Assembly (NCBI RefSeq): GCF_019679455.1
Contig: NZ_JAIEZQ010000002.1
Coordinates: forward strand, 1,116,001 to 1,180,000
Direction of reading: 5' to 3'
Origin: Nocardioides jiangsuensis
GTDB lineage: Bacteria > Actinomycetota > Actinomycetes > Propionibacteriales > Nocardioidaceae
Length of the DNA stretch: 64,000 bases
Below are positions 1 through 64,000 of this stretch, piece after piece. Position 1 is the stretch's first letter; every line of letters begins with the position of its first letter. The translations under genes were made by a program, and so were the position numbers. Under the pieces are notes generated by a model. The model was not told the DNA's origin. It was given only the letters and a program-made list of their open reading frames with translations, and did no database searches.

Positions 1-349
1 CGCGACGAAGGCGGCCGTGGTCTCGCTGAGCACCTCGGTCCACGCCGAGACGCCGCGGAACGTGCGGGTGCACGCGCTCTGCCCCGACGGCGTGGACACG
101 GCGATGGTGGACGGGATGGACCCGCGGGGCATGGCCAAGGCGCTGGTCCACTCCGGGGGCGGGCTGCTGACGGTCGACGCGGTCGCCGCGGAGGCGGTCG
201 GGCTGATCGGCTCCTCGCGGGTGGTGCGGTCCCTCCCCGCCTGGCGTGGGGGACTCATGCGGGTCACCTCGCAGGCGCCGTCGGTGGCCATGCGGGGGCT
301 GCCGCAGTTCGTGGCGCTGGGGCAGCGGGTGATCCGCAAGCGGGGGTAG
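1..349 (+). CDS. Short-chain dehydrogenase/reductase, C-terminal part (5' end outside window)
   Basis: The reading frame is already open at base 2 and ends at 349, so this is the last ~115 residues of a protein starting left of the window. It begins with ATKAAVVSLS, the part of the SDR active-site helix that carries the lysine of the Tyr-x-x-x-Lys pair (the tyrosine would be just outside). It is followed by NVRVHALCPDGVDTAM, the usual SDR segment after the catalytic helix (normally 'VxPGxxxT'). Classical SDRs are NAD(P)-dependent oxidoreductases of about 250-300 residues; substrate cannot be read from this piece. It points toward the LysM gene but is separated from it by an SOS-controlled promoter region, so the two are probably not one operon. 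Confidence 0.8.
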   Translation, partial: ATKAAVVSLSTSVHAETPRNVRVHALCPDGVDTAMVDGMDPRGMAKALVHSGGGLLTVDAVAAEAVGLIGSSRVVRSLPAWRGGLMRVTSQAPSVAMRGLPQFVALGQRVIRKRG

Positions 350-375
350 CGCCCGCGGTTTGTTCGAACGTCGTT

Positions 376-389
376 CGAACAAATGTTCG
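376..389. promoter_or_regulatory. LexA (SOS) box upstream of the LysM gene
   Basis: CGAACAAATGTTCG is a perfect match to the actinobacterial/mycobacterial SOS box core GAAC-N4-GTTC. A second, one-mismatch copy (CGTACACATGTTCG) lies at 429-442, about 100 bases before the LysM start. A GAAC-N3-GTTC variant at 366-376 has the wrong spacing and is probably not an extra site. LexA binding here would make the LysM gene DNA-damage inducible. Confidence 0.8.
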
Positions 390-545
390 GCGTGTTCCTT
401 GATTTGCCGCTCTGGGTGCGTTTATCTTCGTACACATGTTCGATCGAACAGGCTTTCGATCGACTCCCGCCGGAAACTGTCGGTGGTCGTCGATAGACAT
501 CTGTTCATGAACACCACGACCGGCACCATCGAGGAGGTCTCTCTC

Positions 546-926
546 ATGAGCACCATCGCTGCAGCACCCGGCTTCGGCACCCGCCGACCCACGGCCACCC
601 GCCGCGTCGCGCCCCGCCCGGCGGCCGCGCCCGTCGACGTGCGTCTGACCCGCCGCGGCCGGCTCGTGCTGCTGGTGCTGTTCCTCGGCCTGGTGACCGC
701 GGCGCTCATGGGCCTCGGTGGTCAGTCCGCGGCGACCGGTGAGGCCGGTGACCCGGTCCCCACGCGCACCGTCGTGGTGCACGAGGGCGACACGCTCTGG
801 GCGATCGCGTCCGAGGTGGCCGCCCCCGGCGACGTGCGGGAGATGATCCACCAGATCGAGGAGCTCAACGCTCTGTCCGGCGCGAGCCTCAGCGAAGGCC
901 AGGAGATCGCCGTCCCTGTGGGCTGA
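546..926 (+). CDS. LysM-domain membrane protein, SOS-regulated cell-division inhibitor type (ChiZ/YneA/DivS-like)
   Basis: The 126-residue protein has a basic N-terminus, one membrane segment at about residues 38-55 (LVLLVLFLGLVTAALMG), and a C-terminal LysM domain starting TRTVVVHEGDTLWAIASEV. This is the layout of Mycobacterium Rv2719c/ChiZ, Corynebacterium DivS and Bacillus YneA, which are SOS-induced and delay division during DNA repair (family knowledge). The start is set at ATG 546, seven bases after GAGGAGGT (531-538); an in-frame ATG at 507 would add 13 residues. In mycobacteria this gene sits between lexA and nrdR. Here lexA is not seen and nrdR is 26 kb away, so synteny is broken. 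The upstream SOS boxes support regulation by LexA. Function is inferred from architecture and control, not shown. Confidence 0.8.
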   Translation: MSTIAAAPGFGTRRPTATRRVAPRPAAAPVDVRLTRRGRLVLLVLFLGLVTAALMGLGGQSAATGEAGDPVPTRTVVVHEGDTLWAIASEVAAPGDVREMIHQIEELNALSGASLSEGQEIAVPVG

Positions 927-988
927 CGCGCACAGGGGTATGACTTGCCGCCGGCTTCCCTCGACCCGGAGCCGGTGACGAGGGGAAG

Positions 989-1027
989 AACAGGGGCGGG
1001 GCCGCTACGCGTGGTCCCGCCCCTGTT
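989..1027. terminator. Perfect 12-bp stem-loop after the LysM gene
   Basis: AACAGGGGCGGG (989-1000) pairs perfectly with CCCGCCCCTGTT (1016-1027) around a 15-base loop. It lies in the convergent space between the LysM gene and the YhhN gene and could terminate both transcripts. There is no long T-run, so this is an intrinsic-like terminator on stem strength only. Confidence 0.65.
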
Positions 1028-1123
1028 GCATGTCTGCGTGTTCTGGGGCGGCGGCATTGGCAGGCGTAGTCGGCTTGGGGGCGGGGACCGTTGTCGGCGG
1101 GGGCGGCCCGCCCGCCGGGGCCG

Positions 1124-1819
1124 TTACGTCGCCCGGCTGACGCCGTCGGCGATGAACCACTGGCCCGCGGTGTACGTCGCCATGACCGCGACCTCCAGCC
1201 TCGGGGAGGGCGTGCGACGCAGGAACTCCTGAGCGCCGAGGAGGGTGTCCGACAGCAGGAACAGCGAGGTTCCCAGCGCAATGCGCCGACGGGCCGCCTG
1301 GGGAAGCTCGGGGTCGAGGACGGTGGAGGCGCCGAACATCGCGGCCAGAGCGGCGGAGTACGCCGCGACCGGGACGCCGAGGGCGGGCTCCCTGCGCCCG
1401 GCGGCGAACGCCATGACGGGCGCAGTCGCGACCCAGGAGGCGGCCGCAAGCTTGGGACCGGAGTCGTTGAGCCGGGCCTGGGGGTCGCGGGCCGATCCGA
1501 AGGCGGAGAGGTAGGCGACGTGGGCGGCGAGGAACGACCCGACCCCGGTCAGGAACGCGCCCTGGCTCTTGCGGAGCAGCGCCACGTCGCCGCCCCAGGA
1601 GAACGCCTGCGCTGCGAGCGTGCGTGAGGTGAGCGCCGGCATCGGGGCGGGTGCGGTCCTCGTCTCGACCGTGGTGACGGTCGCGAGTGCCGGCATGAGC
1701 AGTGGCTTCGTGACGAACCGGGCCCGCCGCGCCCTCACTCCGGTCCGGCCGGCCAGGTACGAGTCGGTGGCGGCGAGGGCGATATATGCGGCGCGGGCAA
1801 GCAGGCGGGCTTCGGGCAT
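1124..1819 (-). CDS. YhhN/TMEM86-family lysoplasmalogenase
   Basis: The 231-residue protein is almost entirely hydrophobic, with about seven or eight predicted membrane spans. It has the YhhN family's conserved spots: FVTKPLLMPAL near residues 35-45 (Lys-Pro in a membrane helix), GGD in the next helix and LLSDTLLG near the C-terminus. Family members hydrolyse the vinyl-ether bond of lysoplasmalogens; in bacteria the natural substrate is often unknown. The ATG at 1819 follows a stretch with no strong ribosome site. It reads toward the LysM gene and shares the hairpin at 989-1027 as a probable end of transcription. Confidence 0.75.
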   Translation of the reverse strand: MPEARLLARAAYIALAATDSYLAGRTGVRARRARFVTKPLLMPALATVTTVETRTAPAPMPALTSRTLAAQAFSWGGDVALLRKSQGAFLTGVGSFLAAHVAYLSAFGSARDPQARLNDSGPKLAAASWVATAPVMAFAAGRREPALGVPVAAYSAALAAMFGASTVLDPELPQAARRRIALGTSLFLLSDTLLGAQEFLRRTPSPRLEVAVMATYTAGQWFIADGVSRAT

Positions 1820-1877
1820 GCGTCATCCTTGCGTGCCGCCGTTCCCGTCGGCCACGCGGGCCGCTCGACCTGCGCCA

Positions 1878-3374
1878 TCAGGCGTCGACGAGAAGCAGCT
1901 CCTGCCAGATGTCGTCCGCGGCTTCGTCCGCCAGGAGGCCGTCCACTGCCCAGTCGCTGGTGGGCTGCTCGGTTGCGTGGACGTGGAACCTGCTTCCGAA
2001 GCGGGTGGTCCAGTCGTAGGAGCCGTCGTCGTTCCGGACGACCCTGAAGCCCTTCGAGTGCTTCATCCTGTGGTGCCTCCTGCACAGTGGCTGGAGGTTC
2101 TCGGTGGACGTCTCGCCGGCTGGGTACTCGGTGCGGTGGTCCAGCTCCGCGGTGACCGAGGCCCTGCTGCACCCCGGCCAGATGCAGGCCGGGTCGGCGG
2201 CGACGACCTGACGCCAGATCGGTTTGGTCGGCGCGTAGCTCCCGACCGACAGCTCGACACAGGTGCGGGCCTGGTCGGTGAGCATCCGGTACCAGGTCGC
2301 CTCCGGGTGCAGGGCCAGCTGGCGGACGAGGTCTGCCGGGAGCGCGTGCCCACCGGACATGACTCCCGGAGCGTCGGTCATCCCCATCAGCGTCTGGATC
2401 GGAACGGTGACGTTGATGACCGGCCGCGCGTAGCTGCCGCGTGACTCGTGGTGGGCGATCGTGCGAGCCGGGTCTCGTCCGTCGTACGTCTCGTCGTCCT
2501 CGAGCTCCGCGTCCGTAGCGCCGACGGTGAGGCGGCCGTGGATGAGGTCCAGGAGCACGTCGGAGCGCAGCTGTTCCAGGGTTCGTGACTCGTCCGGGCT
2601 CTGGCACAGCTGCTTGGCGATCAGCGTCAGTCGGTAGTCGGCTGCCATCGCGTCGGGTAGCGCGGTGCTGACGCTGAGGTACGCGATGCCGTTCTCGCCG
2701 GGCCGCAGGGAGACCCGGCGTCGCTTGAACGCCTCGGCGAACGAAGTCTCGTCGGTCTTCTGCGGCAGCTTGAGGCGGCGGTACCGCGCGGCTCGCTGCA
2801 GCTGGGAGCGCGAGATCCTGCAGAGCGGATGGGCCGGGTCGTCGAGCTTGGCGAAGTAGTCCTCCATGGCGGCGGCGAACGTCGCGATGTCCTCCTCGTT
2901 CGCCAGCGACCTCGCCTGCTCGAGGACGAGCAGGGCGCGGCCGAGGTCGAGACGACCGCTCTCGCAGCGCCGCCAGAGCGCGGGGAAGCGGTCCTGGAGC
3001 TCGGTGGCGTTGTCGAGGTGGATCTCCACGGTCATCTCGGAGAGGCCGAGCAGGGGAGCGAACTCCGCTGTCGTCGCCTGGAGCGGCGTGAGCGTGAAGT
3101 AGGACGGTCGGTCGTTCGGCTGGGACGCGGACTCGGCGACCCGGCGGCGGTGGAAGTCTCGGAGGGCGTTGAGCCGGCGCGCCCGAGCGGCGTTCTCCTC
3201 GACCTGCAGCCTCACTGCCAGGTCGAGGAGCTGCTGGTCGGTGTGGCTCCAGTCCTCGTCCTCCCAGGCGGAAAGATCCGGTGGCCGGGGTGGGGGAGCC
3301 GGGTGCGGGGTCGTGGGCTGGGGTGGCGATGTCGGGTCGTGGCCGTGCCGCCGTACGGCGCTGGTTGGGTGCAT
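1878..3374 (-). CDS. DUF222 / HNH endonuclease domain protein (13E12-repeat type), SOS-boxed
   Basis: The 498-residue protein has an N-terminal DUF222-type helical region and a C-terminal HNH nuclease domain. The HNH segment reads CIWPGCS, then LDHRTEYPAG (Asp412, His413), TENLQPLC (Asn426) and CRRHHRMKH, a complete His-Asn-His set with four zinc-like cysteine/histidine positions. The family is abundant in actinobacteria and includes the mycobacterial 13E12 repeat proteins, some of which are LexA-controlled. Here a perfect SOS box lies 20 bases upstream of ATG 3374, so DNA damage should induce it. Whether it acts in repair, as a selfish element or as a toxin is unknown. The gene is intact and of normal length. 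Confidence 0.85.
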   Translation of the reverse strand: MHPTSAVRRHGHDPTSPPQPTTPHPAPPPRPPDLSAWEDEDWSHTDQQLLDLAVRLQVEENAARARRLNALRDFHRRRVAESASQPNDRPSYFTLTPLQATTAEFAPLLGLSEMTVEIHLDNATELQDRFPALWRRCESGRLDLGRALLVLEQARSLANEEDIATFAAAMEDYFAKLDDPAHPLCRISRSQLQRAARYRRLKLPQKTDETSFAEAFKRRRVSLRPGENGIAYLSVSTALPDAMAADYRLTLIAKQLCQSPDESRTLEQLRSDVLLDLIHGRLTVGATDAELEDDETYDGRDPARTIAHHESRGSYARPVINVTVPIQTLMGMTDAPGVMSGGHALPADLVRQLALHPEATWYRMLTDQARTCVELSVGSYAPTKPIWRQVVAADPACIWPGCSRASVTAELDHRTEYPAGETSTENLQPLCRRHHRMKHSKGFRVVRNDDGSYDWTTRFGSRFHVHATEQPTSDWAVDGLLADEAADDIWQELLLVDA

Positions 3375-3394
3375 TGGCTCCCCCGGTGATCAAA

Positions 3395-3410
3395 TCGAAC
3401 GTATGTTCGA
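3395..3410. promoter_or_regulatory. LexA (SOS) box in front of the HNH nuclease gene
   Basis: TCGAACGTATGTTCGA is a complete 16-base palindromic SOS box (GAAC-GTAT-GTTC core). It ends 21 bases before the ATG of the minus-strand HNH gene, a position where bound LexA would block transcription. Confidence 0.8.
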
Positions 3411-3488
3411 CTCTATCCGGAAGTGCCGACGGTTTCGATGGTCAGACGGAATCTGTGGAGTACGGATTGTCGGAGTGCGCTGCACGGC

Positions 3489-4346
3489 CTACTCGTAGTT
3501 GCCGGATAGGACTGCGGTCGCCTCGCTGATGCGGAGGCTGCTTGGCGGACCGGTGATGGTCACGGTCTCGTCTATGTCTTGCCAGGCGCCGGCGTTCACG
3601 CGGAAGCGTGCGGTGTAGGTGACGTCGACGCTCGGCTGGACCGTGGTGTCGGCGTCGGAGTACGAGTAGGTGAGCTCCTTGGAGGGGTACGGCGCGCCCG
3701 GCGACGCCGTGGTCCGGGTCGAGCCGTCGCCGAAGTGCCAGGAGAACTGCGCCGTCGTGGCCTCGATGTCGACCTGCTGGCCGAGCAACCGCACCGTGGT
3801 CGTGAACGGCTCGGCCTCGGTGTAGAAGATCGTCGCGAAGTTCACCAGCGTCTTGTCGGCCGGCTGGGTCTTCGCCTCGAGCGTCGGGAGGCCGATCCGG
3901 CGCAGCTCGTTGAGTACCAGCGCCGCCGTGACCTGGGGTCGGGGCGTGTCGGCGGCGGTCGGCGGTTCTCCGAAACACTGAGTGCCCAGCGGCAGCCAAG
4001 CTGGTGGCTGATCGGTTCGGCCCCAGAGCCGGTACATGCGCTCGCGACCGTCGGCGCATGCTTGGGCTGCTTGGCAGTCCAGTAGCGACGATTCGTTGCT
4101 ACTCCCCGGATCCGCGCAAGCGATGATCCATCGATACTGCACGAAGGCGGAGGCGGTTTCGTCGCCCTGCGCAGCAATCACTGTCCCATCTTGGGAGTCC
4201 TTATTGGTCTCATTGACTGCGGCGACGAACACGGTGTCGCCTTGCACGCCGCCGTCCACGTTCGTATCTGCATGAGCGGGAGCGGCGGACGCGATAGCGA
4301 ACATAACGATGCCGACGGTGGTGACCTGCGGAAGCGGAGTCCCCAT
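3489..4346 (-). CDS. Secreted PKD-domain protein
   Basis: The 285-residue product has a short Sec signal peptide ending near ASAAPAHA and then an acidic mature region. Toward the C-terminus is a PKD-like fold (AQFSWHFGDGSTRTT, then LTYSYSDADTT), which normally mediates protein or surface contacts outside the cell. No catalytic motif is visible. The ATG at 4346 overlaps the stop of the upstream lipoprotein gene by one base (TGATG), so translation is coupled; a longer frame back to 4379 exists but would add an unlikely leader. Similar lipoprotein-PKD pairs occur in related actinobacteria (recollection). The function is unknown. Confidence 0.7.
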   Translation of the reverse strand: MGTPLPQVTTVGIVMFAIASAAPAHADTNVDGGVQGDTVFVAAVNETNKDSQDGTVIAAQGDETASAFVQYRWIIACADPGSSNESSLLDCQAAQACADGRERMYRLWGRTDQPPAWLPLGTQCFGEPPTAADTPRPQVTAALVLNELRRIGLPTLEAKTQPADKTLVNFATIFYTEAEPFTTTVRLLGQQVDIEATTAQFSWHFGDGSTRTTASPGAPYPSKELTYSYSDADTTVQPSVDVTYTARFRVNAGAWQDIDETVTITGPPSSLRISEATAVLSGNYE

Positions 4347-4918
4347 CACTGGGTCGCCTCCAGGCGATGCACCTGCCAAGTCTGATCGGACCGGCGGAGA
4401 TGAAAGTCGAGATTCCCTTGGCTGGCTGGGGACTGGCTCGGCGGGCTGGTGCTATCGGCATACATCGTTTGGGCAGCGATGTCGATGCTCACCGCCAGTA
4501 GCGGCTGTCGGATGTCCCCGGTTGAGAGAGAGTTCACGCTTTGTATGGACCATCCTGCTCCCGCCAGGCGACCACCTGACTCGTAAACCTCCTCGATGCG
4601 CTGTTCAATGGCGTCGCACGTCTTGCAGTCATCGGATGCCAATCGAGCGAGTGCGCTGGTGTCCCCGGTCTGCATGCCAAAATTGACGGCCTCGACGTAG
4701 TGCCCGACGAAGGCTTTGGCGGAGGCTTCTGTGGTGCCCTTCGCCTCTGGGGGCAGCGACGGCGCCGCGACGGTGGGGGAGCTGCTGGGAGAGGGTGAGC
4801 CGACCGACTCGCTCGGCTCCGGCAGCGGAGATGGCTCGGGGTTGGAGGTGCAGCCGGCGAGCACCAGGCCGGCGAGGCTGAGCCCAACGGCGCCTCGACG
4901 CATCAGCATCCGTGTCAC
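4346..4918 (-). CDS. Lipoprotein, DUF6318-like
   Basis: The protein opens with MLMRRGAVGLSLAGL followed by a clear lipobox, VLAGC, so it should be lipid-anchored outside the membrane. After it comes a Pro/Ser-rich linker of about 35 residues and a compact domain with KAFVGHYVEAVNFGMQTGD and DDCKTCD, a pattern seen in DUF6318-type lipoproteins. The GTG at 4918 is favoured because a GAGGGGG run lies about nine bases upstream; the ATGs at 4909 and 4903 are alternatives. It is the first gene of a two-gene unit with the PKD protein, joined by a one-base overlap. The role is unknown. Confidence 0.65.
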   Translation of the reverse strand: MTRMLMRRGAVGLSLAGLVLAGCTSNPEPSPLPEPSESVGSPSPSSSPTVAAPSLPPEAKGTTEASAKAFVGHYVEAVNFGMQTGDTSALARLASDDCKTCDAIEQRIEEVYESGGRLAGAGWSIQSVNSLSTGDIRQPLLAVSIDIAAQTMYADSTSPPSQSPASQGNLDFHLRRSDQTWQVHRLEATQ

Positions 4919-5143
4919 GTGATTCGACCCCCTCGTACGGCACCGCACCGAGATGCCGTCCCGGTACAAACCGGACACGGCCTTCAGCAACTTACTGACG
5001 GAGCCGCCTCCCCGCTAGACCCCAGCGCCCCACCTGTGCACAACCCTTGGGTGACAGGACGAGTCCTGCTGGACCCGGTCCGACTCAGGGGTGAGCTCTA
5101 AACCGGTTGCCCGCCGCCGTAGCAAGGCAACACGCTTGCACCC

Positions 5144-6469
5144 GTGCACCCGCTCTCGCTCTGGCTGGTCTACCGCGGCACCTGGGGATTCGTCGGCACC
5201 CTGTCGTGGACGACCGCCGCGGTGTACTTCCTGCGCGACGTCGGGATGTCACCGCTCCAGCTCGTCCTCGCGGGGACCGCGCTCGAGATCGCCTACTTCC
5301 TGTTCGAGGTCCCCACCGGCGTGGTCGCCGACACGTACTCCCGCAAGGCCTCCGTCGTGGTTGGCACCCTGCTGTCGGGCCTGGCCATGGTCGGCATCGG
5401 CGCCCTGCCGGACGTCGGCTGGGTCGTCGCCGGCATGGGCTTGTGGGGCTTCGCGTGGACGTTCCGCAGTGGCGCCGAGGACGCGTGGCTCGGCGACGAG
5501 CTCGGACCGCACCGGCTGGGCGCGGCGTACCAGCGCGGCGCCCAGGTCGCCCGCGTGACCGGCCTGCTCGGCATCGGGGCGGCGGTCGCCCTGGCCCTGG
5601 TCGACCTCCGGCTGCCGTTCGTCGCCGCCGGCTGTACGGCGGTCGCGCTCGCGTTCGTCCTCGTGGGCGTCATGCACGAGCACGGGTTCACCCGCCCGGA
5701 ACGTGATGCCACGACGACCGTCGTACGCGACGCACTCGCCACCGCTCGCGGCGGGGCCGGTCTCGTCCGCCGCACGCCGATCCTGCTGCTCGTGGTGGGG
5801 ATCTTCCTGTGCACCGGCGCGTTCGAGGAGGGCTTCGACCGGCTGTGGGAGGCGCAGCTGCTGCTCGAGGTGGGCCTTCCCGAGCTCGGTCCTCTGGGCG
5901 ACGTCGCCTGGTTCGGCATCCTTGCTGCCGCGACGCTGGTGCTGTCCTTCGCGGTCGCGGGGCCGTTGGTGAGGCGCGTCGAGGCGTTCGACAACGCCCG
6001 CCTCGCGCGGCTGCTGCTCGTCCTGCACGGCGTGCTGATGCTGTGCGCCCTCGGGTTCGCGCTCGCCGGGTCGCAGTCCCTCGCGGTCGCGGCGTACCTC
6101 GCCACGTCCGTCGTACGCAACCTCACGGGGCCGACGTTCCAGACCTGGCTCAACGGCACCATCACGGACTCGTCGGTGCGGGCCACCGTCCTGTCGATCA
6201 CCAGCGTCGCGGGCAGCGCGGGGGAGTGGGCCGGCGGGCCGGCGCTCGGCCTCGTCGGCACCCGGTGGAGCGTTCGCGCCGCTCTCGCGACCGGGGCTCT
6301 GCTCCTCGCCCCGACGCTGCTGCTGTTCGCGCGGGCGGTCCGGCACCACGGCATCGAGCCGGAGCTGGCCGGGTCCGCCACCGACGCCGACACCGACACC
6401 GACGCCGACACCGCCACCACCGACACCGCCGACAGCGACGCCGCAGGGGAGGTTGGCACGCCTCGATAG
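5144..6469 (+). CDS. MFS transporter
   Basis: The 441-residue protein has about twelve hydrophobic spans and the MFS loop 2-3 signature in the form GVVADTYSRKASVVVG after the second helix. The family moves small molecules by proton antiport; drug or metabolite efflux is the usual role for this branch, but the substrate cannot be read. The start is a GTG. The last ~45 residues are an odd Asp/Thr/Ala repeat (ATDADTDTDADTATT) that is not part of the fold and probably lies free in the cytoplasm. The cation antiporter gene begins 12 bases downstream, so the two are likely co-transcribed. Confidence 0.8.
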   Translation: MHPLSLWLVYRGTWGFVGTLSWTTAAVYFLRDVGMSPLQLVLAGTALEIAYFLFEVPTGVVADTYSRKASVVVGTLLSGLAMVGIGALPDVGWVVAGMGLWGFAWTFRSGAEDAWLGDELGPHRLGAAYQRGAQVARVTGLLGIGAAVALALVDLRLPFVAAGCTAVALAFVLVGVMHEHGFTRPERDATTTVVRDALATARGGAGLVRRTPILLLVVGIFLCTGAFEEGFDRLWEAQLLLEVGLPELGPLGDVAWFGILAAATLVLSFAVAGPLVRRVEAFDNARLARLLLVLHGVLMLCALGFALAGSQSLAVAAYLATSVVRNLTGPTFQTWLNGTITDSSVRATVLSITSVAGSAGEWAGGPALGLVGTRWSVRAALATGALLLAPTLLLFARAVRHHGIEPELAGSATDADTDTDADTATTDTADSDAAGEVGTPR

Positions 6470-6481
6470 GGTTTGAACCAC

Positions 6482-7576
6482 ATGAACCCGGGCGACGTTG
6501 CGACGAACCCTCGGTGGACCCTGCTCGTCCCCGTCCTCGGCGTCATCCTGCTCGTCGCCACCTGGGGCCGGGAGCTGGGCTGGTTCCCGGTCGTGATCGT
6601 GTCGCTCGGTCTCGGCGCCAGCGTGCTCGCCGCCGTGCATCATGCCGAGATCGTCGCGCTGCGGGTGGGGGAGCCGTTCGGCACGCTGATCCTGGCGGTC
6701 GCCGTGACCGTCATCGAGGTCGCGCTGATCGTCACCCTGATGAGCTCCGGCGGGGACAAGGCCGCCTCGCTGGCCCGGGACACGGTCTTCGCCGCGATCA
6801 TGATCACCTGCAACGGCGTGATCGGGCTCAGCCTGATCCTCGGCACGATCCGGCACCGCGTCCAGGAGTTCCACGTCGAGGGCGCGAGCGGCGCGCTGGC
6901 CGTGCTCACCGCGATGGTCACGCTGAGCCTGGTGCTGCCGACGTTCACCTCGACCACCGCCGGCCCCACGTTCTCCGGACCGCAGCTCGCCTTCGCGGGC
7001 GTGGCGTCGCTGGCGCTGTACGGCGTCTTCGTGTTCGTCCAGACGGTCCGCCATCGTGACTACTTCCTCCCCGTCGGTACGGCGGCCGACGAGGAGGACG
7101 TGCACGCCGCCGCGCCGAGCGACCGCACCGCCTGGGCCAGCCTTGGGCTGCTCGTGCTCTGCCTGGTCGCCGTCGTGGGGCTGGCGAAGATCGCCTCCCC
7201 GACGATCGAGTCGGGTGTGCTCGCGGTGGGCGCGCCGATCTCCAGTGTCGGCGTGGTGATCGCGCTGCTCGTGCTCGCGCCGGAGACGCTGGCCGCCGTA
7301 CGCGCCGCCCGGCTCAACCGGATCCAGACCAGCCTCAACCTCGCGCTCGGCTCCGCGATGGCCAGCATCGGGCTCACCATCCCGGTGATCGGGCTCGCGT
7401 CGATCTGGCTCGCGGGGCCGCTGCACCTCGGCCTCGGCGGCACCGAGATGGTGCTGCTCGCGCTCACCGTCGTGGTCAACGTGCTCACCCTCTCCACGGG
7501 CCGCGCGACCGTGCTGCAGGGCAGCGTGCACCTCGTGGTGTTCTCCGCGTTCCTGTTCCTGGCGATCTCGCCGTAG
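6482..7576 (+). CDS. ChaA-like calcium/proton (CaCA family) antiporter
   Basis: This 364-residue protein has about eleven membrane spans arranged as two related halves. The first has EPFGTLILAVAVTVIEVALI and the second GSAMASIGLTIPVIGLASI, matching the two alpha-repeats with conserved acidic residues in CaCA antiporters such as ChaA. The expected role is export of Ca2+ or Na+ in exchange for protons. ATG 6482 is chosen; a TTG nine bases earlier would add three residues. It follows the MFS gene closely and is followed after 61 bases by the DUF2254 gene on the same strand. Confidence 0.8.
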   Translation: MNPGDVATNPRWTLLVPVLGVILLVATWGRELGWFPVVIVSLGLGASVLAAVHHAEIVALRVGEPFGTLILAVAVTVIEVALIVTLMSSGGDKAASLARDTVFAAIMITCNGVIGLSLILGTIRHRVQEFHVEGASGALAVLTAMVTLSLVLPTFTSTTAGPTFSGPQLAFAGVASLALYGVFVFVQTVRHRDYFLPVGTAADEEDVHAAAPSDRTAWASLGLLVLCLVAVVGLAKIASPTIESGVLAVGAPISSVGVVIALLVLAPETLAAVRAARLNRIQTSLNLALGSAMASIGLTIPVIGLASIWLAGPLHLGLGGTEMVLLALTVVVNVLTLSTGRATVLQGSVHLVVFSAFLFLAISP

Positions 7577-7637
7577 CGGTCCGCTAGGTTCGTCGAAGTC
7601 ACGACGCGTCCGCGTCCCGACGTACCGAGGAGCGTGG

Positions 7638-8969
7638 ATGGACACCAAGGCCAGCCTGGTCGGCGAGCGGCTCCGGAACAGCTTCTGGTTCACCCCGGCC
7701 CTGATGCTCGCCGGTACGACGGTGCTGGCGTTCCTCACCGTCGCGATCGACGACAACGCCGATCCGGAGAAGGTCGCCTGGCTCAAGCCGATCGTCTACT
7801 CGGGCGGACCGGACGGCGCCCGCGAGGTGCTCGGCGTGATCGCCGCCTCGATGATCGGGGTGGCGGGCGTGGTCTTCTCGATCACCATCGTCAGCCTCCA
7901 GCTCGCCTCGGGACAGTTCGGCCCGCGGATGCTCGCCAACTTCGTCCGCGACCGCGGCAACCAGGTCACCCTCGGCACGTTCATCTCCGCGTTCCTGTAC
8001 TCCCTGCTGACGCTGCGAACCCTGCGCAGCGACGACCCGACCTCGGTGCCGCACCTGTCGGTGACGGTGGCCCTGGCCTTCGCGATTGCCGGGCTCAGCG
8101 TGCTCGTCTACTACATCCACCACGTCGCGGTCACGATCCAGGCGCCGACGCTGATCGAGACGATCACCCGGGACCTGCGCAAGGCCGTGGACGCGCTCTT
8201 CCCCGACCTCGACGGCGTCGACGAGGCCACCGAGGCGCACGGGCACGAGCTGCCGGACGGCTTCCACGACGACGCACGCCGGATCTGGTCGGGGAGCACC
8301 GGGTACGTCGACCTGATCGACCTCGACCGGCTCGTCGCGACCGCCCGCGAGCACGACCTGGTGCTGCTGCTCGAACAACGTCCCGGCCGGTTCGTCGTAC
8401 CGAACTCCACCGTCGTCCACGCCTGGCCCTCGAACCGTGTGAGCGACGACCTCGCCGACGACATCGCGGACCTGGTCATCACCGGCCCCAAGCGGACCGT
8501 GGTCCAGGACGTCGAGTTCCCGATCCGGCAGCTCGTCGAGATCGCGGTCCGCTCGCTGTCGCCCGGGCTGAACGACCCGTTCACCGCCAGCACCTGTGTC
8601 GACCAGCTCAGCGCGGGCCTCTGCGACCTCGCGCAGCGCCGGTTCCCGTCGCCGCACATCGCCGACGAGGCGGGCGTCCTGCGGGTGGTCATCGGCGACC
8701 CGGTCACCTGGCCGCGGCTGGTGGGTGGCGCGTTCGACCAGGTCCGGCAGACCGCGAAGTTCCACGCGCAGGTCTACCTGCACCTGCTCGAGGCGCTGAC
8801 CCGGATCGCCTACTGCGTCGAGGACGAGAGGCGGCTGCAGCCGCTGCTCGACGAGGGCCGTCTGGTCCTCGAGGGTGCCCGGGAGAACCTGCCCGCCGAG
8901 TCCGACCAAGACGTGGTGAAGGAGCGGCACGCGGTGCTGCTGGCCGCCGTCGAGTCGCGCCGGGCCTGA
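7638..8969 (+). CDS. DUF2254 membrane protein
   Basis: The 443-residue protein has about four membrane spans in the first 160 residues (including FWFTPALMLAGTTVLAFLTV and VIAASMIGVAGVVFSITIVS) followed by a large soluble C-terminal domain. This is the arrangement of the DUF2254 family, whose biochemical role is not known. The segment SLSPGLNDPFTASTCVDQL is a conserved part of that domain. ATG 7638 follows GAGGAGCGTGG closely. It ends the plus-strand run that starts with the MFS gene; past it lies a pair of 30-base palindromes that may end transcription. Confidence 0.75.
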   Translation: MDTKASLVGERLRNSFWFTPALMLAGTTVLAFLTVAIDDNADPEKVAWLKPIVYSGGPDGAREVLGVIAASMIGVAGVVFSITIVSLQLASGQFGPRMLANFVRDRGNQVTLGTFISAFLYSLLTLRTLRSDDPTSVPHLSVTVALAFAIAGLSVLVYYIHHVAVTIQAPTLIETITRDLRKAVDALFPDLDGVDEATEAHGHELPDGFHDDARRIWSGSTGYVDLIDLDRLVATAREHDLVLLLEQRPGRFVVPNSTVVHAWPSNRVSDDLADDIADLVITGPKRTVVQDVEFPIRQLVEIAVRSLSPGLNDPFTASTCVDQLSAGLCDLAQRRFPSPHIADEAGVLRVVIGDPVTWPRLVGGAFDQVRQTAKFHAQVYLHLLEALTRIAYCVEDERRLQPLLDEGRLVLEGARENLPAESDQDVVKERHAVLLAAVESRRA

Positions 8970-9028
8970 GGCGGTACGGCGGCAGGCGGCTGCGTCGCGC
9001 GGCGCGCCGGCCGGCCGGCCCGCGTCAG

Positions 9029-9109
9029 GTCACAACGGCACACGTGTCCCGCTGTGACACGTTCCGGCGCGGGGACCGTGCCACAACCGCACACCTGTGC
9101 CGTCGTGGC
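9029..9109. repeat. Pair of 30-bp imperfect palindromes (REP-like), copies 1 and 2
   Basis: Two 30-base imperfect palindromes occupy 9029-9058 (arms GTCACA...TGTGAC) and 9080-9109 (arms GCCAC...GTGGC). Both share the core CACAAC-x-G-CACAC. Their starts are 51 bases apart. A second pair with the same length and spacing lies at 25202-25283. They sit between convergent genes and may act as bidirectional terminators or as a REP-type element. Confidence 0.55.
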
Positions 9110-9141
9110 GGACCGGCGCCCGGGTGGCCGCCGAGGACGGT

Positions 9142-9555
9142 CTACGACGCGCGGCGCCGGCCGGGGGCGGCGCGGCGGGGCTGGTAGTCGGAGACGATGC
9201 CGAGCGTGCGGAGGCCGCGGCCGACGAGTACCAGGAAGAGCAGCAGGCACACCACCGCGCCGATCGACGCGGCGATCGTGAACACCCACGCCGGGGTCTG
9301 GCCGCGGACCGCGAGCACGCCGAAGTCGGTGGCGGCACCGACGAGGTAGAACCACGCCATCCCGGTCAGCACCGCGCCGAGCCCGTGGGCGGCGACCTGC
9401 GGCCAGGGGCCGGGGCCCGAGCGGGCCTGGCTGCGACGGCCACGCGCGACCGGCTCGCTGCGCCTGGCGCCGCCCTGGCTCCGTACCACCCCCGGCTCCG
9501 CGCGGCGGCCGGAAGGCTCCGCGCGGCGCCCGACCGGCCGGCTGGTCTCGCTCAC
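9142..9555 (-). CDS. Small membrane protein with basic N-terminal tail
   Basis: The 137-residue product has a highly basic, Arg/Pro/Ser-rich N-terminal half with no obvious fold, then two hydrophobic spans (LTGMAWFYLVGAATDFGVLAV and VFTIAASIGAVVCLLLFLVLV) and a short basic tail. I do not recognise the family. The GTG start at 9555 overlaps the stop of the upstream 79-residue membrane protein by four bases (GTGA), which indicates translational coupling. A longer open frame back to 9798 is just the shadow of that upstream gene. It ends just before the palindrome pair. Confidence 0.6.
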   Translation of the reverse strand: MSETSRPVGRRAEPSGRRAEPGVVRSQGGARRSEPVARGRRSQARSGPGPWPQVAAHGLGAVLTGMAWFYLVGAATDFGVLAVRGQTPAWVFTIAASIGAVVCLLLFLVLVGRGLRTLGIVSDYQPRRAAPGRRRAS

Positions 9556-9791
9556 TTGGACCTGTGGGCGAGCAACGCCCGGACCTGGCTGAGCAGCACC
9601 ATGATCGGGAGCACCACCAGCGCGATGCCGATGGCTCCCAGGCCGACCGCCGCCACGACCGGGCCGTCCGCCTCGAAGGTGGCCAGGCTCGTCGCGACCA
9701 GCAGGAACCCGAGGTAGACCATGACCGCCCCGAGGGCCACCGTCACGAACACGGCGACCACGCTGCTGATCGGTTTCCCCTCGTTGCTCAC
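9552..9791 (-). CDS. Small two-to-three-span membrane protein
   Basis: The 79-residue protein has hydrophobic spans at about residues 8-30 (SSVVAVFVTVALGAVMVYLG) and 42-68, separated by a short polar loop, and ends in a basic tail (LLAHRSK). No known family is recognised. It starts at ATG 9791, close behind the permease gene's 3' end (9820), so it may be a late member of the ABC operon. It is translationally coupled to the following membrane-protein gene by a GTGA overlap. Confidence 0.65.
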   Translation of the reverse strand: MSNEGKPISSVVAVFVTVALGAVMVYLGFLLVATSLATFEADGPVVAAVGLGAIGIALVVLPIMVLLSQVRALLAHRSK

Positions 9792-9819
9792 GCGCCACAG
9801 GTTATGTCATCGGCAGGTC

Positions 9820-12369
9820 TCACTCGGTGCTGATCGCTTCGAGCACATCGAGCTTCGCGGCACGTCGTGCGGGGATCACCGCGGCGAGCACACCGACCGC
9901 GGCCGCGAGCACCACGAACACGCCGAGCCGGGCCCACGGGATGTCGAGCACGTCGACGCCCTGGTCGGCGATCGCCCGCTGCAGTGCCACCCCGAACGCG
10001 ATGCCCATCAGCACGCCGAGCACCGCCCCGAGCACCGCGACGATCACCGACTCCAGCCGCACCATCCGTCGCAGCTGGGCGCGGCTCAGCCCGACCGCGC
10101 GGAGTAGGCCGACCTCCCGGGTCCGCTCGATCACCGACAGCGCGAGGGTGTTCACGATGCCGAGGACCGCGATGATCACCGCGAGGCCGAGCAGCGCGTA
10201 GATCACGTAGAGGAAGAAGTTGATCTGCTCGCGCTGCTCTTCGGCGAACTGGCTCGGGTCCTTCAGCGTCACCGTGGGCAGCTCCGCGGTGATCTCCTCG
10301 ACCGCCGTACGGATCGCCTCGGTGTCCGCCGCGTCGTCCTTGGTGAGGAACACCAGCGAGTCGAGCGGCGCGAGCCCGCCCTTCTCCAGCGTGTCGAGGG
10401 TGACCAGGTAGTTGGCCGGGATCGCGCCGGGGTTGGCGTAGATCCCGACGATCTCGAGGTCCACGGTGCCGCCCTGGAACTTCAGCCCGATCTCGTCGCC
10501 GACCCGGTAGCCCTTCTCCTGGGCGGTGGCCGCGTCCACGACCACCGTGCCGGGCTTCAGGGTCGCCAGCGCCCCGGCGACCATCGGGAACTGCAGCGCC
10601 TCGGCGAGCTGGTCGGGGTCGGCCGCGCCGACGAACGCCGAGCCGCCGCCCACGAGGTCGGGGTAGGCCTGCCGGAACTGGGCCACGGTCTCGATCCCGT
10701 CCACGTCGCGGATCTGCTCCGCGACGCTGGTGGAGAACGGGGTGCCGACCACGTTGGACACGATGAACTGCGAGGTCAGCGTCTCCTCGACGGCCTTGTC
10801 GGTGCTCGCGGTGGCCGAGCTGCCCAGGATCGACATCAGCGCGACGAGCGCGAGGCCGATCATCAGGGCCGAGGCGGTGGCCGCCGTACGACGGGGGTTG
10901 CGCAGCGAGTTCTGGGCCGCGAGCTGGCCCACGGTCCCGAACACCCGGCGGTACACCGCGCCGAGGCCGTGCACGAGCGGCTTGCCGAGCACCGGGCTCA
11001 TCAGCGACACCCCGACCAGGATCAGCAGCATCCCGCCGCCGATCGCGGAGAGCCCGTCCGTGCCGCCGTCGAGCGCGAAGCCGAGCACCATGCCACCGAT
11101 GCCGAGCACCACCATCGCGGTGCCCACGAGCATCCGGCGGTGCAGCGACGCCTCGGGCAGCGCCACGTCGTCGCGCATCGCGGCGACCGGCGGGATGCGC
11201 GAGGCGCGACGGGCCGGCAGGTAGGCCGCGAGCATCGTCACGAGGATGCCGACCGCGTAGGCGACGACCACCGTCCGGGGGTTCACCGGGAACTCGGCGG
11301 TGGACAGGTCCAGGCCGATCGCGCCGAACAGCGCGCGCAGCCCGAGCGCGAGCAGGTAGCCCGCGGCGAGCCCGACCGTGGAGCCGATCAGCCCGACCGC
11401 GAAGGCCTCGGCGAGCACGGAGCGGTTCACCTGCTTCTTCGACGCCCCCATCGCGCGGAGCAGGGCGAGCTCGCGGCTGCGCTGGGCGACCAGGATCGAG
11501 AAGGTGTTGATGATCAGGAAGGTGCCGACGACCATCGCGATCGCCGCGAAGACCAGCAGGAAGGTGTTCAGGAAGCCGAGCACCTGCGAGAGCCCCTCCT
11601 CGCCGGTCTCGATCACCTCGTCGCCGGTGCGCGCGGTGACCCCTTCGGGCAGCAGGGGTACGGCGGCGTCGACGAGCTGCTGCTGCGAGACGTCCTCGGC
11701 GGCGTTGAGCGAGATGCCGTTGTAGACGTCGCGGCCGTCGAAGAACAGCTCCTGCATCGCCTCGGGGTCGAAGATGGTCAGCGTCGCGCCGGCCAGGGAG
11801 CCCTCCCCGAACTCCACGAGCCCGACGAGCCTCGCCCTCATCGTGGGCGGGTCGCCCGGCGTGACCAGCGTGATCGTGTCGCCGACCTCGAGCTTCCCCT
11901 TCTCGGCGGTGCCCACGTCGATCGCCACCTCGCCGGTGCCGGACGGGTGCTCGCCCTCGACGTACTCCACGATCCGGTTGCCGGTCACCGACCGGGTGTC
12001 CACGTCGGAGAACGCGAGCCCGGGCGGGCCGTTGCCGCCCACGAGCTTGCCCTCGCTGCCGATCACGTAGAGGCTCTGCAGCTGGTTGTACGGGTGGACC
12101 CCGTCGGCCTCGGGCAGCGCGCGGAGCCGGTCCACGACGGCCGCGGGGATGGTGCGGTTGTCCTGCTGGGAGTCGAAGTCGTTGGCGCCGGTCGGGGCGA
12201 TCTCGGCGTCCGCCGTCCCGCCCTTGATGATGCCGCTGAACGCGCCGCCCATCGCGTCGGTGAAGATGAACGAGCCCGCCACGAACGCGACGCCGAGCAC
12301 GATCGCGAAGGCGCTGAGCAGCAGCCGGACCTTGCGGGCGAACAGGTTGCGCCAGGTGACCCGCCACAT
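9820..12369 (-). CDS. ABC transporter permease, FtsX/MacB type (duplicated core)
   Basis: The 849-residue protein starts with a single span near residues 10-30, then a large extracytoplasmic MacB-type periplasmic core domain, three spans at about 260-400 (FtsX domain 1), a second external domain and three spans at about 720-840 (FtsX domain 2). This eight-to-ten-span duplicated form is the usual actinobacterial partner of LolD/MacB-like ATPases. Such systems work as mechanotransmitters or exporters of lipoproteins, peptides or drugs rather than classic importers. It starts two bases after the ATPase gene, so the two form one complex. The substrate is unknown. Confidence 0.85.
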   Translation of the reverse strand: MWRVTWRNLFARKVRLLLSAFAIVLGVAFVAGSFIFTDAMGGAFSGIIKGGTADAEIAPTGANDFDSQQDNRTIPAAVVDRLRALPEADGVHPYNQLQSLYVIGSEGKLVGGNGPPGLAFSDVDTRSVTGNRIVEYVEGEHPSGTGEVAIDVGTAEKGKLEVGDTITLVTPGDPPTMRARLVGLVEFGEGSLAGATLTIFDPEAMQELFFDGRDVYNGISLNAAEDVSQQQLVDAAVPLLPEGVTARTGDEVIETGEEGLSQVLGFLNTFLLVFAAIAMVVGTFLIINTFSILVAQRSRELALLRAMGASKKQVNRSVLAEAFAVGLIGSTVGLAAGYLLALGLRALFGAIGLDLSTAEFPVNPRTVVVAYAVGILVTMLAAYLPARRASRIPPVAAMRDDVALPEASLHRRMLVGTAMVVLGIGGMVLGFALDGGTDGLSAIGGGMLLILVGVSLMSPVLGKPLVHGLGAVYRRVFGTVGQLAAQNSLRNPRRTAATASALMIGLALVALMSILGSSATASTDKAVEETLTSQFIVSNVVGTPFSTSVAEQIRDVDGIETVAQFRQAYPDLVGGGSAFVGAADPDQLAEALQFPMVAGALATLKPGTVVVDAATAQEKGYRVGDEIGLKFQGGTVDLEIVGIYANPGAIPANYLVTLDTLEKGGLAPLDSLVFLTKDDAADTEAIRTAVEEITAELPTVTLKDPSQFAEEQREQINFFLYVIYALLGLAVIIAVLGIVNTLALSVIERTREVGLLRAVGLSRAQLRRMVRLESVIVAVLGAVLGVLMGIAFGVALQRAIADQGVDVLDIPWARLGVFVVLAAAVGVLAAVIPARRAAKLDVLEAISTE

Positions 12370-12371
12370 GG

Positions 12372-13187
12372 TCAGGCCCCCGCGCTGGTGCCGGTGCCGG
12401 CGCCGGTCACCGCGCCGGTGACCGCCCCGGAGGTCGTGCCCGGCACCGCGTGGGCGCTGAGCGTGCCCATCACCTCGAGCACCCGCTCGGCGGTGGGGTC
12501 GCGGAGCTCGTCGACGATGCGTCCGTCGGCGAGGAAGATGACCCGGTCGGTGTACGCCGCCGCGACCGGGTCGTGGGTGACCATCACGACCGTCTGGTGG
12601 TACTCGTCGACGCTGCGTCGCAGGAGGCTGAGCACCTCGGCGCCCGACGTGGAGTCCAGGTTGCCGGTGGGCTCGTCGGCGAAGGCGATCTCGGGCCGCG
12701 ACATGAGCGCGCGGGCACAGGCCACCCGCTGCTGCTGGCCGCCGGAGAGCTCATTGGGCCGGTGGTGCAGCCGGTCGCGGAGGTTCACGGTGTCGATCAC
12801 CGCGTCGAACCAGTCCGGGTCGGGCTTGCGGCCGGCGATCGACAGCGGCAGCTCGATGTTCTCCCGCGCGGTCAGCGTCGGCACCAGGTTGAAGCTCTGG
12901 AAGACGAAGCCGATCTTGTCGCGACGCAGGGTGGTCAGCTGCTTGTCCTTGAGCGAGCCGAGCTCGGTCCCGCCGAGGTAGACCTGCCCCCTCGTGGGGG
13001 AGTCCAGCGCCGCCATGCAGTGCATGAGGGTGGACTTGCCGGAGCCGGAGGGCCCCATCACGGCGGTGAACTCACCGCGGAGGAAGTCCACGGTGACCCC
13101 GTCGACCGCGGCCACGGCCGCCTCGCCCTCGCCGTACACCTTGTGCAGGTCCACCGCTCGCGCGGCCACGCCGTTGCTGTTGGTCAT
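12372..13187 (-). CDS. ABC transporter ATP-binding protein, LolD/MacB type
   Basis: A complete nucleotide-binding domain: Walker A GPSGSGKST (45-53), Q-loop FVFQSFNLVP, signature LSGGQQQRV (147-155), Walker B with AFADEPTGNLD (ending 178) and the switch histidine in MVTHD. The FNLVP and TGNLDS segments are typical of the MacB/LolD subgroup. The C-terminus has an odd Gly/Ala/Val/Thr repeat (SGAVTGAVTGAGTGTSAGA) coded by near-identical GCGCCGGTGACC-type units, probably a slippage-prone tail without function. The permease gene follows after two bases. Starts at ATG 13187. Confidence 0.9.
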   Translation of the reverse strand: MTNSNGVAARAVDLHKVYGEGEAAVAAVDGVTVDFLRGEFTAVMGPSGSGKSTLMHCMAALDSPTRGQVYLGGTELGSLKDKQLTTLRRDKIGFVFQSFNLVPTLTARENIELPLSIAGRKPDPDWFDAVIDTVNLRDRLHHRPNELSGGQQQRVACARALMSRPEIAFADEPTGNLDSTSGAEVLSLLRRSVDEYHQTVVMVTHDPVAAAYTDRVIFLADGRIVDELRDPTAERVLEVMGTLSAHAVPGTTSGAVTGAVTGAGTGTSAGA

Positions 13188-13287
13188 CAGGGGTTCCCTC
13201 CCGGCTGAAGTAGCCCCTCCAACGTAGTGAGGCAGGTGAAGCGCTGCACCCGCTTTGGGGCCGGCCGAGGGGAACTGTGGGGGAGGA

Positions 13288-13325
13288 CCGGGGTGTGGTC
13301 AGGGACGGGTCAGGGACGACCCCGG
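13288..13325. terminator. Hairpin with tandem repeat between SDR and ABC operons
   Basis: CCGGGGT (13288-13294) can pair with ACCCCGG (13319-13325), just past the stop of the minus-strand SDR gene. The loop contains two tandem copies of GGTCAGGGACG (starting 13297 and 13308). It may end the catabolic operon before the ABC operon; there is no T-run, so this is tentative. Confidence 0.35.
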
Positions 13326-13326
13326 C

Positions 13327-14100
13327 TCAGAAGGAGCGGACCATGCCGCCGTCGCAGCGAAGCCGGACCCCGGTGACGTACGACGCGGGCTCGCTGGCCA
13401 GGAAGACGACGGCGGCGGCGAACTCCTCGGGCCGGCCGTACCGCCGTGCCGGGATCGCCTGCTCCGACGCGGCGCGGACCTCCTCCGGGGTCGACCCGCT
13501 GCGCTCGGCGCGTGCCCGGTCGAGCGCGGCGACCCGGTCGGTGTCGATCCGGCCGGGCAGCACCATGTTCACGGTGACCCCGTCCGCGGCGACCTCGGCG
13601 GCAAGGGTCTTGAGGTAGCCCGAGAGCGCCGCGCGGCCGGTGTTCGACAGCGCCAGCATCTCGATCGGCTCCTGCACCCCGCTGGAGCCGACCGCGACGA
13701 TCCGGCCCCACCCGCGCTCGCGCATCGACGGCAGCGCCGCCTCGACGAGCCGGTGGTGCTGCACCATCAGCGTCTGCAGCGCGGCCTCGAGCTTGTCGGT
13801 GGCCAAGCCCGCCGCGGTGCCGGGCGGCGGTCCGCCGCCGTTGAGCACGAGTACGTCGACGGCGCCGAACGCCTCGACCGCCTGCTGGTGGAGCCGGGCC
13901 GGTGCCTCGGGGTCCGCTAGGTCGACCGCGACGCCGATCGCGGAGGGCAGCGCAGCCGCCTGCTCCTTCGCCACGTCGCCGCGGCGGCCGGCGACCACCA
14001 CGTTGGCACCCTCGGCGGCGAAGGCCTTGGCGCAGGCCAGGCCGATGCCCGAGGTCGATCCGGGGATGAGCACGGTGCGCCCGCGGAGTCCGGTGTCCAT
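13327..14100 (-). CDS. SDR-family oxidoreductase with non-canonical active site
   Basis: The 257-residue protein has the SDR dinucleotide motif (GSTSGIGLACAKAF, residues ~12-25), NGGG at the end of the fourth strand, and VNMVLPGRIDTDRV near the end. At the active site, after the conserved serine in VGSSG, the usual Tyr-x-x-x-Lys is replaced by SNTGRAAL, so Tyr is Ser and Lys is Arg. This variant occurs in a branch of FabG-like proteins whose activity is poorly known. It is the last gene of the catabolic operon; its ATG is one base after the stop of the DHDPS-family gene. It could reduce or oxidise a hydroxy-acid intermediate, or be non-enzymatic. Confidence 0.75.
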   Translation of the reverse strand: MDTGLRGRTVLIPGSTSGIGLACAKAFAAEGANVVVAGRRGDVAKEQAAALPSAIGVAVDLADPEAPARLHQQAVEAFGAVDVLVLNGGGPPPGTAAGLATDKLEAALQTLMVQHHRLVEAALPSMRERGWGRIVAVGSSGVQEPIEMLALSNTGRAALSGYLKTLAAEVAADGVTVNMVLPGRIDTDRVAALDRARAERSGSTPEEVRAASEQAIPARRYGRPEEFAAAVVFLASEPASYVTGVRLRCDGGMVRSF

Positions 14101-14101
14101 G

Positions 14102-15010
14102 TCAGGAAGCTCCTTCTGTCGAGTCGGCGACGGCGGCCAGGTGCGCCGGCATCAGGCTCAGTATCGTCTCCGGCGCCGTGCGCGCGGGTGCCCGGACCGA
14201 GGACTCGGCGAACACCCCGCGTCGTCGCAGGATCTCCTTGCGCAGCGCGAGCCCGATGCCCGGCTGGGCCTCGAAGTTCACCAGCGGCAGCCACGGCGCG
14301 AACGCCGCCCGGGCCTCGGTGAAGCCTCCACGTGCCCAGGCGTCGAGCGCGGCACGCAACCCCTCGGGGTGGGAGAAGCCGGTCATCGCTCCCGCGGCGC
14401 CGGCGGCGAGCTCGTCGAGCAGGCCCACCCCGCCGAGCCCGCCGAAGACGGGGACGTCGGTCCCCGCGGTGAGCGCGCCGATCGCCGCGCTGGTCGGGGG
14501 AGCCTCGGACTTCACCGCCACCACGAACGGGCAGTCGGCGAGCACCTGCAGCACCGCGGCGGCGGTGATCCGCACGCCCGAGGCTTCCGGGTAGTCCTGG
14601 AGCACGATGCCGGCGCCCGTGACGCGGTGGACCGCGTCGAGGTGCCGGGCCAGGACGGTCGGGTCGGCGGTGTTGGCCTGCACCATGACCCCGGCCAGCG
14701 CCGGGCCGGCCGCGGCGGCCGCCGTACGCGCCTGCTCCACGGCGACCGCGGTGGTGCGGGCGGAGACGCCGACCACCAGCGGAGTCCCCGGTGCCTGCTT
14801 CGCGACCGTCTCGACGACGGCGGACTGCTCCGCGGAGTCGAGCGCGACACCCTCGCCGAAGACGCCGAGCACGACGAGCCCGTCGGTAGGGACCCCGAGG
14901 TAGAGGTCGACCTCGCGGCGCAGCGAGTCGTGGTCCACCTCGAGGGCGGGGCCGTGGAAGGGGGTGGCGAGCACGCCCCACAGCCCGTGACGCAGGGGAG
15001 TGGTGTTCAT
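14102..15010 (-). CDS. DHDPS/NAL-family aldolase or dehydratase
   Basis: The 302-residue TIM-barrel protein carries the class I aldolase features of the dihydrodipicolinate synthase family: Schiff-base Lys167 in VVAVKSEAPP, Tyr140 in LQDYPEASG, and GVFGEG (49-54) where DHDPS has GTTGE. The altered motif and the operon argue against lysine synthesis. More likely it cleaves or dehydrates a 2-oxo acid, for example 4-hydroxy-2-oxoglutarate or a related compound (inference). ATG 15010 overlaps the stop of the L-2-hydroxyglutarate oxidase gene by four bases (ATGA). Confidence 0.75.
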   Translation of the reverse strand: MNTTPLRHGLWGVLATPFHGPALEVDHDSLRREVDLYLGVPTDGLVVLGVFGEGVALDSAEQSAVVETVAKQAPGTPLVVGVSARTTAVAVEQARTAAAAAGPALAGVMVQANTADPTVLARHLDAVHRVTGAGIVLQDYPEASGVRITAAAVLQVLADCPFVVAVKSEAPPTSAAIGALTAGTDVPVFGGLGGVGLLDELAAGAAGAMTGFSHPEGLRAALDAWARGGFTEARAAFAPWLPLVNFEAQPGIGLALRKEILRRRGVFAESSVRAPARTAPETILSLMPAHLAAVADSTEGAS

Positions 15011-16242
15011 CGGTCCTGGTTCCTTTCAGCGGAGGTGCCGAGATGGCCGCGCCGGAGCGCCTCGGTGACGATGTGCTCGGCGATCGCGAGCGCGGAGGTG
15101 GCGCCGGGCGAGGGTGCGTTGCGCACGTGCACGACCCGGTCGGTGCCGGTGATCACGAAGTCGTCGACGAGCCGGCCGCGGGCGTCCATGGCCTGGGCCC
15201 GGATCCCGCGCGGTCCGCGGGTGACGTCGGCGGTGTCGATGCCGGGCACGTACTTGCGGGCCTCGGCGACGAACGCGGCCGGGCTGAGCGCGGTCCGCGA
15301 CTCCCGTACGGCGGCCGCGACGTTGCCGGCCGCGAACCGCCAGAAGCCGGGGAAGCCCACGGCGTCGCGCACGTCGCGCGGCACGACCTGCCGCGGCCGG
15401 TACGCCTCGCGGCCCAGGGACAGGAACGCGTTCGGGCCGAGCATCACCGCTCCGTCCACGCGCTTGGTCAGATGCACGCCGAGGAACGGGTAGCGCGGGT
15501 CGGGAACGGGGTAGATCAGCCCGTTGACCAGGTGCCGCTTGGCCGGGGCGAGCATGAAGTAGTCGCCGTAGAACGGCACGATCCGCGGGTCGCGGGTCTC
15601 CCCGGCCCGGCGGGCGAGCCGGTCGGACTGGAGCCCCGCGCAGGTGATGACCAGGTCGAACTCGTCGGTGCCACCGGCGGTGCCGACCCGGACCGTGCTG
15701 CCGCGCTGCTCCAGGGCGGTGACCTCGTGGCCGAGGCGCAGGGTGCCGCCGGCGTCGCGGAGCTCAGCGGCGAGCGCGGTGGTCATCGCGGGGTAGTCGA
15801 CGATCGCGGTGTGGGGGGAGTGCAGGGCCCGGATGCCGCGGGAGTGCGGCTCGACCGCGCGGATCTCGTCGGCGTCGATGATCCGCACGTCGGGGACTCC
15901 GTTGGCGACCGCGCGGGCGTGGATCGCGTCGAGCCGCGCGGACTCCCGCTCGTCGAGGGCCACCACGACCTTGCCGCACTCGTCGTAGGCGATGTCGTGG
16001 CGCTGCACGAACTCCTGGAGGAGGTGGACGCCGCGCCGGCACAGCGTCGCCTTGAGGCTGCCCGGGTCGTAGTAGAGCCCGGCGTGGACGACGCCGCTGT
16101 TGTGCCCGGTCTGGTGCGCGGCGAGGCCGTCCTCCTTCTCGAACAGAGTGACCTCTGCACCCTCCAGACGCCGGCTCAGGTGCCGCGCGACGGCGGTGCC
16201 GATGATGCCGCCGCCGACGACCGCGACGCGGACCCCGCTCAC
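15007..16242 (-). CDS. lhgO: L-2-hydroxyglutarate oxidase (LhgO-like)
   Basis: The 411-residue FAD-dependent oxidoreductase begins with a Rossmann FAD motif (VAVVGGGIIGTAVARHL). The next block, HQTGHNSGVVHAGLYY, is characteristic of L-2-hydroxyglutarate oxidase/dehydrogenase and the family named YgaF/LhgO. It oxidises L-2-hydroxyglutarate to 2-oxoglutarate, passing electrons to quinone or oxygen (family knowledge). The start is GTG 16242, overlapping the CoA-transferase stop by four bases (GTGA). Its presence with glutaryl-CoA dehydrogenase and a class III CoA-transferase supports a glutarate/2-hydroxyglutarate pathway, since in E. coli glutarate is hydroxylated to this substrate. Confidence 0.85.
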   Translation of the reverse strand: MSGVRVAVVGGGIIGTAVARHLSRRLEGAEVTLFEKEDGLAAHQTGHNSGVVHAGLYYDPGSLKATLCRRGVHLLQEFVQRHDIAYDECGKVVVALDERESARLDAIHARAVANGVPDVRIIDADEIRAVEPHSRGIRALHSPHTAIVDYPAMTTALAAELRDAGGTLRLGHEVTALEQRGSTVRVGTAGGTDEFDLVITCAGLQSDRLARRAGETRDPRIVPFYGDYFMLAPAKRHLVNGLIYPVPDPRYPFLGVHLTKRVDGAVMLGPNAFLSLGREAYRPRQVVPRDVRDAVGFPGFWRFAAGNVAAAVRESRTALSPAAFVAEARKYVPGIDTADVTRGPRGIRAQAMDARGRLVDDFVITGTDRVVHVRNAPSPGATSALAIAEHIVTEALRRGHLGTSAERNQDR

Positions 16243-17369
16243 CGGGACGCCGCCTGCGGCTCGAGGAACAGCGGGGGAGCGGCCCGGTAGGTGGCCGGCG
16301 TCTCCGAGAGCGTGATCGGGTGCGCGACCTGGGCGACGGGCGCGTCACGACCCGGGTCGTCGACGTACCGCACCGGCTGCAGCCCGAGCCTCTCCGCGAG
16401 CGCGAACGCCTGCCCGAGGTCGTTGATCGGGCCGCAGGGGACGCCGAGCTCCGACAGCCGGGCGAACCAGTGGTCCGCGCTCTCGCGGCGCAGCTCGGCC
16501 TCGAGGTCGGCGACCAGCTCCTCGCGGTGCGCGACGCGGTGCGCGTTGGTGGCGAACCGTGGGTCGGCGGCGAGGTCGGGACGGCCCAGGCCCTCGGCGA
16601 GCCGGGCGAACAGCTTGTCGTTGGCCGCGGCGACCGCGAACGGCCGGTCCGCGGTGGCGAGCACCTCGTAGGGCGCGATGCTCGGGTGCCGGTTGCCCAT
16701 CGGCGCGGGCACCGCCCCGGTCGTCACGTGCGCGGAGGACTGGTTGGTCAGCGCGGACAGCAGCGAGGAGAGCAGGTTGACCTCCACCCGCTGGCCGCGG
16801 CCGGTGCGGTCGCGGTGCCGCAGCGCGGCGAGGACGCCGAGCGCCGCGTGCAGGCCGGTGACCACGTCGACCAGCGCGACGCCGACCTTGGTGGGGCCGG
16901 TCTCGGGGTCGCCGGTGACCGACATCAGCCCGCCGACGGCCTGCACGATCAGGTCGTAGCCGGGCAGCGCGGCGCCGGCGTGCGGCCCGAACCCGGTCAC
17001 CGAGCAGTAGACGAGCCCGGGATGGCGCTCGGCGAGCTGCTCGTAGCCGAGGCCGAAGCGCCCCATGGTGCCGTCCCGGAAGTTCTCCACCAGCACGTCG
17101 CAGGTGCCGACCAGCTCGCGCGCCTCGCGGCGGCCGTCCTCGGTGCGCAGGTCCACCACCCGGGAGGTCTTGTTGCGGTTGACCGAGAGGAAGTACGTCG
17201 ACTCGCCGCCGGACCAGGGCGGGCCCCAGGTGCGCGTCTCGTCGCCGCCGTCGGGGCGCTCGACCTTGACCACCTCGGCGCCGAGGTCGGCGAGCAGCAT
17301 CGTGGCGTACGGCGCCGCGAGGACCCGGCTGAAGTCGGCGACCCGGACCCCGTCGAGCGCACCGGTCAC
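16239..17369 (-). CDS. CaiB/BaiF class III CoA-transferase (SUGCT-like)
   Basis: The 376-residue protein opens with LDGVRVADFSRVLAAPYATM and then LADLGAEVVKVERPDGGDET, the start of the family III CoA-transferase fold. The catalytic aspartate region is NRNKTSRVVDLRTEDGR and the CoA-binding GYDLIVQAVGGLMSVTG. In this operon the natural guess is succinyl-CoA:glutarate CoA-transferase, making glutaryl-CoA for the dehydrogenase encoded just upstream (inference). The start is GTG 17369, overlapping the dehydrogenase stop by four bases; the much longer open frame is an artefact of high G+C. Confidence 0.85.
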   Translation of the reverse strand: MTGALDGVRVADFSRVLAAPYATMLLADLGAEVVKVERPDGGDETRTWGPPWSGGESTYFLSVNRNKTSRVVDLRTEDGRREARELVGTCDVLVENFRDGTMGRFGLGYEQLAERHPGLVYCSVTGFGPHAGAALPGYDLIVQAVGGLMSVTGDPETGPTKVGVALVDVVTGLHAALGVLAALRHRDRTGRGQRVEVNLLSSLLSALTNQSSAHVTTGAVPAPMGNRHPSIAPYEVLATADRPFAVAAANDKLFARLAEGLGRPDLAADPRFATNAHRVAHREELVADLEAELRRESADHWFARLSELGVPCGPINDLGQAFALAERLGLQPVRYVDDPGRDAPVAQVAHPITLSETPATYRAAPPLFLEPQAASR

Positions 17370-18586
17370 CGGAAGGCTCCGTGGCCGGTGAGGGCCTGGC
17401 CGATGACGAGCTGGTGGACCTCGGAGGTGCCCTCGTAGGTGAGCACGGACTCCAGGTTGTTGGCGTGCCGCATCAGCGGGTACTCCAGGGTGATCCCGGC
17501 CGCGCCGAGGATGGTGCGGCACTCCCGGGCGATCGCGATCGCCTCCCGGACGTTGTTCAGCTTGCCCAGCGACACCTGCTCGGGGCGCAGCCGCCCGGCG
17601 TCCTTCAACGCGCCGAGGTGCAGCGCGAGCAGCATCCCCTTCCCGAGCTCGAGGGTCAGGTCGGCCAGCTTGGCCTGGGTCAGCTGGTAGGCGGCGAGCG
17701 GCTTGTCGAAGATCTCGCGCTCGCCGGCGTAGGCGATCGTGGTCTCCAGGCAGTCCCGGGCCGCGCCCAGGGCACCGAACACGATCCCGTACCGGGCCTC
17801 GTTCAGACACGACAGCGGCCCGGACAACCCCCTGGCCCCGGGCAGCACCGCGTCCGCGGGCAGCCGCACCCCGTCCAGGACCAGCTCGGAGGTGACGCTG
17901 GCGCGCAGCGACATCTTCCGGGTGATCTCCGGGGCGGAGAACCCGGGAGTGTCGGTGGGCACCACGAACCCGCGGACCACCGGCCCACCCCGCCCGTCGC
18001 CGGTGCCGTCGCCGTCGTCGGGGTCGGTCTGGGCCCAGACCACCGCGACGTCGGCGACCGACCCGTTGGTGATCCACATCTTCGACCCCGACAGCACCCA
18101 GTCCCCGCCCGGGTCCCGGCGGGCGCGGGTGCGCATCCCGGCCGGGTTGGACCCGAAGTCGGGCTCGGTCAGCCCGAAGCAGCCGATCGCCTCCCCCGCG
18201 GCCATCGCCGGCAGCCACGCCTGCTTCTGCTCCTCGCTGCCGTGCCGGTAGATCGCATACATCGCCAGCGACCCCTGCACGCTGACCAGCGACCGCAGCC
18301 CGGAGTCACCGGCCTCCAGCTCCATGCACGCCAACCCGTACGCGGTCGCCGAGGTGCCCGCGCAGCCGTAGCCGTCCAGGTGCATGCCCAGCACCCCCAA
18401 CGACCCGAGCTCCCTGGCCAGGTCCCGCACCGGCAACGCCGCCGCCTCGTACCAGCCCGCCACCTCCGGCCGGACCCGCTGCTCCACGAACCGGGCCACC
18501 GTGTCCCGGATCGCCAGCTCCTCCTCCCCGACCAACGCATCGGTACCGAACAGGCCAAGCGGGGACTGGGGGGTCTTGCTGGACAA
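17366..18586 (-). CDS. gcdH: Glutaryl-CoA dehydrogenase (acyl-CoA dehydrogenase family)
   Basis: The ~406-residue flavoenzyme has the acyl-CoA dehydrogenase folds in order: N-terminal helices, the substrate/FAD block CFGLTEPDFGSNPAGM, the WITNGS motif, and a C-terminal helical domain with NEARYGIVFGALGAARDCL. The end, TYEGTSEVHQLVIGQALTG, holds the catalytic glutamate and closely matches glutaryl-CoA dehydrogenases, which oxidise and decarboxylate glutaryl-CoA to crotonyl-CoA. A TTG at 18586 is preferred because GAGGAG lies six bases ahead; a GTG at 18622 would add 12 residues but has no ribosome site. It leads the operon with the CoA-transferase. An Asp/Gly-rich insert (DPDDGDGTGDGRGG) sits on a surface loop. 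Confidence 0.85.
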   Translation of the reverse strand: MSSKTPQSPLGLFGTDALVGEEELAIRDTVARFVEQRVRPEVAGWYEAAALPVRDLARELGSLGVLGMHLDGYGCAGTSATAYGLACMELEAGDSGLRSLVSVQGSLAMYAIYRHGSEEQKQAWLPAMAAGEAIGCFGLTEPDFGSNPAGMRTRARRDPGGDWVLSGSKMWITNGSVADVAVVWAQTDPDDGDGTGDGRGGPVVRGFVVPTDTPGFSAPEITRKMSLRASVTSELVLDGVRLPADAVLPGARGLSGPLSCLNEARYGIVFGALGAARDCLETTIAYAGEREIFDKPLAAYQLTQAKLADLTLELGKGMLLALHLGALKDAGRLRPEQVSLGKLNNVREAIAIARECRTILGAAGITLEYPLMRHANNLESVLTYEGTSEVHQLVIGQALTGHGAFR

Positions 18587-18651
18587 CGTGCTCTCCTCGT
18601 CTCGGGTGGTGCTGGTCTTCACGGGTTCGGTCAGGCGGTGGAACGGGTGCT

Positions 18652-18685
18652 GCGTGGGCCGCCCCGGGTGCGGAGCGGCCCACGC
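18652..18685. terminator. Perfect 11-bp stem-loop between TAXI receptor and glutaryl-CoA dehydrogenase
   Basis: GCGTGGGCCGC (18652-18662) pairs perfectly with GCGGCCCACGC (18675-18685) around a 12-base loop. It lies after the stop of the receptor gene (18713) and before the dehydrogenase start, both on the minus strand. It may end most transporter transcripts or set unequal expression of transporter and enzymes. No T-run follows. Confidence 0.55.
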
Positions 18686-18712
18686 GGGTGACGTGAGGTC
18701 ACGCCGTACGCG

Positions 18713-19702
18713 TCAGCCCAGGTTCTCGAGCGCGCGCTCGGAGCCGGGGTGCAGCGGGACCGGGTCGGTCTTCGCGGCGTTCTCGACGCTGATCTCCTCG
18801 GCGGCCGGGTGCACCTGCACCAGGTCGGCCTTCTTCTCCAGCATGAGGGTGGTCAGCGCGCACGTCAGGTTGTCCGGGGCGTCGTTGCGCACCATCAGCA
18901 GGTTCGGCACCCGGAAGGTGGGGATGTCCTCGCCAAGCCCGTAGGTGTCACCGGGGATGCTCGCCTCCTCGTAGACCGGGCTGATCTCCTGCAGCTTCGG
19001 CAGCAGCGGGGTGACGTCGACGAACTTCACGTCCTCACCCATCGAGGTGAACAGGTCGGTGACCGCCGGGGTGGGCAGGCCGCCGGACCAGACGAAGCCG
19101 TCGAGCGAGCCGTCCTTCATGCCGTCCACGGTCTTGGTGAGGTCGAGACGCTGGGCCTTGACGTCGCTGGTCTTCAGCCCGGCGACCTCGATCATCCGGT
19201 TTGCGATGACCTCGGTGCCGGACTCGGGGGAGCCGGTGGAGATCCGCTTGCCCTTGAAGTCCTCGACCGAGTCGATGCCGGAGTCGGCCTGGACCACGAC
19301 CTGGGTGTAGTTGTTGTAGATCCGGCCGAGCGTGGAGACGTCCTGCGGGCCGTCGAAGTCGCCGGCACCGTTGACCGCGTCCGCGGCGGTGTCGGCGAGG
19401 GAGAAGGCGATGTCGTAGTCGCCCTCGACGAGCTGCTGGATGTTCTGCACCGAGGCGCCGGTCTCCGCGGAGGTGGCCTGGAGGTCGGTCTCGGCGTTGA
19501 TGACCTTGGCCAGGCCGCCGCCGACGACGTAGTACACGCCGGTGGAGTTGCCGGTGGCGATGCTGACGCTGCCGGTGCCGGCGTCGCAGCTGCTCTCGTC
19601 GGCGCCGGAGCCGGCCGCGGCGCGGTTCTGCTGGCCGCCGCACGAGCTGAGCGTCAGCGCGGAGGCGAGGGCGATGCCGGCGAGCGTGGTGATGCGTTTC
19701 AT
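18713..19702 (-). CDS. TAXI-family TRAP transporter solute receptor (lipoprotein)
   Basis: A signal peptide with lipobox LTLSSC anchors the ~330-residue protein outside the membrane. The mature start VSIATGNSTGVYYVVGGGLAKV is the hallmark of TAXI receptors, as are FKGKRISTGSPESGTEVIA and GFVWSGGLPTPAV. TAXI proteins deliver substrates, where known glutamate, 2-oxoglutarate or similar dicarboxylates, to a TRAP permease. ATG 19702 is preferred over an in-frame TTG 12 bases upstream. The permease gene ends 51 bases upstream, so the two form one transporter. The neighbouring catabolic operon suggests glutarate or 2-hydroxyglutarate as ligand (inference). Confidence 0.9.
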   Translation of the reverse strand: MKRITTLAGIALASALTLSSCGGQQNRAAAGSGADESSCDAGTGSVSIATGNSTGVYYVVGGGLAKVINAETDLQATSAETGASVQNIQQLVEGDYDIAFSLADTAADAVNGAGDFDGPQDVSTLGRIYNNYTQVVVQADSGIDSVEDFKGKRISTGSPESGTEVIANRMIEVAGLKTSDVKAQRLDLTKTVDGMKDGSLDGFVWSGGLPTPAVTDLFTSMGEDVKFVDVTPLLPKLQEISPVYEEASIPGDTYGLGEDIPTFRVPNLLMVRNDAPDNLTCALTTLMLEKKADLVQVHPAAEEISVENAAKTDPVPLHPGSERALENLG

Positions 19703-19753
19703 GGTGTTTCCCAATCCGGTAGGGGCCAGTACGGCGGTGGGCGGGTGGTGCGG

Positions 19754-21994
19754 TTACGGGTTCACGGGGGTTCCGGCGGTGTCGGTCGTGGACACCTCGG
19801 CGGGCCGCGAGGTCGACTTCCTCCGCCGGACCAGGTGCAGCAGCACGGCGGCCGCGAGCAGGACGAAGCCGGCGACGATGGAGGTCGGGACGAGGTAGAG
19901 CAGCAGCAGGGCCGCGGGGACGCACAGGATGCGCTCGGCCATGCCGGTCGGGCCGAACATCCAGCCGGTGGTGACCACGGCCAGCGCGGCGACCGCGGCG
20001 GCGCAGACGAGCGTCGCCCAGACCACGTCGACCAGGTCGCCGCGGGAGAGCAGCAGGCTGCCGTTGTCGGAGACCACGAACGCCATCGGTGCGAGGAACG
20101 CGGGCAGCGTGTACTTGCAGGCCTGCATCATCGTCGGGATCACCTTGCCGCCGGTGATCGCGGCGGAGGCGACCGCAGCCAGCGCGGTCGGCGGGGAGAC
20201 CTCGGAGAGCACGGCGTAGTAGAAGATGAACATCGCCACCTCGGGACTGCCCACCCCGAGCGAGATCAGCGCCGGGCCGATGATGACCCAGCTCAGGATG
20301 AACGACGCGGTGACCGGGACCGCGAGGCCGAGGATGAGGATCGCGGCCGCGGAGAACAGCGCGGAGAGCACCAGCAGGGTGGCGTCGTTCGGGGCGATCG
20401 CCTCGGCCGCGGAGACGAGCAGGTCGGAGAGGATCTGGCCGAGGCCGGTCTTCGCGATGGTGGAGGTGATCACGCCGGCCGCGGCGCAGACCGCGATCAC
20501 CGGCAGCCCGGACCGGATGCCTCCAGAGAGGGCGTCGTACAGCCGGTGCAGGTAGGAGGTCACCGACTCCTTCAGCGGCATCGTCTCGAGCTCGTAGTCC
20601 GGGTCGTCGAAGCCGCTGACCACGGGGCGCCGCGAGAGGACCGCCTCCAGGAGGCCGAACAGGGCGGCGACCCCGGTCGCGTAGACGACCGCGCGGAACG
20701 GTGGGACGTCGATGGCGAGGAAGAACACGATCACGCCGAGGCTGATGAAGTGGTAGCCGGAGCGGGCCAGCAGCCGCAGCGGGCTGCCGATCGCCAGCTC
20801 GACCCGGCGGGCGCCGAAGCGGCGGGCGTCGATCTCGACGGCGAGGAAGATGCCGAGGTAGTAGAGCAGGGTCGGCACGATCGCCCAGCCGAGCACGGAG
20901 ATGTAGGAGACGCCGAGGTACTCCGCGATGATGAACGCCGCCGCGCCCAGGGTCGGCGGGGAGAGGATCGCGCCGATGCCGGAGGCCGCGAGCATGCCGC
21001 CGGCCGCCTCGCGGGGGTAGCCGGCCCGCTTGAGGATCGGCCACGCGAACGAGCCCAGCGTCACCGCGGTCGCCGTGCCGGAGCCGGACACGGTGCCGAG
21101 CAGGAAGCCGGAGGTGGCCACGGTGCGGCCCGGGGCGGTGCCGGAGCGGCGGAACAGCGAGAAGCTGAACTCGACGAAGAAGCGTCCCGCGCCCATCCGG
21201 TCGAGGACCGCGCCGTAGATCGTGAACAGCACGATGTACGTCGCGGCGACGTCGAGCGGGACGCCGAAGAACCCGCTGGCCTCGTTGTAGAGGCCGTTGA
21301 TGATCTGCTCGAGGTCCATGCCGATGTGCGAGATGGTCCAGTCGATCGGCAGGTAGCCGCCGTAGTAGGCGTAGGCGAAGAACACCAGGCAGACCGCGGG
21401 CAGCACCACGCCCGTCGTACGGCGGGTGGCCTCGAGGACCAGCACCAGCAGCACCGTGCCGGCGACGACGTCGAGCAGGAGCAGCGAGCCCTGCCGGTCG
21501 AGGAAGCCGGTGAAGCCTCCGCCGCCGAGGTCGGTGAGCGGCAGCGGGAGGATCGGGTAGAGGCCGACGACGAGCGCGACCGCAGCCAGCACCCAGTCGA
21601 GGATCCCGGGGTTGTCCTTGCGCGCGGGTGCCGGCACGGCGGTTGCGGTGGTGGCCGCGCCCTCGGTGGGGGTGGTGTCCGGGGTGTCCGAGACGGCCTT
21701 CTTCGTGGCGCGGACCCGGTAGCAGAGGAACACCAGCGGCAGGGTGACACCGAGGAACAGGATCAGGTAGTACTGGCTGCCCTGCTCCAGCGGGGCGAAC
21801 ACCTGGCGCAGCACGAACAGCGCCACCGCGAAGCACCAGATCCCCACGAACCGGTCGACCCGGGGGGAGAGGTGGCGGGCCGGACGCTCCTCGTCGTAGT
21901 CGGCGACCAGCTCGTCGACGTCGAGGCGTTCGGTCGGCACGCGGGTGGGGCTCTGCGTAGGCATGCCCGGTAACGTAGGCGTGGTCGCCGTCAC
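19754..21994 (-). CDS. Fused TRAP transporter permease (4TM-12TM, TAXI type)
   Basis: The 746-residue protein has about 18 membrane spans. After a polar N-terminus come the DctQ-like small-subunit spans and then the large DctM-like part with GFLLGTVSGSGTATAVTLGS, GGMLAASGIGAILSPPTLG and SEVSPPTALAAVASAAITGG, all typical of TRAP permeases of the TAXI branch. Such carriers import organic acids using the Na+ gradient. A Thr/Pro-rich linker after the second span is variable. ATG 21994 lacks a good ribosome site, and an ATG at 21964 is possible. It is divergent from the two-component system, 78 bases away. Confidence 0.9.
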   Translation of the reverse strand: MTATTPTLPGMPTQSPTRVPTERLDVDELVADYDEERPARHLSPRVDRFVGIWCFAVALFVLRQVFAPLEQGSQYYLILFLGVTLPLVFLCYRVRATKKAVSDTPDTTPTEGAATTATAVPAPARKDNPGILDWVLAAVALVVGLYPILPLPLTDLGGGGFTGFLDRQGSLLLLDVVAGTVLLVLVLEATRRTTGVVLPAVCLVFFAYAYYGGYLPIDWTISHIGMDLEQIINGLYNEASGFFGVPLDVAATYIVLFTIYGAVLDRMGAGRFFVEFSFSLFRRSGTAPGRTVATSGFLLGTVSGSGTATAVTLGSFAWPILKRAGYPREAAGGMLAASGIGAILSPPTLGAAAFIIAEYLGVSYISVLGWAIVPTLLYYLGIFLAVEIDARRFGARRVELAIGSPLRLLARSGYHFISLGVIVFFLAIDVPPFRAVVYATGVAALFGLLEAVLSRRPVVSGFDDPDYELETMPLKESVTSYLHRLYDALSGGIRSGLPVIAVCAAAGVITSTIAKTGLGQILSDLLVSAAEAIAPNDATLLVLSALFSAAAILILGLAVPVTASFILSWVIIGPALISLGVGSPEVAMFIFYYAVLSEVSPPTALAAVASAAITGGKVIPTMMQACKYTLPAFLAPMAFVVSDNGSLLLSRGDLVDVVWATLVCAAAVAALAVVTTGWMFGPTGMAERILCVPAALLLLYLVPTSIVAGFVLLAAAVLLHLVRRRKSTSRPAEVSTTDTAGTPVNP

Positions 21995-22012
21995 ATCGTG
22001 TCGGCCGTCACA
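21987..22012. promoter_or_regulatory. Direct repeat in the TRAP / two-component divergent promoter
   Basis: GCCGTCACA occurs twice in direct orientation (21987-21995 and 22004-22012), starts 17 bases apart, in the 78-base region between the permease start and the response-regulator start. OmpR-type regulators usually bind direct repeats, so this could be the response regulator's site. The first copy overlaps the annotated permease ATG, which weakens the case unless the later ATG is used. Confidence 0.25.
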
Positions 22013-22072
22013 CAGACTTTACACAGGCTTGATGTTCGCCCGATGGGGCCGTTCGGGCGCGGAGAGGCTGGG

Positions 22073-22750
22073 ATGCGGGTTCTTCTGGTGGAGGACGACG
22101 ACCGGGTGGTCGCCGCCCTCGTGCCGGCGCTGCAGCGGGCCCACCTGCACGTGCGCCGGGCCGCCACGGCGGCGGAGGCGAGCGCGATGTACGCCGACGT
22201 CGACCTGGTGCTGCTCGACATGGGGCTGCCCGACCAGGACGGCCTCGCGCTGTGCCGGCAGATCCGTTCCGCCAGCGACGTACCGATCATCGCGGTGACC
22301 GCGCGGCGCGAGGAGTCCGCGGTGGTCTCCGGGCTGCGGGCCGGGGTGGACGACTACGTCACCAAGCCGTACAGCCTCGCCGAGCTGCTGGCCCGGATCG
22401 ACGCGGTGATGCGCCGCTTCGGGCAGCGGGCCGTCGAGCCGGTGGCGGAGGTGGGGGACGTGCGGATCGACCACGGCTCCCGGCAGGCGTACGTCGCCGG
22501 GGAGCCGGTGACGCTGTCGCACAAGGAGTTCGACCTGCTCAGCATGCTGGTGCAGGGCACCGGCGACGTGGTCACCCGGGAGGCCCTGATGGAGGGGATC
22601 TGGGACACCGCGTGGGTGGGCGCCTCGCGCACGCTCGACGTGCACGTGGCCACGCTCCGCGCCAGGCTGGGCCGGCCCGAGCTGATCGAGACCGTCCGGG
22701 GGGTCGGCTACCGCGTGGCCAGCGACACCGCGGACCGCGCCGAGGCCTGA
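22073..22750 (+). CDS. OmpR/PhoB-family response regulator (TctD-like)
   Basis: The 225-residue regulator has a receiver domain (VEDDD acidic pocket, phosphorylated Asp49 in LVLLDMGLPDQDG, Thr in ITAVTARREE-type strand, Lys in DDYVTKPYS) and a C-terminal winged-helix domain (LSHKEFDLLSMLV, TLDVHVATLRARL, VRGVGYR). ATG 22073 follows GGAGAGG; longer frames upstream have no support. The sensor kinase gene starts four bases after its stop. TctD/TctE-type systems control tricarboxylate transporters. Its place opposite the TRAP genes suggests it controls that transporter and the catabolic operon. Confidence 0.9.
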   Translation: MRVLLVEDDDRVVAALVPALQRAHLHVRRAATAAEASAMYADVDLVLLDMGLPDQDGLALCRQIRSASDVPIIAVTARREESAVVSGLRAGVDDYVTKPYSLAELLARIDAVMRRFGQRAVEPVAEVGDVRIDHGSRQAYVAGEPVTLSHKEFDLLSMLVQGTGDVVTREALMEGIWDTAWVGASRTLDVHVATLRARLGRPELIETVRGVGYRVASDTADRAEA

Positions 22751-22754
22751 GCCG

Positions 22755-24251
<1,497 letters not shown>

Positions 24252-25201
24252 AGATCGCCGCGCCCAGGGTCGGCTGCCGTACGCCGGGGGAGACCCGCTC
24301 GATCGCGTCCTGCGCCTCGAACATGGTTCGGGTGATCGCGTAGGCGAGGTCGTCGGGCATCTCCGGGTGCACCACGACGAAGTTCCGCACGCTGACGGTG
24401 TCCACGGCGCCGGGCAGACCGTACGTCGACGCGGGGACCGGCCCGGCGACGTACTCCGGACCGTAGGCGTCGACCATCGACCCCACGACGTCGTCGAGCT
24501 CGAGGAGCCGGATCCCGATCTCGCGGCTGAGGCCGAGCACCGCCTGGTTGGGCAGGCCGCTGACGAAGAAGAACGCCGCGAGCCGCCCGTCGCGCAGCCC
24601 CTGCGCCGAGGCCTGGAGCGACTCCGACGCCACCTCGATGTCGGCCAGGGTGAGCCCGTACTGCTTCAGCACCCGCCGCGCGACGACCCGGGTACCGGAG
24701 TCGGGGGCGCCGAGGCCGACCCGGCGGCCGCGCAGGTCCTCGGCGGTGCGGATGCCGGAGTCGTCGCGGACCACGAGGTGCACGAAGCTGTCGTAGGTAC
24801 GGGCCAGCGCGACCACGTCGAGCGGCTCGTCGAACGGGCCGGTGCCGCGCACCGCGTCCGAGGCGGTGTCGCCGAGGGAGAGGCCGAGGTCACAGGTGCC
24901 GGCGCTGACCAGGCGCAGGTTCTGCACCGAGGCGTCGGTGAGGCGGATCTCCGCGGTGACGTTGGTCAGCCGGTCGGAGAGGACCGTGCTCAGCGCGGCG
25001 CCGTACCGGGTGAACACCCCGCCCGGGTTGCCGGTCGCGATGGTGACCGTGCTCGGCGGCAGGTCGTCCCAGCGCTGCGCGAGGCAGCCGGTGGCGGAGG
25101 CGACGAGGGGGAGGGTGAGCGCGGACAGCGCCGTACGCCGCGAGACCCGGACCACCATCGCGCCAGCATCCCACGCAGGCTCTCCGCTTCACCGGGCCCG
25201 G

Positions 25202-25283
25202 GCCGCAACGGCGCACGCGAGCGGTTGTGGCCCGGGTCGGACGGGTGGGAGGGGCCGCGCCGGCGCACGTGAACGGTTGCGGC
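25202..25283. repeat. Pair of 30-bp imperfect palindromes (REP-like), copies 3 and 4
   Basis: Copy 3 (25202-25231, arms GCCGCAAC...GGTTGTGGC) and copy 4 (25254-25283, arms GCCGC...GCGGC) match the pair at 9029-9109 in length, spacing (52 bases between starts) and core (CAACGGCGCACG or its complement). They lie between the methyltransferase and the TAXI gene, both minus strand. Confidence 0.5.
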
Positions 25284-25300
25284 TTCGAGCGAGGCGGGCG

Positions 25301-26161
25301 TCAGCCGCGGCGTACGGCGGTGACCAGCCACATCGCCGAGCCGAGCTCCACGCCGCGCGGGGTGCTGTGCAGCACCATCGTCGCGTTCAGGGCGTCGAGC
25401 GCGCGGGCCCGGGCGGCCTCGTCGAGGTCCGCGACCATCCACGCCAGCAACCCGCCGACGAAGGCGGTGGCGTCGTCCGCGTCCGGGCCGAACCACATGG
25501 GGGCGGTGAGGTCCTCGAAGCGCGGCTCGGTGAAGCCGGCCCCGGTGAGGACGTCCCGCACCAGGTCCGGGTCGCTCAGCCCGAACGGTCCCTGGGCGCC
25601 GACCGGGGGAGGGGACAGGTTCCGCCCGGCGGCCATCGCGGTGCCGAAGGCGAGCATCCAGTCGTTGCGCTCGGGTCCCTGCCAGACCAGCAGCGCCAGC
25701 TGCCCGCCGGGACGCAGAGCACGGGCGATGTTGGCGAAGGCCGCCGCCTGGTCGCCGAAGAACATCGCCCCGGTCCGGCTGATCGCCACGTCGAACGCCG
25801 CGGGCTCGAACGGGTGGACCTGCGCGTCGGCCCGGAGGAAGTGCGCGTTGGGCACCCCCTCGGTCTCGGCGAGGCGGCGGGCGACGTCGAGCATCCGCGC
25901 CGACAGGTCCACCCCGAGGGCGAAGCCCGCGATCGCGCGGCGGGCGGCGTCGCGGGTGGTCTGGCCGGTGCCGCAGCCGAGGTCGAGCACCGCGTCGGTG
26001 GCCCGGATCCGCACCGTGTCGAAGAGGTGGGCGTGGTACGCGGCGACCGAGGTGTCGAAGCGCTCGGCGTGCCGGGCCCAGTAGTCCCCCTCGTCCCCGT
26101 CCCAGGCCTTCGCCTGTTCGAGGTTGGTCTCGTCCACGCGGGTCAGCTGGGTGTGTCCCAC
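25301..26161 (-). CDS. Class I SAM-dependent methyltransferase
   Basis: The 286-residue protein has a standard Rossmann methyltransferase fold: motif I VLDLGCGTGQTTRDAAR, the acidic post-I residue in ALGVDLSARML, and FDVAISRTGAMFFGD (motif IV region). It resembles the UbiE/Methyltransf_11 group, which methylates small molecules; the substrate is unknown. GTG 26161 is chosen because AAGGTG lies at suitable distance; an in-frame ATG at 26188 is an alternative. It is divergent from the PadR gene, so PadR may control it. Confidence 0.8.
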   Translation of the reverse strand: MGHTQLTRVDETNLEQAKAWDGDEGDYWARHAERFDTSVAAYHAHLFDTVRIRATDAVLDLGCGTGQTTRDAARRAIAGFALGVDLSARMLDVARRLAETEGVPNAHFLRADAQVHPFEPAAFDVAISRTGAMFFGDQAAAFANIARALRPGGQLALLVWQGPERNDWMLAFGTAMAAGRNLSPPPVGAQGPFGLSDPDLVRDVLTGAGFTEPRFEDLTAPMWFGPDADDATAFVGGLLAWMVADLDEAARARALDALNATMVLHSTPRGVELGSAMWLVTAVRRG

Positions 26162-26234
26162 GGTGGCACCTTCTTCCCGATGCTCCATCCTCCCTTTGGG
26201 ACTATCATTCTCAGGTTGCTCCCGAGGAGGTTCC

Positions 26235-26879
26235 GTGTCAAGCAGTCCGCGGCTCACCACCACGTCGTACGCCGTGCTCAGCCTGCTCGCGGTCCGGCCG
26301 ATGTCCACCTACGAGTTGGCCCAGCAGATGCGGCACAGCCTCGGCCGGTTCTGGCCGCGGGCGCAGAGCAAGCTCTACGAGGAGCCGAAGAAGCTCGTCG
26401 ACCACGGACTCGCGACGGCCCGGAAGGAGCGGGTCGGCGACCGGCCGCGCACCGTCTACCGGATCACCGCCGAGGGGCGTCGCGCGCTCGCGGACTGGAT
26501 GGCGGAGCCGGCCGCGGGGCCGAGCCTGGAGTTCGAGGGGCTGCTCAAGGTCTCCTTCGCCGAGCACGGCACCCGCGGCGACGCGCTCGCCCACCTCGCC
26601 GCCGTGCGCGCCTGGGCGGTCGAGCGAAATGAGGAGAACCTCGCGACCGGCCGGGCCTACCTCGCCGGCGAGGGGGAGTTCCAGGCGCGGGTGGCGCAGA
26701 ACATGCTCGGCGGGTCCTTCCTGACCGAGTACTACCGGATGGTCGCGGAGTGGGCGGACTGGGCGACGGCCCTCGTCGAGCGGTGGCCGGACGACCCGGC
26801 AGGGGCGGTCGTGGACGCGGAGGCGTTCGCGCGCATCGTGGAGCGCGCCGGCTGGTCGGAGGCCGACCCGTCGCAGTGA
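26235..26879 (+). CDS. PadR-family transcriptional regulator
   Basis: The 214-residue protein has an N-terminal winged helix (TTTSYAVLSLLAVRPMSTYELAQQM, then SKLYEEPKKLVDHGLATARKE, VYRITAEGRRAL) and a C-terminal helical domain of the Vir_act_alpha_C type. PadR proteins are usually repressors relieved by small aromatic or toxic compounds, and often control the gene beside them. GTG 26235 follows GAGGAGG (26224-26230) at four bases. The divergent methyltransferase is the most likely target; no clear operator palindrome was recognised in the 73-base gap. Confidence 0.85.
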   Translation: MSSSPRLTTTSYAVLSLLAVRPMSTYELAQQMRHSLGRFWPRAQSKLYEEPKKLVDHGLATARKERVGDRPRTVYRITAEGRRALADWMAEPAAGPSLEFEGLLKVSFAEHGTRGDALAHLAAVRAWAVERNEENLATGRAYLAGEGEFQARVAQNMLGGSFLTEYYRMVAEWADWATALVERWPDDPAGAVVDAEAFARIVERAGWSEADPSQ

Positions 26880-27092
26880 CGGGTGTGACTAGGGAGAACC
26901 ACCCGGACGGGCGGTTGTGGCGCCGCCGGACGCCGTCCCCGGCCCCCTCCGCCGACACGCCCGGCGAACCGTGACACGCCGGTCGTCGAGGTCGCGTCAC
27001 GCCCCTGACCTGCGGGTTTGTCCGCATTGCCGAAGAACCTGGACGACTTTCGCGGTTCGGCTTGCGTGCCCCTGTGCGCCCACCTAGGGTTA

Positions 27093-27139
27093 CCACTACA
27101 TCTAGTAGTTACACGGATGTAAGTTTCCACAGGTAGTGG
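27093..27139. promoter_or_regulatory. Tandem NrdR boxes in the nrdR-nrdJ promoter
   Basis: Two sites resemble the NrdR consensus acaCwAtATaTwGtgt: CCACTACATCTAGTAG (27093-27108) and a weaker TTTCCACAGGTAGTGG (27124-27139). They are 31 bases apart, the three-helical-turn spacing known for paired NrdR boxes. They lie 200-250 bases before nrdR in a 457-base region without a gene (26880-27337); the rest shows only a weak 6-bp stem at 27278-27294. They would allow NrdR to repress its own operon. Confidence 0.65.
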
Positions 27140-27337
27140 TCACTTACGCACAGGCAACGGGCTGGTTGTCCCCAAGTCATCCACAGATCCACCCACAACC
27201 CGGCGTCTCGAGCCCCTGGCCGAGGCCTCCCGGAGGCGGGCAGAAACTGTCGGTGCGGGGTGTTGCACTAAGAGGGTCTCCGACGGTCTCGGAGCCACGT
27301 CAGACAAGCGTCACCCGAGGGAGAGGAGCGGCATCAC

Positions 27338-27835
27338 ATGCACTGCCCGTACTGCCGCAACACCGACACCCGCGTGGTCGACAGCCGGGTCGCCGACGAC
27401 GGTGGCGCGATCCGCCGTCGCCGCACCTGCCCGGCCTGCGAGAAGCGGTTCAGCACCGTCGAGCAGATGCAGCTCGTCGTGGTGAAGCGCTCCGGCGCGA
27501 CCGAGCCGTTCACCCGCGAGAAGGCCGTCGCCGGCGTGCGCAAGGCGTGCAAGGGCCGGCCGGTCTCCGAGGACGACCTGGCCTGCCTGGGCCAGAAGGT
27601 CGAGGACGCGCTGCGCGCCAGCGGCTGGGCCGAGGTGCCCGCCAACGAGGTGGGCCTGGCGATCCTCGGTCCGCTCCGCGAGCTCGACGAGGTGGCCTAC
27701 CTCCGGTTCGCGAGCGTGTACAAGGCGTTCGAGAGCGCCGAGGCGTTCGAGGAGGAGATCGCCATCCTCCGCGCTGAGCGGTCGGTCGAGCAGACCGCCA
27801 TACCCACCCAGCCGGTGCCGTCGAGCACGGGCTGA
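27338..27835 (+). CDS. nrdR: Transcriptional repressor NrdR
   Basis: The 165-residue protein starts MHCPYC, giving the first zinc-ribbon cysteine pair (C3, C6); the second is in TCPACEKRF (about C31, C34). Residues ~46-136 form an ATP-cone ([24 protein letters not shown]), which senses ATP/dATP. NrdR represses ribonucleotide reductase genes when dATP is high. It precedes nrdJ by 104 bases and probably heads a two-gene operon, with NrdR boxes upstream. ATG 27338 follows GAGGGAGAGGAG. The last ~20 residues are a variable tail. Confidence 0.95.
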
Positions 27836-27844
27836 CCCCCAGAC

Positions 27845-27880
27845 TGCCCGGCGCGTCGTGGGGAAGCGGCGCGTCGGGCA
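27845..27880. promoter_or_regulatory. Stem-loop between nrdR and nrdJ
   Basis: TGCCCGGCGCG (27845-27855) pairs with CGCGTCGGGCA (27870-27880) with one G-T wobble, loop 14 bases. No T-run follows. It may be a leaky terminator or a processing/stability element that sets the nrdR to nrdJ ratio. Confidence 0.45.
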
Positions 27881-27939
27881 AACCAACTTAGAAGTACCAA
27901 GACAGACGACGAGAGTCAGAATCGGGGAGAAGGAGAACC

Positions 27940-30798
27940 ATGACGGAGACGGTGAGCGGGTCCGCACGTGCAGGGCGCAAGGGCGCCAAGGGTCTGAAGA
28001 TCGAGCGGGTCTTCAGCACCGAGGGCGTGCACCCCTACGACGAGATCACCTGGGAGCGTCGCGACGTCGTCCAGACCAACTGGAAGACCGGCGAGGCCGT
28101 CTTCGAGCAGCGCGGTGTGGAGTTTCCCGACTTCTGGTCGGTGAACGCCTCGACGATCGTCACCACCAAGTACTTCCGCGGCGCGGTCGGCACCGACGCG
28201 CGTGAGTGGAGCCTCAAGCAGCTCGTCGACCGCGTGGTGAAGACCTACCGCAAGGGCGGCGAGGACAACGGCTACTTCGCCTCCGTCGCCGACGCCGAGC
28301 TCTTCGAGCACGAGCTCACCTGGCTGCTCGTGCACCAGTACTTCTCCTTCAACTCTCCCGTCTGGTTCAACGTCGGCACGCCGTCTCCCCAGCAGGTCTC
28401 CGCGTGCTTCATCCTCTCCGTCGACGACTCGATGGACTCCATCCTGAACTGGTACAAGGAGGAGGGCTTCATCTTCAAGGGCGGCTCGGGCGCGGGTCTG
28501 AACCTGTCGCGCATCCGCTCGTCGAAGGAGCTGCTCTCGTCCGGCGGTACGGCGTCGGGCCCGGTCTCGTTCATGCGCGGCGCCGACGCGTCCGCGGGCA
28601 CCATCAAGTCCGGCGGTGCGACCCGTCGCGCGGCCAAGATGGTCGTCCTCGACGTGGACCACCCCGACATCGAGGAGTTCGTCGAGACCAAGGCGCGCGA
28701 GGAGGACAAGATCCGCGCGCTGCGCGACGCCGGCTTCGACATGGACCTCGGCGGCAAGGACATCACCTCCGTCCAGTACCAGAACGCCAACAACTCCGTC
28801 CGCGTCACCGACGAGTTCATGCGCGCGGTCGAGGACGGCACGTCGTTCGGCCTGCGTGCCCGCGGCACCGGTGAGGTCATCGAGGAGGTCGACGCCCGCG
28901 AGCTGTTCACCAAGATCGCGAAGGCCGCCTGGGAGTGCGCCGACCCGGGCCTGCAGTACGACGACACGATCAACGACTGGCACACCAACCCCGAGACCGG
29001 CCGGATCACCGCATCCAACCCGTGCTCGGAGTACATGTCGCTGGACAACTCGTCCTGCAACCTCGCGTCGCTGAACCTGCTCAAGTTCCTCAAGGACGAC
29101 GACACCTTCGACGCGCCGCTGTTCGCGAAGGCCGTCGAGCTGATCATCACCGCGATGGACATCTCGATCTGCTTCGCCGACTTCCCGACCGAGTCGATCG
29201 GGGACACCACCCGCGACTACCGTCAGCTCGGCATCGGCTACGCCAACCTCGGCGCGCTGCTGATGGCGATGGGTCTCGGCTACGACTCCGACGGTGGCCG
29301 CGCGATGGCCGCCGCGATCACGTCGCTGATGACCGGTCAGTCCTACAAGCGCTCCTCGGAGCTCGCCGCGGTCGTCGGCCCGTACACCGGCTACGCCCGC
29401 AACGCCGACGCGCACAAGCGGGTCATGCGCAAGCACCAGGCCGCCAACGACGCGATCCGCTCGATCCACAGCCACGACCGCGACGTGCACACGCTGGCCA
29501 CCAAGGCGTGGGACCAGGTCGTGAAGCTGGGCGAGAAGAACGGCTACCGCAACGCGCAGGCCTCCGTGCTCGCGCCGACCGGCACCATCGGCTTCATGAT
29601 GGACTGCGACACCACCGGCATCGAGCCCGACTTCTCCCTCGTGAAGTTCAAGAAGCTCGTCGGCGGCGGCTCGATGCAGATCGTCAACCAGACCATCCCG
29701 CGTGCGCTGAAGAAGCTGGGCTACCAGCAGGAGCAGATCGAGGCGATCGTCGAGTACATCGCCGAGCACGGCCACGTGATCGACGCCCCCGGCCTGAAGA
29801 CCGAGCACTACGAGGTCTTCGACACCGCGATGGGTGCGCGGGCGCTGGCCCCGATGGGTCACGTGCGGATGATGGCGGCGGCGCAGCCGTTCCTGTCCGG
29901 TGCGATCAGCAAGACCGTGAACCTGCCGGAGACGGCCACGGTCGAGGAGATCGAGGACATCTACCTGCAGTCGTGGAAGCTCGGCCTCAAGGCGACCGCG
30001 GTCTACCGCGACAACTGCAAGGTCGGCCAGCCGCTCTCCGACGGCAAGGCGAAGGCCAAGGCCGTGGAGAAGGAGGAGGTCGCTCCCGTCATCGTCGAGC
30101 GCCCCGTCCGCAAGCGCCTGCCGAAGTCGCGTCCGTCGCGCACCACCTCGTTCACCGTGGGTGGCGCCGAGGGCTACATGACCGCCGGTTCCTACCCCGA
30201 CGATGGTCTCGGCGAGGTCTTCCTCAAGCTCGGCAAGCAGGGCTCCACGCTCGCCGGTGTGATGGACGCCTTCTCGATGGCGATCTCCATCTCCCTGCAG
30301 TACGGCGTCCCGCTGGAGACCTACGTCTCGAAGTTCACCAACATGAAGTTCGAGCCGGCCGGCCTCACCGACGACCCGGACGTGCGGATGTCGCAGTCGA
30401 TCATGGACTACATCTTCCGTCGTCTCGCGCTGGACTACCTGCCCTTCGAGACCCGCTCCGCGATGGGCATCTACTCCGCGGAGGAGCGCCAGCGCCAGCT
30501 CGAGACCGGCTCGTACGAGGCGGCGGAGGTCGAGGCCCCCGAGGCCGAGTCGCTCAAGACCACCCCGGCCGAGCTGAAGCTCGAGTCGACCTCGGTCAAG
30601 GTCGCCCAGGCCGAGGACGTCGTCGAGGCCAAGGCCAAGGAGGCGCCGAAGCAGGCGCACACCTCCGCCGAGCTGATGGAGGCGATCACCGGTACGGCGG
30701 TTGACAGCCCGCTCTGCTTCACCTGCGGCACCAAGATGCGCCCCGCGGGCAGCTGCTACGTCTGCGAAGGCTGCGGCAGCACCAGCGGCTGCAGCTGA
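27940..30798 (+). CDS. nrdJ: Adenosylcobalamin-dependent (class II) ribonucleotide reductase
   Basis: The 952-residue enzyme reduces ribonucleotides to deoxyribonucleotides using coenzyme B12, independent of oxygen. Visible features are the N-terminal KIERVFSTEGVHPYDEITWE, the first redox cysteine in VSACFILSVDDSMD, NPCSEYMSLDNSSCNLASLN in the barrel, and VLAPTGTIGFMMDCDTTGIE. A later FTVGGAEGYMTAGSYPDDG block and the C-terminal CFTCGTK...CYVCEGCG cysteine pairs, used for re-reduction by thioredoxin, are also present. Length is normal for actinobacterial NrdJ and no intein is inserted in it. ATG 27940 follows GAGAAGGAG. A strong terminator lies 40 bases past the stop. Confidence 0.95.
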   Translation: MTETVSGSARAGRKGAKGLKIERVFSTEGVHPYDEITWERRDVVQTNWKTGEAVFEQRGVEFPDFWSVNASTIVTTKYFRGAVGTDAREWSLKQLVDRVVKTYRKGGEDNGYFASVADAELFEHELTWLLVHQYFSFNSPVWFNVGTPSPQQVSACFILSVDDSMDSILNWYKEEGFIFKGGSGAGLNLSRIRSSKELLSSGGTASGPVSFMRGADASAGTIKSGGATRRAAKMVVLDVDHPDIEEFVETKAREEDKIRALRDAGFDMDLGGKDITSVQYQNANNSVRVTDEFMRAVEDGTSFGLRARGTGEVIEEVDARELFTKIAKAAWECADPGLQYDDTINDWHTNPETGRITASNPCSEYMSLDNSSCNLASLNLLKFLKDDDTFDAPLFAKAVELIITAMDISICFADFPTESIGDTTRDYRQLGIGYANLGALLMAMGLGYDSDGGRAMAAAITSLMTGQSYKRSSELAAVVGPYTGYARNADAHKRVMRKHQAANDAIRSIHSHDRDVHTLATKAWDQVVKLGEKNGYRNAQASVLAPTGTIGFMMDCDTTGIEPDFSLVKFKKLVGGGSMQIVNQTIPRALKKLGYQQEQIEAIVEYIAEHGHVIDAPGLKTEHYEVFDTAMGARALAPMGHVRMMAAAQPFLSGAISKTVNLPETATVEEIEDIYLQSWKLGLKATAVYRDNCKVGQPLSDGKAKAKAVEKEEVAPVIVERPVRKRLPKSRPSRTTSFTVGGAEGYMTAGSYPDDGLGEVFLKLGKQGSTLAGVMDAFSMAISISLQYGVPLETYVSKFTNMKFEPAGLTDDPDVRMSQSIMDYIFRRLALDYLPFETRSAMGIYSAEERQRQLETGSYEAAEVEAPEAESLKTTPAELKLESTSVKVAQAEDVVEAKAKEAPKQAHTSAELMEAITGTAVDSPLCFTCGTKMRPAGSCYVCEGCGSTSGCS

Positions 30799-30838
30799 CC
30801 CTGCTGAGACCCGAGAGACTGACTTAGTAGTCCCCAAG

Positions 30839-30879
30839 GGAGCGCCCGACCTCGATGCGAGGTCGGGCGCTCCTCTTTT
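30839..30879 (+). terminator. Rho-independent terminator of nrdR-nrdJ
   Basis: GGAGCGCCCGACCTC (30839-30853) and GAGGTCGGGCGCTCC (30859-30873) form a perfect 15-bp stem with a five-base loop, followed by TCTTTT. This is the clearest intrinsic terminator in the window and marks the left boundary of the defence island. Confidence 0.92.
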
Positions 30880-30942
30880 GTCGGTGGCCACTGATCGGAT
30901 GTTTCGCGTCGCTGCAACCAGGGGTCGGGACTGGAGCAAGAC

Positions 30943-31500
30943 ATGGCATCCCGACCTGCGCTCACACTGCGCCTCCGAGGAAGCCGGGCACGGCTCTTCG
31001 AACCGATAAGCCACTCCTGGTGTCAAAGCGGGCCGGGGCGAGGAAAGCCAACCATCGCCTTCGCCCAAGATGTCGTCGCTGGCGACTACCTCGCGATCAG
31101 CTATGGCGCGGCTTGGAGCTCTGAACCTACAGCCCTCCCCGTCCTTCCAGCTCGCCCACGCTACGGCTCAGAAAAGAGCATTGAGCTGCCGAGGCAGTGC
31201 CTATCTCTCGGAAGGGCACACGAGTCGCTCGACCTGGTCCGTGGTGATCACGAACTTGGTTTCTCGACGTGCTCGAACAGGTCCGTGCTGCCGCGGAGGC
31301 GGTGTTCGGCTTGCGCGGCAGAATCAAAATCAGTGGCAGACGAGGTGCTCTGGTCATCTCGAGTAAGCGCTTGGTGGAATTCATGGACCTGCTCGGCTGT
31401 GGGAGTAGCAAGGCAGAGAAGCGGGTGCCTGCGGTGCTGATGGACTCCGAGCCGTTGCGTGCAAGGCCTAGAAGGCGCGCTCGAGCGCCGCGTAGTCCGG
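30943..31500 (+). pseudogene. Decayed intein / LAGLIDADG homing endonuclease
   Basis: Three reading frames carry consecutive pieces of one intein-like protein. Frame of 30943 gives FAQDVVAGDYLAISYGAA and GSEKSIELPRQ (31066-31197), the end of a splicing domain. The next frame gives AYLSEGHTSRSTWSVVITN (about 31199-31258), a LAGLIDADG motif with its beta-sheet. The third gives FLDVLEQVRAAAEAVFGL, ISSKRLVEFMDLLG and KAEKRVP (about 31260-31430), the usual segment before the second LAGLIDADG motif, which is not intact. At least two frameshifts and loss of both ends make it non-functional. No host protein piece (extein) was recognised. It lies directly after the nrdJ terminator. Confidence 0.55.
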
Positions 31501-32014
31501 GTCCTGGCTGACGAGCTCGTGCTCGAACACAACGCGTCTATCAGCCCAGTAGCAGCGGCAAATGAGTGCAGCCTGATTCACTTCATTCATCTCCCACCAG
31601 AGCGTCGGGCTCGGCGGGACGTCCTCGTTCAGCATGCCAGACGTGCACCGGCTCGTCGGCGGACACAGTCTTGTTCCGGGCCATCTTGGTCGATGCGAGT
31701 ACGGGTCTTGTCCGATCCCTGCGCTACGACCACTGGTCGGGCGCGTTCTCCAACGCGGTTCGGGTTGCTGTGGCGGAGCAGCTGATTCACGATCTGGATG
31801 AGAGACTGCCGCCGAGTCCAAGCTGCCCAGCCTCTACTCGCGTTACCAGTCACCCGAGGTGATGGTGCGGGACCGCGCCGTTCCCACCTGTCGTTCGCCC
31901 GGACCTGCGTTTGGGGACGCATCCGGGATCGCGGTTCATCACTACTGGGTAACGGTTCGGGACACGCAGCGGATCCTTCGAGGGCCGCCCTGAGCCGTTG
32001 TCTACCGTGCTCGA
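31501..32014. other. Region without an intact gene; short gene-like fragments
   Basis: No convincing complete gene. A minus-strand piece (31468-31635) codes LWWEMNEVNQAALICRCYW and ends QDPDYAALERAF, and looks like the end of a protein. An overlapping plus-strand frame (about 31665-31800) codes LFRAILVDASTGLVRSLRYD and also looks plausible. Both cannot be real, and neither has a proper upstream part. Best read as remnants at the island edge. The promoter of the following small gene must lie at the right end of this stretch. Confidence 0.3.
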
Positions 32015-32482
32015 ATGCCTACTACTCTCAACGACTACCTCAGTCCGGTCCGCCAGACGTTGGACAAGGAGTGGCGAGAGCTGCGGTCGCGAGACTGGCC
32101 CGCGCCGGGCAAGCGCCAGAGCGTCTTCTTGCCTAGCGAAACGGTTCTCTGCCTTTGCGCCTCCTTGCGGGTTGACCATCGACGCTTCGGAAGCTCGACG
32201 GCACCCGGTGCGCCTAGCCCGGTGCAAGAACTGGCCCGGTTGTTCCGGCGTCCCCCTTCGAGCATCCTCGCCAAGATGGCGAACCTGGACGGGTCTCGCA
32301 GCCACGGCGGGCGCTTCGACCCGGCCGTCTCCGAGGCCCTGCTCGACGACCTCGCGAAGCTGGGCGAGGCGTACCGTGCCGTGCTGTCTTCTGCGCGCCG
32401 CGCTGGCGTCGACGCGTGGGAGCTGCCCGACTTCCTCGGTGTGGAGAAAGGCGGCACGCCCGACAGGCGCGTCATCTACTGA
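32015..32482 (+). CDS. Small protein of unknown function at head of R-M cassette
   Basis: The 155-residue protein has a central helical stretch, ELARLFRRPPSSILAKMANL, then LDGSRSHGGRFDPAVSEALL. This is similar to the helical segment that precedes many bacterial HNH nuclease domains ('F-x-R-T/P...KM-x-NL'), but no HNH motif follows. I do not recognise a full family. It may be a DNA-binding or specificity accessory of the methyltransferase gene that begins 64 bases downstream on the same strand. The ATG at 32015 has no strong ribosome site. Confidence 0.55.
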   Translation: MPTTLNDYLSPVRQTLDKEWRELRSRDWPAPGKRQSVFLPSETVLCLCASLRVDHRRFGSSTAPGAPSPVQELARLFRRPPSSILAKMANLDGSRSHGGRFDPAVSEALLDDLAKLGEAYRAVLSSARRAGVDAWELPDFLGVEKGGTPDRRVIY

Positions 32483-32546
32483 GGCATTTGCCACGGCCTC
32501 CACGTGGCGCCAGGCTCATGAGGGTGCAAGGGCTTAAGCTTGTCCC

Positions 32547-33890
32547 GTGTTCGACTTCGTAGACCTCTTTGCCGGCATCGGCGGCTTCCATGGTTCTTTG
32601 GCCTCGTTAGGTGGACGCGGCGTAAGGGCGGCTGAGCTCGACCGACGTGCCCGCGAGGTGTACAAGCCGAACTGGCACCTGATGCCAGACAAGGACGTCA
32701 GAGACCTTGCGCAAGAGGCTGGCTCGCTTGAGGACCACGCGGTGCTGGCAGCGGGCTTTCCCTGTCAGCCCTTCAGCAAGTCGGGCCGTCAGCTAGGCAT
32801 GTCGGAGGAGCGAGGAACGCTCTTCCACGAGATCGTGACGATCCTCGAGGCCAAAAAGCCACCAGTCATTTTCTTGGAGAACGTCCGCAACATCGCGGGA
32901 CCGCGGCAACGCGCGACCTGGCGTGCAGTCGTGGACGGGCTGCGAGAAGTTGGCTACAAGGTCTCGGACCAGCCGTGCGTCTTCTCCCCGCACCTCCTGC
33001 CGCCGGAGGCAGGAGGTGCGGCACAGGTGCGGGAGCGTGTCTACATCCTGGCCACCTACGTCGGTCCTGAGCGAGCGCACAATGAGGTTGACGTGCCGCC
33101 CGCAGTCGAGCATCGCCCACAGCTGGGTTGGGATCCCCAACACTGGTCCATCAAGGAGCATGTCGTTGCTGCGGCTCAGCCGACGACACACCTCCGCAAC
33201 TACAGGCTCACGCCGGACGAGATCGAGTGGATCGACACCTGGAACCGGTTCCTGAAGTTGCTGCCTCCTGGTGCGCATCTGCCGGGCCACCCCCTCTGGG
33301 CGGACGTCTGGACGGGTGTCCTCCAGCCGAAGCCGGAGGACCCGGACTGGAAGAAGGGCTTCATCGCGAAGAACGTCCAGTTCTACGTGGACAACAAGAA
33401 GCAGATCGACGCCTGGCTGGAGGAGAAGCCGCGACTGCGGACGTTTCCCGCCAGCCGGCGAAAGTTGGAGTGGCAGGCGCAGGACGCCCCTCGGGACCTC
33501 TGGCAGCTGCTCCTCCACCTCCGACCGTCGGGGATCCGTGCGAAACGTCCGACGTACGCCCCTGCACTGGTCGCCATGGGACAGACGTCAATCTACGGCC
33601 CGGAGAGACGTCGGCTCACCGTCGAGGAAGCCGCGGTGCTTCAAGGTTTCCCGCGTGGCTTCAAGTTCGGGGGCCAGGTCGACTCGCTGAGCTATCGCCA
33701 GCTTGGCAACGCGATCAACATCGGGACCGCGCGGTACGTCTTCTCCAGGTACGTCGAGCAGAACGCCGATGACATAGAAGCAGCCGAGGCAGCGGGTGCG
33801 AAGGTCGATGGCCATCCGGTTGTGGAGGCGGTCATGCAAGTGGTCGAGGCTGAACGAGCAGCCTCAGACGTCGCGGCAGAGACGGGCTAG
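32547..33890 (+). CDS. DNA cytosine-5 methyltransferase of MORC/Z1-type R-M cassette
   Basis: The 447-residue enzyme has all main C5-methyltransferase motifs: I DLFAGIGG (6-13), IV AGFPCQPFS with catalytic Cys73, VI ENV (111-113), VIII QVRERVYILA and X YRQLGNAINI. The ~120 residues between VIII and X hold the target-recognition domain. It protects host DNA by methylating the cassette's target. It starts at GTG 32547, and its stop overlaps the stop of the convergent Vsr gene by four bases. Its close neighbours (Vsr, GHKL ATPase, Z1, DUF4420) match an R-M type described for bacterial MORC homologues. Confidence 0.92.
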   Translation: MFDFVDLFAGIGGFHGSLASLGGRGVRAAELDRRAREVYKPNWHLMPDKDVRDLAQEAGSLEDHAVLAAGFPCQPFSKSGRQLGMSEERGTLFHEIVTILEAKKPPVIFLENVRNIAGPRQRATWRAVVDGLREVGYKVSDQPCVFSPHLLPPEAGGAAQVRERVYILATYVGPERAHNEVDVPPAVEHRPQLGWDPQHWSIKEHVVAAAQPTTHLRNYRLTPDEIEWIDTWNRFLKLLPPGAHLPGHPLWADVWTGVLQPKPEDPDWKKGFIAKNVQFYVDNKKQIDAWLEEKPRLRTFPASRRKLEWQAQDAPRDLWQLLLHLRPSGIRAKRPTYAPALVAMGQTSIYGPERRRLTVEEAAVLQGFPRGFKFGGQVDSLSYRQLGNAINIGTARYVFSRYVEQNADDIEAAEAAGAKVDGHPVVEAVMQVVEAERAASDVAAETG

Positions 33891-34336
33891 CCGTCCGGAG
33901 CGGCCGCACGCCAGCGCAGCTCCACAGTGCTGGCGGAGGCCAGCACGTCCTCGTGCTCCCAGAGACGAAGCACTGTCCAGCCGGCCTCCTCGAGCAGCCG
34001 AGTCGTGTCGGCGTCACGTTCCTGGTTGCGGGCCAGCTTCCAGCGCCACCATTCAGGGTTCGTCGAGGGCTTCACCCCGTGCTCCGGGCAGCCGTGCCAG
34101 AAGCAGCCGTCGACGAAGACCGCCAGCTTTACCCGAGTGAAGGCGATGTCAATCGTCCGGCGTCTGTTGCCTGGCACGGGGAGCTGCACCCGAAAGCGGA
34201 GCCCCCGCCGATGGAGCTCCCGCCGAAGCGCGACCTCTGGCTTCGTGTGACGACGCGCCAAGCGAGACATGCGGCCCGAGAGCTCCGGACCTGGGCGAAC
34301 TCGCTCCGGTTCGGCAGCCGCACTGGTATCAGTCAC
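33887..34336 (-). CDS. vsr: Very short patch repair endonuclease (Vsr)
   Basis: The 149-residue protein has the Vsr core: MSRLARRHTKPEVALRREL near residue 23, TIDIAF with the catalytic aspartate, and FVDGCFWHGCPEH with the zinc-binding Cys/His group. Vsr nicks T:G mismatches formed when 5-methylcytosine deaminates, so it pairs naturally with the C5 methyltransferase convergent to it (four-base overlap of stops). In related R-M cassettes Vsr-like enzymes may also take part in restriction. It is divergent from the GHKL ATPase gene; starts at 34336. Confidence 0.9.
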   Translation of the reverse strand: MTDTSAAAEPERVRPGPELSGRMSRLARRHTKPEVALRRELHRRGLRFRVQLPVPGNRRRTIDIAFTRVKLAVFVDGCFWHGCPEHGVKPSTNPEWWRWKLARNQERDADTTRLLEEAGWTVLRLWEHEDVLASASTVELRWRAAAPDG

Positions 34337-34419
34337 GTAACCAGTGTCTTATGTGCGTCAACGACACAGGACGTCGCACTAGGCTCGACCGTCAGGTCAT
34401 CATCGTCGAGGGGAGTCAC

Positions 34420-35976
34420 GTGGCTGAGCACGAGATCAGCATCCGGCCTGGGGTAGCCATGCTGGGACTGTTCCCGCACATGAAGTACCAGCCCTGGTAC
34501 GCCCTGGGTGAGCTCGTCGACAACGCCATCCAGAGCTATCTCTCCAACCGCGACGCTCTGCACGAGGCGAACCCGGAGGGGTACAGGCTCCGCATCGAGA
34601 TCGAGGTCGACCGCAAGGACGGCGGGCTGATCGTCGTCCGGGACAACGCGGCCGGCATCGCCCACACCGACTGGGAGCGCGCCTTCAAGGTCGCCGAACC
34701 CCCGTCGGACAACAGTGGTCTCTCGCAGTTCGGTGTCGGCATGAAGGCCGCCTGCTGCTGGTTCTCCCGCGAGTGGTCACTGCGTACGACGCACCTGGGT
34801 GAGCAGGTCATCCGCGGCGTCGAGTTCGACGTGCCGGTGATCGTGGCGAGCCGGGACGAGACGCTCGACGTGATCGAGGAGCCGACGGACTGGCGCACGC
34901 ACTTCACTGAGATCCGGATGTCGAACCTCTACCGAGCCCCGCAGACGCGAACCCTGGACAAGATCAGGACCTACTTAGGTGGCATCTACCGGCAGTTCCT
35001 GCGCAACGGCGACGTCGACATCGTCTTTAACGGCTCGCAGGTGGCGTACGACGAGCCCCCGGTCCTCAAGGCACCTCGCTACAACGACCGCGGCGGCGAG
35101 CCGATCGAGTGGCGGAAGGACGTGGACGTCCGGCTGAGCTCGGGGCGGCGCGTCACCGGCTTCGTCGGCATCCGTGAGAAGGGTTCGACCTCACAGGCTG
35201 GGCTCGCCCTCTTCTACCGCCACAAGGTCGTGACCGGGTCTGGAGAGGAGATGTACAAGCCGGAGTACATCTTCGGCCGCTCCAACAGCTTCTCCTCCCA
35301 GCGTGTCTTCGGCGAGCTGCACATGGACGACTTCAACGTCACCTACACCAAGGACGCGCTGGTCTGGTACGACGAGGAGGACGAGTTCCTCGAGCTCCTC
35401 AGGACGGACCTGGAGGCCGAGCCAAAGCCCCTCCTCAAGCAGGCTGAGAACTACCGCGCGCGTGAGGTGACCATCCCGCCGAAGGACGTCGCGGGCACCA
35501 TGCTGGACCAGATCGTCGAGGCGTTCTCCGTCGTGGAGTTCGACCTCGAGAAGGTCGACGCACCGGTCGGTGGCGAGCCAACGCTCCCGATCGAGGAACT
35601 GTCCCCCAAGGAGGGCGCGGAGCCGGAGCCCGCCACCGTCGAGGCCGTCGAGGTCGACCGCGACTTCGAGGTCACGACCGAGGGACAGAAGTGGGACGTG
35701 TCGCTGCGGCTGGTCGCGGACGAGGCGAACCAGAACTGGCTGACGGTCCACACGAACGACGGGCACGACCAGATCACACTGAGCGTGAACCAGGCGCACC
35801 CGTTCATGAGGGCGTTCTGCGAGCTCCCCGGGCAGGAGCTGGAGCCGGTGTGGCGCGTGGCGATCGCTCTCGGACTGGCGCAGGAGCAAGCACGTCTGGG
35901 GGGCGCGAAGATGCCCGGTCTGGTGGTCCAGAAGGTCAACACGCTCCTGCGTACCGTCCTGTCTCACAAGAGCTGA
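34420..35976 (+). CDS. MORC/MutL-like GHKL ATPase of R-M cassette
   Basis: The 518-residue protein has an N-terminal GHKL ATPase: ELVDNA (31-36, N box), DNAAGI (75-80, G1) and SQFGVGMKAACC (G2), then an S5-like domain with GLALFYRHKVVTGSG. This is the bacterial MORC-type ATPase described in R-M operons with Z1 and DUF4420 proteins, where it is thought to clamp or move along DNA. The start is GTG 34420 after GAGGGGAG; the frame is open back to 34351 without support. An acidic, Glu-rich stretch lies around residues 405-435. The Z1 gene begins 25 bases downstream. Confidence 0.85.
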   Translation: MAEHEISIRPGVAMLGLFPHMKYQPWYALGELVDNAIQSYLSNRDALHEANPEGYRLRIEIEVDRKDGGLIVVRDNAAGIAHTDWERAFKVAEPPSDNSGLSQFGVGMKAACCWFSREWSLRTTHLGEQVIRGVEFDVPVIVASRDETLDVIEEPTDWRTHFTEIRMSNLYRAPQTRTLDKIRTYLGGIYRQFLRNGDVDIVFNGSQVAYDEPPVLKAPRYNDRGGEPIEWRKDVDVRLSSGRRVTGFVGIREKGSTSQAGLALFYRHKVVTGSGEEMYKPEYIFGRSNSFSSQRVFGELHMDDFNVTYTKDALVWYDEEDEFLELLRTDLEAEPKPLLKQAENYRAREVTIPPKDVAGTMLDQIVEAFSVVEFDLEKVDAPVGGEPTLPIEELSPKEGAEPEPATVEAVEVDRDFEVTTEGQKWDVSLRLVADEANQNWLTVHTNDGHDQITLSVNQAHPFMRAFCELPGQELEPVWRVAIALGLAQEQARLGGAKMPGLVVQKVNTLLRTVLSHKS

Positions 35977-36001
35977 CCCGAGATCGATGAACGAGGAGAG
36001 C

Positions 36002-38212
36002 ATGTCCCAGCAGCAGCACGTCGAGGTCGTCCACGAGCCGGTTGCCCAGAACCAGCAGGTCCTCTGGCAGCCTGTCGTGGGGGAGGAGACCACCAGGCTT
36101 CTGGCTGACTCCGACCTCGACGAGAACGCGCAGGGCAGCGTCGTGACCCAGGCGGTCGAGGTCCTGCAGCGGTGCGCCCCACCGAGGGCCAAGGGCGGCA
36201 GCAGGACCGGGTTGGTGGTCGGCTACGTCCAGAGCGGAAAGACCATGTCGTTCACGACGGTCATCGGGCTCGCCCGTGACAACGGCTTCCCGCTCGTGGT
36301 CCTGCTCGCGGGCACGAAGGAGAACCTCCACGAGCAGACAGCCAGCCGGCTGGCCAGGGACCTGGCGGTCGAGCGGGCCGGGGGACTGTCACCGTGGTAC
36401 ACCCTTCAGAACCCGAACCCGCACTCCGGGCAGGCCCAGTCGGTGGCCGACTTCGTCACCGGCATGCTCGACAGCTCGACGCCGGAGCAGTTCCGCCGTA
36501 CGACGGTCCTCACGGTGATGAAGAACCCGACCAGGCTAAAGCGGGTCAGGGAGTTCATCCAGGAGCTCGAGCAGTACGGCGTCGACCTAGACAAGGTCCC
36601 GGTGCTCGTAGTCGACGACGAGGCAGACCAGGCGGGGCTCAACGCAGGCGTAGCCAAGGACGACACGACTGCGACGTACCAGGGGATCATCGACCTGAGG
36701 AAGGCGCTCCCGCACCACAGCTACGTCATGTACACCGCGACCCCGCAGGCCCCCCTGCTGGTCAACCTCGCGGACACCCTGTCCCCGGACTTCGTCACGG
36801 TGCTGGAGCCGGGCGAGGGCTACACCGGTGGGCAGTACTTCTTCGACGAGCACAAAGGGACCTTCGTCAAGCGGCTGACCGATGTGGCCGTCACGGAGGC
36901 GCTCGACCCCGGCCTGGTGGAGCCGCCGGACGACCTGCAGCAGAGCATGGCGACCTACTTCCTGGTCCTGGCCAACCGGGGCAAAGGGCCGGTCTCGATG
37001 CTGGTGCACCCCTCCCACAAGACTGACCTCCACGACAGGTACGGCGGCTTCGTGCAGGCACTCCGTTCGAGCTGGCACGACCTGCTGAAGCGGCCCGAGG
37101 GCGACCCGGACCGCAGGGAGCTCGTGGAGACCTGGTTCGTCCCGGCGTACCAGGACCTCGCCAAGGGCGGCGCCGATCTGAAGCCGCTCGACGAGCTCCT
37201 GAAGCACATGGCGCACTGGATCGGCACCACCCAGGTGCGCGTCGTCAACTCCGGCACCCCGGCCGACAGCGACATCGCGTGGAACGCCTCGCCGAGCTGG
37301 ATCCTGGTCGGTGGCAACAAGCTCGACCGCGGCTTCACGGTCGAGGGGCTCGCGGTCACCTACATGCCACGCAAGCTGGGCGCCGGCCAGGTCGACTCCG
37401 TCCAGCAGCGCGCCCGGTTCTTCGGCTACAAGAATTCTTACGGGCTGCTATGCCGTGCCTGGCTCGCAGGCGGTACGGCGGACGCCTTCGAGCACTACGT
37501 GGAGCACGAGCAGCTGCTGCGGCAGGAGCTGCAGGATGTGGTGGAGAAGGGCATCAGCCTCAAGCAGTGGACGCGGATGATGCTGCTCGACCCGAAGTAC
37601 AAGCCGACCCGCAAGGCCGTGATCGACCTGCCCTACATGCACGGCCGAATTCCTGGCGACAGGTGGGTCTCGGTCAACCGGCTAGGCAGATACGGCAAGG
37701 AGGGCGCCAGCAACCGGCACACCGTCCAGGCCCTCATCAGCAAGCACAAGGCCGCCTTGACCACCGACACGCGCGACCAGCGGACGACCGAGGCCAAGCA
37801 CAAGGTCCTCTCGTTGCCGGTCGCGGAGCTGATCGAGCAGCTGCTCCTCGACTGGCAGGGGCACCCCGACGACCGGGCCCTGGTCAACCAGGCCGTCCTG
37901 CTGCTGCGGGCCAGGCTCGACGAGGAGCCGGACCTGGTGGCCGACGTCTACCTCATGGACAGCTGGGGCGTCAGGAAGCGGTCCGTGGGTGCTGACGGCT
38001 CGACCGTCACGCTCCAGCAGGGTCGCAGCCCCGATGGCTCCTACAAGGGGGACCAGCACTTCTTCACCGACGGGCGGGTCTCGGTTCAGCTGCACCTGGT
38101 CCAGCCCATCGGCGAGGACAAGAAGCCGATGGGTGACCCTGTGCCTGGTGTGAACCTCCGGGTCCCCGCCACGCTCGCCGGCGGCGTCCTCATCCAGTAC
38201 GAGGACGACTGA
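36002..38212 (+). CDS. Z1-domain superfamily II helicase-like ATPase
   Basis: The 736-residue protein has an altered Walker A, GYVQSGKT (74-81), a Walker B/DEAD box VDDEAD (204-209), the strand HHSYVMYTATPQAP and the motif VI-like QQRARFFGY, with NKLDRGFTVEGLAVTY ahead of it. These define the Z1 family, which occurs with MORC-like ATPases and methyltransferases in restriction systems. It probably couples ATP use to DNA movement for the nuclease partner. ATG 36002 follows AGGAGAGC; an ATG at 35987 would add five residues. Its stop overlaps the next ATG by one base (TGATG). Confidence 0.88.
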   Translation: MSQQQHVEVVHEPVAQNQQVLWQPVVGEETTRLLADSDLDENAQGSVVTQAVEVLQRCAPPRAKGGSRTGLVVGYVQSGKTMSFTTVIGLARDNGFPLVVLLAGTKENLHEQTASRLARDLAVERAGGLSPWYTLQNPNPHSGQAQSVADFVTGMLDSSTPEQFRRTTVLTVMKNPTRLKRVREFIQELEQYGVDLDKVPVLVVDDEADQAGLNAGVAKDDTTATYQGIIDLRKALPHHSYVMYTATPQAPLLVNLADTLSPDFVTVLEPGEGYTGGQYFFDEHKGTFVKRLTDVAVTEALDPGLVEPPDDLQQSMATYFLVLANRGKGPVSMLVHPSHKTDLHDRYGGFVQALRSSWHDLLKRPEGDPDRRELVETWFVPAYQDLAKGGADLKPLDELLKHMAHWIGTTQVRVVNSGTPADSDIAWNASPSWILVGGNKLDRGFTVEGLAVTYMPRKLGAGQVDSVQQRARFFGYKNSYGLLCRAWLAGGTADAFEHYVEHEQLLRQELQDVVEKGISLKQWTRMMLLDPKYKPTRKAVIDLPYMHGRIPGDRWVSVNRLGRYGKEGASNRHTVQALISKHKAALTTDTRDQRTTEAKHKVLSLPVAELIEQLLLDWQGHPDDRALVNQAVLLLRARLDEEPDLVADVYLMDSWGVRKRSVGADGSTVTLQQGRSPDGSYKGDQHFFTDGRVSVQLHLVQPIGEDKKPMGDPVPGVNLRVPATLAGGVLIQYEDD

Positions 38213-39177
38213 TGACCACGGGGGCCGACCTCCGGGCCACGCTTCAGCGCGTCACGCCTCCGGCGGACCACGGGTTCAGCGTCCTCCCGGTCCCGGGGGC
38301 CGACGGATACCGCGTGGGAAGGGGAGCGGACAACGCCGTGGCGCTCCTGACCCCCGCTGACCAGGCTCCAGAACCGCCCACCCGGCTCAGGCGCCTCTCC
38401 CTGGACCCGCGGCTGCGGTGCCGCGTCGAGGCCGAGGGGAGCACACTGGAGGACGACTTCGGCGTGGTGCAGTTCCACGTCGACGACGAGGCGCTGCTCC
38501 AGCCGTTCCTCGACGTCGCCGCCGCGGTGATCCGGATGCTGGGCAAGTCCCCGGCACCGGGCGAGGTGAGCACGGCGATGCGCCGGCTGGTCCGGCTCTT
38601 CGACCGGGCCGAGCCGGCACGGGGCAGCGTTCTGGGGCTGTGGGCCGAGCTCCTGGTGATCGACCGGTCGACGGACGTGGCTGGGATGGTGGACGCCTGG
38701 CACGCGTACGTAGACGCCAGGTTCGACTTCGCTGCCGCAGGCAGTCGCCTGGAGGTCAAGGCGACCACGAGGGACGCCCGCGTGCACGAGTTCGCGCTCA
38801 GGCAGTTGGTGCCTGTCGAGGGCGCCGAGGTGCTGGTAGCCAGCGTCATGACCACGGAGACCCACGCGGGCACCGCAATAGGTGAGCTGGTCTCGCGCGT
38901 CGAACGCCGCCTGGACGGGGACGCCACACGCCAGATGCGAGTGCACGAGCAGGTGGCCGCCACCCTGGGTCCCGACTGGGTGAGGCACACCGACCGCCGC
39001 TTTGACGAGCAGCAGGGGATACAGTCGCTCGTCGTTCTTCCTGCGGCGGCGATCCCACGCGTAGCATCGCCGCCGCCCGCGGTCATCGACGTCCGGCTCA
39101 CCGTTGACTGCACCGACGTACCACCCGAATACCACCCGAAAGGGCTGGCCGCTTTGATACGTTCAGTGACCAGCTAG
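38212..39177 (+). CDS. PD-(D/E)XK motif protein (DUF4420), likely nuclease subunit
   Basis: The 321-residue protein has the DUF4420 pattern: GLWAELLVI (helix with the first acidic residue), then FDFAAAGSRLEVKATTRD, giving a D-x(n)-E-x-K nuclease core, and HEFALRQL after it. In Z1/MORC cassettes this is the presumed restriction endonuclease. It is coupled to the Z1 gene by a TGATG overlap. In described cassettes an AIPR protein often follows; none is present here, and the next gene is pglW of the BREX set after 35 bases. Confidence 0.82.
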   Translation: MTTGADLRATLQRVTPPADHGFSVLPVPGADGYRVGRGADNAVALLTPADQAPEPPTRLRRLSLDPRLRCRVEAEGSTLEDDFGVVQFHVDDEALLQPFLDVAAAVIRMLGKSPAPGEVSTAMRRLVRLFDRAEPARGSVLGLWAELLVIDRSTDVAGMVDAWHAYVDARFDFAAAGSRLEVKATTRDARVHEFALRQLVPVEGAEVLVASVMTTETHAGTAIGELVSRVERRLDGDATRQMRVHEQVAATLGPDWVRHTDRRFDEQQGIQSLVVLPAAAIPRVASPPPAVIDVRLTVDCTDVPPEYHPKGLAALIRSVTS

Positions 39178-39212
39178 TAACCAGTTCTAGACAAGCAAGG
39201 GGGCCGACACCA

Positions 39213-42200
39213 GTGCGAGCGGACTCGGGGCGCTGGACTGAGGTGTCCCCGTCGCGCTACCCCCACGAGCGCGAGGGTCTGGAACACGTCCGGGACCAGC
39301 TGCCGGACGCGTCGCCGTACCACGCCTGGACGAACTTCGAGTTCGTCGCACTCGACGGCTCGCCCTACGAGGTCGACCTGCTCGTCCTCGGTCCCGCAGG
39401 CTTCCATCTCGTCGAGCTCAAGGCATGGTCCGGGACTATCCGCGGTGACGAGCTGGAGTGGCAGGAGCACAACCCTGGGGCTGGCCGGGTCATCACCAGG
39501 AGCAATCCGCTCGGCCTGACCCGGCGCAAGGCCCAGGCGTTCCGTTCCTGGTTGGAGCACCACGCTCGCCGTGAGGGTGGCTCGGTCAACGTGCCCTTCG
39601 TCCACGAGTCGCTCTTCCTGCACGGCCAGGCCGTCGACTGCCGGCTTCCCGAGCGGATCAAGCAGCGCGTGTTCGGGCGCGACGACGTGACGGGCAACCA
39701 CCTGAGGCGGATCGTGCTTGACCGGCTCACGATGCCGCCCGGCCGCGGCGCTCCTCTCGGACCGAACCGGGAGCGCGCCCTCGTCGAGCTGCTGAAGAAG
39801 ACGGGGGTACGGCGCCAGACCCGTGAGCTGAGGGCTGGCTCTTGGGTCCTCGACCCGGAGCCGGTCGACAGCGGCTGGGGGTGGCACGACAACATCGCCC
39901 ACCACGACCGCTTCTCCGACGAGGTGGCACGCGTCCGTCGCTGGTTCGTGCCGGCCGGTTCATCTGCCGGTGACGAGGCCGCCGTACGACGGGCTGCCGA
40001 GCGCGAGTACCGCATGCTGCGCGGCCTGGACCACCCAGGCTTGGTCAGCCCCAACGCCTACCTCGAGATGGAGGGTGCGGTCGCCGCGCTCGTCTACGAC
40101 TACGACCCCGATGCAGTCACGCTCGACCGGTGGGTGGAGCGTCGCGGCGGCAGCGCAGGCATCGACACGAAGCTGGATCTGCTCGCGGGCCTGGCTGAGG
40201 TGATCCGCTATGCCCACGAGCACGGCCTGGTCCACCGCGGCCTCAGCCCGTCGTCGGTGCTCGTCACTCCAGGCGGCGAGGTGCGGGTCAAGGACTGGCA
40301 GACCGCCGGCAGCGCAGACCCCACGACCACGACGGAGACCCACCACGCCCGTGACCTCCTGGTCCACGACAAGGAGGGACACACCGCCCTCTACGCAGCG
40401 CCAGAGACGGTCATGGGCGGCGCGACCGATCGCAAGGCCTCGGATGTCTTCTCGCTCGGCGCTCTGGCCTACCTCGTGCTCACCGGCGTCGCTCCGGCCG
40501 ACGAGCCGGTGTCGCTCCGCCAGCGTCTCCAGCGGGATGGGGGCCTCGACGTCAGCGCGGTGATGGACGCCCCTCCGCGGTACGTCGCCGACCTGGTGCT
40601 GGAGGCCACCCGTCCCGTCGTGAGCAGCCGCACCGCCAGCGTCGAGGACTTCGTCGCCGGGCTGGACCTGGTGCTCGAGGAGCTGACCGCACCCGAGGAG
40701 CCGAGGAGGACGGTCGACCCCCTGGACGCTCAGCCCGGCGACGAGCTGGAAGGCGGTCTCTCCGTCGTACGACGGCTCGGCGAGGGAGCCACGTCAAAGG
40801 CGCTTCTCGTCCGTCGTCCGGACGGCACCGAGCTGGTGCTCAAGGCAGCCCGGGACGACAGCAAGGCCCGTCGTCTCCACGAGGAGGCGGCAGCTCTGCA
40901 GAAGCTGCCCGGCTCCAACCTCGTGGCGAACCTCGTCGAGGGCCCGGTCGAGGTTGGGGGTCGGACCTGTCTGCTGGTGGGGATGGCGGGGCAGCGCACG
41001 CTCGCAGCCGAGATCAGTCGCGGCCGCCTTACCCTGGACCGCCTTCGCCGGTGGGGCCGTGACCTCCTCGAGATCGTCGCGCTGCTCGAGCACGAGGGCG
41101 TCGTCCACCGCGACATCAAACCGGCAAACCTCGGCGTCGTGACCCGCAAGAGCGACGGCCAGCCACATCTGGTGCTGTTCGACTTCTCCCTGTCCGGGGT
41201 GCCATCGAGCGATCTCGAGGCCGGGACCGCCGGCTACCGCGACCCGTTCCTGGGGGCACCGGCGCGACGCTCCTACGACCTTGCCGCCGAGACGTTCAGC
41301 GCGTCAGTGACCTTGCACGAGATGGCGACCGGTGCGCTGCCACGCTGGGGCGACGGGCGCACCGATCCGGCGATGCTGCACACCGAGGTCGCCCTCGAGC
41401 GATCAGCGTTCGACGAGACGGTCGCGGACGGGCTCGTGACGTTCTTTAGCAAGGCCCTCGCGCGTGACGCCGGCTCCCGCTTTCACAACCCGCAGGACAT
41501 GGCGCGGGCGTGGGACGCGGTCTTCATCGCGGCCGAGCAGCGCGAGTCCTCGCGCAACCCTGAGGAGGAGGCGGCACGCGCGACCCTGACCACGCCGCTG
41601 CCCCAGTCCGGCTTGTCGGCCAAGGCACTGTCCGCCTTGGAGCAGTACGTCGTAGCGACGGTCAAGGACCTGCTCGACCTTCCGCCGCTGGAGCTCTCGC
41701 GCATTTCGGGCGCCGCCCAGTCCACGAAGGACGAGGTCGTCCGGCTGGCGAAGCAGTGGCGTCGCCGGCTCGTCACCGGAACCGAGCTCCAGGCCAGCGG
41801 GGTCGACGCCCTCGTGCAGCTGCTGCTGCCGGCCGGCGACGCGGGAACTGTCCAGGACCGCGTGGTGCGGCTGATGCTGGGTCAGGTCGACCCGCTCACC
41901 CAGGGTGGTCCGCTGTCCTGGCCCACGGCCGTGCAGGTGGAGAACGAGCTCGACGTCACCCGCGCCGAGGTCACCCAGGCATGGCAGGAGCACCTGGCGA
42001 CGCTCGCCGACCGCCCGGCGGTCGCTGCGCTTCACGACCAGGTGCTCGAGATCCTGGACACCCTGCGCGGGACGGCAGTGGTCGACGAGCTCGCGCTGCG
42101 CCTCCTCGATCGCCGGGGGTCACACGCGGATGAGCCGCTGCGCACCGCCCAGACTCAGGGCCTCGTAAGGGTCGCCCTCGAGCTGCCCGGCACGTCCGCG

Positions 42201-43301
42201 ACCACCGCCGTACGACGCACCGGGGACCGCGTCCTGGTGACGGGCGGGCCCGACCTCGACCAGACATCTGCGGACGAGAACCTCGACGCAGCTCGGCTCC
42301 TCGGACAGACCGCGGAGACGCTCTGCCAGGGGGATGCGCTGGCGAGTCCGGCCACCGTACAGGAGCGGTTGCGCGAGACGGCTGAGCAGACGCCGCTCAG
42401 CGTCCTCTCGGACTCGCGGCTGCTCTCGCTCGCGGCTGCCGCTGGTGGGGTTGCTGTGAGCGCGAGGGGAGAGCTCTACCCGCCGGGCATGTCCGCAGCG
42501 CGCGCTCTCCGGCTCGCCGGCGGTGCTCTGGTCGCCGGAGCGTCAGGCCTGCACGAGGCCACCGTCCGGGCGCGGGTGCGCTCCCGGTTCCCCGAGGCTC
42601 AGGAGCTTCCCAACAGACCGGAGCTTACGAGGCTCATCGAGCAGGCTGGGCTCGACCTGCACTGGAACGGCGACGCGTACGCGCCCAAGGCGTCACTGAC
42701 TGGGGCCGCCTCCAGCGTCAGCAGCACCTGGCACGGCGATCAGGCAACGGGTGACCTGGCAGCCGTCGGCGCCCGGCTGGAGCGCAGCCTGAAGGAGAGC
42801 GGCTTCCTTGCACTGTCGGTGCCCCACAGGTACGCCGTCGACGCCCAGACGCGACTCCTCGCCGAGCACGACCTGGTCCACCTCGACCTGAACCGATGGC
42901 TCCTGGAGCGGCTGCGGGAACTTGCCAGCAGCACAGGGGCGGACTGGCAGTTCGTTCTGCGAGCGGACAGCAAAGACAGGCACGACCCGCAGCGCACTGA
43001 GCTCAACGGCATCGTCCGACACGTCGCCCAGGCACTTCCCGAGCTGGTGAATGGGCAGGAGGGACCTGTGCTGCTGACCGGTGCCGGGGTTCTTGCCCGA
43101 CACGGCTGCGTCGACCTGCTCCAGCCTCTCGCCGCGCTGGACGCAGCCCGCCCGCACGCCGTGTGGCTCCTCGTGCCACGCTCCAGCGCTAGTTTCCCTC
43201 CCACTCTCGACGGTCAGGCTCTGCCGCTGGCGGCGCCCACCCAGGCCGTCGAGATCCCGATCGCCTGGGCCGTCTCCACGCCCACGTCCGTCCCCGCCTG
43301 A
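39213..43301 (+). CDS. pglW: PglW: NERD domain and tandem protein kinase (BREX type 2)
   Basis: The 1362-residue protein starts with a NERD domain (HAWTNFEFVALDG, EVDLLVLGPAGFHLVELKAW; residues ~30-110). A first kinase-like domain follows with HRGLSPSSV (341-349) in place of HRDLKPxN and KDW in place of DFG, so it is probably inactive. A second kinase domain (~510-770) has an intact GEGATSK loop, HRDIKPANL (632-640) and DFS (657-659). The C-terminal ~500 residues are helical and winged-helix-like. In the Pgl system of Streptomyces coelicolor PglW is a Ser/Thr kinase needed for phage resistance. The start is GTG 39213 after AAGGGGG. Confidence 0.9.
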   Translation: MRADSGRWTEVSPSRYPHEREGLEHVRDQLPDASPYHAWTNFEFVALDGSPYEVDLLVLGPAGFHLVELKAWSGTIRGDELEWQEHNPGAGRVITRSNPLGLTRRKAQAFRSWLEHHARREGGSVNVPFVHESLFLHGQAVDCRLPERIKQRVFGRDDVTGNHLRRIVLDRLTMPPGRGAPLGPNRERALVELLKKTGVRRQTRELRAGSWVLDPEPVDSGWGWHDNIAHHDRFSDEVARVRRWFVPAGSSAGDEAAVRRAAEREYRMLRGLDHPGLVSPNAYLEMEGAVAALVYDYDPDAVTLDRWVERRGGSAGIDTKLDLLAGLAEVIRYAHEHGLVHRGLSPSSVLVTPGGEVRVKDWQTAGSADPTTTTETHHARDLLVHDKEGHTALYAAPETVMGGATDRKASDVFSLGALAYLVLTGVAPADEPVSLRQRLQRDGGLDVSAVMDAPPRYVADLVLEATRPVVSSRTASVEDFVAGLDLVLEELTAPEEPRRTVDPLDAQPGDELEGGLSVVRRLGEGATSKALLVRRPDGTELVLKAARDDSKARRLHEEAAALQKLPGSNLVANLVEGPVEVGGRTCLLVGMAGQRTLAAEISRGRLTLDRLRRWGRDLLEIVALLEHEGVVHRDIKPANLGVVTRKSDGQPHLVLFDFSLSGVPSSDLEAGTAGYRDPFLGAPARRSYDLAAETFSASVTLHEMATGALPRWGDGRTDPAMLHTEVALERSAFDETVADGLVTFFSKALARDAGSRFHNPQDMARAWDAVFIAAEQRESSRNPEEEAARATLTTPLPQSGLSAKALSALEQYVVATVKDLLDLPPLELSRISGAAQSTKDEVVRLAKQWRRRLVTGTELQASGVDALVQLLLPAGDAGTVQDRVVRLMLGQVDPLTQGGPLSWPTAVQVENELDVTRAEVTQAWQEHLATLADRPAVAALHDQVLEILDTLRGTAVVDELALRLLDRRGSHADEPLRTAQTQGLVRVALELPGTSATTAVRRTGDRVLVTGGPDLDQTSADENLDAARLLGQTAETLCQGDALASPATVQERLRETAEQTPLSVLSDSRLLSLAAAAGGVAVSARGELYPPGMSAARALRLAGGALVAGASGLHEATVRARVRSRFPEAQELPNRPELTRLIEQAGLDLHWNGDAYAPKASLTGAASSVSSTWHGDQATGDLAAVGARLERSLKESGFLALSVPHRYAVDAQTRLLAEHDLVHLDLNRWLLERLRELASSTGADWQFVLRADSKDRHDPQRTELNGIVRHVAQALPELVNGQEGPVLLTGAGVLARHGCVDLLQPLAALDAARPHAVWLLVPRSSASFPPTLDGQALPLAAPTQAVEIPIAWAVSTPTSVPA

Positions 43302-43314
43302 CCAGGAGCATTCC

Positions 43315-46300
43315 GTGACCGTCGACCAGCGCGCCCTCCTCGCCGACCTGCAGAAGCAGGTCCTGCTCTTCGAGGACGACATCCGTGAGCGCGCCGCCGC
43401 CACCCCCGAGGTCAAGGCGCGGCTCGCGGAGGAGCACCGCAGGGCTCTCGAGGTAGGCCGCACCGCCACCGGGTACACCGAGTGGCTCGACAGCCAGGTG
43501 ACCCAGGCGGCGGTGGCGTGGGTCCTCGGCACGGTCTTCGTGCGGTTCTGCGAGGACAACCGGCTGATCGACGACGCGTGGATCTCTGGCCCAGGTGACC
43601 GCATGCGTGAGGCGGGGGAGCGGCAGACCCAGTTCCTCATCGACCAGCCGCACCTGAACGACCGCGACTGGCTGCTCGCCGCGTTCGGGCACCTGGCGGA
43701 GCACCCGGCTGTGGCGCCGCTGTTCAACCGCGACCACAACCCGCTCTACCGGTTGGAGATCTCGGCGGACGGGACCGAGTCCCTCGTCGCCTTCTGGCGG
43801 AAGCGCGGCGACGACGGAGCGGTCGTCCACGACTTCACCGACGCGGCGCTGTCCACGCGGTTCCTCGGTGACCTCTACCAGGACTTGTCCGCCGCGGCGC
43901 GGAAGATGTACGCGCTCCTGCAGACCCCGGAGTTCGTCGAGGAGCTCATCCTTGACCTCACCCTTGACCCGGCGATCGACACCTTCGGCCTCGAGGACCT
44001 GAAACTGATCGATCCGACCTGTGGGTCCGGGCACTTCCTCACAGGCGCGTTCGACCGGTTGCTCGACCGCTGGACCAAGCATGCACCCGGCATGGACCTG
44101 CGAGAGCGCGTGCAGAGGTCGCTCGACTCTATCCACGGCGTGGACGTGAACCCGTTCGCCAGCGCGATCGCGAAGTTCCGCCTGACTGTGTCCGCCCTGC
44201 GGGCCTCGGGCCTGAGCAGGCTCAAGGACGCACCGGGCTACAAGCTGCACATCGGCACCGGCGACTCGCTGCTCCACGGCAAGGCCGATGGCCAGCTCTT
44301 CGACTCTGGCCTCGCCCACCACCAGTACGCCAGCGAGGACCTGGACGAGCATCCGAGCATCCTCAAGCGCGGCCGGTACCACGTCGTCGTCGGCAACCCG
44401 CCCTACATCACCGTCAAGGACAAGGCCCTCAACGAGGCCTACCGCGCCGGGTACGACACCTGCTACCGGTCGTATGCGCTCTCGGTGCCGTTCGCCGAGC
44501 TCTTCTTCAAACTGGCGGTTTCGGACCCAGGCAGACCGGGGTACGTCGGTCAGATCACCTCGAACTCGTTCATGAAGCGGGAGTTCGGCAAGAAGCTCGT
44601 CGAGGAGTTCTTTCCCCGCCAGGACCTCACTCACGTCATCGACACCTCGGGTGCGTACATCCCTGGACACGGGACGCCTACCGTGATCTTGGTAGGTCGC
44701 CGCCGGATCCCGCGGACCCAAACCCTTCGGGCAGTGCTGGGGATCCGTGGCGAACCATCCGCTCCAGGCGACCCGGCCAAGGGCTCCGTCTGGCGCTCGA
44801 TCGTTGAGCACCTCACGGAGCCTGGGTTCGAGAACGCTTACATCTCTGTCAGCGACCTCCCTCGAGACCGGCTCAACGCGCACCCATGGTCACTTGCCGG
44901 CGGCGGTGCTGACGAGTTGAAGGCCATTGTCGAATCAGATCGCACTAGGCTCGGCCAATTGGCAAGCGCAATCGGATACATCGCTCAAACCAACGCTGAT
45001 GATGCATTCTTCGCTGACGGGTCGGCAATGACTCGCGCAGGAGTGGAGGAGCACATATTGCGTGATGTCGCGGTCGGCGACGCAGTGCGCGACTTCCGCA
45101 TTAGCGAAATGGTGCGCGGAATCTTCCCATATCAGGGAGCTCGGCCCGCTCTTGCTGAGGGCTCACAGGCCTTCAAGTACCTCTGGCCGAACAGGACCAT
45201 TCTTGGAAATCGGGCCACCTTCTCGCGCCTGACGTATTTCACGGAGGGCCGGCCGTGGTTTGAGTGGCATCAAGTCGCCCATGAACGACTGAAGGACCCT
45301 CGGTCTCTCACCTATGCGTTTGTGGCGACGCACAACCACTTCGTCTTTGACCAGAGCGGCCAAGTCGGCAACCGCTCTGCCCCGGTGGTCAAACTGCCCG
45401 AATCAGCCACAGAGGACGACCACCTCGCATTGCTTGGGGTCCTGAACTCGTCCACCGCCTGCTTCTGGCTGAAACAGGTAAGCCACAACAAGGGCAGTAC
45501 GGTCGATCAGCGTGGCGCGCGGCAGACCACAGTGGACTGGGAGAACTTCTACGAGTTCACCGGCACCAAGCTCAATGAGTTCCCGCTCCCCGACGGATCC
45601 CCCTTGGAGCTCGTGCGCGAGATGGAGGAGGCCCTCCTCAAGCTATGGCACCATCACCCACGCCACCATGCCGAGTTCGGGAGCGTCGGAGACCGTGACA
45701 TCTTGCTGGATGCTCAACGCGGCTATGCTGCGGCACGCGCTCGCATGGTTTCCCTTCAGGAGGAGATGGACTGGGCGGTCTACTGGCTCTACGGGCTTGT
45801 GGAGGAGGATCTCTCGTGCCCGGTGCACCTCTTGCCAGGTGTAGAGCTCGGCCATCGTGCATTCGAGATCGCACTTGCCAGGAAGGTTGCGGCCGGAGAG
45901 GCTGACGACGCCTGGTTCACCCGGCACAGGTCTAAGCCGACCACGGAGATCCCGGACCACTGGCCGGGTGAGTACCGTGAACTCGTGCAGCGACGGCTGG
46001 ACCTGCTCGAGAGTCATCCGCATCTGACACTCCTGGAACGGCCAGAGTGCAAGCGGCGCTGGGCCTCCGACCCGTGGGACGTCATGGTCCGGGAGGCGCA
46101 GGAGGGTTGGTTGCTCGACCGTCTCGAGAACGAGCAACTCTGGCGCGACTCAGCAGGAAGACCTGTCGCGCAGTCCATTGCCCAGCTGACGGACCGGCTC
46201 GCCGCGGACCAGGAGTTCCTCGCCACCCTTGAACTGTGGGCTGGGCGGACCATCTCCGACGTGGCCGCCGAGCTCGGCCGTCTCGTCGGCGAGGAACACG

Positions 46301-46863
46301 TGCCGTTCCTGGCAGCGCACCGGTACAAGCCCTCGGGGTTGCGCAAGCGTGCGGAGTGGGAGCAGACGTGGGACTTGCAGCGTCGTGAGGACGCGCGGGA
46401 GGACGTCGGGACGATCCCCGTGCCAGCGAAATACGTTACGGGTGACTTCTTGCGGACGTCGTACTGGCGCAACCGCGGTAAGCTCGACGTGCCCAAGGAG
46501 CGGTTCATCTCCTACCCGGGAGCCGAGCGCGGCGCTGACGCAACGCTCGTGCTCGGCTGGGCAGGGTGGGACCACGCCGAGCAAGCGATGGCACTTGCAA
46601 CGCTCGCGCTGAACCGTGCCCAGCAGGACGGCTGGGACGCCGTCCGGCTTACACCGTTGCTCGCGGGCATCACCGAGCTCGAGCCGTGGGTGCACCAGTG
46701 GCACGCCGACGTTGACCCTCGGATGGGCATGTCCCCGGCACAGGCCGTCACCGCAACCCTGGAGCAGCAGCTGACCCGGCTCGGCCTGACCCGTGAGGAC
46801 CTGACAGCCTGGCGACCGGAGCCCACCACGCGCGGGCGACGACGCAAGACCAAGGAGGACTGA
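43315..46863 (+). CDS. pglX: PglX: adenine-specific DNA methyltransferase (BREX type 2)
   Basis: The 1182-residue protein has methyltransferase motif I DPTCGSGHF (233-241) and motif IV NPPYITV (361-367), the N6-adenine type. It marks host DNA and takes part in the Pgl/BREX block of phage growth. The middle part, coded at about 44.88-45.45 kb, has clearly lower G+C than the rest (33 of 60 bases at 44941-45000 against 40 of 60 at 44101-44160) and probably is the target-recognition region, exchanged by recombination. GTG 43315 is placed six bases after AGGAG; the longer frame upstream overlaps pglW and is rejected. pglY starts five bases after its stop codon. Confidence 0.92.
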   Translation: MTVDQRALLADLQKQVLLFEDDIRERAAATPEVKARLAEEHRRALEVGRTATGYTEWLDSQVTQAAVAWVLGTVFVRFCEDNRLIDDAWISGPGDRMREAGERQTQFLIDQPHLNDRDWLLAAFGHLAEHPAVAPLFNRDHNPLYRLEISADGTESLVAFWRKRGDDGAVVHDFTDAALSTRFLGDLYQDLSAAARKMYALLQTPEFVEELILDLTLDPAIDTFGLEDLKLIDPTCGSGHFLTGAFDRLLDRWTKHAPGMDLRERVQRSLDSIHGVDVNPFASAIAKFRLTVSALRASGLSRLKDAPGYKLHIGTGDSLLHGKADGQLFDSGLAHHQYASEDLDEHPSILKRGRYHVVVGNPPYITVKDKALNEAYRAGYDTCYRSYALSVPFAELFFKLAVSDPGRPGYVGQITSNSFMKREFGKKLVEEFFPRQDLTHVIDTSGAYIPGHGTPTVILVGRRRIPRTQTLRAVLGIRGEPSAPGDPAKGSVWRSIVEHLTEPGFENAYISVSDLPRDRLNAHPWSLAGGGADELKAIVESDRTRLGQLASAIGYIAQTNADDAFFADGSAMTRAGVEEHILRDVAVGDAVRDFRISEMVRGIFPYQGARPALAEGSQAFKYLWPNRTILGNRATFSRLTYFTEGRPWFEWHQVAHERLKDPRSLTYAFVATHNHFVFDQSGQVGNRSAPVVKLPESATEDDHLALLGVLNSSTACFWLKQVSHNKGSTVDQRGARQTTVDWENFYEFTGTKLNEFPLPDGSPLELVREMEEALLKLWHHHPRHHAEFGSVGDRDILLDAQRGYAAARARMVSLQEEMDWAVYWLYGLVEEDLSCPVHLLPGVELGHRAFEIALARKVAAGEADDAWFTRHRSKPTTEIPDHWPGEYRELVQRRLDLLESHPHLTLLERPECKRRWASDPWDVMVREAQEGWLLDRLENEQLWRDSAGRPVAQSIAQLTDRLAADQEFLATLELWAGRTISDVAAELGRLVGEEHVPFLAAHRYKPSGLRKRAEWEQTWDLQRREDAREDVGTIPVPAKYVTGDFLRTSYWRNRGKLDVPKERFISYPGAERGADATLVLGWAGWDHAEQAMALATLALNRAQQDGWDAVRLTPLLAGITELEPWVHQWHADVDPRMGMSPAQAVTATLEQQLTRLGLTREDLTAWRPEPTTRGRRRKTKED

Positions 46864-46867
46864 GTCA

Positions 46868-49800
46868 GTGACACTGCTCCGCGACGTCATCTCCATCCCC
46901 GAGCGGGTCACCGCCAGCGACTTCGTCGTCGGCCTGGCCGAGGGGGTCGAGCACAAGAAGGAGACGCTCTCCACCTACGTCGTCACCCCGCAGCTCGCGG
47001 AGTGCTTCGACAAGTCGCTTGGGCTGGTCTCCGAGGCGGTGCAAGACCAGCGCTCGCAGGCGGCGTTCCTGCACGGCTCCTTCGGCTCCGGAAAGAGCCA
47101 CTTCATGGCCGTGCTCTACATGCTGCTCGAGCACGACCCCGACGCCCGGGCGGTCCCCGAGCTCGCCGAGGTCGTCGACAGGCATGACGCGGTCCTACAG
47201 GGCAAGCGGGTCCTGCCGCTCACGTTCCACATGATCGGGGCCGAGAGCCTCGAGCAGGCGCTGTTCCAGGGCTACATCCGCCAGATCAGGGCGGCGCACC
47301 CGGGATGCGACCTCCCCGCGCTGCACCAGAGCGACGAGCTGATGGCCAACGCCGACCGGCAGCGCGAGCTGCTCGGGGACGACGCGTTCTTCAAGGCGCT
47401 CAACGACAAGCCCGCGACCAGCGGCGGTTTCGGCGGAATGGGTGCCGTAGCCAGCGGCGGCGCCGGCATTTGGGACGCGGAGTCCTACGCCGACGCCCGG
47501 TCGCGGAGCCAGGGCGATCCGCGACGTGACCGGCTCGTCAGCGACCTGGTCAGGACGATGTTCTCCGCCTTCGCGTCCAGCAATCAGTACGTCAACCTCG
47601 ACACCGGGCTCGCCGTCATCTCCCGCCACGCCCACGACCTCGGGTACGACGCCGTCGTGCTGTTCCTCGACGAGCTGATCCTCTGGCTCGCCTCCCACCT
47701 CGGTAACCGGGAGTTCGTCACCAACGAGGGCGCCAAGCTCGCCAAGCTTGTCGAGTCCCAGGATGCTCGCCGGGCGATCCCGCTGGTCAGCCTGATCGCC
47801 CGGCAGCGGGACATCACCGAGTTCCTCGGCACCCACGTGCCTGGCGCGGAGCGCGCGGCTTTCGCGGACGTGTTCGGCTGGTCGCGAGGTCGCTTCGACG
47901 ACATCCGCCTCGAGGACCGCAATCTCCCGGTCATCGCCGAGAAGCGCTTGCTGAAGCCGAAGGACGAATCCGCCCGCAAGGTCATCGACGACGCCTTCGC
48001 GCAGGTCGAGCGCCGCCCCGAGGTCTGGGACGTGCTCCTGACCGGCTCCCAGGTCGAGGGCGGCGGCACCGGCTCGGACCAGGACGCCTTCCGACGTACC
48101 TATCCCTTCAGCCCGGCGCTCGTCGCCACCCTCGTGGCCCTGTCGCAGGCGCTGCAGCGTGAGCGGACCGCGTTGAAGGTGATGCTGCAGCTGCTCGTCG
48201 ACGGCCGCGACGACCTCGAGGTGAACGACCTGGTCCCAGTCGGGGACCTCTTCGACGTGCTGGTCGACAGCCAGGCCCAGGCCGTCACCGACGAGCTCAA
48301 GAAGCAGTTCGAGACCGCGCGTCGGCTCTACCACGTCAAGCTGCGCAGGGTCCTGCTCGACCTGCACCAGCTAACAGACGAGCAGGCTCAGGAGCTGCCG
48401 CGCAACCACGCGTTCCACGCTGACGACCGGCTGGTGAAGACGCTCCTGCTCTCGGCACTCGCGCCGGACGTCCCTGCCCTGTCCGGGCTCACCGCCAGCA
48501 GGCTCGCTGCGCTCAACCACGGCACCATCCAGGCCTGGCTTCCCGGCCAGGAGGTCGCGGTGGTGCTGCAGAAGATGAAAAACATTGCCGCCCAGGTCGG
48601 CGAGGTCCAGGTCGGCGAGGGCGACGACCCGGTCATCACCGTCGAGCTGACCGAGGTCGACTACGAAGGAGTCATCGAGCGGGCTCGAGGCGTGGACAAC
48701 GAGGGCAACCGCCGCCGTGCTCTTCGCGAAATGGTCTGGAAGCAGCTCGGGATTCGTGAGGAGAGCACCCTCGACGGCGTCCAGGCACAGAGCATGACCT
48801 GGCGTGGACGAAGGGTGAGTGTCGACCTGGTCTTCGGCAACGTCCGCGACCACGGCGACCTCCCCGACGCCGCCCTGATGTCGGAGGGCGAGCGCTGGAA
48901 GGTCGTCGTCGACTACCCTTTCGACTCCGAGGGGCAGAGCCCTCTGAGTGACCTATCCCGCGTTGAGACGCTTCAGCAGAGCGGGGTGCGCAGCAACACG
49001 CTGGTCTGGATCCCAGCCTTCCTGACCCGCCAGCGGCTCGAGGACCTCGGGACCCTCGTCGTGCTCGACCACCTTCTCGGCGGGACGGGGGACCGGTTCC
49101 ACCAGCACGCCCAGCACCTCAGCCCGGTCGACCGGGAGCAGGCGCGTGCGCTCCTGCGGCAGCGGCGCGATCTGTTGCGCGAGAAGCTCGACGGAGTGCT
49201 CAAGCAGGCGTACGGCGCGGCCGCACGCGTCGAGGCGGACATCGACACGGGCAACTCGCTGGAGTCGCCCTTCCACACCCTCGCCGAGGGGTTCCGGCCG
49301 CAGGCACCCGTGGGTGCGACGCTCCAGGACGCCTTACGGCACCTGGTCGACCAGGCACTCACCTTCCAGTGGCCGGCGCACCCGCGGTTCGAGCCAGGCG
49401 ACCAGGAGGTGCGTACGACGGACCTGCGGAAGGTGCTGGAGCACTGCGAGGAGGCGTTCGACGCCCCCGGTGGACGTCACCAGGTCGAGCAGCGGGACCG
49501 GCCTGTCCTGCGCCGGATCTGCAACACGCTCGACGTCGGCAAGTTCCACGAGAACCACCTGCAGCTCGACCAGAGCACCTTCCCCTGGAGCAGGCGGCTG
49601 CAGCAGGCAGCCGCTCGTGAAGGGCTCAAGGACGTGTACCCGGTCAGCTCGCTGCTCGGCTACCTTGACGAGCCCGAGCCACGAGGTCTCGACCGCGGCA
49701 CTAGCGGACTCATCCTGCGGTTGTTCGCGCTCATGGAGGACCTGGCGTGGTTTCGCGACGCGGTCGCCGTGGAGCCGCCGGCCGTGGACCAGGTGACGAC

Positions 49801-50539
49801 CTCCTACCAGCTGCGCAAGCCCGACCTGCCCGACGAGGCGGTCTGGAAGGCCGCCGCGAAGAACGGCCGCGACGCCCTCGGCATCAAGGTCACCGACCTC
49901 CTCAACGCGGCCAACGTCGTGCGGCTCGCGACAGGTGCTCGCGAGCTCGCGCAGCGGAACGCCGGCAACGTGCGGGACCTGGAGCGTCTGCTCGCGCAGC
50001 ACGCCGCCGACCTTGGCGTGGAGCGCACTGACGCAGACCGCTGGGCCACGGCGTCGGCAGTCAGCGCGCTGCTCGACTCCCTGATGACGGAGAGCGACGA
50101 CAAGAGGCTCATCGAGAAGCTCGCCCGGGCGGCGTGGCCGACGAGCGCCGCTGCGGCGAAGCGCTCGCTCGAGACTGCAGAGCAGGTCGGACGGACCCTG
50201 CACAACGCCAACTGGGACGTCCTCCGCGCACTTCGCACCGTCGCGGACAATCGGAAGGACGAGGCTGTTGCCCTGCTTGAGCGGTTGAGCGACGCCGCCG
50301 CGCGCGATGAGCTCTCCGCCAGCCTGGTGTCGGAGCTGCCGGTGATCCAGCGGGAGGCGATCAGGCTCTTCACCGTGACCCCGCCCCCTCTGCCGCCACC
50401 ACCGCCTCCGCCGCCGGGTGGTGGGGGCAGCCTTAAGGTGCCGGCCGGCGAGATCGAGGAAGCGCTCGGGCGGGTTCGTAAGACTGCCGAGGAGCATCCC
50501 GGCAAGAACATCAAGGTGACCTGGCAGGTCGAGGAGTGA
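46868..50539 (+). CDS. pglY: PglY: large P-loop ATPase (BREX type 2)
   Basis: The 1223-residue protein has Walker A GSFGSGKSH (70-78) near the N-terminus and Walker B VVLFLDELILWLAS. It belongs to the BrxC/PglY group, the large ATPase found in all BREX systems, needed for both methylation and phage blocking. Near the C-terminus a proline run (PPPLPPPPPPPPGGGG) links to a short final domain with VPAGEIEEALGRV. It begins at GTG 46868. Its stop overlaps the pglZ start by four bases (GTGA), so PglY and PglZ are made in step. Length is in the usual range. Confidence 0.93.
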   Translation: MTLLRDVISIPERVTASDFVVGLAEGVEHKKETLSTYVVTPQLAECFDKSLGLVSEAVQDQRSQAAFLHGSFGSGKSHFMAVLYMLLEHDPDARAVPELAEVVDRHDAVLQGKRVLPLTFHMIGAESLEQALFQGYIRQIRAAHPGCDLPALHQSDELMANADRQRELLGDDAFFKALNDKPATSGGFGGMGAVASGGAGIWDAESYADARSRSQGDPRRDRLVSDLVRTMFSAFASSNQYVNLDTGLAVISRHAHDLGYDAVVLFLDELILWLASHLGNREFVTNEGAKLAKLVESQDARRAIPLVSLIARQRDITEFLGTHVPGAERAAFADVFGWSRGRFDDIRLEDRNLPVIAEKRLLKPKDESARKVIDDAFAQVERRPEVWDVLLTGSQVEGGGTGSDQDAFRRTYPFSPALVATLVALSQALQRERTALKVMLQLLVDGRDDLEVNDLVPVGDLFDVLVDSQAQAVTDELKKQFETARRLYHVKLRRVLLDLHQLTDEQAQELPRNHAFHADDRLVKTLLLSALAPDVPALSGLTASRLAALNHGTIQAWLPGQEVAVVLQKMKNIAAQVGEVQVGEGDDPVITVELTEVDYEGVIERARGVDNEGNRRRALREMVWKQLGIREESTLDGVQAQSMTWRGRRVSVDLVFGNVRDHGDLPDAALMSEGERWKVVVDYPFDSEGQSPLSDLSRVETLQQSGVRSNTLVWIPAFLTRQRLEDLGTLVVLDHLLGGTGDRFHQHAQHLSPVDREQARALLRQRRDLLREKLDGVLKQAYGAAARVEADIDTGNSLESPFHTLAEGFRPQAPVGATLQDALRHLVDQALTFQWPAHPRFEPGDQEVRTTDLRKVLEHCEEAFDAPGGRHQVEQRDRPVLRRICNTLDVGKFHENHLQLDQSTFPWSRRLQQAAAREGLKDVYPVSSLLGYLDEPEPRGLDRGTSGLILRLFALMEDLAWFRDAVAVEPPAVDQVTTSYQLRKPDLPDEAVWKAAAKNGRDALGIKVTDLLNAANVVRLATGARELAQRNAGNVRDLERLLAQHAADLGVERTDADRWATASAVSALLDSLMTESDDKRLIEKLARAAWPTSAAAAKRSLETAEQVGRTLHNANWDVLRALRTVADNRKDEAVALLERLSDAAARDELSASLVSELPVIQREAIRLFTVTPPPLPPPPPPPPGGGGSLKVPAGEIEEALGRVRKTAEEHPGKNIKVTWQVEE

Positions 50540-52812
50540 CCACAGCGCAGCGAGTGTCGGCGCGCGACGTCAGAGCCGTGGTCGAGCGCTACTGGGTGCA
50601 GCAGCCGCAGCGGTACAAGCAGCGGCTGCTGCTCCTGCACGGGCGGCCCGAGTGGGACGGCGACGACCACGTTGACGTCTCCGGGGTCAGGGTGCGTGTG
50701 GGCACGGCCGTCTCGCCCCTGGCACTCAGGGATCTCATCACCCGCGAGACCTACGACCGCCTCGTCGTGCTCACCGACGTCGACGAGACGGAGATCGGCC
50801 CGGATCTGCTGTCGCTGGCAATCAGGCAGCGGGTCAACTCGGTGGACACCTGGGACACGGTTCGTGCGGCCTTTGGCGTGAGCGCGACCGCGATCGTCGA
50901 CGGCAGCGTCGCACGTGAGGGTGAGGTCCTTGCTCGGGCGCTGCTGGATAAGGCTCCACCCGGTGGCTGGCCGCCACCACCCTCCGGTGTTCTTACCCGG
51001 GAGCACGCCTACCGCTCGCTGGTCGAAGCGACGCTGGGACTGAAGCCCCGCCAGCTGGACGCGGCAGGCCTGCTGGACTGGACCCTTGAGCCCGCCGGTG
51101 TCCTGGCACTTCACGACATGGAGGAGACACTTCGAAGCCGCGTCGTCAGCTGGCTCCTCCAGCACACAGGGGCCGCCACCAGGCCGGTCCTCGACCTTGT
51201 GGCGAACGGACACGGCACGGACGCCGTACCTCTCGGCGTCGTGGCAGGAATCCTGTGGACCGTCCCAGGTGCTGCCCGCTCTCAAGGATGGGTCGACCAG
51301 AAGGTCGGGCGGCCCTTGACCGCTGGCGAAGCGAAGGACTGGTCCGAGCTCAGCGAGGGCTGGGTGGAGCGGCGGCTGGTCAGCGACCCTGAGGCTGCCC
51401 GTGGGATGCTCGAGCGTGCGGAGCAGCTAATGGACGAGGTGCATGCCACGCAGCACGTCGCTACCAGCCACCTCCTCCCGGGCGGGCTGCAGGCTCGAGC
51501 CCGTGACGCGGCGGAGGCTGCTGCGGCCGCCTCGAGCTCGGCGACTCCGGTGAACGTCGAGCGGGCAGAGTCCGCCTTCCGGAGCCTGGGCCGGCACCGG
51601 CTCGCGGCGCTGGGGCACAAGGACGTGGAGGCCGTGGCTATGGCAGTCCGCCTGGTGCGCTGGCTGGCAACGAACCCCTCAGCTCCGGTGCACGCGCAAG
51701 GTGCGCTCGCCTGGCAGGTGGCCGAGGGTGGATGGGTGGACGCGGCACGCCAGGTGGTGGCCAACGGAGCAGACGACGCGGTCGTGGCCGGCCACCTGCG
51801 AGCGGTGCACGAGGCTGCGACGACTCGGCGTGGTGCGATCGACGCGGCTGCGGCAGGACTCGTGGCTACTGCCGTGGAGGACGACCAGCCCTTCGGCGAG
51901 CTTGTCCCGGTTGAGGACGCCCTGACCAGACTCGTGGCCCCGCTCGCAGGGGAGAGCCCGGTCCTGCTGCTCGTGCTCGACGGGATGTCGGCTGCGGTCG
52001 CCAACGAGGTGGTCGCCTCCGCTGTGGGACTCGGCTGGGTGGAGCACGTGGCCGAGGGGAGCGAGCGTCGTACCGTCCTCATGGCTGGCTTGCCGACCGT
52101 CACCGAGGTCTCACGCACGAGCCTGGTCACCGGCAGGCTGCAGCGCGGCGGCCAACGTGAGGAGCGCGACGGGCTGCGCGCGGTCGTGGGGGTGAGGTCG
52201 CGTCTCTTCCACCTCCGGGACCTGGAGGCTCGTCCCGGCCAGGACCTGCCGGACGAGGTGCGTGAGGCGGTGCAGGACACGTCAGTCAGCGTCGTCGCCG
52301 CTGTCCTGAACGCCGTCGACGACAGCCTCTCCGGCGGTGACCCCGGCCGGACTCGCTGGGACGTCGCCGCGGTCAGGCACCTGCAAGCGCTTCTCGAGCG
52401 CGCCCGCGCGGCCGGCCGGGTAGTGGTCCTCACCTCCGACCACGGTCACGTGGTTGATGACGCCACCGAGGGTGAACTCCGCTCTGCGTCCGGTGGTGGC
52501 GCGCGGTGGCGGCCATTCGACGGCCAGGTCGCCAATGACGAGGTGCGCCTTCGTGGACGCCGCGTGGTCCTGGGGGATGGTGACGTCGTAGCGGCGGTCA
52601 AGGAGACGCTCCGCTACCGCGCCCGTAGCGAGGGGTACCACGGCGGAGCGGCGCTGGCAGAGATGGCGATCCCCTTCGTGGTTCTCGCCCGGCGCGGGGA
52701 GAGTCTGCCTGGCTGGACGCCTGCAGGCGACCGTCAGCCCACGTGGTGGACCCGTCCGGCCGAGCCGGACCTACGTTCGGAGGACGTGCAGGCGCCGGGG
52801 CTGTTCGGCTAG
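50536..52812 (+). CDS. pglZ: PglZ: alkaline phosphatase-fold protein (BREX type 2)
   Basis: The 758-residue protein has the alkaline phosphatase-like metal sites of PglZ: LLLVLDGMSAAVANEV (Asp482) and VVLTSDHGHVVDD, with YHGGAALAEMAIP following. PglZ is the other universal BREX protein; in the Pgl system it limits the toxicity of PglX. The GTG start lies within the pglY stop. Its stop overlaps the stop of the convergent 259-residue gene by four bases. The genes brxD and brxHI, usual after pglZ in BREX type 2, are absent; a GTPase operon takes the place. Confidence 0.92.
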   Translation: MTTAQRVSARDVRAVVERYWVQQPQRYKQRLLLLHGRPEWDGDDHVDVSGVRVRVGTAVSPLALRDLITRETYDRLVVLTDVDETEIGPDLLSLAIRQRVNSVDTWDTVRAAFGVSATAIVDGSVAREGEVLARALLDKAPPGGWPPPPSGVLTREHAYRSLVEATLGLKPRQLDAAGLLDWTLEPAGVLALHDMEETLRSRVVSWLLQHTGAATRPVLDLVANGHGTDAVPLGVVAGILWTVPGAARSQGWVDQKVGRPLTAGEAKDWSELSEGWVERRLVSDPEAARGMLERAEQLMDEVHATQHVATSHLLPGGLQARARDAAEAAAAASSSATPVNVERAESAFRSLGRHRLAALGHKDVEAVAMAVRLVRWLATNPSAPVHAQGALAWQVAEGGWVDAARQVVANGADDAVVAGHLRAVHEAATTRRGAIDAAAAGLVATAVEDDQPFGELVPVEDALTRLVAPLAGESPVLLLVLDGMSAAVANEVVASAVGLGWVEHVAEGSERRTVLMAGLPTVTEVSRTSLVTGRLQRGGQREERDGLRAVVGVRSRLFHLRDLEARPGQDLPDEVREAVQDTSVSVVAAVLNAVDDSLSGGDPGRTRWDVAAVRHLQALLERARAAGRVVVLTSDHGHVVDDATEGELRSASGGGARWRPFDGQVANDEVRLRGRRVVLGDGDVVAAVKETLRYRARSEGYHGGAALAEMAIPFVVLARRGESLPGWTPAGDRQPTWWTRPAEPDLRSEDVQAPGLFG

Positions 52813-53588
52813 CCGGCTTCGTCCCGGAAGACGAGCGAGTACGACGCTTCGACCTCGCGACGGTGCTTACCTAACGAGTCGTACTTGCCCGAGAGTGCAC
52901 TCCGCACGGGCCCTGCCTTCACGTTCACCGCGAGCCAGGCTTCGATTCGGCGGTTTGCCTCCTGCGTCAGGGACAACGATAGGGAGCGCTCCCACATCGG
53001 GTTGTCAGTGAACTCGAAGCTCTCCAGCAGAGCCATGAGCACAGGGTCGTGGGTGAGTCGCCTCCGTTCGAGGAGCGAGCGAGCCTTCTCAACCGAGGGT
53101 CTGGAGCCGCTATACGTGTCGGCCAGCGCCAGCACCCGCTTCTCGAGGCTGCTGGTCTCCGACCCCCCTCCCCCAGAAGCCGTGCCCGTGACGTGTTCGC
53201 CCTCTGCACGTCCGCTCCTGGACATGGTCTCGGCCACGTCCTCCAGGTGATTGATGCGCACTGACGTCGCGCCCAGGTACTGGCACAGGAGCGCGAACGT
53301 GGTCGCCTTCTCCAACGCGAAGGTGGTCACTGCCTCGTTGGCGTCGGCGTAGGCACCCGGGTCGAACGGACTCTGGATGAGCACGCGACCCGCCGCCAGG
53401 AGACCCTGGTCGATCAGGTCGGCCGCCAGGGTGTCGTCGGTGGCCACGGTCGCCTCAGCGAGGTTCACGACATGTACGTCGTTGTTCCGCTGCAGCTGGG
53501 CCAGGTCCGTGCCCCCGAGCTCGGTGTACGACGTGGCGTCAAGCACCAGCAGCACCCTGCGCTCGGCCGGGTTCTCAGGAAGCAGCAT
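52809..53588 (-). CDS. Protein of unknown function, third gene of GTPase operon
   Basis: The 259-residue protein is soluble and I do not recognise it. The N-terminal half looks alpha/beta: RRVLLVLDATSYTELGG, NNDVHVVNLAEATV, GRVLIQSPFDPGAY and TSVRINHLEDVA. A Gly/Ser linker (GTASGGGGSETSS) follows, then a helical C-terminal half. ATG 53588 overlaps the stop of the middle gene by one base (TGATG); GTGs at 53591 and 53600 are alternatives. It is convergent with pglZ (four-base overlap). By context it would be the effector or regulator that the GTPase controls, but nothing in the sequence shows an activity. Confidence 0.7.
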   Translation of the reverse strand: MLLPENPAERRVLLVLDATSYTELGGTDLAQLQRNNDVHVVNLAEATVATDDTLAADLIDQGLLAAGRVLIQSPFDPGAYADANEAVTTFALEKATTFALLCQYLGATSVRINHLEDVAETMSRSGRAEGEHVTGTASGGGGSETSSLEKRVLALADTYSGSRPSVEKARSLLERRRLTHDPVLMALLESFEFTDNPMWERSLSLSLTQEANRRIEAWLAVNVKAGPVRSALSGKYDSLGKHRREVEASYSLVFRDEAG

Positions 53589-53929
53589 CACTGGAACCAC
53601 CGCCTCCAGCTGAGCTCGCGGCGTGCGAACCGCTCGGCATGCTGGCGTACCGTCTCAACGTCGATCTCGAGGCCCGCCGCGTCGGCTGCGAGAACCACGT
53701 CTCGCACTATGCGGTCCCGAAGCTCAGGCACCGTCCACCGGGTACGGCCTACGGTCACCTGCACCTCGTGCCGCCTGCCCCCCGATAGTGTTGACGTCGG
53801 TACGCGGAAGGCGCGCCCGCGCGTAGCGACACCAGAGCCTTCGACGGTGGCGCTTCCATCGGTGACGCTGACTTCGTCCAACACCGGGTCGACGGGCTGG
53901 GCTTGCGCGGTGACGGACAAACGAATCAC
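53588..53929 (-). CDS. Small protein of unknown function, second gene of GTPase operon
   Basis: The 113-residue protein seems to have a beta-rich N-terminal half (VSVTDGSATVEGSG, FRVPTSTLSGG, HEVQVTVG) and a helical C-terminal half (ELRDRIVRDVVLAADAAGLEI). No family is recognised. GTG 53929 lies six bases after GGGGAGG and overlaps the GTPase stop by four bases (GTGA); the gene's own stop overlaps the next start. So all three are translated as a coupled unit, suggesting a complex with fixed proportions. Confidence 0.65.
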   Translation of the reverse strand: MIRLSVTAQAQPVDPVLDEVSVTDGSATVEGSGVATRGRAFRVPTSTLSGGRRHEVQVTVGRTRWTVPELRDRIVRDVVLAADAAGLEIDVETVRQHAERFARRELSWRRWFQ

Positions 53930-54540
53930 GTGAGCCTCCCCAACACTCGCCGTAGGACAACTTCGGTGGACTTCTCGCTGAGGAGGTTGACGAGAGTCGG
54001 GTCCTCGTCGCCGAGCAGCTTGGCGATCTCGGCATGCTCCGGGACTGCCGAGAGATCTTCATGCTGGTACGGCCGGTCTCCGAGCGCCTGGTCGGCGTGA
54101 GAGAGCACAAGCATCTTGCGTTTCTCCGGGTAGCGGTTGGTGACAACAACGGCTTGAGACCGGGCCAAGGACTGGTATCGCGGCCGCTGGAGAGCGCGAA
54201 CGTCTACGACGAAGATCAGCAAGTCTGCGTCCGCGGCTGCGTCTAGTGCCTCCTTGACTCGACTGATTCGACCGGACGAGTCGACGAAGGTTACTTCAAT
54301 GCCCAGGTCCTTGAAGCTCTTCTTGCTGACTCCCAGGTCGAAGGTCTCCTGCACCGCTCCCATCTCGGTGAGCGCGAGCTGGTCGCTCGTCAGCCGGTCC
54401 TGGAGCGTGGACTTGCCGGCTCCGCTCGGACCCATGAGAACGACCTTTTTGCCAGCGACCTTCGACTTGAGAGCTAGATAGCCCGCGAGGGAGACGCCCA
54501 CGGCGCCGGCGACGATGGCGGGATAAAGGAGCGGTAGCAC
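53926..54540 (-). CDS. Membrane-anchored small GTPase (SRPRB/Ras-like), first gene of trio
   Basis: The 204-residue protein has one N-terminal membrane span (LLYPAIVAGAVGVSLAGYLA, residues 4-23) and then a GTPase domain: P-loop GPSGAGKST (37-45), G3 as VDSSGR (Asp87-Gly90), and a G4-like SHAD (147-150) in place of NKxD. The fold and single anchor recall the signal-recognition receptor beta subunit. The unusual G4 makes nucleotide specificity uncertain. GTG 54540 follows GGAGG by eight bases; the frame upstream to 54675 is unsupported. It heads a three-gene operon inside the defence island, so a surveillance switch is a fair guess (inference). Confidence 0.75.
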   Translation of the reverse strand: MLPLLYPAIVAGAVGVSLAGYLALKSKVAGKKVVLMGPSGAGKSTLQDRLTSDQLALTEMGAVQETFDLGVSKKSFKDLGIEVTFVDSSGRISRVKEALDAAADADLLIFVVDVRALQRPRYQSLARSQAVVVTNRYPEKRKMLVLSHADQALGDRPYQHEDLSAVPEHAEIAKLLGDEDPTLVNLLSEKSTEVVLRRVLGRLT

Positions 54541-54671
54541 CGGTTGAGCCTCCGAGACAGTTGGGACGAAACGAGCATATGCGGAATCACCGGATTTGGG
54601 GACGTTCTTCGCGGCGACGCTATCCAGGGGATAGGGGTAGCGGTGCAGCGAGGGCGATCGGATGCGCGGCC

Positions 54672-55310
54672 TCACAGTCGTGCCCGCGGAGCGGGCCTGC
54701 GGCCGAAGGACGAGGCGTCGCGGGGGCGACCGCGGCGTGCCAGCGCAGCGAGCCTTTCGGCTTCTTCTTTGAGACCACTATCCAGGTCCTCCCACCTGAG
54801 AGCCGAGTACGGCATGCTTCGACGCACCGCGTGAGCGGCCGCAGTAGTGGCTCCGTCGTTCGTGACAAGAGCGATGTCGACCCCCTGGCTTCTCTGCTTC
54901 CTCGGCCAGTCCCGTGAGCAGGGAGCGAAGATGAGCGCCTCGGTGCCAGTAGCCGCCGCTCTGCCGAGTACCGATCACGGGCACGGTCAGAGCGGCCGAG
55001 CCCGTGCTGTCTTTTGTGGACCAGGGAGTGCCTTGGCCGCGACGACGAACTGGCGCAGCGTCTCGCGATGGTAGGCGGGATCGTTCGTCCCCTCGACCGG
55101 AATGGCGGCGAGGATAGGAGTCGCGCGGCGACTGTCCTCGAGTTCAAGGGGTGTACTCGTTTGCCGTCGACTCCCCATCCAGCTGGCCGGTCGGCGATGC
55201 GAAACGCGCTCAGGGTGGCTTTTAGCTGGGGGTCCTCCTGCAGCCACGCCCACCTCAGGTTGCACTCCGTGTCAGTAGGTAGGTACCACGCGTGACACGC
55301 CAGTTTCCTG
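54672..55310 (-). pseudogene. Broken N-terminal part of a SIR2-family defence protein
   Basis: Pieces in several minus-strand frames read as one protein: WYLPTDTECNLRWAWLQED and ATLSAFRIADRPAGWG (about 55290-55170), TPILAAIPVEGTNDPAYHRE (about 55130), VPVIGTRQSGGYWHRGAHL (about 54970), then VDIALVTNDGATTAAAHAV and LRWEDLDSGLKEEAERLAAL (54880-54720). The order and motifs recall the region in front of the NAD-binding domain in bacterial SIR2 defence proteins, where 'LVLFLGAG' would come next; here the frame ends at TGA 54672. At least three frameshifts and a lost catalytic domain make it dead. Family assignment rests on pattern memory. Confidence 0.5.
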
Positions 55311-55973
55311 ATGTCTCATCTGACCACGAAGACGTCGCCGTATCCTGCGACGGTGTCCTCGCCGGCGCTCATGCTCTCGTCTCGAGCTTGCGAGGGGAAT
55401 GAGCCTGACATCAGCGAACCTCAATCGTCAGTCTTGGTCAGCGCAAGTGCTTGCGAGTTATTGAAGCAGGCGGCTGGCCGTCTAGGTGCTGCGTTGGAGC
55501 GTCTCGGGGGTCGGCTCCAGTGGTGAGTGAGGCGCTGCGACGGGCGACTGTCGGTGCCCGGGGAGAAGCTGTACCCCCGACAGAAATGGGCGCGCCTCGT
55601 CCCACGAGCTCGCACCTTCCGCGACGGGCACGTCTCCTTCTACTCCGCCCTCGAACCCGCGCGGCATGGTCTGGGCACCGTCACGCGAGAAGGTCTCAAC
55701 GCCAAGGACACCCTCAGAGCGATCCACATCGACGGCTGGGACATCCGGAAGGAGCCGCTGACGAGGGTCGATCCCCCTGGGCAAGGCGTTCACCATCCGG
55801 GCAAGTTCGCCACGATGCGGCGAAACGAGGGTGTCGAACGTCCGGCCGTCAGGATCAGGCAGGGGTAGCGCGGCGGGCAAACGGGGACCCGCAATGTCAT
55901 TGTGACCGTCGACCGGAAATGTTTGACCGACCACACCTAGGGCTGCAGAGAAATATCGGAGATCGAGTTGTGA
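55311..55973. other. Region without a recognised gene
   Basis: No intact gene is supported. The best frame (55527-55868, plus strand) contains GHVSFYSALEPARHG and LNAKDTLRAIHIDGWDIRK, which look protein-like, but it has no clear start or ribosome site, an opposite frame is equally open, and the family is unknown. It may be another decayed gene like those on either side. The promoter of the GTPase trio lies further left (54541-54671), not here. Confidence 0.3.
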
Positions 55974-58253
55974 TCATAGTCCGGCGTTGATGAGGTCCTG
56001 AAGGAAGCGAGCCCCGACCTGCACACGATCTACCGAGTCGATGAGTTCATCGTTCAGATCGACTTGCGGAATCGACAGGAGCCACTCGTCGTCGGACGGG
56101 ACTGCTCCTGCTGTGCCTTGTAGTACCTTCTCGAGGATCTCTTTGGCTTCGGGCGACGCAGGAACCTGAATGGCGATACCAGTCGGCACGCTGCGCAGGC
56201 CGACGCCTGACCGGGTCAGCTTCATCCACCGTGGGGTGGTCGAGTAGCCGTAGAACCACGGATCTTCCGCTTCGCTCGGCTGGCCCGCCCGGCACCAGAT
56301 GGCATAGAGGTAGGCGTCTCGGTACCAGCTGCGCTGCACCGTCTTCCGCAACATGGTCAGCTCGTAGCCTAGTCTTTCGGCGGCGCCGTAGTAGATGCCG
56401 GAGTTGCCCTCTCGCATCGTCGAGTAGCGAACCAGGTAGTAACGCCAGTCGTAGTGGTTCTTCGCGGAGCGATCGTTGATGAACTCGTCGCTGATAGCGC
56501 ACAGCGACACATCGGTCTCTGCGTTGGAGCCGGCAACGCGGTCGAGAAGCTTGCCGAGCACTGTGCGAGCGCGTGTGAGTGCGACTCGGTCACCGCGGTC
56601 TACCAGGAGCAACCGCCACACGCTCTCGGTTGTGGGGGACCCGAACCGGTGTCGGTCCGAGTCCGGGTAGTCGCGCTGGTACTCACCCGTCGCAAGGAGA
56701 GCACCCGTGAGTAGAGGCCAATGCTTGGGGTCGAAGACGGCCTCGAACGCCCCGGCACGGGCCTCGATCGAGGAACCCAGGTCGAATGCTGACAGGGTGC
56801 CCCGCAGGATGTTGTGGTCCTCGAGGCGAGCCAGCGAGGCAGCGAGCTCGGGGTGGCGACCTCGCAGCGCACGCTTGGCGTTCTCGTCGGCCACCTGGTT
56901 CTGATTGAAGGTGGCGAGGCTGGCGAGGTCACCGCTGTGCATGAACTCGGCTACCTCAGCGATGAACTTTGGCATGTTCTGGACACGCATTTCGAACTGG
57001 GATGCCTCATTGACATTGCGCAGGCTGCGCAACCGGGTCCGTGCATCTTCGGTCTTGTCGATCCGGTGCGTGAGAACCGCGAACAGGAGCAGCGTGTCGG
57101 TCAGTGAGAACAGTCGTGTCGTGCCGCGCGTCGCGCCGTACCTCTCACAGCAGGCGTGGAACAGGTCGGTGGAGGGTGCTCCGAAGAGCCGCACGCCGTC
57201 GCCTTCGATGGAGCTCTTGAACAGGTCGGCGAAGACGTCAGCAATCGTGCGATCCGCAACCCAGGTATCGAACGCGGCGCAGATGAAGTCGAGATGTTCC
57301 TTACGTCGTGGGTTGCTGCAGCTGAGCAAGGCATTGATGCGTTGCTCGGGCGTGAGGACTTCTTCGCCTCGAATCCGGTTCTCGCGCCACTCGCACACCT
57401 CGACGAGAAAGTCGAAGTAGCGCATGAACTCGTCGTCGACGATGTCGTTGTCGCCGCGGTAGGGCCAGAAGAGATCTGTCCACACCCCGTCGATCTTGTG
57501 TCCGAAGTCGTCAGCGGCTCCGGACTCGGCGACCAGTTGGCCCAGGTGGGCCTTGAATGCCTCGAATGCGGTGAGGGGCTTCCCGCGCGAGTTCATCTTG
57601 ATGTACAGGTCCTCGGCAGCGCCCATCTCGTCGATGGGCAGCAACTGGAACCAGATGGCGGGGTGCGTGTCGTCCGTGAGTCGTGTCCACAGTTCTTCGG
57701 CGTCCTCATCTGAGAAGCGCTCTGCGATAGCGTCCAGGGTCACCAGCATCGCGCGGATCGTGGGGTCGAAGCGCCATAGATGCAGATACCAGCTCTGGTC
57801 CGTGATCCACGCGGACGGCGGTCCTGCGAGGTCACTGGGAGGCGGATACTTCACGATGCGCTCACAGAAGAGACGAGCACTCGGACGCGTGGCGTAAGTG
57901 AAGCTTGCCCACGGCTGCCGGCCATCCAGACCGCCGCGGCGGAAGGCGACGTACCAGTGCAGGAGGAAGAGTGTGGTGAGGCGTTGCTGTCCGTCGAGAG
58001 GCTCGAACTTGCCGTCACGGACCTCGCCATAGATGAAGTCGAGTCCGACCGCGACGTCCTCGGTGAGCGCGGTATGTAGGGCATCGAGGAATGTCCCACG
58101 AATGGCGTTGGTCCGAGCGTCCTGGCGGCCCTGGGCGTAGTCTCGCTGGATCAGCGGGATCTCCACCTGATCAACGCTAGGTGCGCCTGCGACCTGCTCG
58201 CCGAACATGCGGTGGAAGCTGGTCCGATAGCCGGTCATACCCCTGTCGCTCAT
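55974..58253 (-). CDS. DUF262 protein (GmrS-like half), second gene of DUF262 pair
   Basis: The 759-residue protein has the DUF262 (ParB-like nuclease/NTPase) signature: IPLIQRDYAQGR (32-43), FIYGEV (74-79) and EPLDGQQRLTTLFLLHW (84-100). The rest is helical with many aromatic residues and no DUF1524 HNH motif. DUF262 proteins occur in GmrSD type IV restriction and SspE-type defence. ATG 58253 overlaps the stop of the upstream DUF262-DUF1524 gene by four bases (ATGA), so the two are a fixed pair. The likely role is recognition or regulation in a nuclease complex (inference). Confidence 0.8.
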   Translation of the reverse strand: MSDRGMTGYRTSFHRMFGEQVAGAPSVDQVEIPLIQRDYAQGRQDARTNAIRGTFLDALHTALTEDVAVGLDFIYGEVRDGKFEPLDGQQRLTTLFLLHWYVAFRRGGLDGRQPWASFTYATRPSARLFCERIVKYPPPSDLAGPPSAWITDQSWYLHLWRFDPTIRAMLVTLDAIAERFSDEDAEELWTRLTDDTHPAIWFQLLPIDEMGAAEDLYIKMNSRGKPLTAFEAFKAHLGQLVAESGAADDFGHKIDGVWTDLFWPYRGDNDIVDDEFMRYFDFLVEVCEWRENRIRGEEVLTPEQRINALLSCSNPRRKEHLDFICAAFDTWVADRTIADVFADLFKSSIEGDGVRLFGAPSTDLFHACCERYGATRGTTRLFSLTDTLLLFAVLTHRIDKTEDARTRLRSLRNVNEASQFEMRVQNMPKFIAEVAEFMHSGDLASLATFNQNQVADENAKRALRGRHPELAASLARLEDHNILRGTLSAFDLGSSIEARAGAFEAVFDPKHWPLLTGALLATGEYQRDYPDSDRHRFGSPTTESVWRLLLVDRGDRVALTRARTVLGKLLDRVAGSNAETDVSLCAISDEFINDRSAKNHYDWRYYLVRYSTMREGNSGIYYGAAERLGYELTMLRKTVQRSWYRDAYLYAIWCRAGQPSEAEDPWFYGYSTTPRWMKLTRSGVGLRSVPTGIAIQVPASPEAKEILEKVLQGTAGAVPSDDEWLLSIPQVDLNDELIDSVDRVQVGARFLQDLINAGL

Positions 58254-60004
58254 GCGGCAACCTCCTCGGACTCGTCGAGCTGGTCGTTCTCAGGAATGTC
58301 TTCGAGAAGGTAAGGGTCCAGAGTCGCGCGCATTGCCTCCAGATAGGCTTCCCGATCGCGTGGCCCCCAGAAGTGGAGCTGCTGCGCGGCCGAACGCTTG
58401 TCGTAGTACTTCAGGAACACATTGCGTGTGCACACCGGAATGTACGACCCGCTTTGGTCGAGGTTGATGATGTGCCGGCGCTTGACCTCGAAGACAGAGT
58501 TGCTCAGCACGCTGTTGTCTTCGCGCGACAACAGAGCGAGGTTCGCGATTGAATCGACCTCGTCTCGGTCGGCTGCTTCTGGTGCGTCTGCTCCGTCGGA
58601 GTCCGCGCCGGGCGTGAACAAAGCGACGATCTCACGATGCAGCGGCTCGAAGGTGTCGCTGGAGATTGTGGGCAGCGCTGCATCGATTCGGCTCTGCAGG
58701 GCTTCTCGTTCGTCGGACGAGACGTCCAAGGCGTCCAAAGCCTTTCGATGCTCTTTCAGCCAAGCCGTCCACTGCTCGACGGTATTCAGACCTTGGGAGT
58801 TCTGGGCATGAATGTGCTCGAGGGACCAGAGCTGGCGGGCATGTGCGTTGAATGAATACCGCTCGGACGAGTGCTCGTTTCGACGTATGGTCTCGACGTT
58901 CATCAGCAGGAGGGTCCGGTTCGTCTTGGTGCCGCCGTACGTGAGGGCGGCGACCCCATGCCACGGAAGATCGAGGCTCTTCGCGATGAGTGAGTCAAGG
59001 GCTGCCTCGAAGGTCGACTTGGCGAGTCCCTGAGCGAGTGCGACGAGGTCGAAGAACGTGGCCCGCCCTGACGCGACAAGATAACCGATCTTGTGAAAGA
59101 GGTTCCGGTCGTCGTGCCACCCGAGGACAAGAGAGTGCAGGTCGATCACCTGGTCCCACAACTCTTGGGGGTCGGCCACGATGTGAGGCCGAAGCGTCTC
59201 GAACGTCTGGAACGGGACCCGGTGCCGGGGCTGCTTCCCCGAGATGGAGTCGGCCAGGGTGTCGAGAAGCAGCCCAATGCGGGTGGCTGGGCCGGTCGAG
59301 GAGCCCGTGGCGAACGCCCAGATCTCCGGCGACCAGAGATCGCGCTCGATGCTGTCCCACTGCGCCGCAGTCTCATGCTCGCGCTCGATCCGCGAGAGCA
59401 GTGAGGCTTTCACGAGCTCGGCGTCGGTGAGCGGGATTCGCCCCACATTGAGCCGTGTGAACAAGGCACGCGAGTCGAACTCAGGCTCCTGGGGTGCCTC
59501 GTACCAGATGACGTAGACCGTACTGGTCAGTGCCTGGAAGAGGTTGATAGCGGCCAAGGTCGCGTTTTCCTGTTCCGCGAACCATGCCTGTACGACGACG
59601 AACGCCTCATACATGTGGAAGTAGTCGATGTTCCTCGAGCTCGCCTCTGCCTGAGGGTCGTCGAGAAACTCTGCGCTGCCCGGTCGGGTCTCATATGTGA
59701 GCGTGTAGCGCAGCTCTGACTGTGGCAAGTAGTTCTTGATGCTCCGAAGGATGAGATAGAGCGTGGTAAGGCGCTGCTGACCGTCCACGAGCTCCCAGCA
59801 CCCGTCCTCCATCGGCTTCACCACGACCGGTTGCAGGTAGTAGTTCGAGGCTCCGGCCTCCTTGATGTCGTCCAGAAGCTGCCGGACCTCGGCCTCGCCC
59901 CAGCGGTAACCGCGCTGATAATCGGGGACGAAGAAGGTTCCTTCGAGGTCGCCGACTTTGCGCGGTTTCAGGATTGCGGGAGTGCCAAGATACATGCCGC
60001 CCAT
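58250..60004 (-). CDS. DUF262-DUF1524 protein (GmrSD-like nuclease), first gene of pair
   Basis: The ~584-residue protein has DUF262 motifs VPDYQRGYRW (26-35) and ELVDGQQRLTTLYLILR (71-87), then a C-terminal DUF1524 HNH-type domain with LEHIHAQN (about 395-402) and ANLALLSREDNSVLSNSVFE with the conserved asparagines. This fused layout is that of GmrSD and SspE, which cut modified or foreign DNA using NTP. ATG 60004 (MGGMYLG) or ATG 59995 could be the start; neither has a strong ribosome site, and the longer frame to 60577 runs antisense to decayed genes. It is coupled to the following DUF262 gene. Confidence 0.85.
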   Translation of the reverse strand: MGGMYLGTPAILKPRKVGDLEGTFFVPDYQRGYRWGEAEVRQLLDDIKEAGASNYYLQPVVVKPMEDGCWELVDGQQRLTTLYLILRSIKNYLPQSELRYTLTYETRPGSAEFLDDPQAEASSRNIDYFHMYEAFVVVQAWFAEQENATLAAINLFQALTSTVYVIWYEAPQEPEFDSRALFTRLNVGRIPLTDAELVKASLLSRIEREHETAAQWDSIERDLWSPEIWAFATGSSTGPATRIGLLLDTLADSISGKQPRHRVPFQTFETLRPHIVADPQELWDQVIDLHSLVLGWHDDRNLFHKIGYLVASGRATFFDLVALAQGLAKSTFEAALDSLIAKSLDLPWHGVAALTYGGTKTNRTLLLMNVETIRRNEHSSERYSFNAHARQLWSLEHIHAQNSQGLNTVEQWTAWLKEHRKALDALDVSSDEREALQSRIDAALPTISSDTFEPLHREIVALFTPGADSDGADAPEAADRDEVDSIANLALLSREDNSVLSNSVFEVKRRHIINLDQSGSYIPVCTRNVFLKYYDKRSAAQQLHFWGPRDREAYLEAMRATLDPYLLEDIPENDQLDESEEVAA

Positions 60005-60141
60005 CTTGGCGAAGGAATCCGGCAACCGGAAGTAAATCGGGAATCCGATACTCAATGCGGCAGATCTCGTGCAACACTGCGCGGGTCCGGTTCGCCGCTC
60101 TACGGCGAAGATCGTGTCAACGCTGCCCGCGTCATTGAGGG

Positions 60142-60363
60142 TGGCCGCTGGACCTCCGGCTGCTCGACACGGTCGTCCAGGGCACCGACCTCGCGGCCGC
60201 GCAGAGCCGAACGCCTTCGGTCGCCGGGCGCTACAGCATGCTGCGCGGTGTGTAAGTCGCCGAGACGCTGGCCGCCGACGTACGCCGAGCACTGCCGGGG
60301 TCGCCGCGGGCGCATCTCCTGGACGCACTGGGAGCGATGGAAAGGACGTCGGCGGACACCTGA
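60142..60363 (+). pseudogene. Relic of an unidentified gene (C-terminal part with in-frame stop)
   Basis: One frame reads WPLDLRLLDTVVQGTDLAAA, then QSRTPSVAGRYSMLRGV, a TAA at 60253-60255, then VAETLAADVRRALPGSPRAH and LLDALGAMERTSADT before TGA 60361. Composition is that of a real helical protein end, interrupted by one stop and with another stop just upstream. It lies antisense to the long open frame of the DUF262-DUF1524 gene. Family not recognised. Confidence 0.4.
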
Positions 60364-60418
60364 GAGTCGGCGTCCGGCGAGGTACCTCGCGCGGCTTGAT
60401 GGAACCGGCGGCCGTGGG

Positions 60419-61223
60419 ATGCGAGGCTATTTCAGCAGGCTGGCGTCGCCGGATGATCCGTGGCCAGAGACGTATGTCGTCGTCTCGACGTCCCTGGAAA
60501 TCCTGGATGGCAACGATCTCGACCGGGGAGCTGATGGATGTCCTGGATGGTCGAGGCGGCGCCGCTCGGCTCCGCAATTTCCCCTCCGTTGGCAGCGGGA
60601 TGAGCTCGTCGTCAGCTTCGGGTCAGCGCACGTACGAGGTGATGCTGCGGGATGGCTGGCACTGGCAAGGCGCATTGTGGATTCGGCTTCGAGTGCCGGA
60701 CAGCTCCTGGAGGCTCCCGGCGCGCGACCTTGGAGCGGCCCCACGGTGTTGCTCCCGGTCGACAAAGTCGCTGTTCCCGGAGGCGTGCGAGGGCGAGGCG
60801 ATACGGCGACACCGGAGACGCCCGACTCGCGGCTGGCGGCCGGCTAAAGGTTTCTCGGACGAGGAGTTCTGCGACCTCTTCGGACTCGGTTGGCGGGGCG
60901 TGGAGTCGAGCAGCCGGGATGAGCTGTTTGCCCCGGACACGTTCCTCTGGGGCGACCCGGTTCAACTTGCCGCGGAGATCGACGTGGGGGGCCGGCTACG
61001 TGTCGGTCTCTCTGCCGGAAGGTGGAACGGTCCCGGCCTGGAGTTCGACATCCCTGACCCTGTCCCGTTGGACGCCAGCATGCCGCAGCCCGTGATCGAG
61101 TCCTTTGTCAGAGATCTGCTCCGCCGTCTGTGGCGAAACTTCTCCTCGTGCCGATACTGCGCCACTCCGTTGGCTCCCGAGGGCCGCATGGAGCGTGACG
61201 TCTGCTTAGGCTGCGGCACTTGA
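60419..61223 (+). pseudogene. Frameshifted zinc-ribbon protein of unknown function
   Basis: The start, MRGYFSRLASPDDPWPETYV (ATG 60419), is in one frame. ELMDVLDGRGGAARLRNF is in the next, DELVVSFGSAHVRGDAAGW returns to the first, and from about 60845 the second frame gives FSDEEFCDLFGLGWRGVESS through to the end. The C-terminus has a zinc ribbon, CRYCATPLAP with MERDVCLGCGT. At least three frameshifts are needed to join the parts. It could be a decayed gene or, less likely, a run of base-calling errors. The function is unknown. Confidence 0.45.
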
Positions 61224-61680
61224 GTTCTGGGTTACGTCTATTGACGCGCCGATCCCTGAGGCAGCGAAGGAGCGACAGGTTAACGCTCATCCCAAGCGAC
61301 GACGACCCCTCATCAGGCGAACACTTCGCCACCGCCTGGTTGTCGATCGTGGTACGGCCCCGCCATCCCGCGCCGATCAGGTCGATCGGCCCTGCGACCC
61401 AACTTCTGTTGGCTTTCGGCGGACCGCCAGGGCTGGAGATCGTGCGGACGACGTCCTCTGCCGGGTCACGAAGACCGAGGGAGTGCTTCGATCTGCATTC
61501 TCCCGATGAGGGGACGCCCGACGACTCGATAGCAAGCCCGGAAGATCCCGGGCTTCGAGGTAACAATTCTCGCCGAATGGCTGCCGAGATTATGTGCGTT
61601 TGTCCCACGCTGACTGCATCTGACAAGTAGCCTCGGTGCCAGCAAATATCATGATTTGACGGTACCCGGGGGGGCGTGTG
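61224..61680. other. Intergenic region with one hairpin
   Basis: No gene is supported; short frames have no ribosome sites. AAGCCCGG (61534-61541) and CCGGGCTT (61548-61555) form a perfect 8-bp stem with a six-base loop, without a T-run. The promoter of the following operon should lie in the last ~120 bases, which are less G+C-rich around 61640-61660. Confidence 0.4.
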
Positions 61681-62952
61681 ATGGATCCTGCCAGCGACTG
61701 CGCGGCGCGGCTCGCGGCGTTGTCAGCCGATCCACGATTCGCGTCGCGGTCAGAGGACCTGCGTTCCCTGGCGGAGGACGTCGGGACGGACGACATGGAC
61801 GCGCCGAAGTCCTGGGGCGGCATCGACCTCTTCGCGGCGTTTCCCAAGGAGTCAACGGTCACAGTCGGGCACCGCGACGGTCTTGAGCATCTTCTCGGCG
61901 TGCTTGCGGGCATAACCGTGTTCATGCCGGTGGCCTGGACCTGGCTCAGCTTCCACCGTGCCTCACAGGCGTACAACAACCTGTTGCAGACCGGCTCCGA
62001 GGAAGGAAGGACCTTCCTCTCTCTCTGGACCACGGGGTTCGACGGCAGGCTCCAGGACCGCCACCTGCTCGTCCCGATGTCCCTTGTCTCCGTCGGGCTG
62101 ATCATCTTCGCGGTCCTGTTCATCGTGGCCCACCGGCTAGCAGCGTCGTACAACGTACGTCGCGAGGATGCACGCCTCAGCGAAGCTCAAGCTGAACTGG
62201 CTTCCTGCCTCACTGACGCTCAGCGCGTCTTGAACTCGCGGCGGGCGGAGAACCATCAGCAGATCGGGGCAATGGTCAAGGAGTCTGTACGCCGGTTGCT
62301 GCGGGCGCATGACGCCACCGAGGCAGGCGCTCAGGAACTCCGGGAAACAATGGTGGAGGTGCGGGACGCCCTTACACCCGTGCTCTCGTCGCTCCAGGCC
62401 ACGAGCGCCGAGTCGGCTTCGTCTGCGGAACGCGCGAAGCAGGCAAGCGAGGCCCTCATCGCCGCGGTCGACCAGACAGAGTCCGGCCTGAAGCGGATCA
62501 TGGGGGATCTCGGCGACTCCCTCGGAGCGCGCGTCGAGCACTTCGCCACCTCGTTGAGCGCGCACACCGACAAGTTCGCCAGCTCTGTCGGGACCCACGT
62601 GGCCGAGCTTCGACGCGAGACGCAGGGTGCCCTCCATACAGCCGGGACAGCGGCTCGCGCCGCAGCGGATGAAGTCGTTTCGAGCGTGACTTCCGTAGCC
62701 GAAGTCCAGCGTGGTGTCGTCGACGAGATCGCGAGATTGTCCGCTACGAGCACCAACTTCAGTGCTGACGTGAAGACGCTCATCGCCGCTCTGCAGGAGA
62801 CGGTAAGGGAGGTCGACGCGTCACTGGTCCGACACGAGAGTGCCATGCAAGCGCAGGTATCGGAGCTGACATCTGCCCGGGATGCCGCAGAGCGCATGCT
62901 CCTTCAGCTGGAGCAGCAGGCGTCGACCAACGGCCACGCCAGAACGTTCTGA
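61681..62952 (+). CDS. Two-span membrane protein with long coiled-coil tail (ZorA/MotA-like position)
   Basis: The 423-residue protein has two membrane spans, LLGVLAGITVFMPVAWTW (~70-88) and LVPMSLVSVGLIIFAVLFIV (~126-145). A cytoplasmic tail of ~270 residues rich in Ala, Glu, Ser and Thr follows, with a heptad pattern like methyl-accepting or Zorya ZorA tails. The next gene encodes a MotB/ZorB-like protein, so the pair may form a stator-type channel, although ZorA normally has more spans and a MotA domain was not clearly recognised. ATG 61681 follows GGGGGGGCGTGTG. It is the first gene of the operon that ends the window. Confidence 0.7.
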   Translation: MDPASDCAARLAALSADPRFASRSEDLRSLAEDVGTDDMDAPKSWGGIDLFAAFPKESTVTVGHRDGLEHLLGVLAGITVFMPVAWTWLSFHRASQAYNNLLQTGSEEGRTFLSLWTTGFDGRLQDRHLLVPMSLVSVGLIIFAVLFIVAHRLAASYNVRREDARLSEAQAELASCLTDAQRVLNSRRAENHQQIGAMVKESVRRLLRAHDATEAGAQELRETMVEVRDALTPVLSSLQATSAESASSAERAKQASEALIAAVDQTESGLKRIMGDLGDSLGARVEHFATSLSAHTDKFASSVGTHVAELRRETQGALHTAGTAARAAADEVVSSVTSVAEVQRGVVDEIARLSATSTNFSADVKTLIAALQETVREVDASLVRHESAMQAQVSELTSARDAAERMLLQLEQQASTNGHARTF

Positions 62953-62964
62953 GCGTGATTTTGG

Positions 62965-63510
62965 ATGGCATTGCAAGGGGATGCGCGGCGTGGTCGCCTT
63001 CTGACCATCGAGTCTGTGGCGGGGTGGGTCTTCGCTGACCTACTTCTCGTGCTATTCATCGTCGGATTGGGAACAGCTGTACCGGTGGAGCCGCCGCCAG
63101 CACCTGAACCGGAGCCCAAGGTCTCGAAGTCGCCGGAACCTCCGCCCATCGTCGGCATGAAGACCAACCCCGAGTTGCTTTCCATCTCCTTCGACGGAGG
63201 CGGTCTCCTTGCAGGGGCTGCTTCAGCGCGCCGGGAGGGAGCGGAGATCTGCAGGAGCCTCGGACGCAAGGCGCGGCCGATGGCCGGTGATCGCGCAGCA
63301 ATGGTGCTGGTTTTCGGTGGAGCTCCCGAAGTCTCGACGGGGCAGGCCGTCGCGCGTGCAGTGGCGAGACAGCTCCGTTGTGCAGACCCGAACGTCTTCG
63401 CCCGGAACCCAGCGACAAGGGCGTTTTGGGACGGCACCCTGCCACTCGGGAAGGCACGGCTCGAGGTGTTCCTCTTCACCACCAAGCAGAAGACAACAAC
63501 AGGAGATTGA
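62965..63510 (+). CDS. MotB/ZorB-like membrane protein
   Basis: The 181-residue protein has one span, VAGWVFADLLLVLFIVGLG (18-36), with Asp25 at its start, the pattern of the proton-binding aspartate in MotB/ZorB plugs ('F-x-D-LLLVL'). A Pro/Glu linker (EPPPAPEPEPKVSKSPEPPP) leads to a C-terminal domain with AMVLVFGGAPEVSTGQAVAR, which resembles a reduced OmpA-like fold. It starts 12 bases after the coiled-coil gene and ends two bases before the VWA gene start. The suggested role is the second subunit of an ion-driven membrane complex (inference). Confidence 0.7.
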   Translation: MALQGDARRGRLLTIESVAGWVFADLLLVLFIVGLGTAVPVEPPPAPEPEPKVSKSPEPPPIVGMKTNPELLSISFDGGGLLAGAASARREGAEICRSLGRKARPMAGDRAAMVLVFGGAPEVSTGQAVARAVARQLRCADPNVFARNPATRAFWDGTLPLGKARLEVFLFTTKQKTTTGD

Positions 63511-63512
63511 CC

Positions 63513-64000
63513 ATGGGACAGAACATCCTCCCCTTCTACCTCGTCTGCGACGAGTCGGGCTCGATGGACGGGGAGCCCATCGATGCCATCAACACGGCAC
63601 TGCCCGAACTGCACCATGAGATCGGCATCAACCCCGTCGTCGCGGACAAGACGCAGTTCGCGATCATCGGGTTCAGCGATCGAGCCGAGGTGCTCCTGCC
63701 ACTTTCCAACCTGAGCCAGGTGGCATCGCTTCCTGTGCTCAGCACCAAGGGCAGCACCAGCTTCGGGGCCGCACTGCGCTGCGTGAAGGACGAGATCGAG
63801 GCCGACGTCTCACGCCTGAAGAGCGAGGGGCACCAGGTCTACCGTCCGGTGGTGTTCTTCCTTACCGATGGCTACCCCAACCACGGTGAGAACTGGCGCG
63901 ACGATCACCAAGCCTTGACGTCGCCTTCGTTCCCGTACCACCCCAACATCGTGGCGTTCGGCATCGGTGAGGCCGACCCGACCGTCATCTCGTCGATCGC
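63513..64000 (+). CDS. TerY-like VWA domain protein (3' end outside window)
   Basis: The first ~162 residues are visible. The protein begins with a VWA domain: metal-site DESGS (13-17), GFSDRAEV, the KGSTSFGAAL threonine, and VVFFLTDGYPNHG. These are the full MIDAS elements, and the domain is of the TerY type, which in defence-linked operons is followed by a PP2C phosphatase and a Ser/Thr kinase. ATG 63513 is placed eight bases after AGGAG (63501-63505). It is two bases from the MotB-like gene, so it belongs to the same operon. What follows lies beyond the edge. Confidence 0.85.
   Translation, partial: MGQNILPFYLVCDESGSMDGEPIDAINTALPELHHEIGINPVVADKTQFAIIGFSDRAEVLLPLSNLSQVASLPVLSTKGSTSFGAALRCVKDEIEADVSRLKSEGHQVYRPVVFFLTDGYPNHGENWRDDHQALTSPSFPYHPNIVAFGIGEADPTVISSI

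What the first reader, a model, noticed from the sequence alone, without database searches (positions are those of the whole stretch)
55974..60004. Coupled pair of DUF262 proteins, only one with the DUF1524 nuclease
The upstream protein is DUF262-DUF1524 and the downstream one DUF262 with a long non-HNH C-terminal part, with an ATGA overlap. Known GmrSD is one fused or two split subunits; two complete DUF262 copies in fixed order may form a heteromeric enzyme with two NTP sites.
Basis: partly seen in the sequence, partly recalled or inferred. Interest (0 to 1): 0.55.

Follow-up and report, generated by a model that had tools for sequence, protein, structure and literature searches.

The report
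Two-gene GrwAB-type anti-phage DNA cutter
Two overlapping bacterial genes encode a pair of related proteins, only one of which carries the DNA-cutting part; the pair matches a recently described phage-defence enzyme (GrwAB) that needs both proteins, so it is a sound but ordinary find: a new member of a known kind.

Summary
On the minus strand gene A (58250-60004, 584 aa: DUF262 plus His-Me/HNH DUF1524) overlaps by ATGA gene B (55974-58253, 759 aa: DUF262 plus a long part without HNH). The pairing is not chance: of 80 B homologues kept from a scan of 84,980 species genomes, 76 have an A homologue directly upstream, one is fused to it (A then B), one has only the tail of a broken A, and two are cut by a contig end. 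All 17 plasmid records keep the order. One A without B was seen.

The idea of a two-DUF262 enzyme is already published. The pair has the gene order, domain layout and conserved catalytic residues of GrwAB (V. cholerae WASA lineage, 2025), in which both genes, both DGQQR motifs and the nuclease are required and phages with hypermodified DNA are restricted. TgvAB and GmrSD-ECOR17 are further two-gene systems. The window pair lies beside a BREX type 2/Pgl locus. Added here: near-complete linkage, a natural A-B fusion, and a confident model in which B resembles A up to about residue 475 and lacks the nuclease. Sequence identity to V. cholerae GrwAB itself was not measured. Verdict: new member of a known kind.

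The parts
58250..60004 (-). Gene A (GrwA-like): DUF262 (GmrSD_N) plus DUF1524 (GmrSD_C) protein, 584 aa
   Evidence: profile of the family 735 bits
59399..59941 (-). DUF262 head of A, residues 22-202
   Evidence: Pfam PF03235 2.9e-33, coordinates converted
59771..59785 (-). DGQQR motif of A (residues 74-78)
58469..58828 (-). His-Me/HNH module of A with His397, Asn488, Asn497
   Evidence: Pfam PF07510 in part; invariant in 83 of 83
58250..58253 (-). ATGA overlap of A stop and B start
55974..58253 (-). Gene B (GrwB-like): DUF262 protein with a long C-terminal part, no HNH, 759 aa
57543..58166 (-). DUF262 head of B, residues 30-237
   Evidence: Pfam PF03235 7.3e-19
57981..57995 (-). DGQQR motif of B (residues 87-91)
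56829..57542 (-). Helical body of B, residues 238-475, aligned with the SspE/DndI body
   Evidence: model pLDDT 91.7; DndI alignment reaches model residue 475
55977..56828 (-). C-terminal end of B, residues 476-759, helical then alpha/beta, no fold named
39213..52812 (+). Neighbouring BREX type 2/Pgl genes (pglW, pglX, brxC/pglY, pglZ); context, not part of the pair
   Evidence: PADLOC

Best explanation
The two genes encode a GrwAB-type two-protein type IV (modification-dependent) restriction enzyme. A (GrwA-like) carries the only recognisable nuclease. B (GrwB-like) has the same kind of sensor/NTPase head and helical body but a different C-terminal end. Most likely the two join as a heteromer through their DUF262 heads and helical bodies, where BrxU makes a homodimer. 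Both nucleotide sites must work before the complex acts on hypermodified phage DNA, and the His-Me nuclease of A then cuts. Beside the BREX type 2/Pgl locus it would cover phages whose modified DNA escapes BREX. Shown here: layout, coupling, co-inheritance, intact motifs, a natural fusion. Inferred from published GrwAB: need for both proteins, modified-DNA target. Inference only: interface, stoichiometry, order of steps.
For: Domain content and ATGA overlap. A directly upstream of B in 76 of 80 genome loci, fused in 1, A tail only in 1, B cut by a contig end in 2. 17 of 17 plasmid records in the order A-B. In the Victivallis fusion L089 the A profile scores 273.8 bits on residues 6-512 and the B profile 279.6 bits on 524-1076, with two DGQQR and one EHI. 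A and B distances correlate, r 0.87 over 83 pairs, permutation maximum 0.16. Published GrwAB: nuclease gene first; R81, H431, N521, N530 of GrwA and R86 of GrwB essential; window A has R78, H397, N488, N497 and window B R91. An E. coli pair of the same order is homologous: A 33% over 610 columns (8e-88), B 41% over 323 columns (3e-56). The A model aligns with SspE Z 15.4 (rmsd 18.4, 370 aligned), DndI 14.9 (10.7, 432), BrxU 9.2 (16.0, 365). Pgl genes adjacent.
Against: The letters of V. cholerae GrwA and GrwB were not compared; the link rests on layout, order and residues. Residue spacing is weak evidence: His-to-Asn is 91 here and 90 in GrwA, but ranges from 17 to 281 in the family, and the Asn-to-Asn spacing of 9 also occurs in presumed TgvB-like proteins. 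One full-family A (L111) has no B in the 5 kb downstream. One B homologue (L095) lacks DGQQR: 74 of 75 have it. Only 37 of 83 pairs have the same nearest neighbour in both sets, and r 0.87 has no species-tree control. GmrSD_C in A is near its cut-off. Nothing shows expression, activity or the target base of the window pair.
Confidence: 0.8

Rival explanations
1. A is a self-sufficient single-chain GmrSD/BrxU-like enzyme and B is an independent accessory, for example a decoy against phage-injected inhibitors or a regulator, not a structural half.
For: A has the complete DUF262-DUF1524 plan of BrxU and SspE. L111 shows an A without B. The TgvAB authors list overcoming a phage inhibitor, a regulatory or a structural role as options for the partner.
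Against: B precedence and order in 78 of 78 testable genome loci including a fusion; in published GrwAB and TgvAB the nuclease protein alone gives no defence.
Confidence: 0.12
2. The pair belongs to the TgvAB / GmrSD-ECOR17 branch of two-gene systems.
For: Same two-DUF262 principle, one partner with nuclease.
Against: TgvAB has the nuclease-less gene first; here it is second, as in 76 of 76 adjacent genome loci. Presumed TgvAB-like pairs match the window proteins over the DUF262 head, with one further 69-residue stretch at E 0.03 in A; their first protein has DUF7834, which B lacks at E 0.01.
Confidence: 0.03
3. An SspE/DndI-like effector that senses phosphorothioate in host DNA.
For: SspE and DndI are the best structural matches of both models.
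Against: DndC has no match in the genome and DndD only matches at 33.7 and 18.8 bits against a cut-off of 245.85. Ssp families were not searched.
Confidence: 0.03
4. A chance neighbourhood or decaying duplicate without joint function.
For: Both proteins share the DUF262 fold.
Against: Linkage across many phyla, junction of -38 to +17 nt in 74 of 74 measured pairs, intact motifs. Other DUF262 families pulled in by the same search stand alone in 62 of 64 viral loci, and in 43 of the 44 that have at least 1.2 kb on both sides.
Confidence: 0.02

Closest known systems
[quoted passage not shown] cholerae (PMC12137116, 2025; passages read)
   Same: Two genes in the order nuclease protein then partner; DUF262 with DGQQR in both; DUF1524 His/Asn/Asn in the first; partner with a long part of unknown domains after DUF262.
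   Different: Here in a high-GC genome beside BREX type 2/Pgl; target base unknown; identity to the V. cholerae proteins not measured.
TgvAB (PMC11411939, 2024; passages and one section read)
   Same: Two DUF262 proteins, one with DUF1524; both proteins and both DGQQR motifs required; phages with modified cytosines restricted.
   Different: tgvA, without nuclease, is named and cloned as the first gene. The GrwAB paper calls GrwB and TgvA distinct outside DUF262.
GmrSD-ECOR17, GmrS1/GmrSD2 (PMC12373910, 2025; passages and one section read)
   Same: Two GmrS-like genes needed together, one with HNH; T-even phages restricted.
   Different: Sequences not compared here; GmrS1 lies upstream of GmrSD2, the opposite order to the window.
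BrxU (PMC8565348, 2021; passages read)
   Same: DUF262-DUF1524 enzyme encoded with BREX, NTP-regulated, cuts modified DNA.
   Different: Single protein, homodimer to monomer cycle; no DUF262-only partner described.
SspE and DndI
   Same: Best structural matches of both models.
   Different: Single-chain effectors of phosphorothioate systems; DndC not found in this genome.

Membership tests
GrwAB | Two adjacent genes, nuclease protein first, DUF262 in both | tested here: met
GrwAB | DGQQR intact in both proteins | tested here: met
   Arg78 in A, Arg91 in B
GrwAB | His, Asn, Asn of DUF1524 (GrwA 431/521/530) in the first protein | tested here: met
   His397/Asn488/Asn497 in A; no GmrSD_C match in B at E 0.01
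GrwAB | Partner with a long extra part after DUF262 | tested here: met
   522 residues after DUF262 in B without a Pfam hit at E 0.01
GrwAB | Sequence homology to V. cholerae GrwA and GrwB | not tested
   Those letters were not at hand. Homology was shown to an E. coli pair of the same layout, which is annotated only as DUF262 proteins.
GrwAB | Both proteins required; phages with hypermodified DNA restricted | not testable with these tools
   published for V. cholerae GrwAB
TgvAB | Partner gene without nuclease comes first | tested here: not met
   nuclease gene first here and in 76 of 76 adjacent genome loci
TgvAB | Sequence homology to TgvA/TgvB outside DUF262 | tested here: inconclusive
   TgvA/TgvB letters not at hand; only presumed TgvAB-like pairs from plasmids were compared
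Single-chain GmrSD/BrxU | One gene makes the whole system | tested here: inconclusive
   B or a fusion accompanies A nearly always, but whether A alone is active cannot be tested here; L111 is an A without B
SspE/Dnd | Phosphorothioate modification genes in the genome | tested here: inconclusive
   DndC no match, DndD below cut-off; Ssp families not searched
SspE/Dnd | SspE/DndI fold | tested here: inconclusive
   Z 11-15 at rmsd 9-18, a fold shared across the superfamily

The most novel reading that the evidence does not exclude
B is a nuclease-less twin of A: its body follows the SspE/DndI plan to about residue 475, then has a helical plus alpha/beta end in place of the nuclease, with its own nearly invariant charged residues. 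The active enzyme would be an obligate heterodimer with two NTP sites and one cutting site, one half reading the modified base and the other cutting; unlike the BrxU homodimer cycle, and perhaps a nickase. The A-B fusion in Victivallis would be the same machine in one chain.
Probability: 0.3. Interest if true: 0.5.

Novelty: new member of a known kind. Interest (0 to 1): 0.27.

Why it matters
How the work is divided in two-protein GmrSD systems is stated as open by their discoverers. A pair conserved in several phyla, a natural single-chain fusion and a confident model of the partner give direct ways to test it. For this genome it means that a BREX type 2/Pgl island also carries a probable layer against phages with modified DNA.

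Tried and rejected
Rejected: chance neighbours or decaying duplicate; TgvAB membership, by gene order. Made unlikely, not excluded: phosphorothioate sensing.

Led nowhere: phages collection, 2 weak partial hits. NCBIfam, no meaningful family. PADLOC of 2023 gives A partial hits to HEC-06, Orf5 and SspE models over the head, and B weak SspE hits. Foldseek gave no PDB match at E 0.001 or better for either model (the best for A is BrxU at 1.4e-3). No fold could be named for B 476-759: the best row for 616-759 is a DUF1801 protein, Z 3.4, 100 aligned, rmsd 3.6, within what the tool calls common; that part was not folded or searched alone. The A profile over 396 genomes of the phylum matched 31 at E 1e-10, but only the own copy at full strength (735 bits, next 70.7), so it gives no rate of A genes without B; the B sequence found its own copy and four weak partial matches. 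A DNA search of E. coli genomes gave 7 of 5426 genomes with a 136-base match; one was opened.

Corrections to my own counts: one search found A upstream in 74 of 80 because two overlapping ORFs failed its distance limit; one search gives 76. I had first put L037 with the contig-end cases; one search shows that the last 62 residues or so of an A lie directly before its B, after unrelated sequence, so A is broken there (B is frame-broken too).

Pair statistics leave out L089, L107, L113, L115, L117 and short or incomplete ORFs, and its start codons were chosen by rule. One search uses 74 such pairs, 8 plasmid pairs and the window; broken, duplicate and the two most distant plasmid pairs were left out. 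Of 17 plasmid records 13 were opened; for the other 4, near-duplicates, adjacency was read. The 12 viral B loci lie on contigs that are also among the 14 A loci, so the two counts are not independent. The solitary-gene comparison counts only DUF262 genes that the A or B profile finds at E 0.001. Alignment A5 for the model of B has 61 rows out of 83 complete B proteins plus the window; A6 for A has 54 of 80 plus the window.
Full report
Observation. On the minus strand A runs 60004-58250 (584 aa) and B 58253-55974 (759 aa), with an ATGA overlap. Pfam gives GmrSD_N and GmrSD_C for A and GmrSD_N alone for B. GmrSD_C in A is modest: 26.8 bits, and 21.9, under the cut-off, in the six-frame search. 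The nuclease assignment rests also on His397, Asn488 and Asn497, identical in 83 of 83 complete homologues, and on the model, which aligns with SspE, DndI and BrxU almost to its end.

Is the pair more than chance? tblastn of B in 72,556 plasmid records gave 17 records; in each a DUF262 gene lies upstream on the same strand (13 opened; 4 near-duplicates read), and it matches the A profile in the 13 opened (weakest 86 and 168 bits in L020 and L019). An IS3 element separates A and B in one record, another interrupts B in a second, and one A is frame-broken. The 15 records in which A is covered to 80% or more are all among the 17. A pattern-plus-tblastn scan of the 84,980-species collection with an alignment of B kept 80 loci: in 76 A is directly upstream, in 1 A and B share an ORF, in 1 (L037) only the tail of a broken A remains, and in 2 (L043, L088) B is cut by the contig end. 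In 74 complete pairs from genome and viral loci the A stop and B start lie -38 to +17 nt apart, 19 of them at -4 as in the window (start codons chosen by rule). In viral contigs 13 of 14 full-family A loci have B next to them and L111 does not. As a contrast, 62 of the 64 weaker viral hits, other DUF262 families, show one DUF262 gene; of the 44 with at least 1.2 kb on both sides, 43 do. By the record titles, and phyla as I recall them, 51 of the 80 loci are Bacteroidota; the rest include Actinomycetota, Bacillota, Pseudomonadota, Spirochaetota and others.

Fusion. In L089 (uncultured Victivallis) one open frame without ambiguous bases encodes A and then B. From the Met at residue 121 of the frame it has 1142 aa, two DGQQR (ending the head motifs at about 72 and 591) and one EHI (367). 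The A profile scores 273.8 bits on 6-512 and the B profile 279.6 bits on 524-1076. Pfam sees two GmrSD_N stretches but no GmrSD_C at E 1e-5. It is one case, from a metagenome assembly. Genes fused elsewhere in the same order are indirect evidence that the products work together.

Co-inheritance. Pairwise distances of A and B over 83 pairs correlate at r 0.87, permutation maximum 0.16; the nearest neighbour agrees in 37 of 83. There is no species-tree control, so this shows shared history, not contact.

Structure. Both models are confident (B pLDDT 91.7, A 90.2). Foldseek found nothing at E 0.001 or better for either. VIA-align, a second look at Foldseek's list, places A on SspE (Z 15.4, rmsd 18.4, 370 aligned), DndI (14.9, 10.7, 432) and BrxU (9.2, 16.0, 365), and B on SspE (12.8, 15.0, 278), DndI (11.1, 9.3, 336; model residues 6-475) and BrxU (5.2, 16.4, 274). 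The rmsd values are large, as when domains are shifted. B thus looks like an A-type head and body to about residue 475, followed by helices and an alpha/beta end (about 616-759) whose fold I could not name. B has nearly invariant residues beyond DUF262 (R409, N413, E457, K460, E478, G485, W603; 92% or more).

What it is. The matching system is GrwAB in Adams et al. 2025 (author name recalled; PMC12137116, passages read, not the whole text). grwA encodes DUF262-DUF1524 and grwB DUF262 with several unknown domains; both genes are needed; GrwA R81A, H431A, N521A, N530A and GrwB R86A abolish defence; Queuovirinae and Tevenvirinae are restricted; escapers carry changes in DpdA; 471 hits, about 1% of genomes, were found, and an AlphaFold3 complex is shown. 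Window A has R78, H397, N488, N497 and B has R91. The His-to-Asn distance (91, against 90 in GrwA) proves little, since it ranges from 17 to 281 in the family, and the Asn-to-Asn distance of 9 is shared with presumed TgvB-like proteins. An E. coli pair of the same order is homologous to both window proteins. TgvAB (PMC11411939, passages and one section) and GmrSD-ECOR17 (PMC12373910, passages and one section) are further two-gene systems. Machnicka et al. 2015 (PMC4619093, passages) had noted DUF262 genes near GmrSD homologues.

Surroundings. On the plus strand lies a BREX type 2/Pgl set: PglW 39213-43301, PglX 43081-46863, BrxC/PglY 46868-50539, PglZ 50536-52812. Before it come a C5 methylase (32547-33890), a GHKL ATPase, a Z1-domain helicase and a DUF4420 protein (34351-39177), reminiscent of Mza systems. 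BrxU complementing a BREX locus is the published parallel (PMC8565348, passages); a 2026 BREX survey names GmrSD-family enzymes as auxiliaries (PMC12839542, passages). Among 78 homologous loci with at least 1 kb before A, a WYL regulator lies near the pair in 19, a DnaQ-like exonuclease in 16, HsdR in 13, HsdM/HsdS in 12 and an AAA ATPase in 12 (sequence clusters; one representative of each named by Pfam). The family therefore sits in several kinds of defence locus.

Mechanism. Most likely the proteins form a heteromer through DUF262 heads and helical bodies; both NTP sites gate recognition of hypermodified DNA; the His-Me nuclease of A cuts. Layout, coupling and conservation are shown here. 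The need for both proteins and the class of target are inferred from GrwAB. Interface, stoichiometry and nick-versus-cut are guesses. Sensing of host phosphorothioate is unlikely.

Verdict. Observation confirmed; interpretation sound in substance but not new; new member of a known kind. The fusion and the model of B are the useful additions. No A-B fusion is mentioned in the passages that my search of PMC12137116 for fused and fusion returned; supplements were not available to me, and the GrwAB term search found 2 papers in the held library.

Noticed in passing
L089:2238-5663 (+): Natural fusion of the A and B proteins in one 1142-residue chain in an uncultured Victivallis.
   Followed up: partly
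window 32547-39177 (+): C5 cytosine methylase, GHKL ATPase, Z1-domain helicase (PADLOC Helicase_II 6.8e-49, MzaC 3.2e-27) and DUF4420 protein (weak MzaD) in a row, a Mza-like set directly before the Pgl genes.
   Followed up: partly
window 39213-52812 (+): pglW-pglX-pglY-pglZ set (BREX type 2) by PADLOC models.
   Followed up: partly
window 52809-53600 and 53926-54675 (-): Between Pgl and the pair: a 263-aa protein without Pfam match whose end overlaps the end of pglZ, and a 249-aa P-loop GTPase-like protein (MMR_HSR1).
   Followed up: no
L115 and L117, about 4908-8066; L214; L215: A second kind of DUF262 pair: short first gene (DUF262-DUF7834 in L117), DUF262-DUF1524 second. Homologues of the first gene occur in 1008 plasmid records, 908 of them Klebsiella. 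Presumed TgvAB-like.
   Followed up: partly
L111:781-2301: Full-family A gene with intact nuclease residues but no B in the 5 kb downstream, in a viral contig.
   Followed up: partly
L037:423-2801: An eroded pair: only the tail of A remains before a frame-broken B.
   Followed up: partly
L016, L019, L039 and 16 other loci: WYL regulator next to the pair in 19 of 78 loci, DnaQ-like exonuclease in 16 of 78; perhaps a regulated four-gene version.
   Followed up: partly
L002 (G000:C1:1159574-1160317): A third DUF262 protein in the same genome, with a Schlafen AlbA_2 domain at its end.
   Followed up: no
window 56797-57029 (-), B residues 409-485: Nearly invariant R409, N413, E457, K460, E478, G485 in B outside DUF262: a possible unrecognised functional site.
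   Followed up: no
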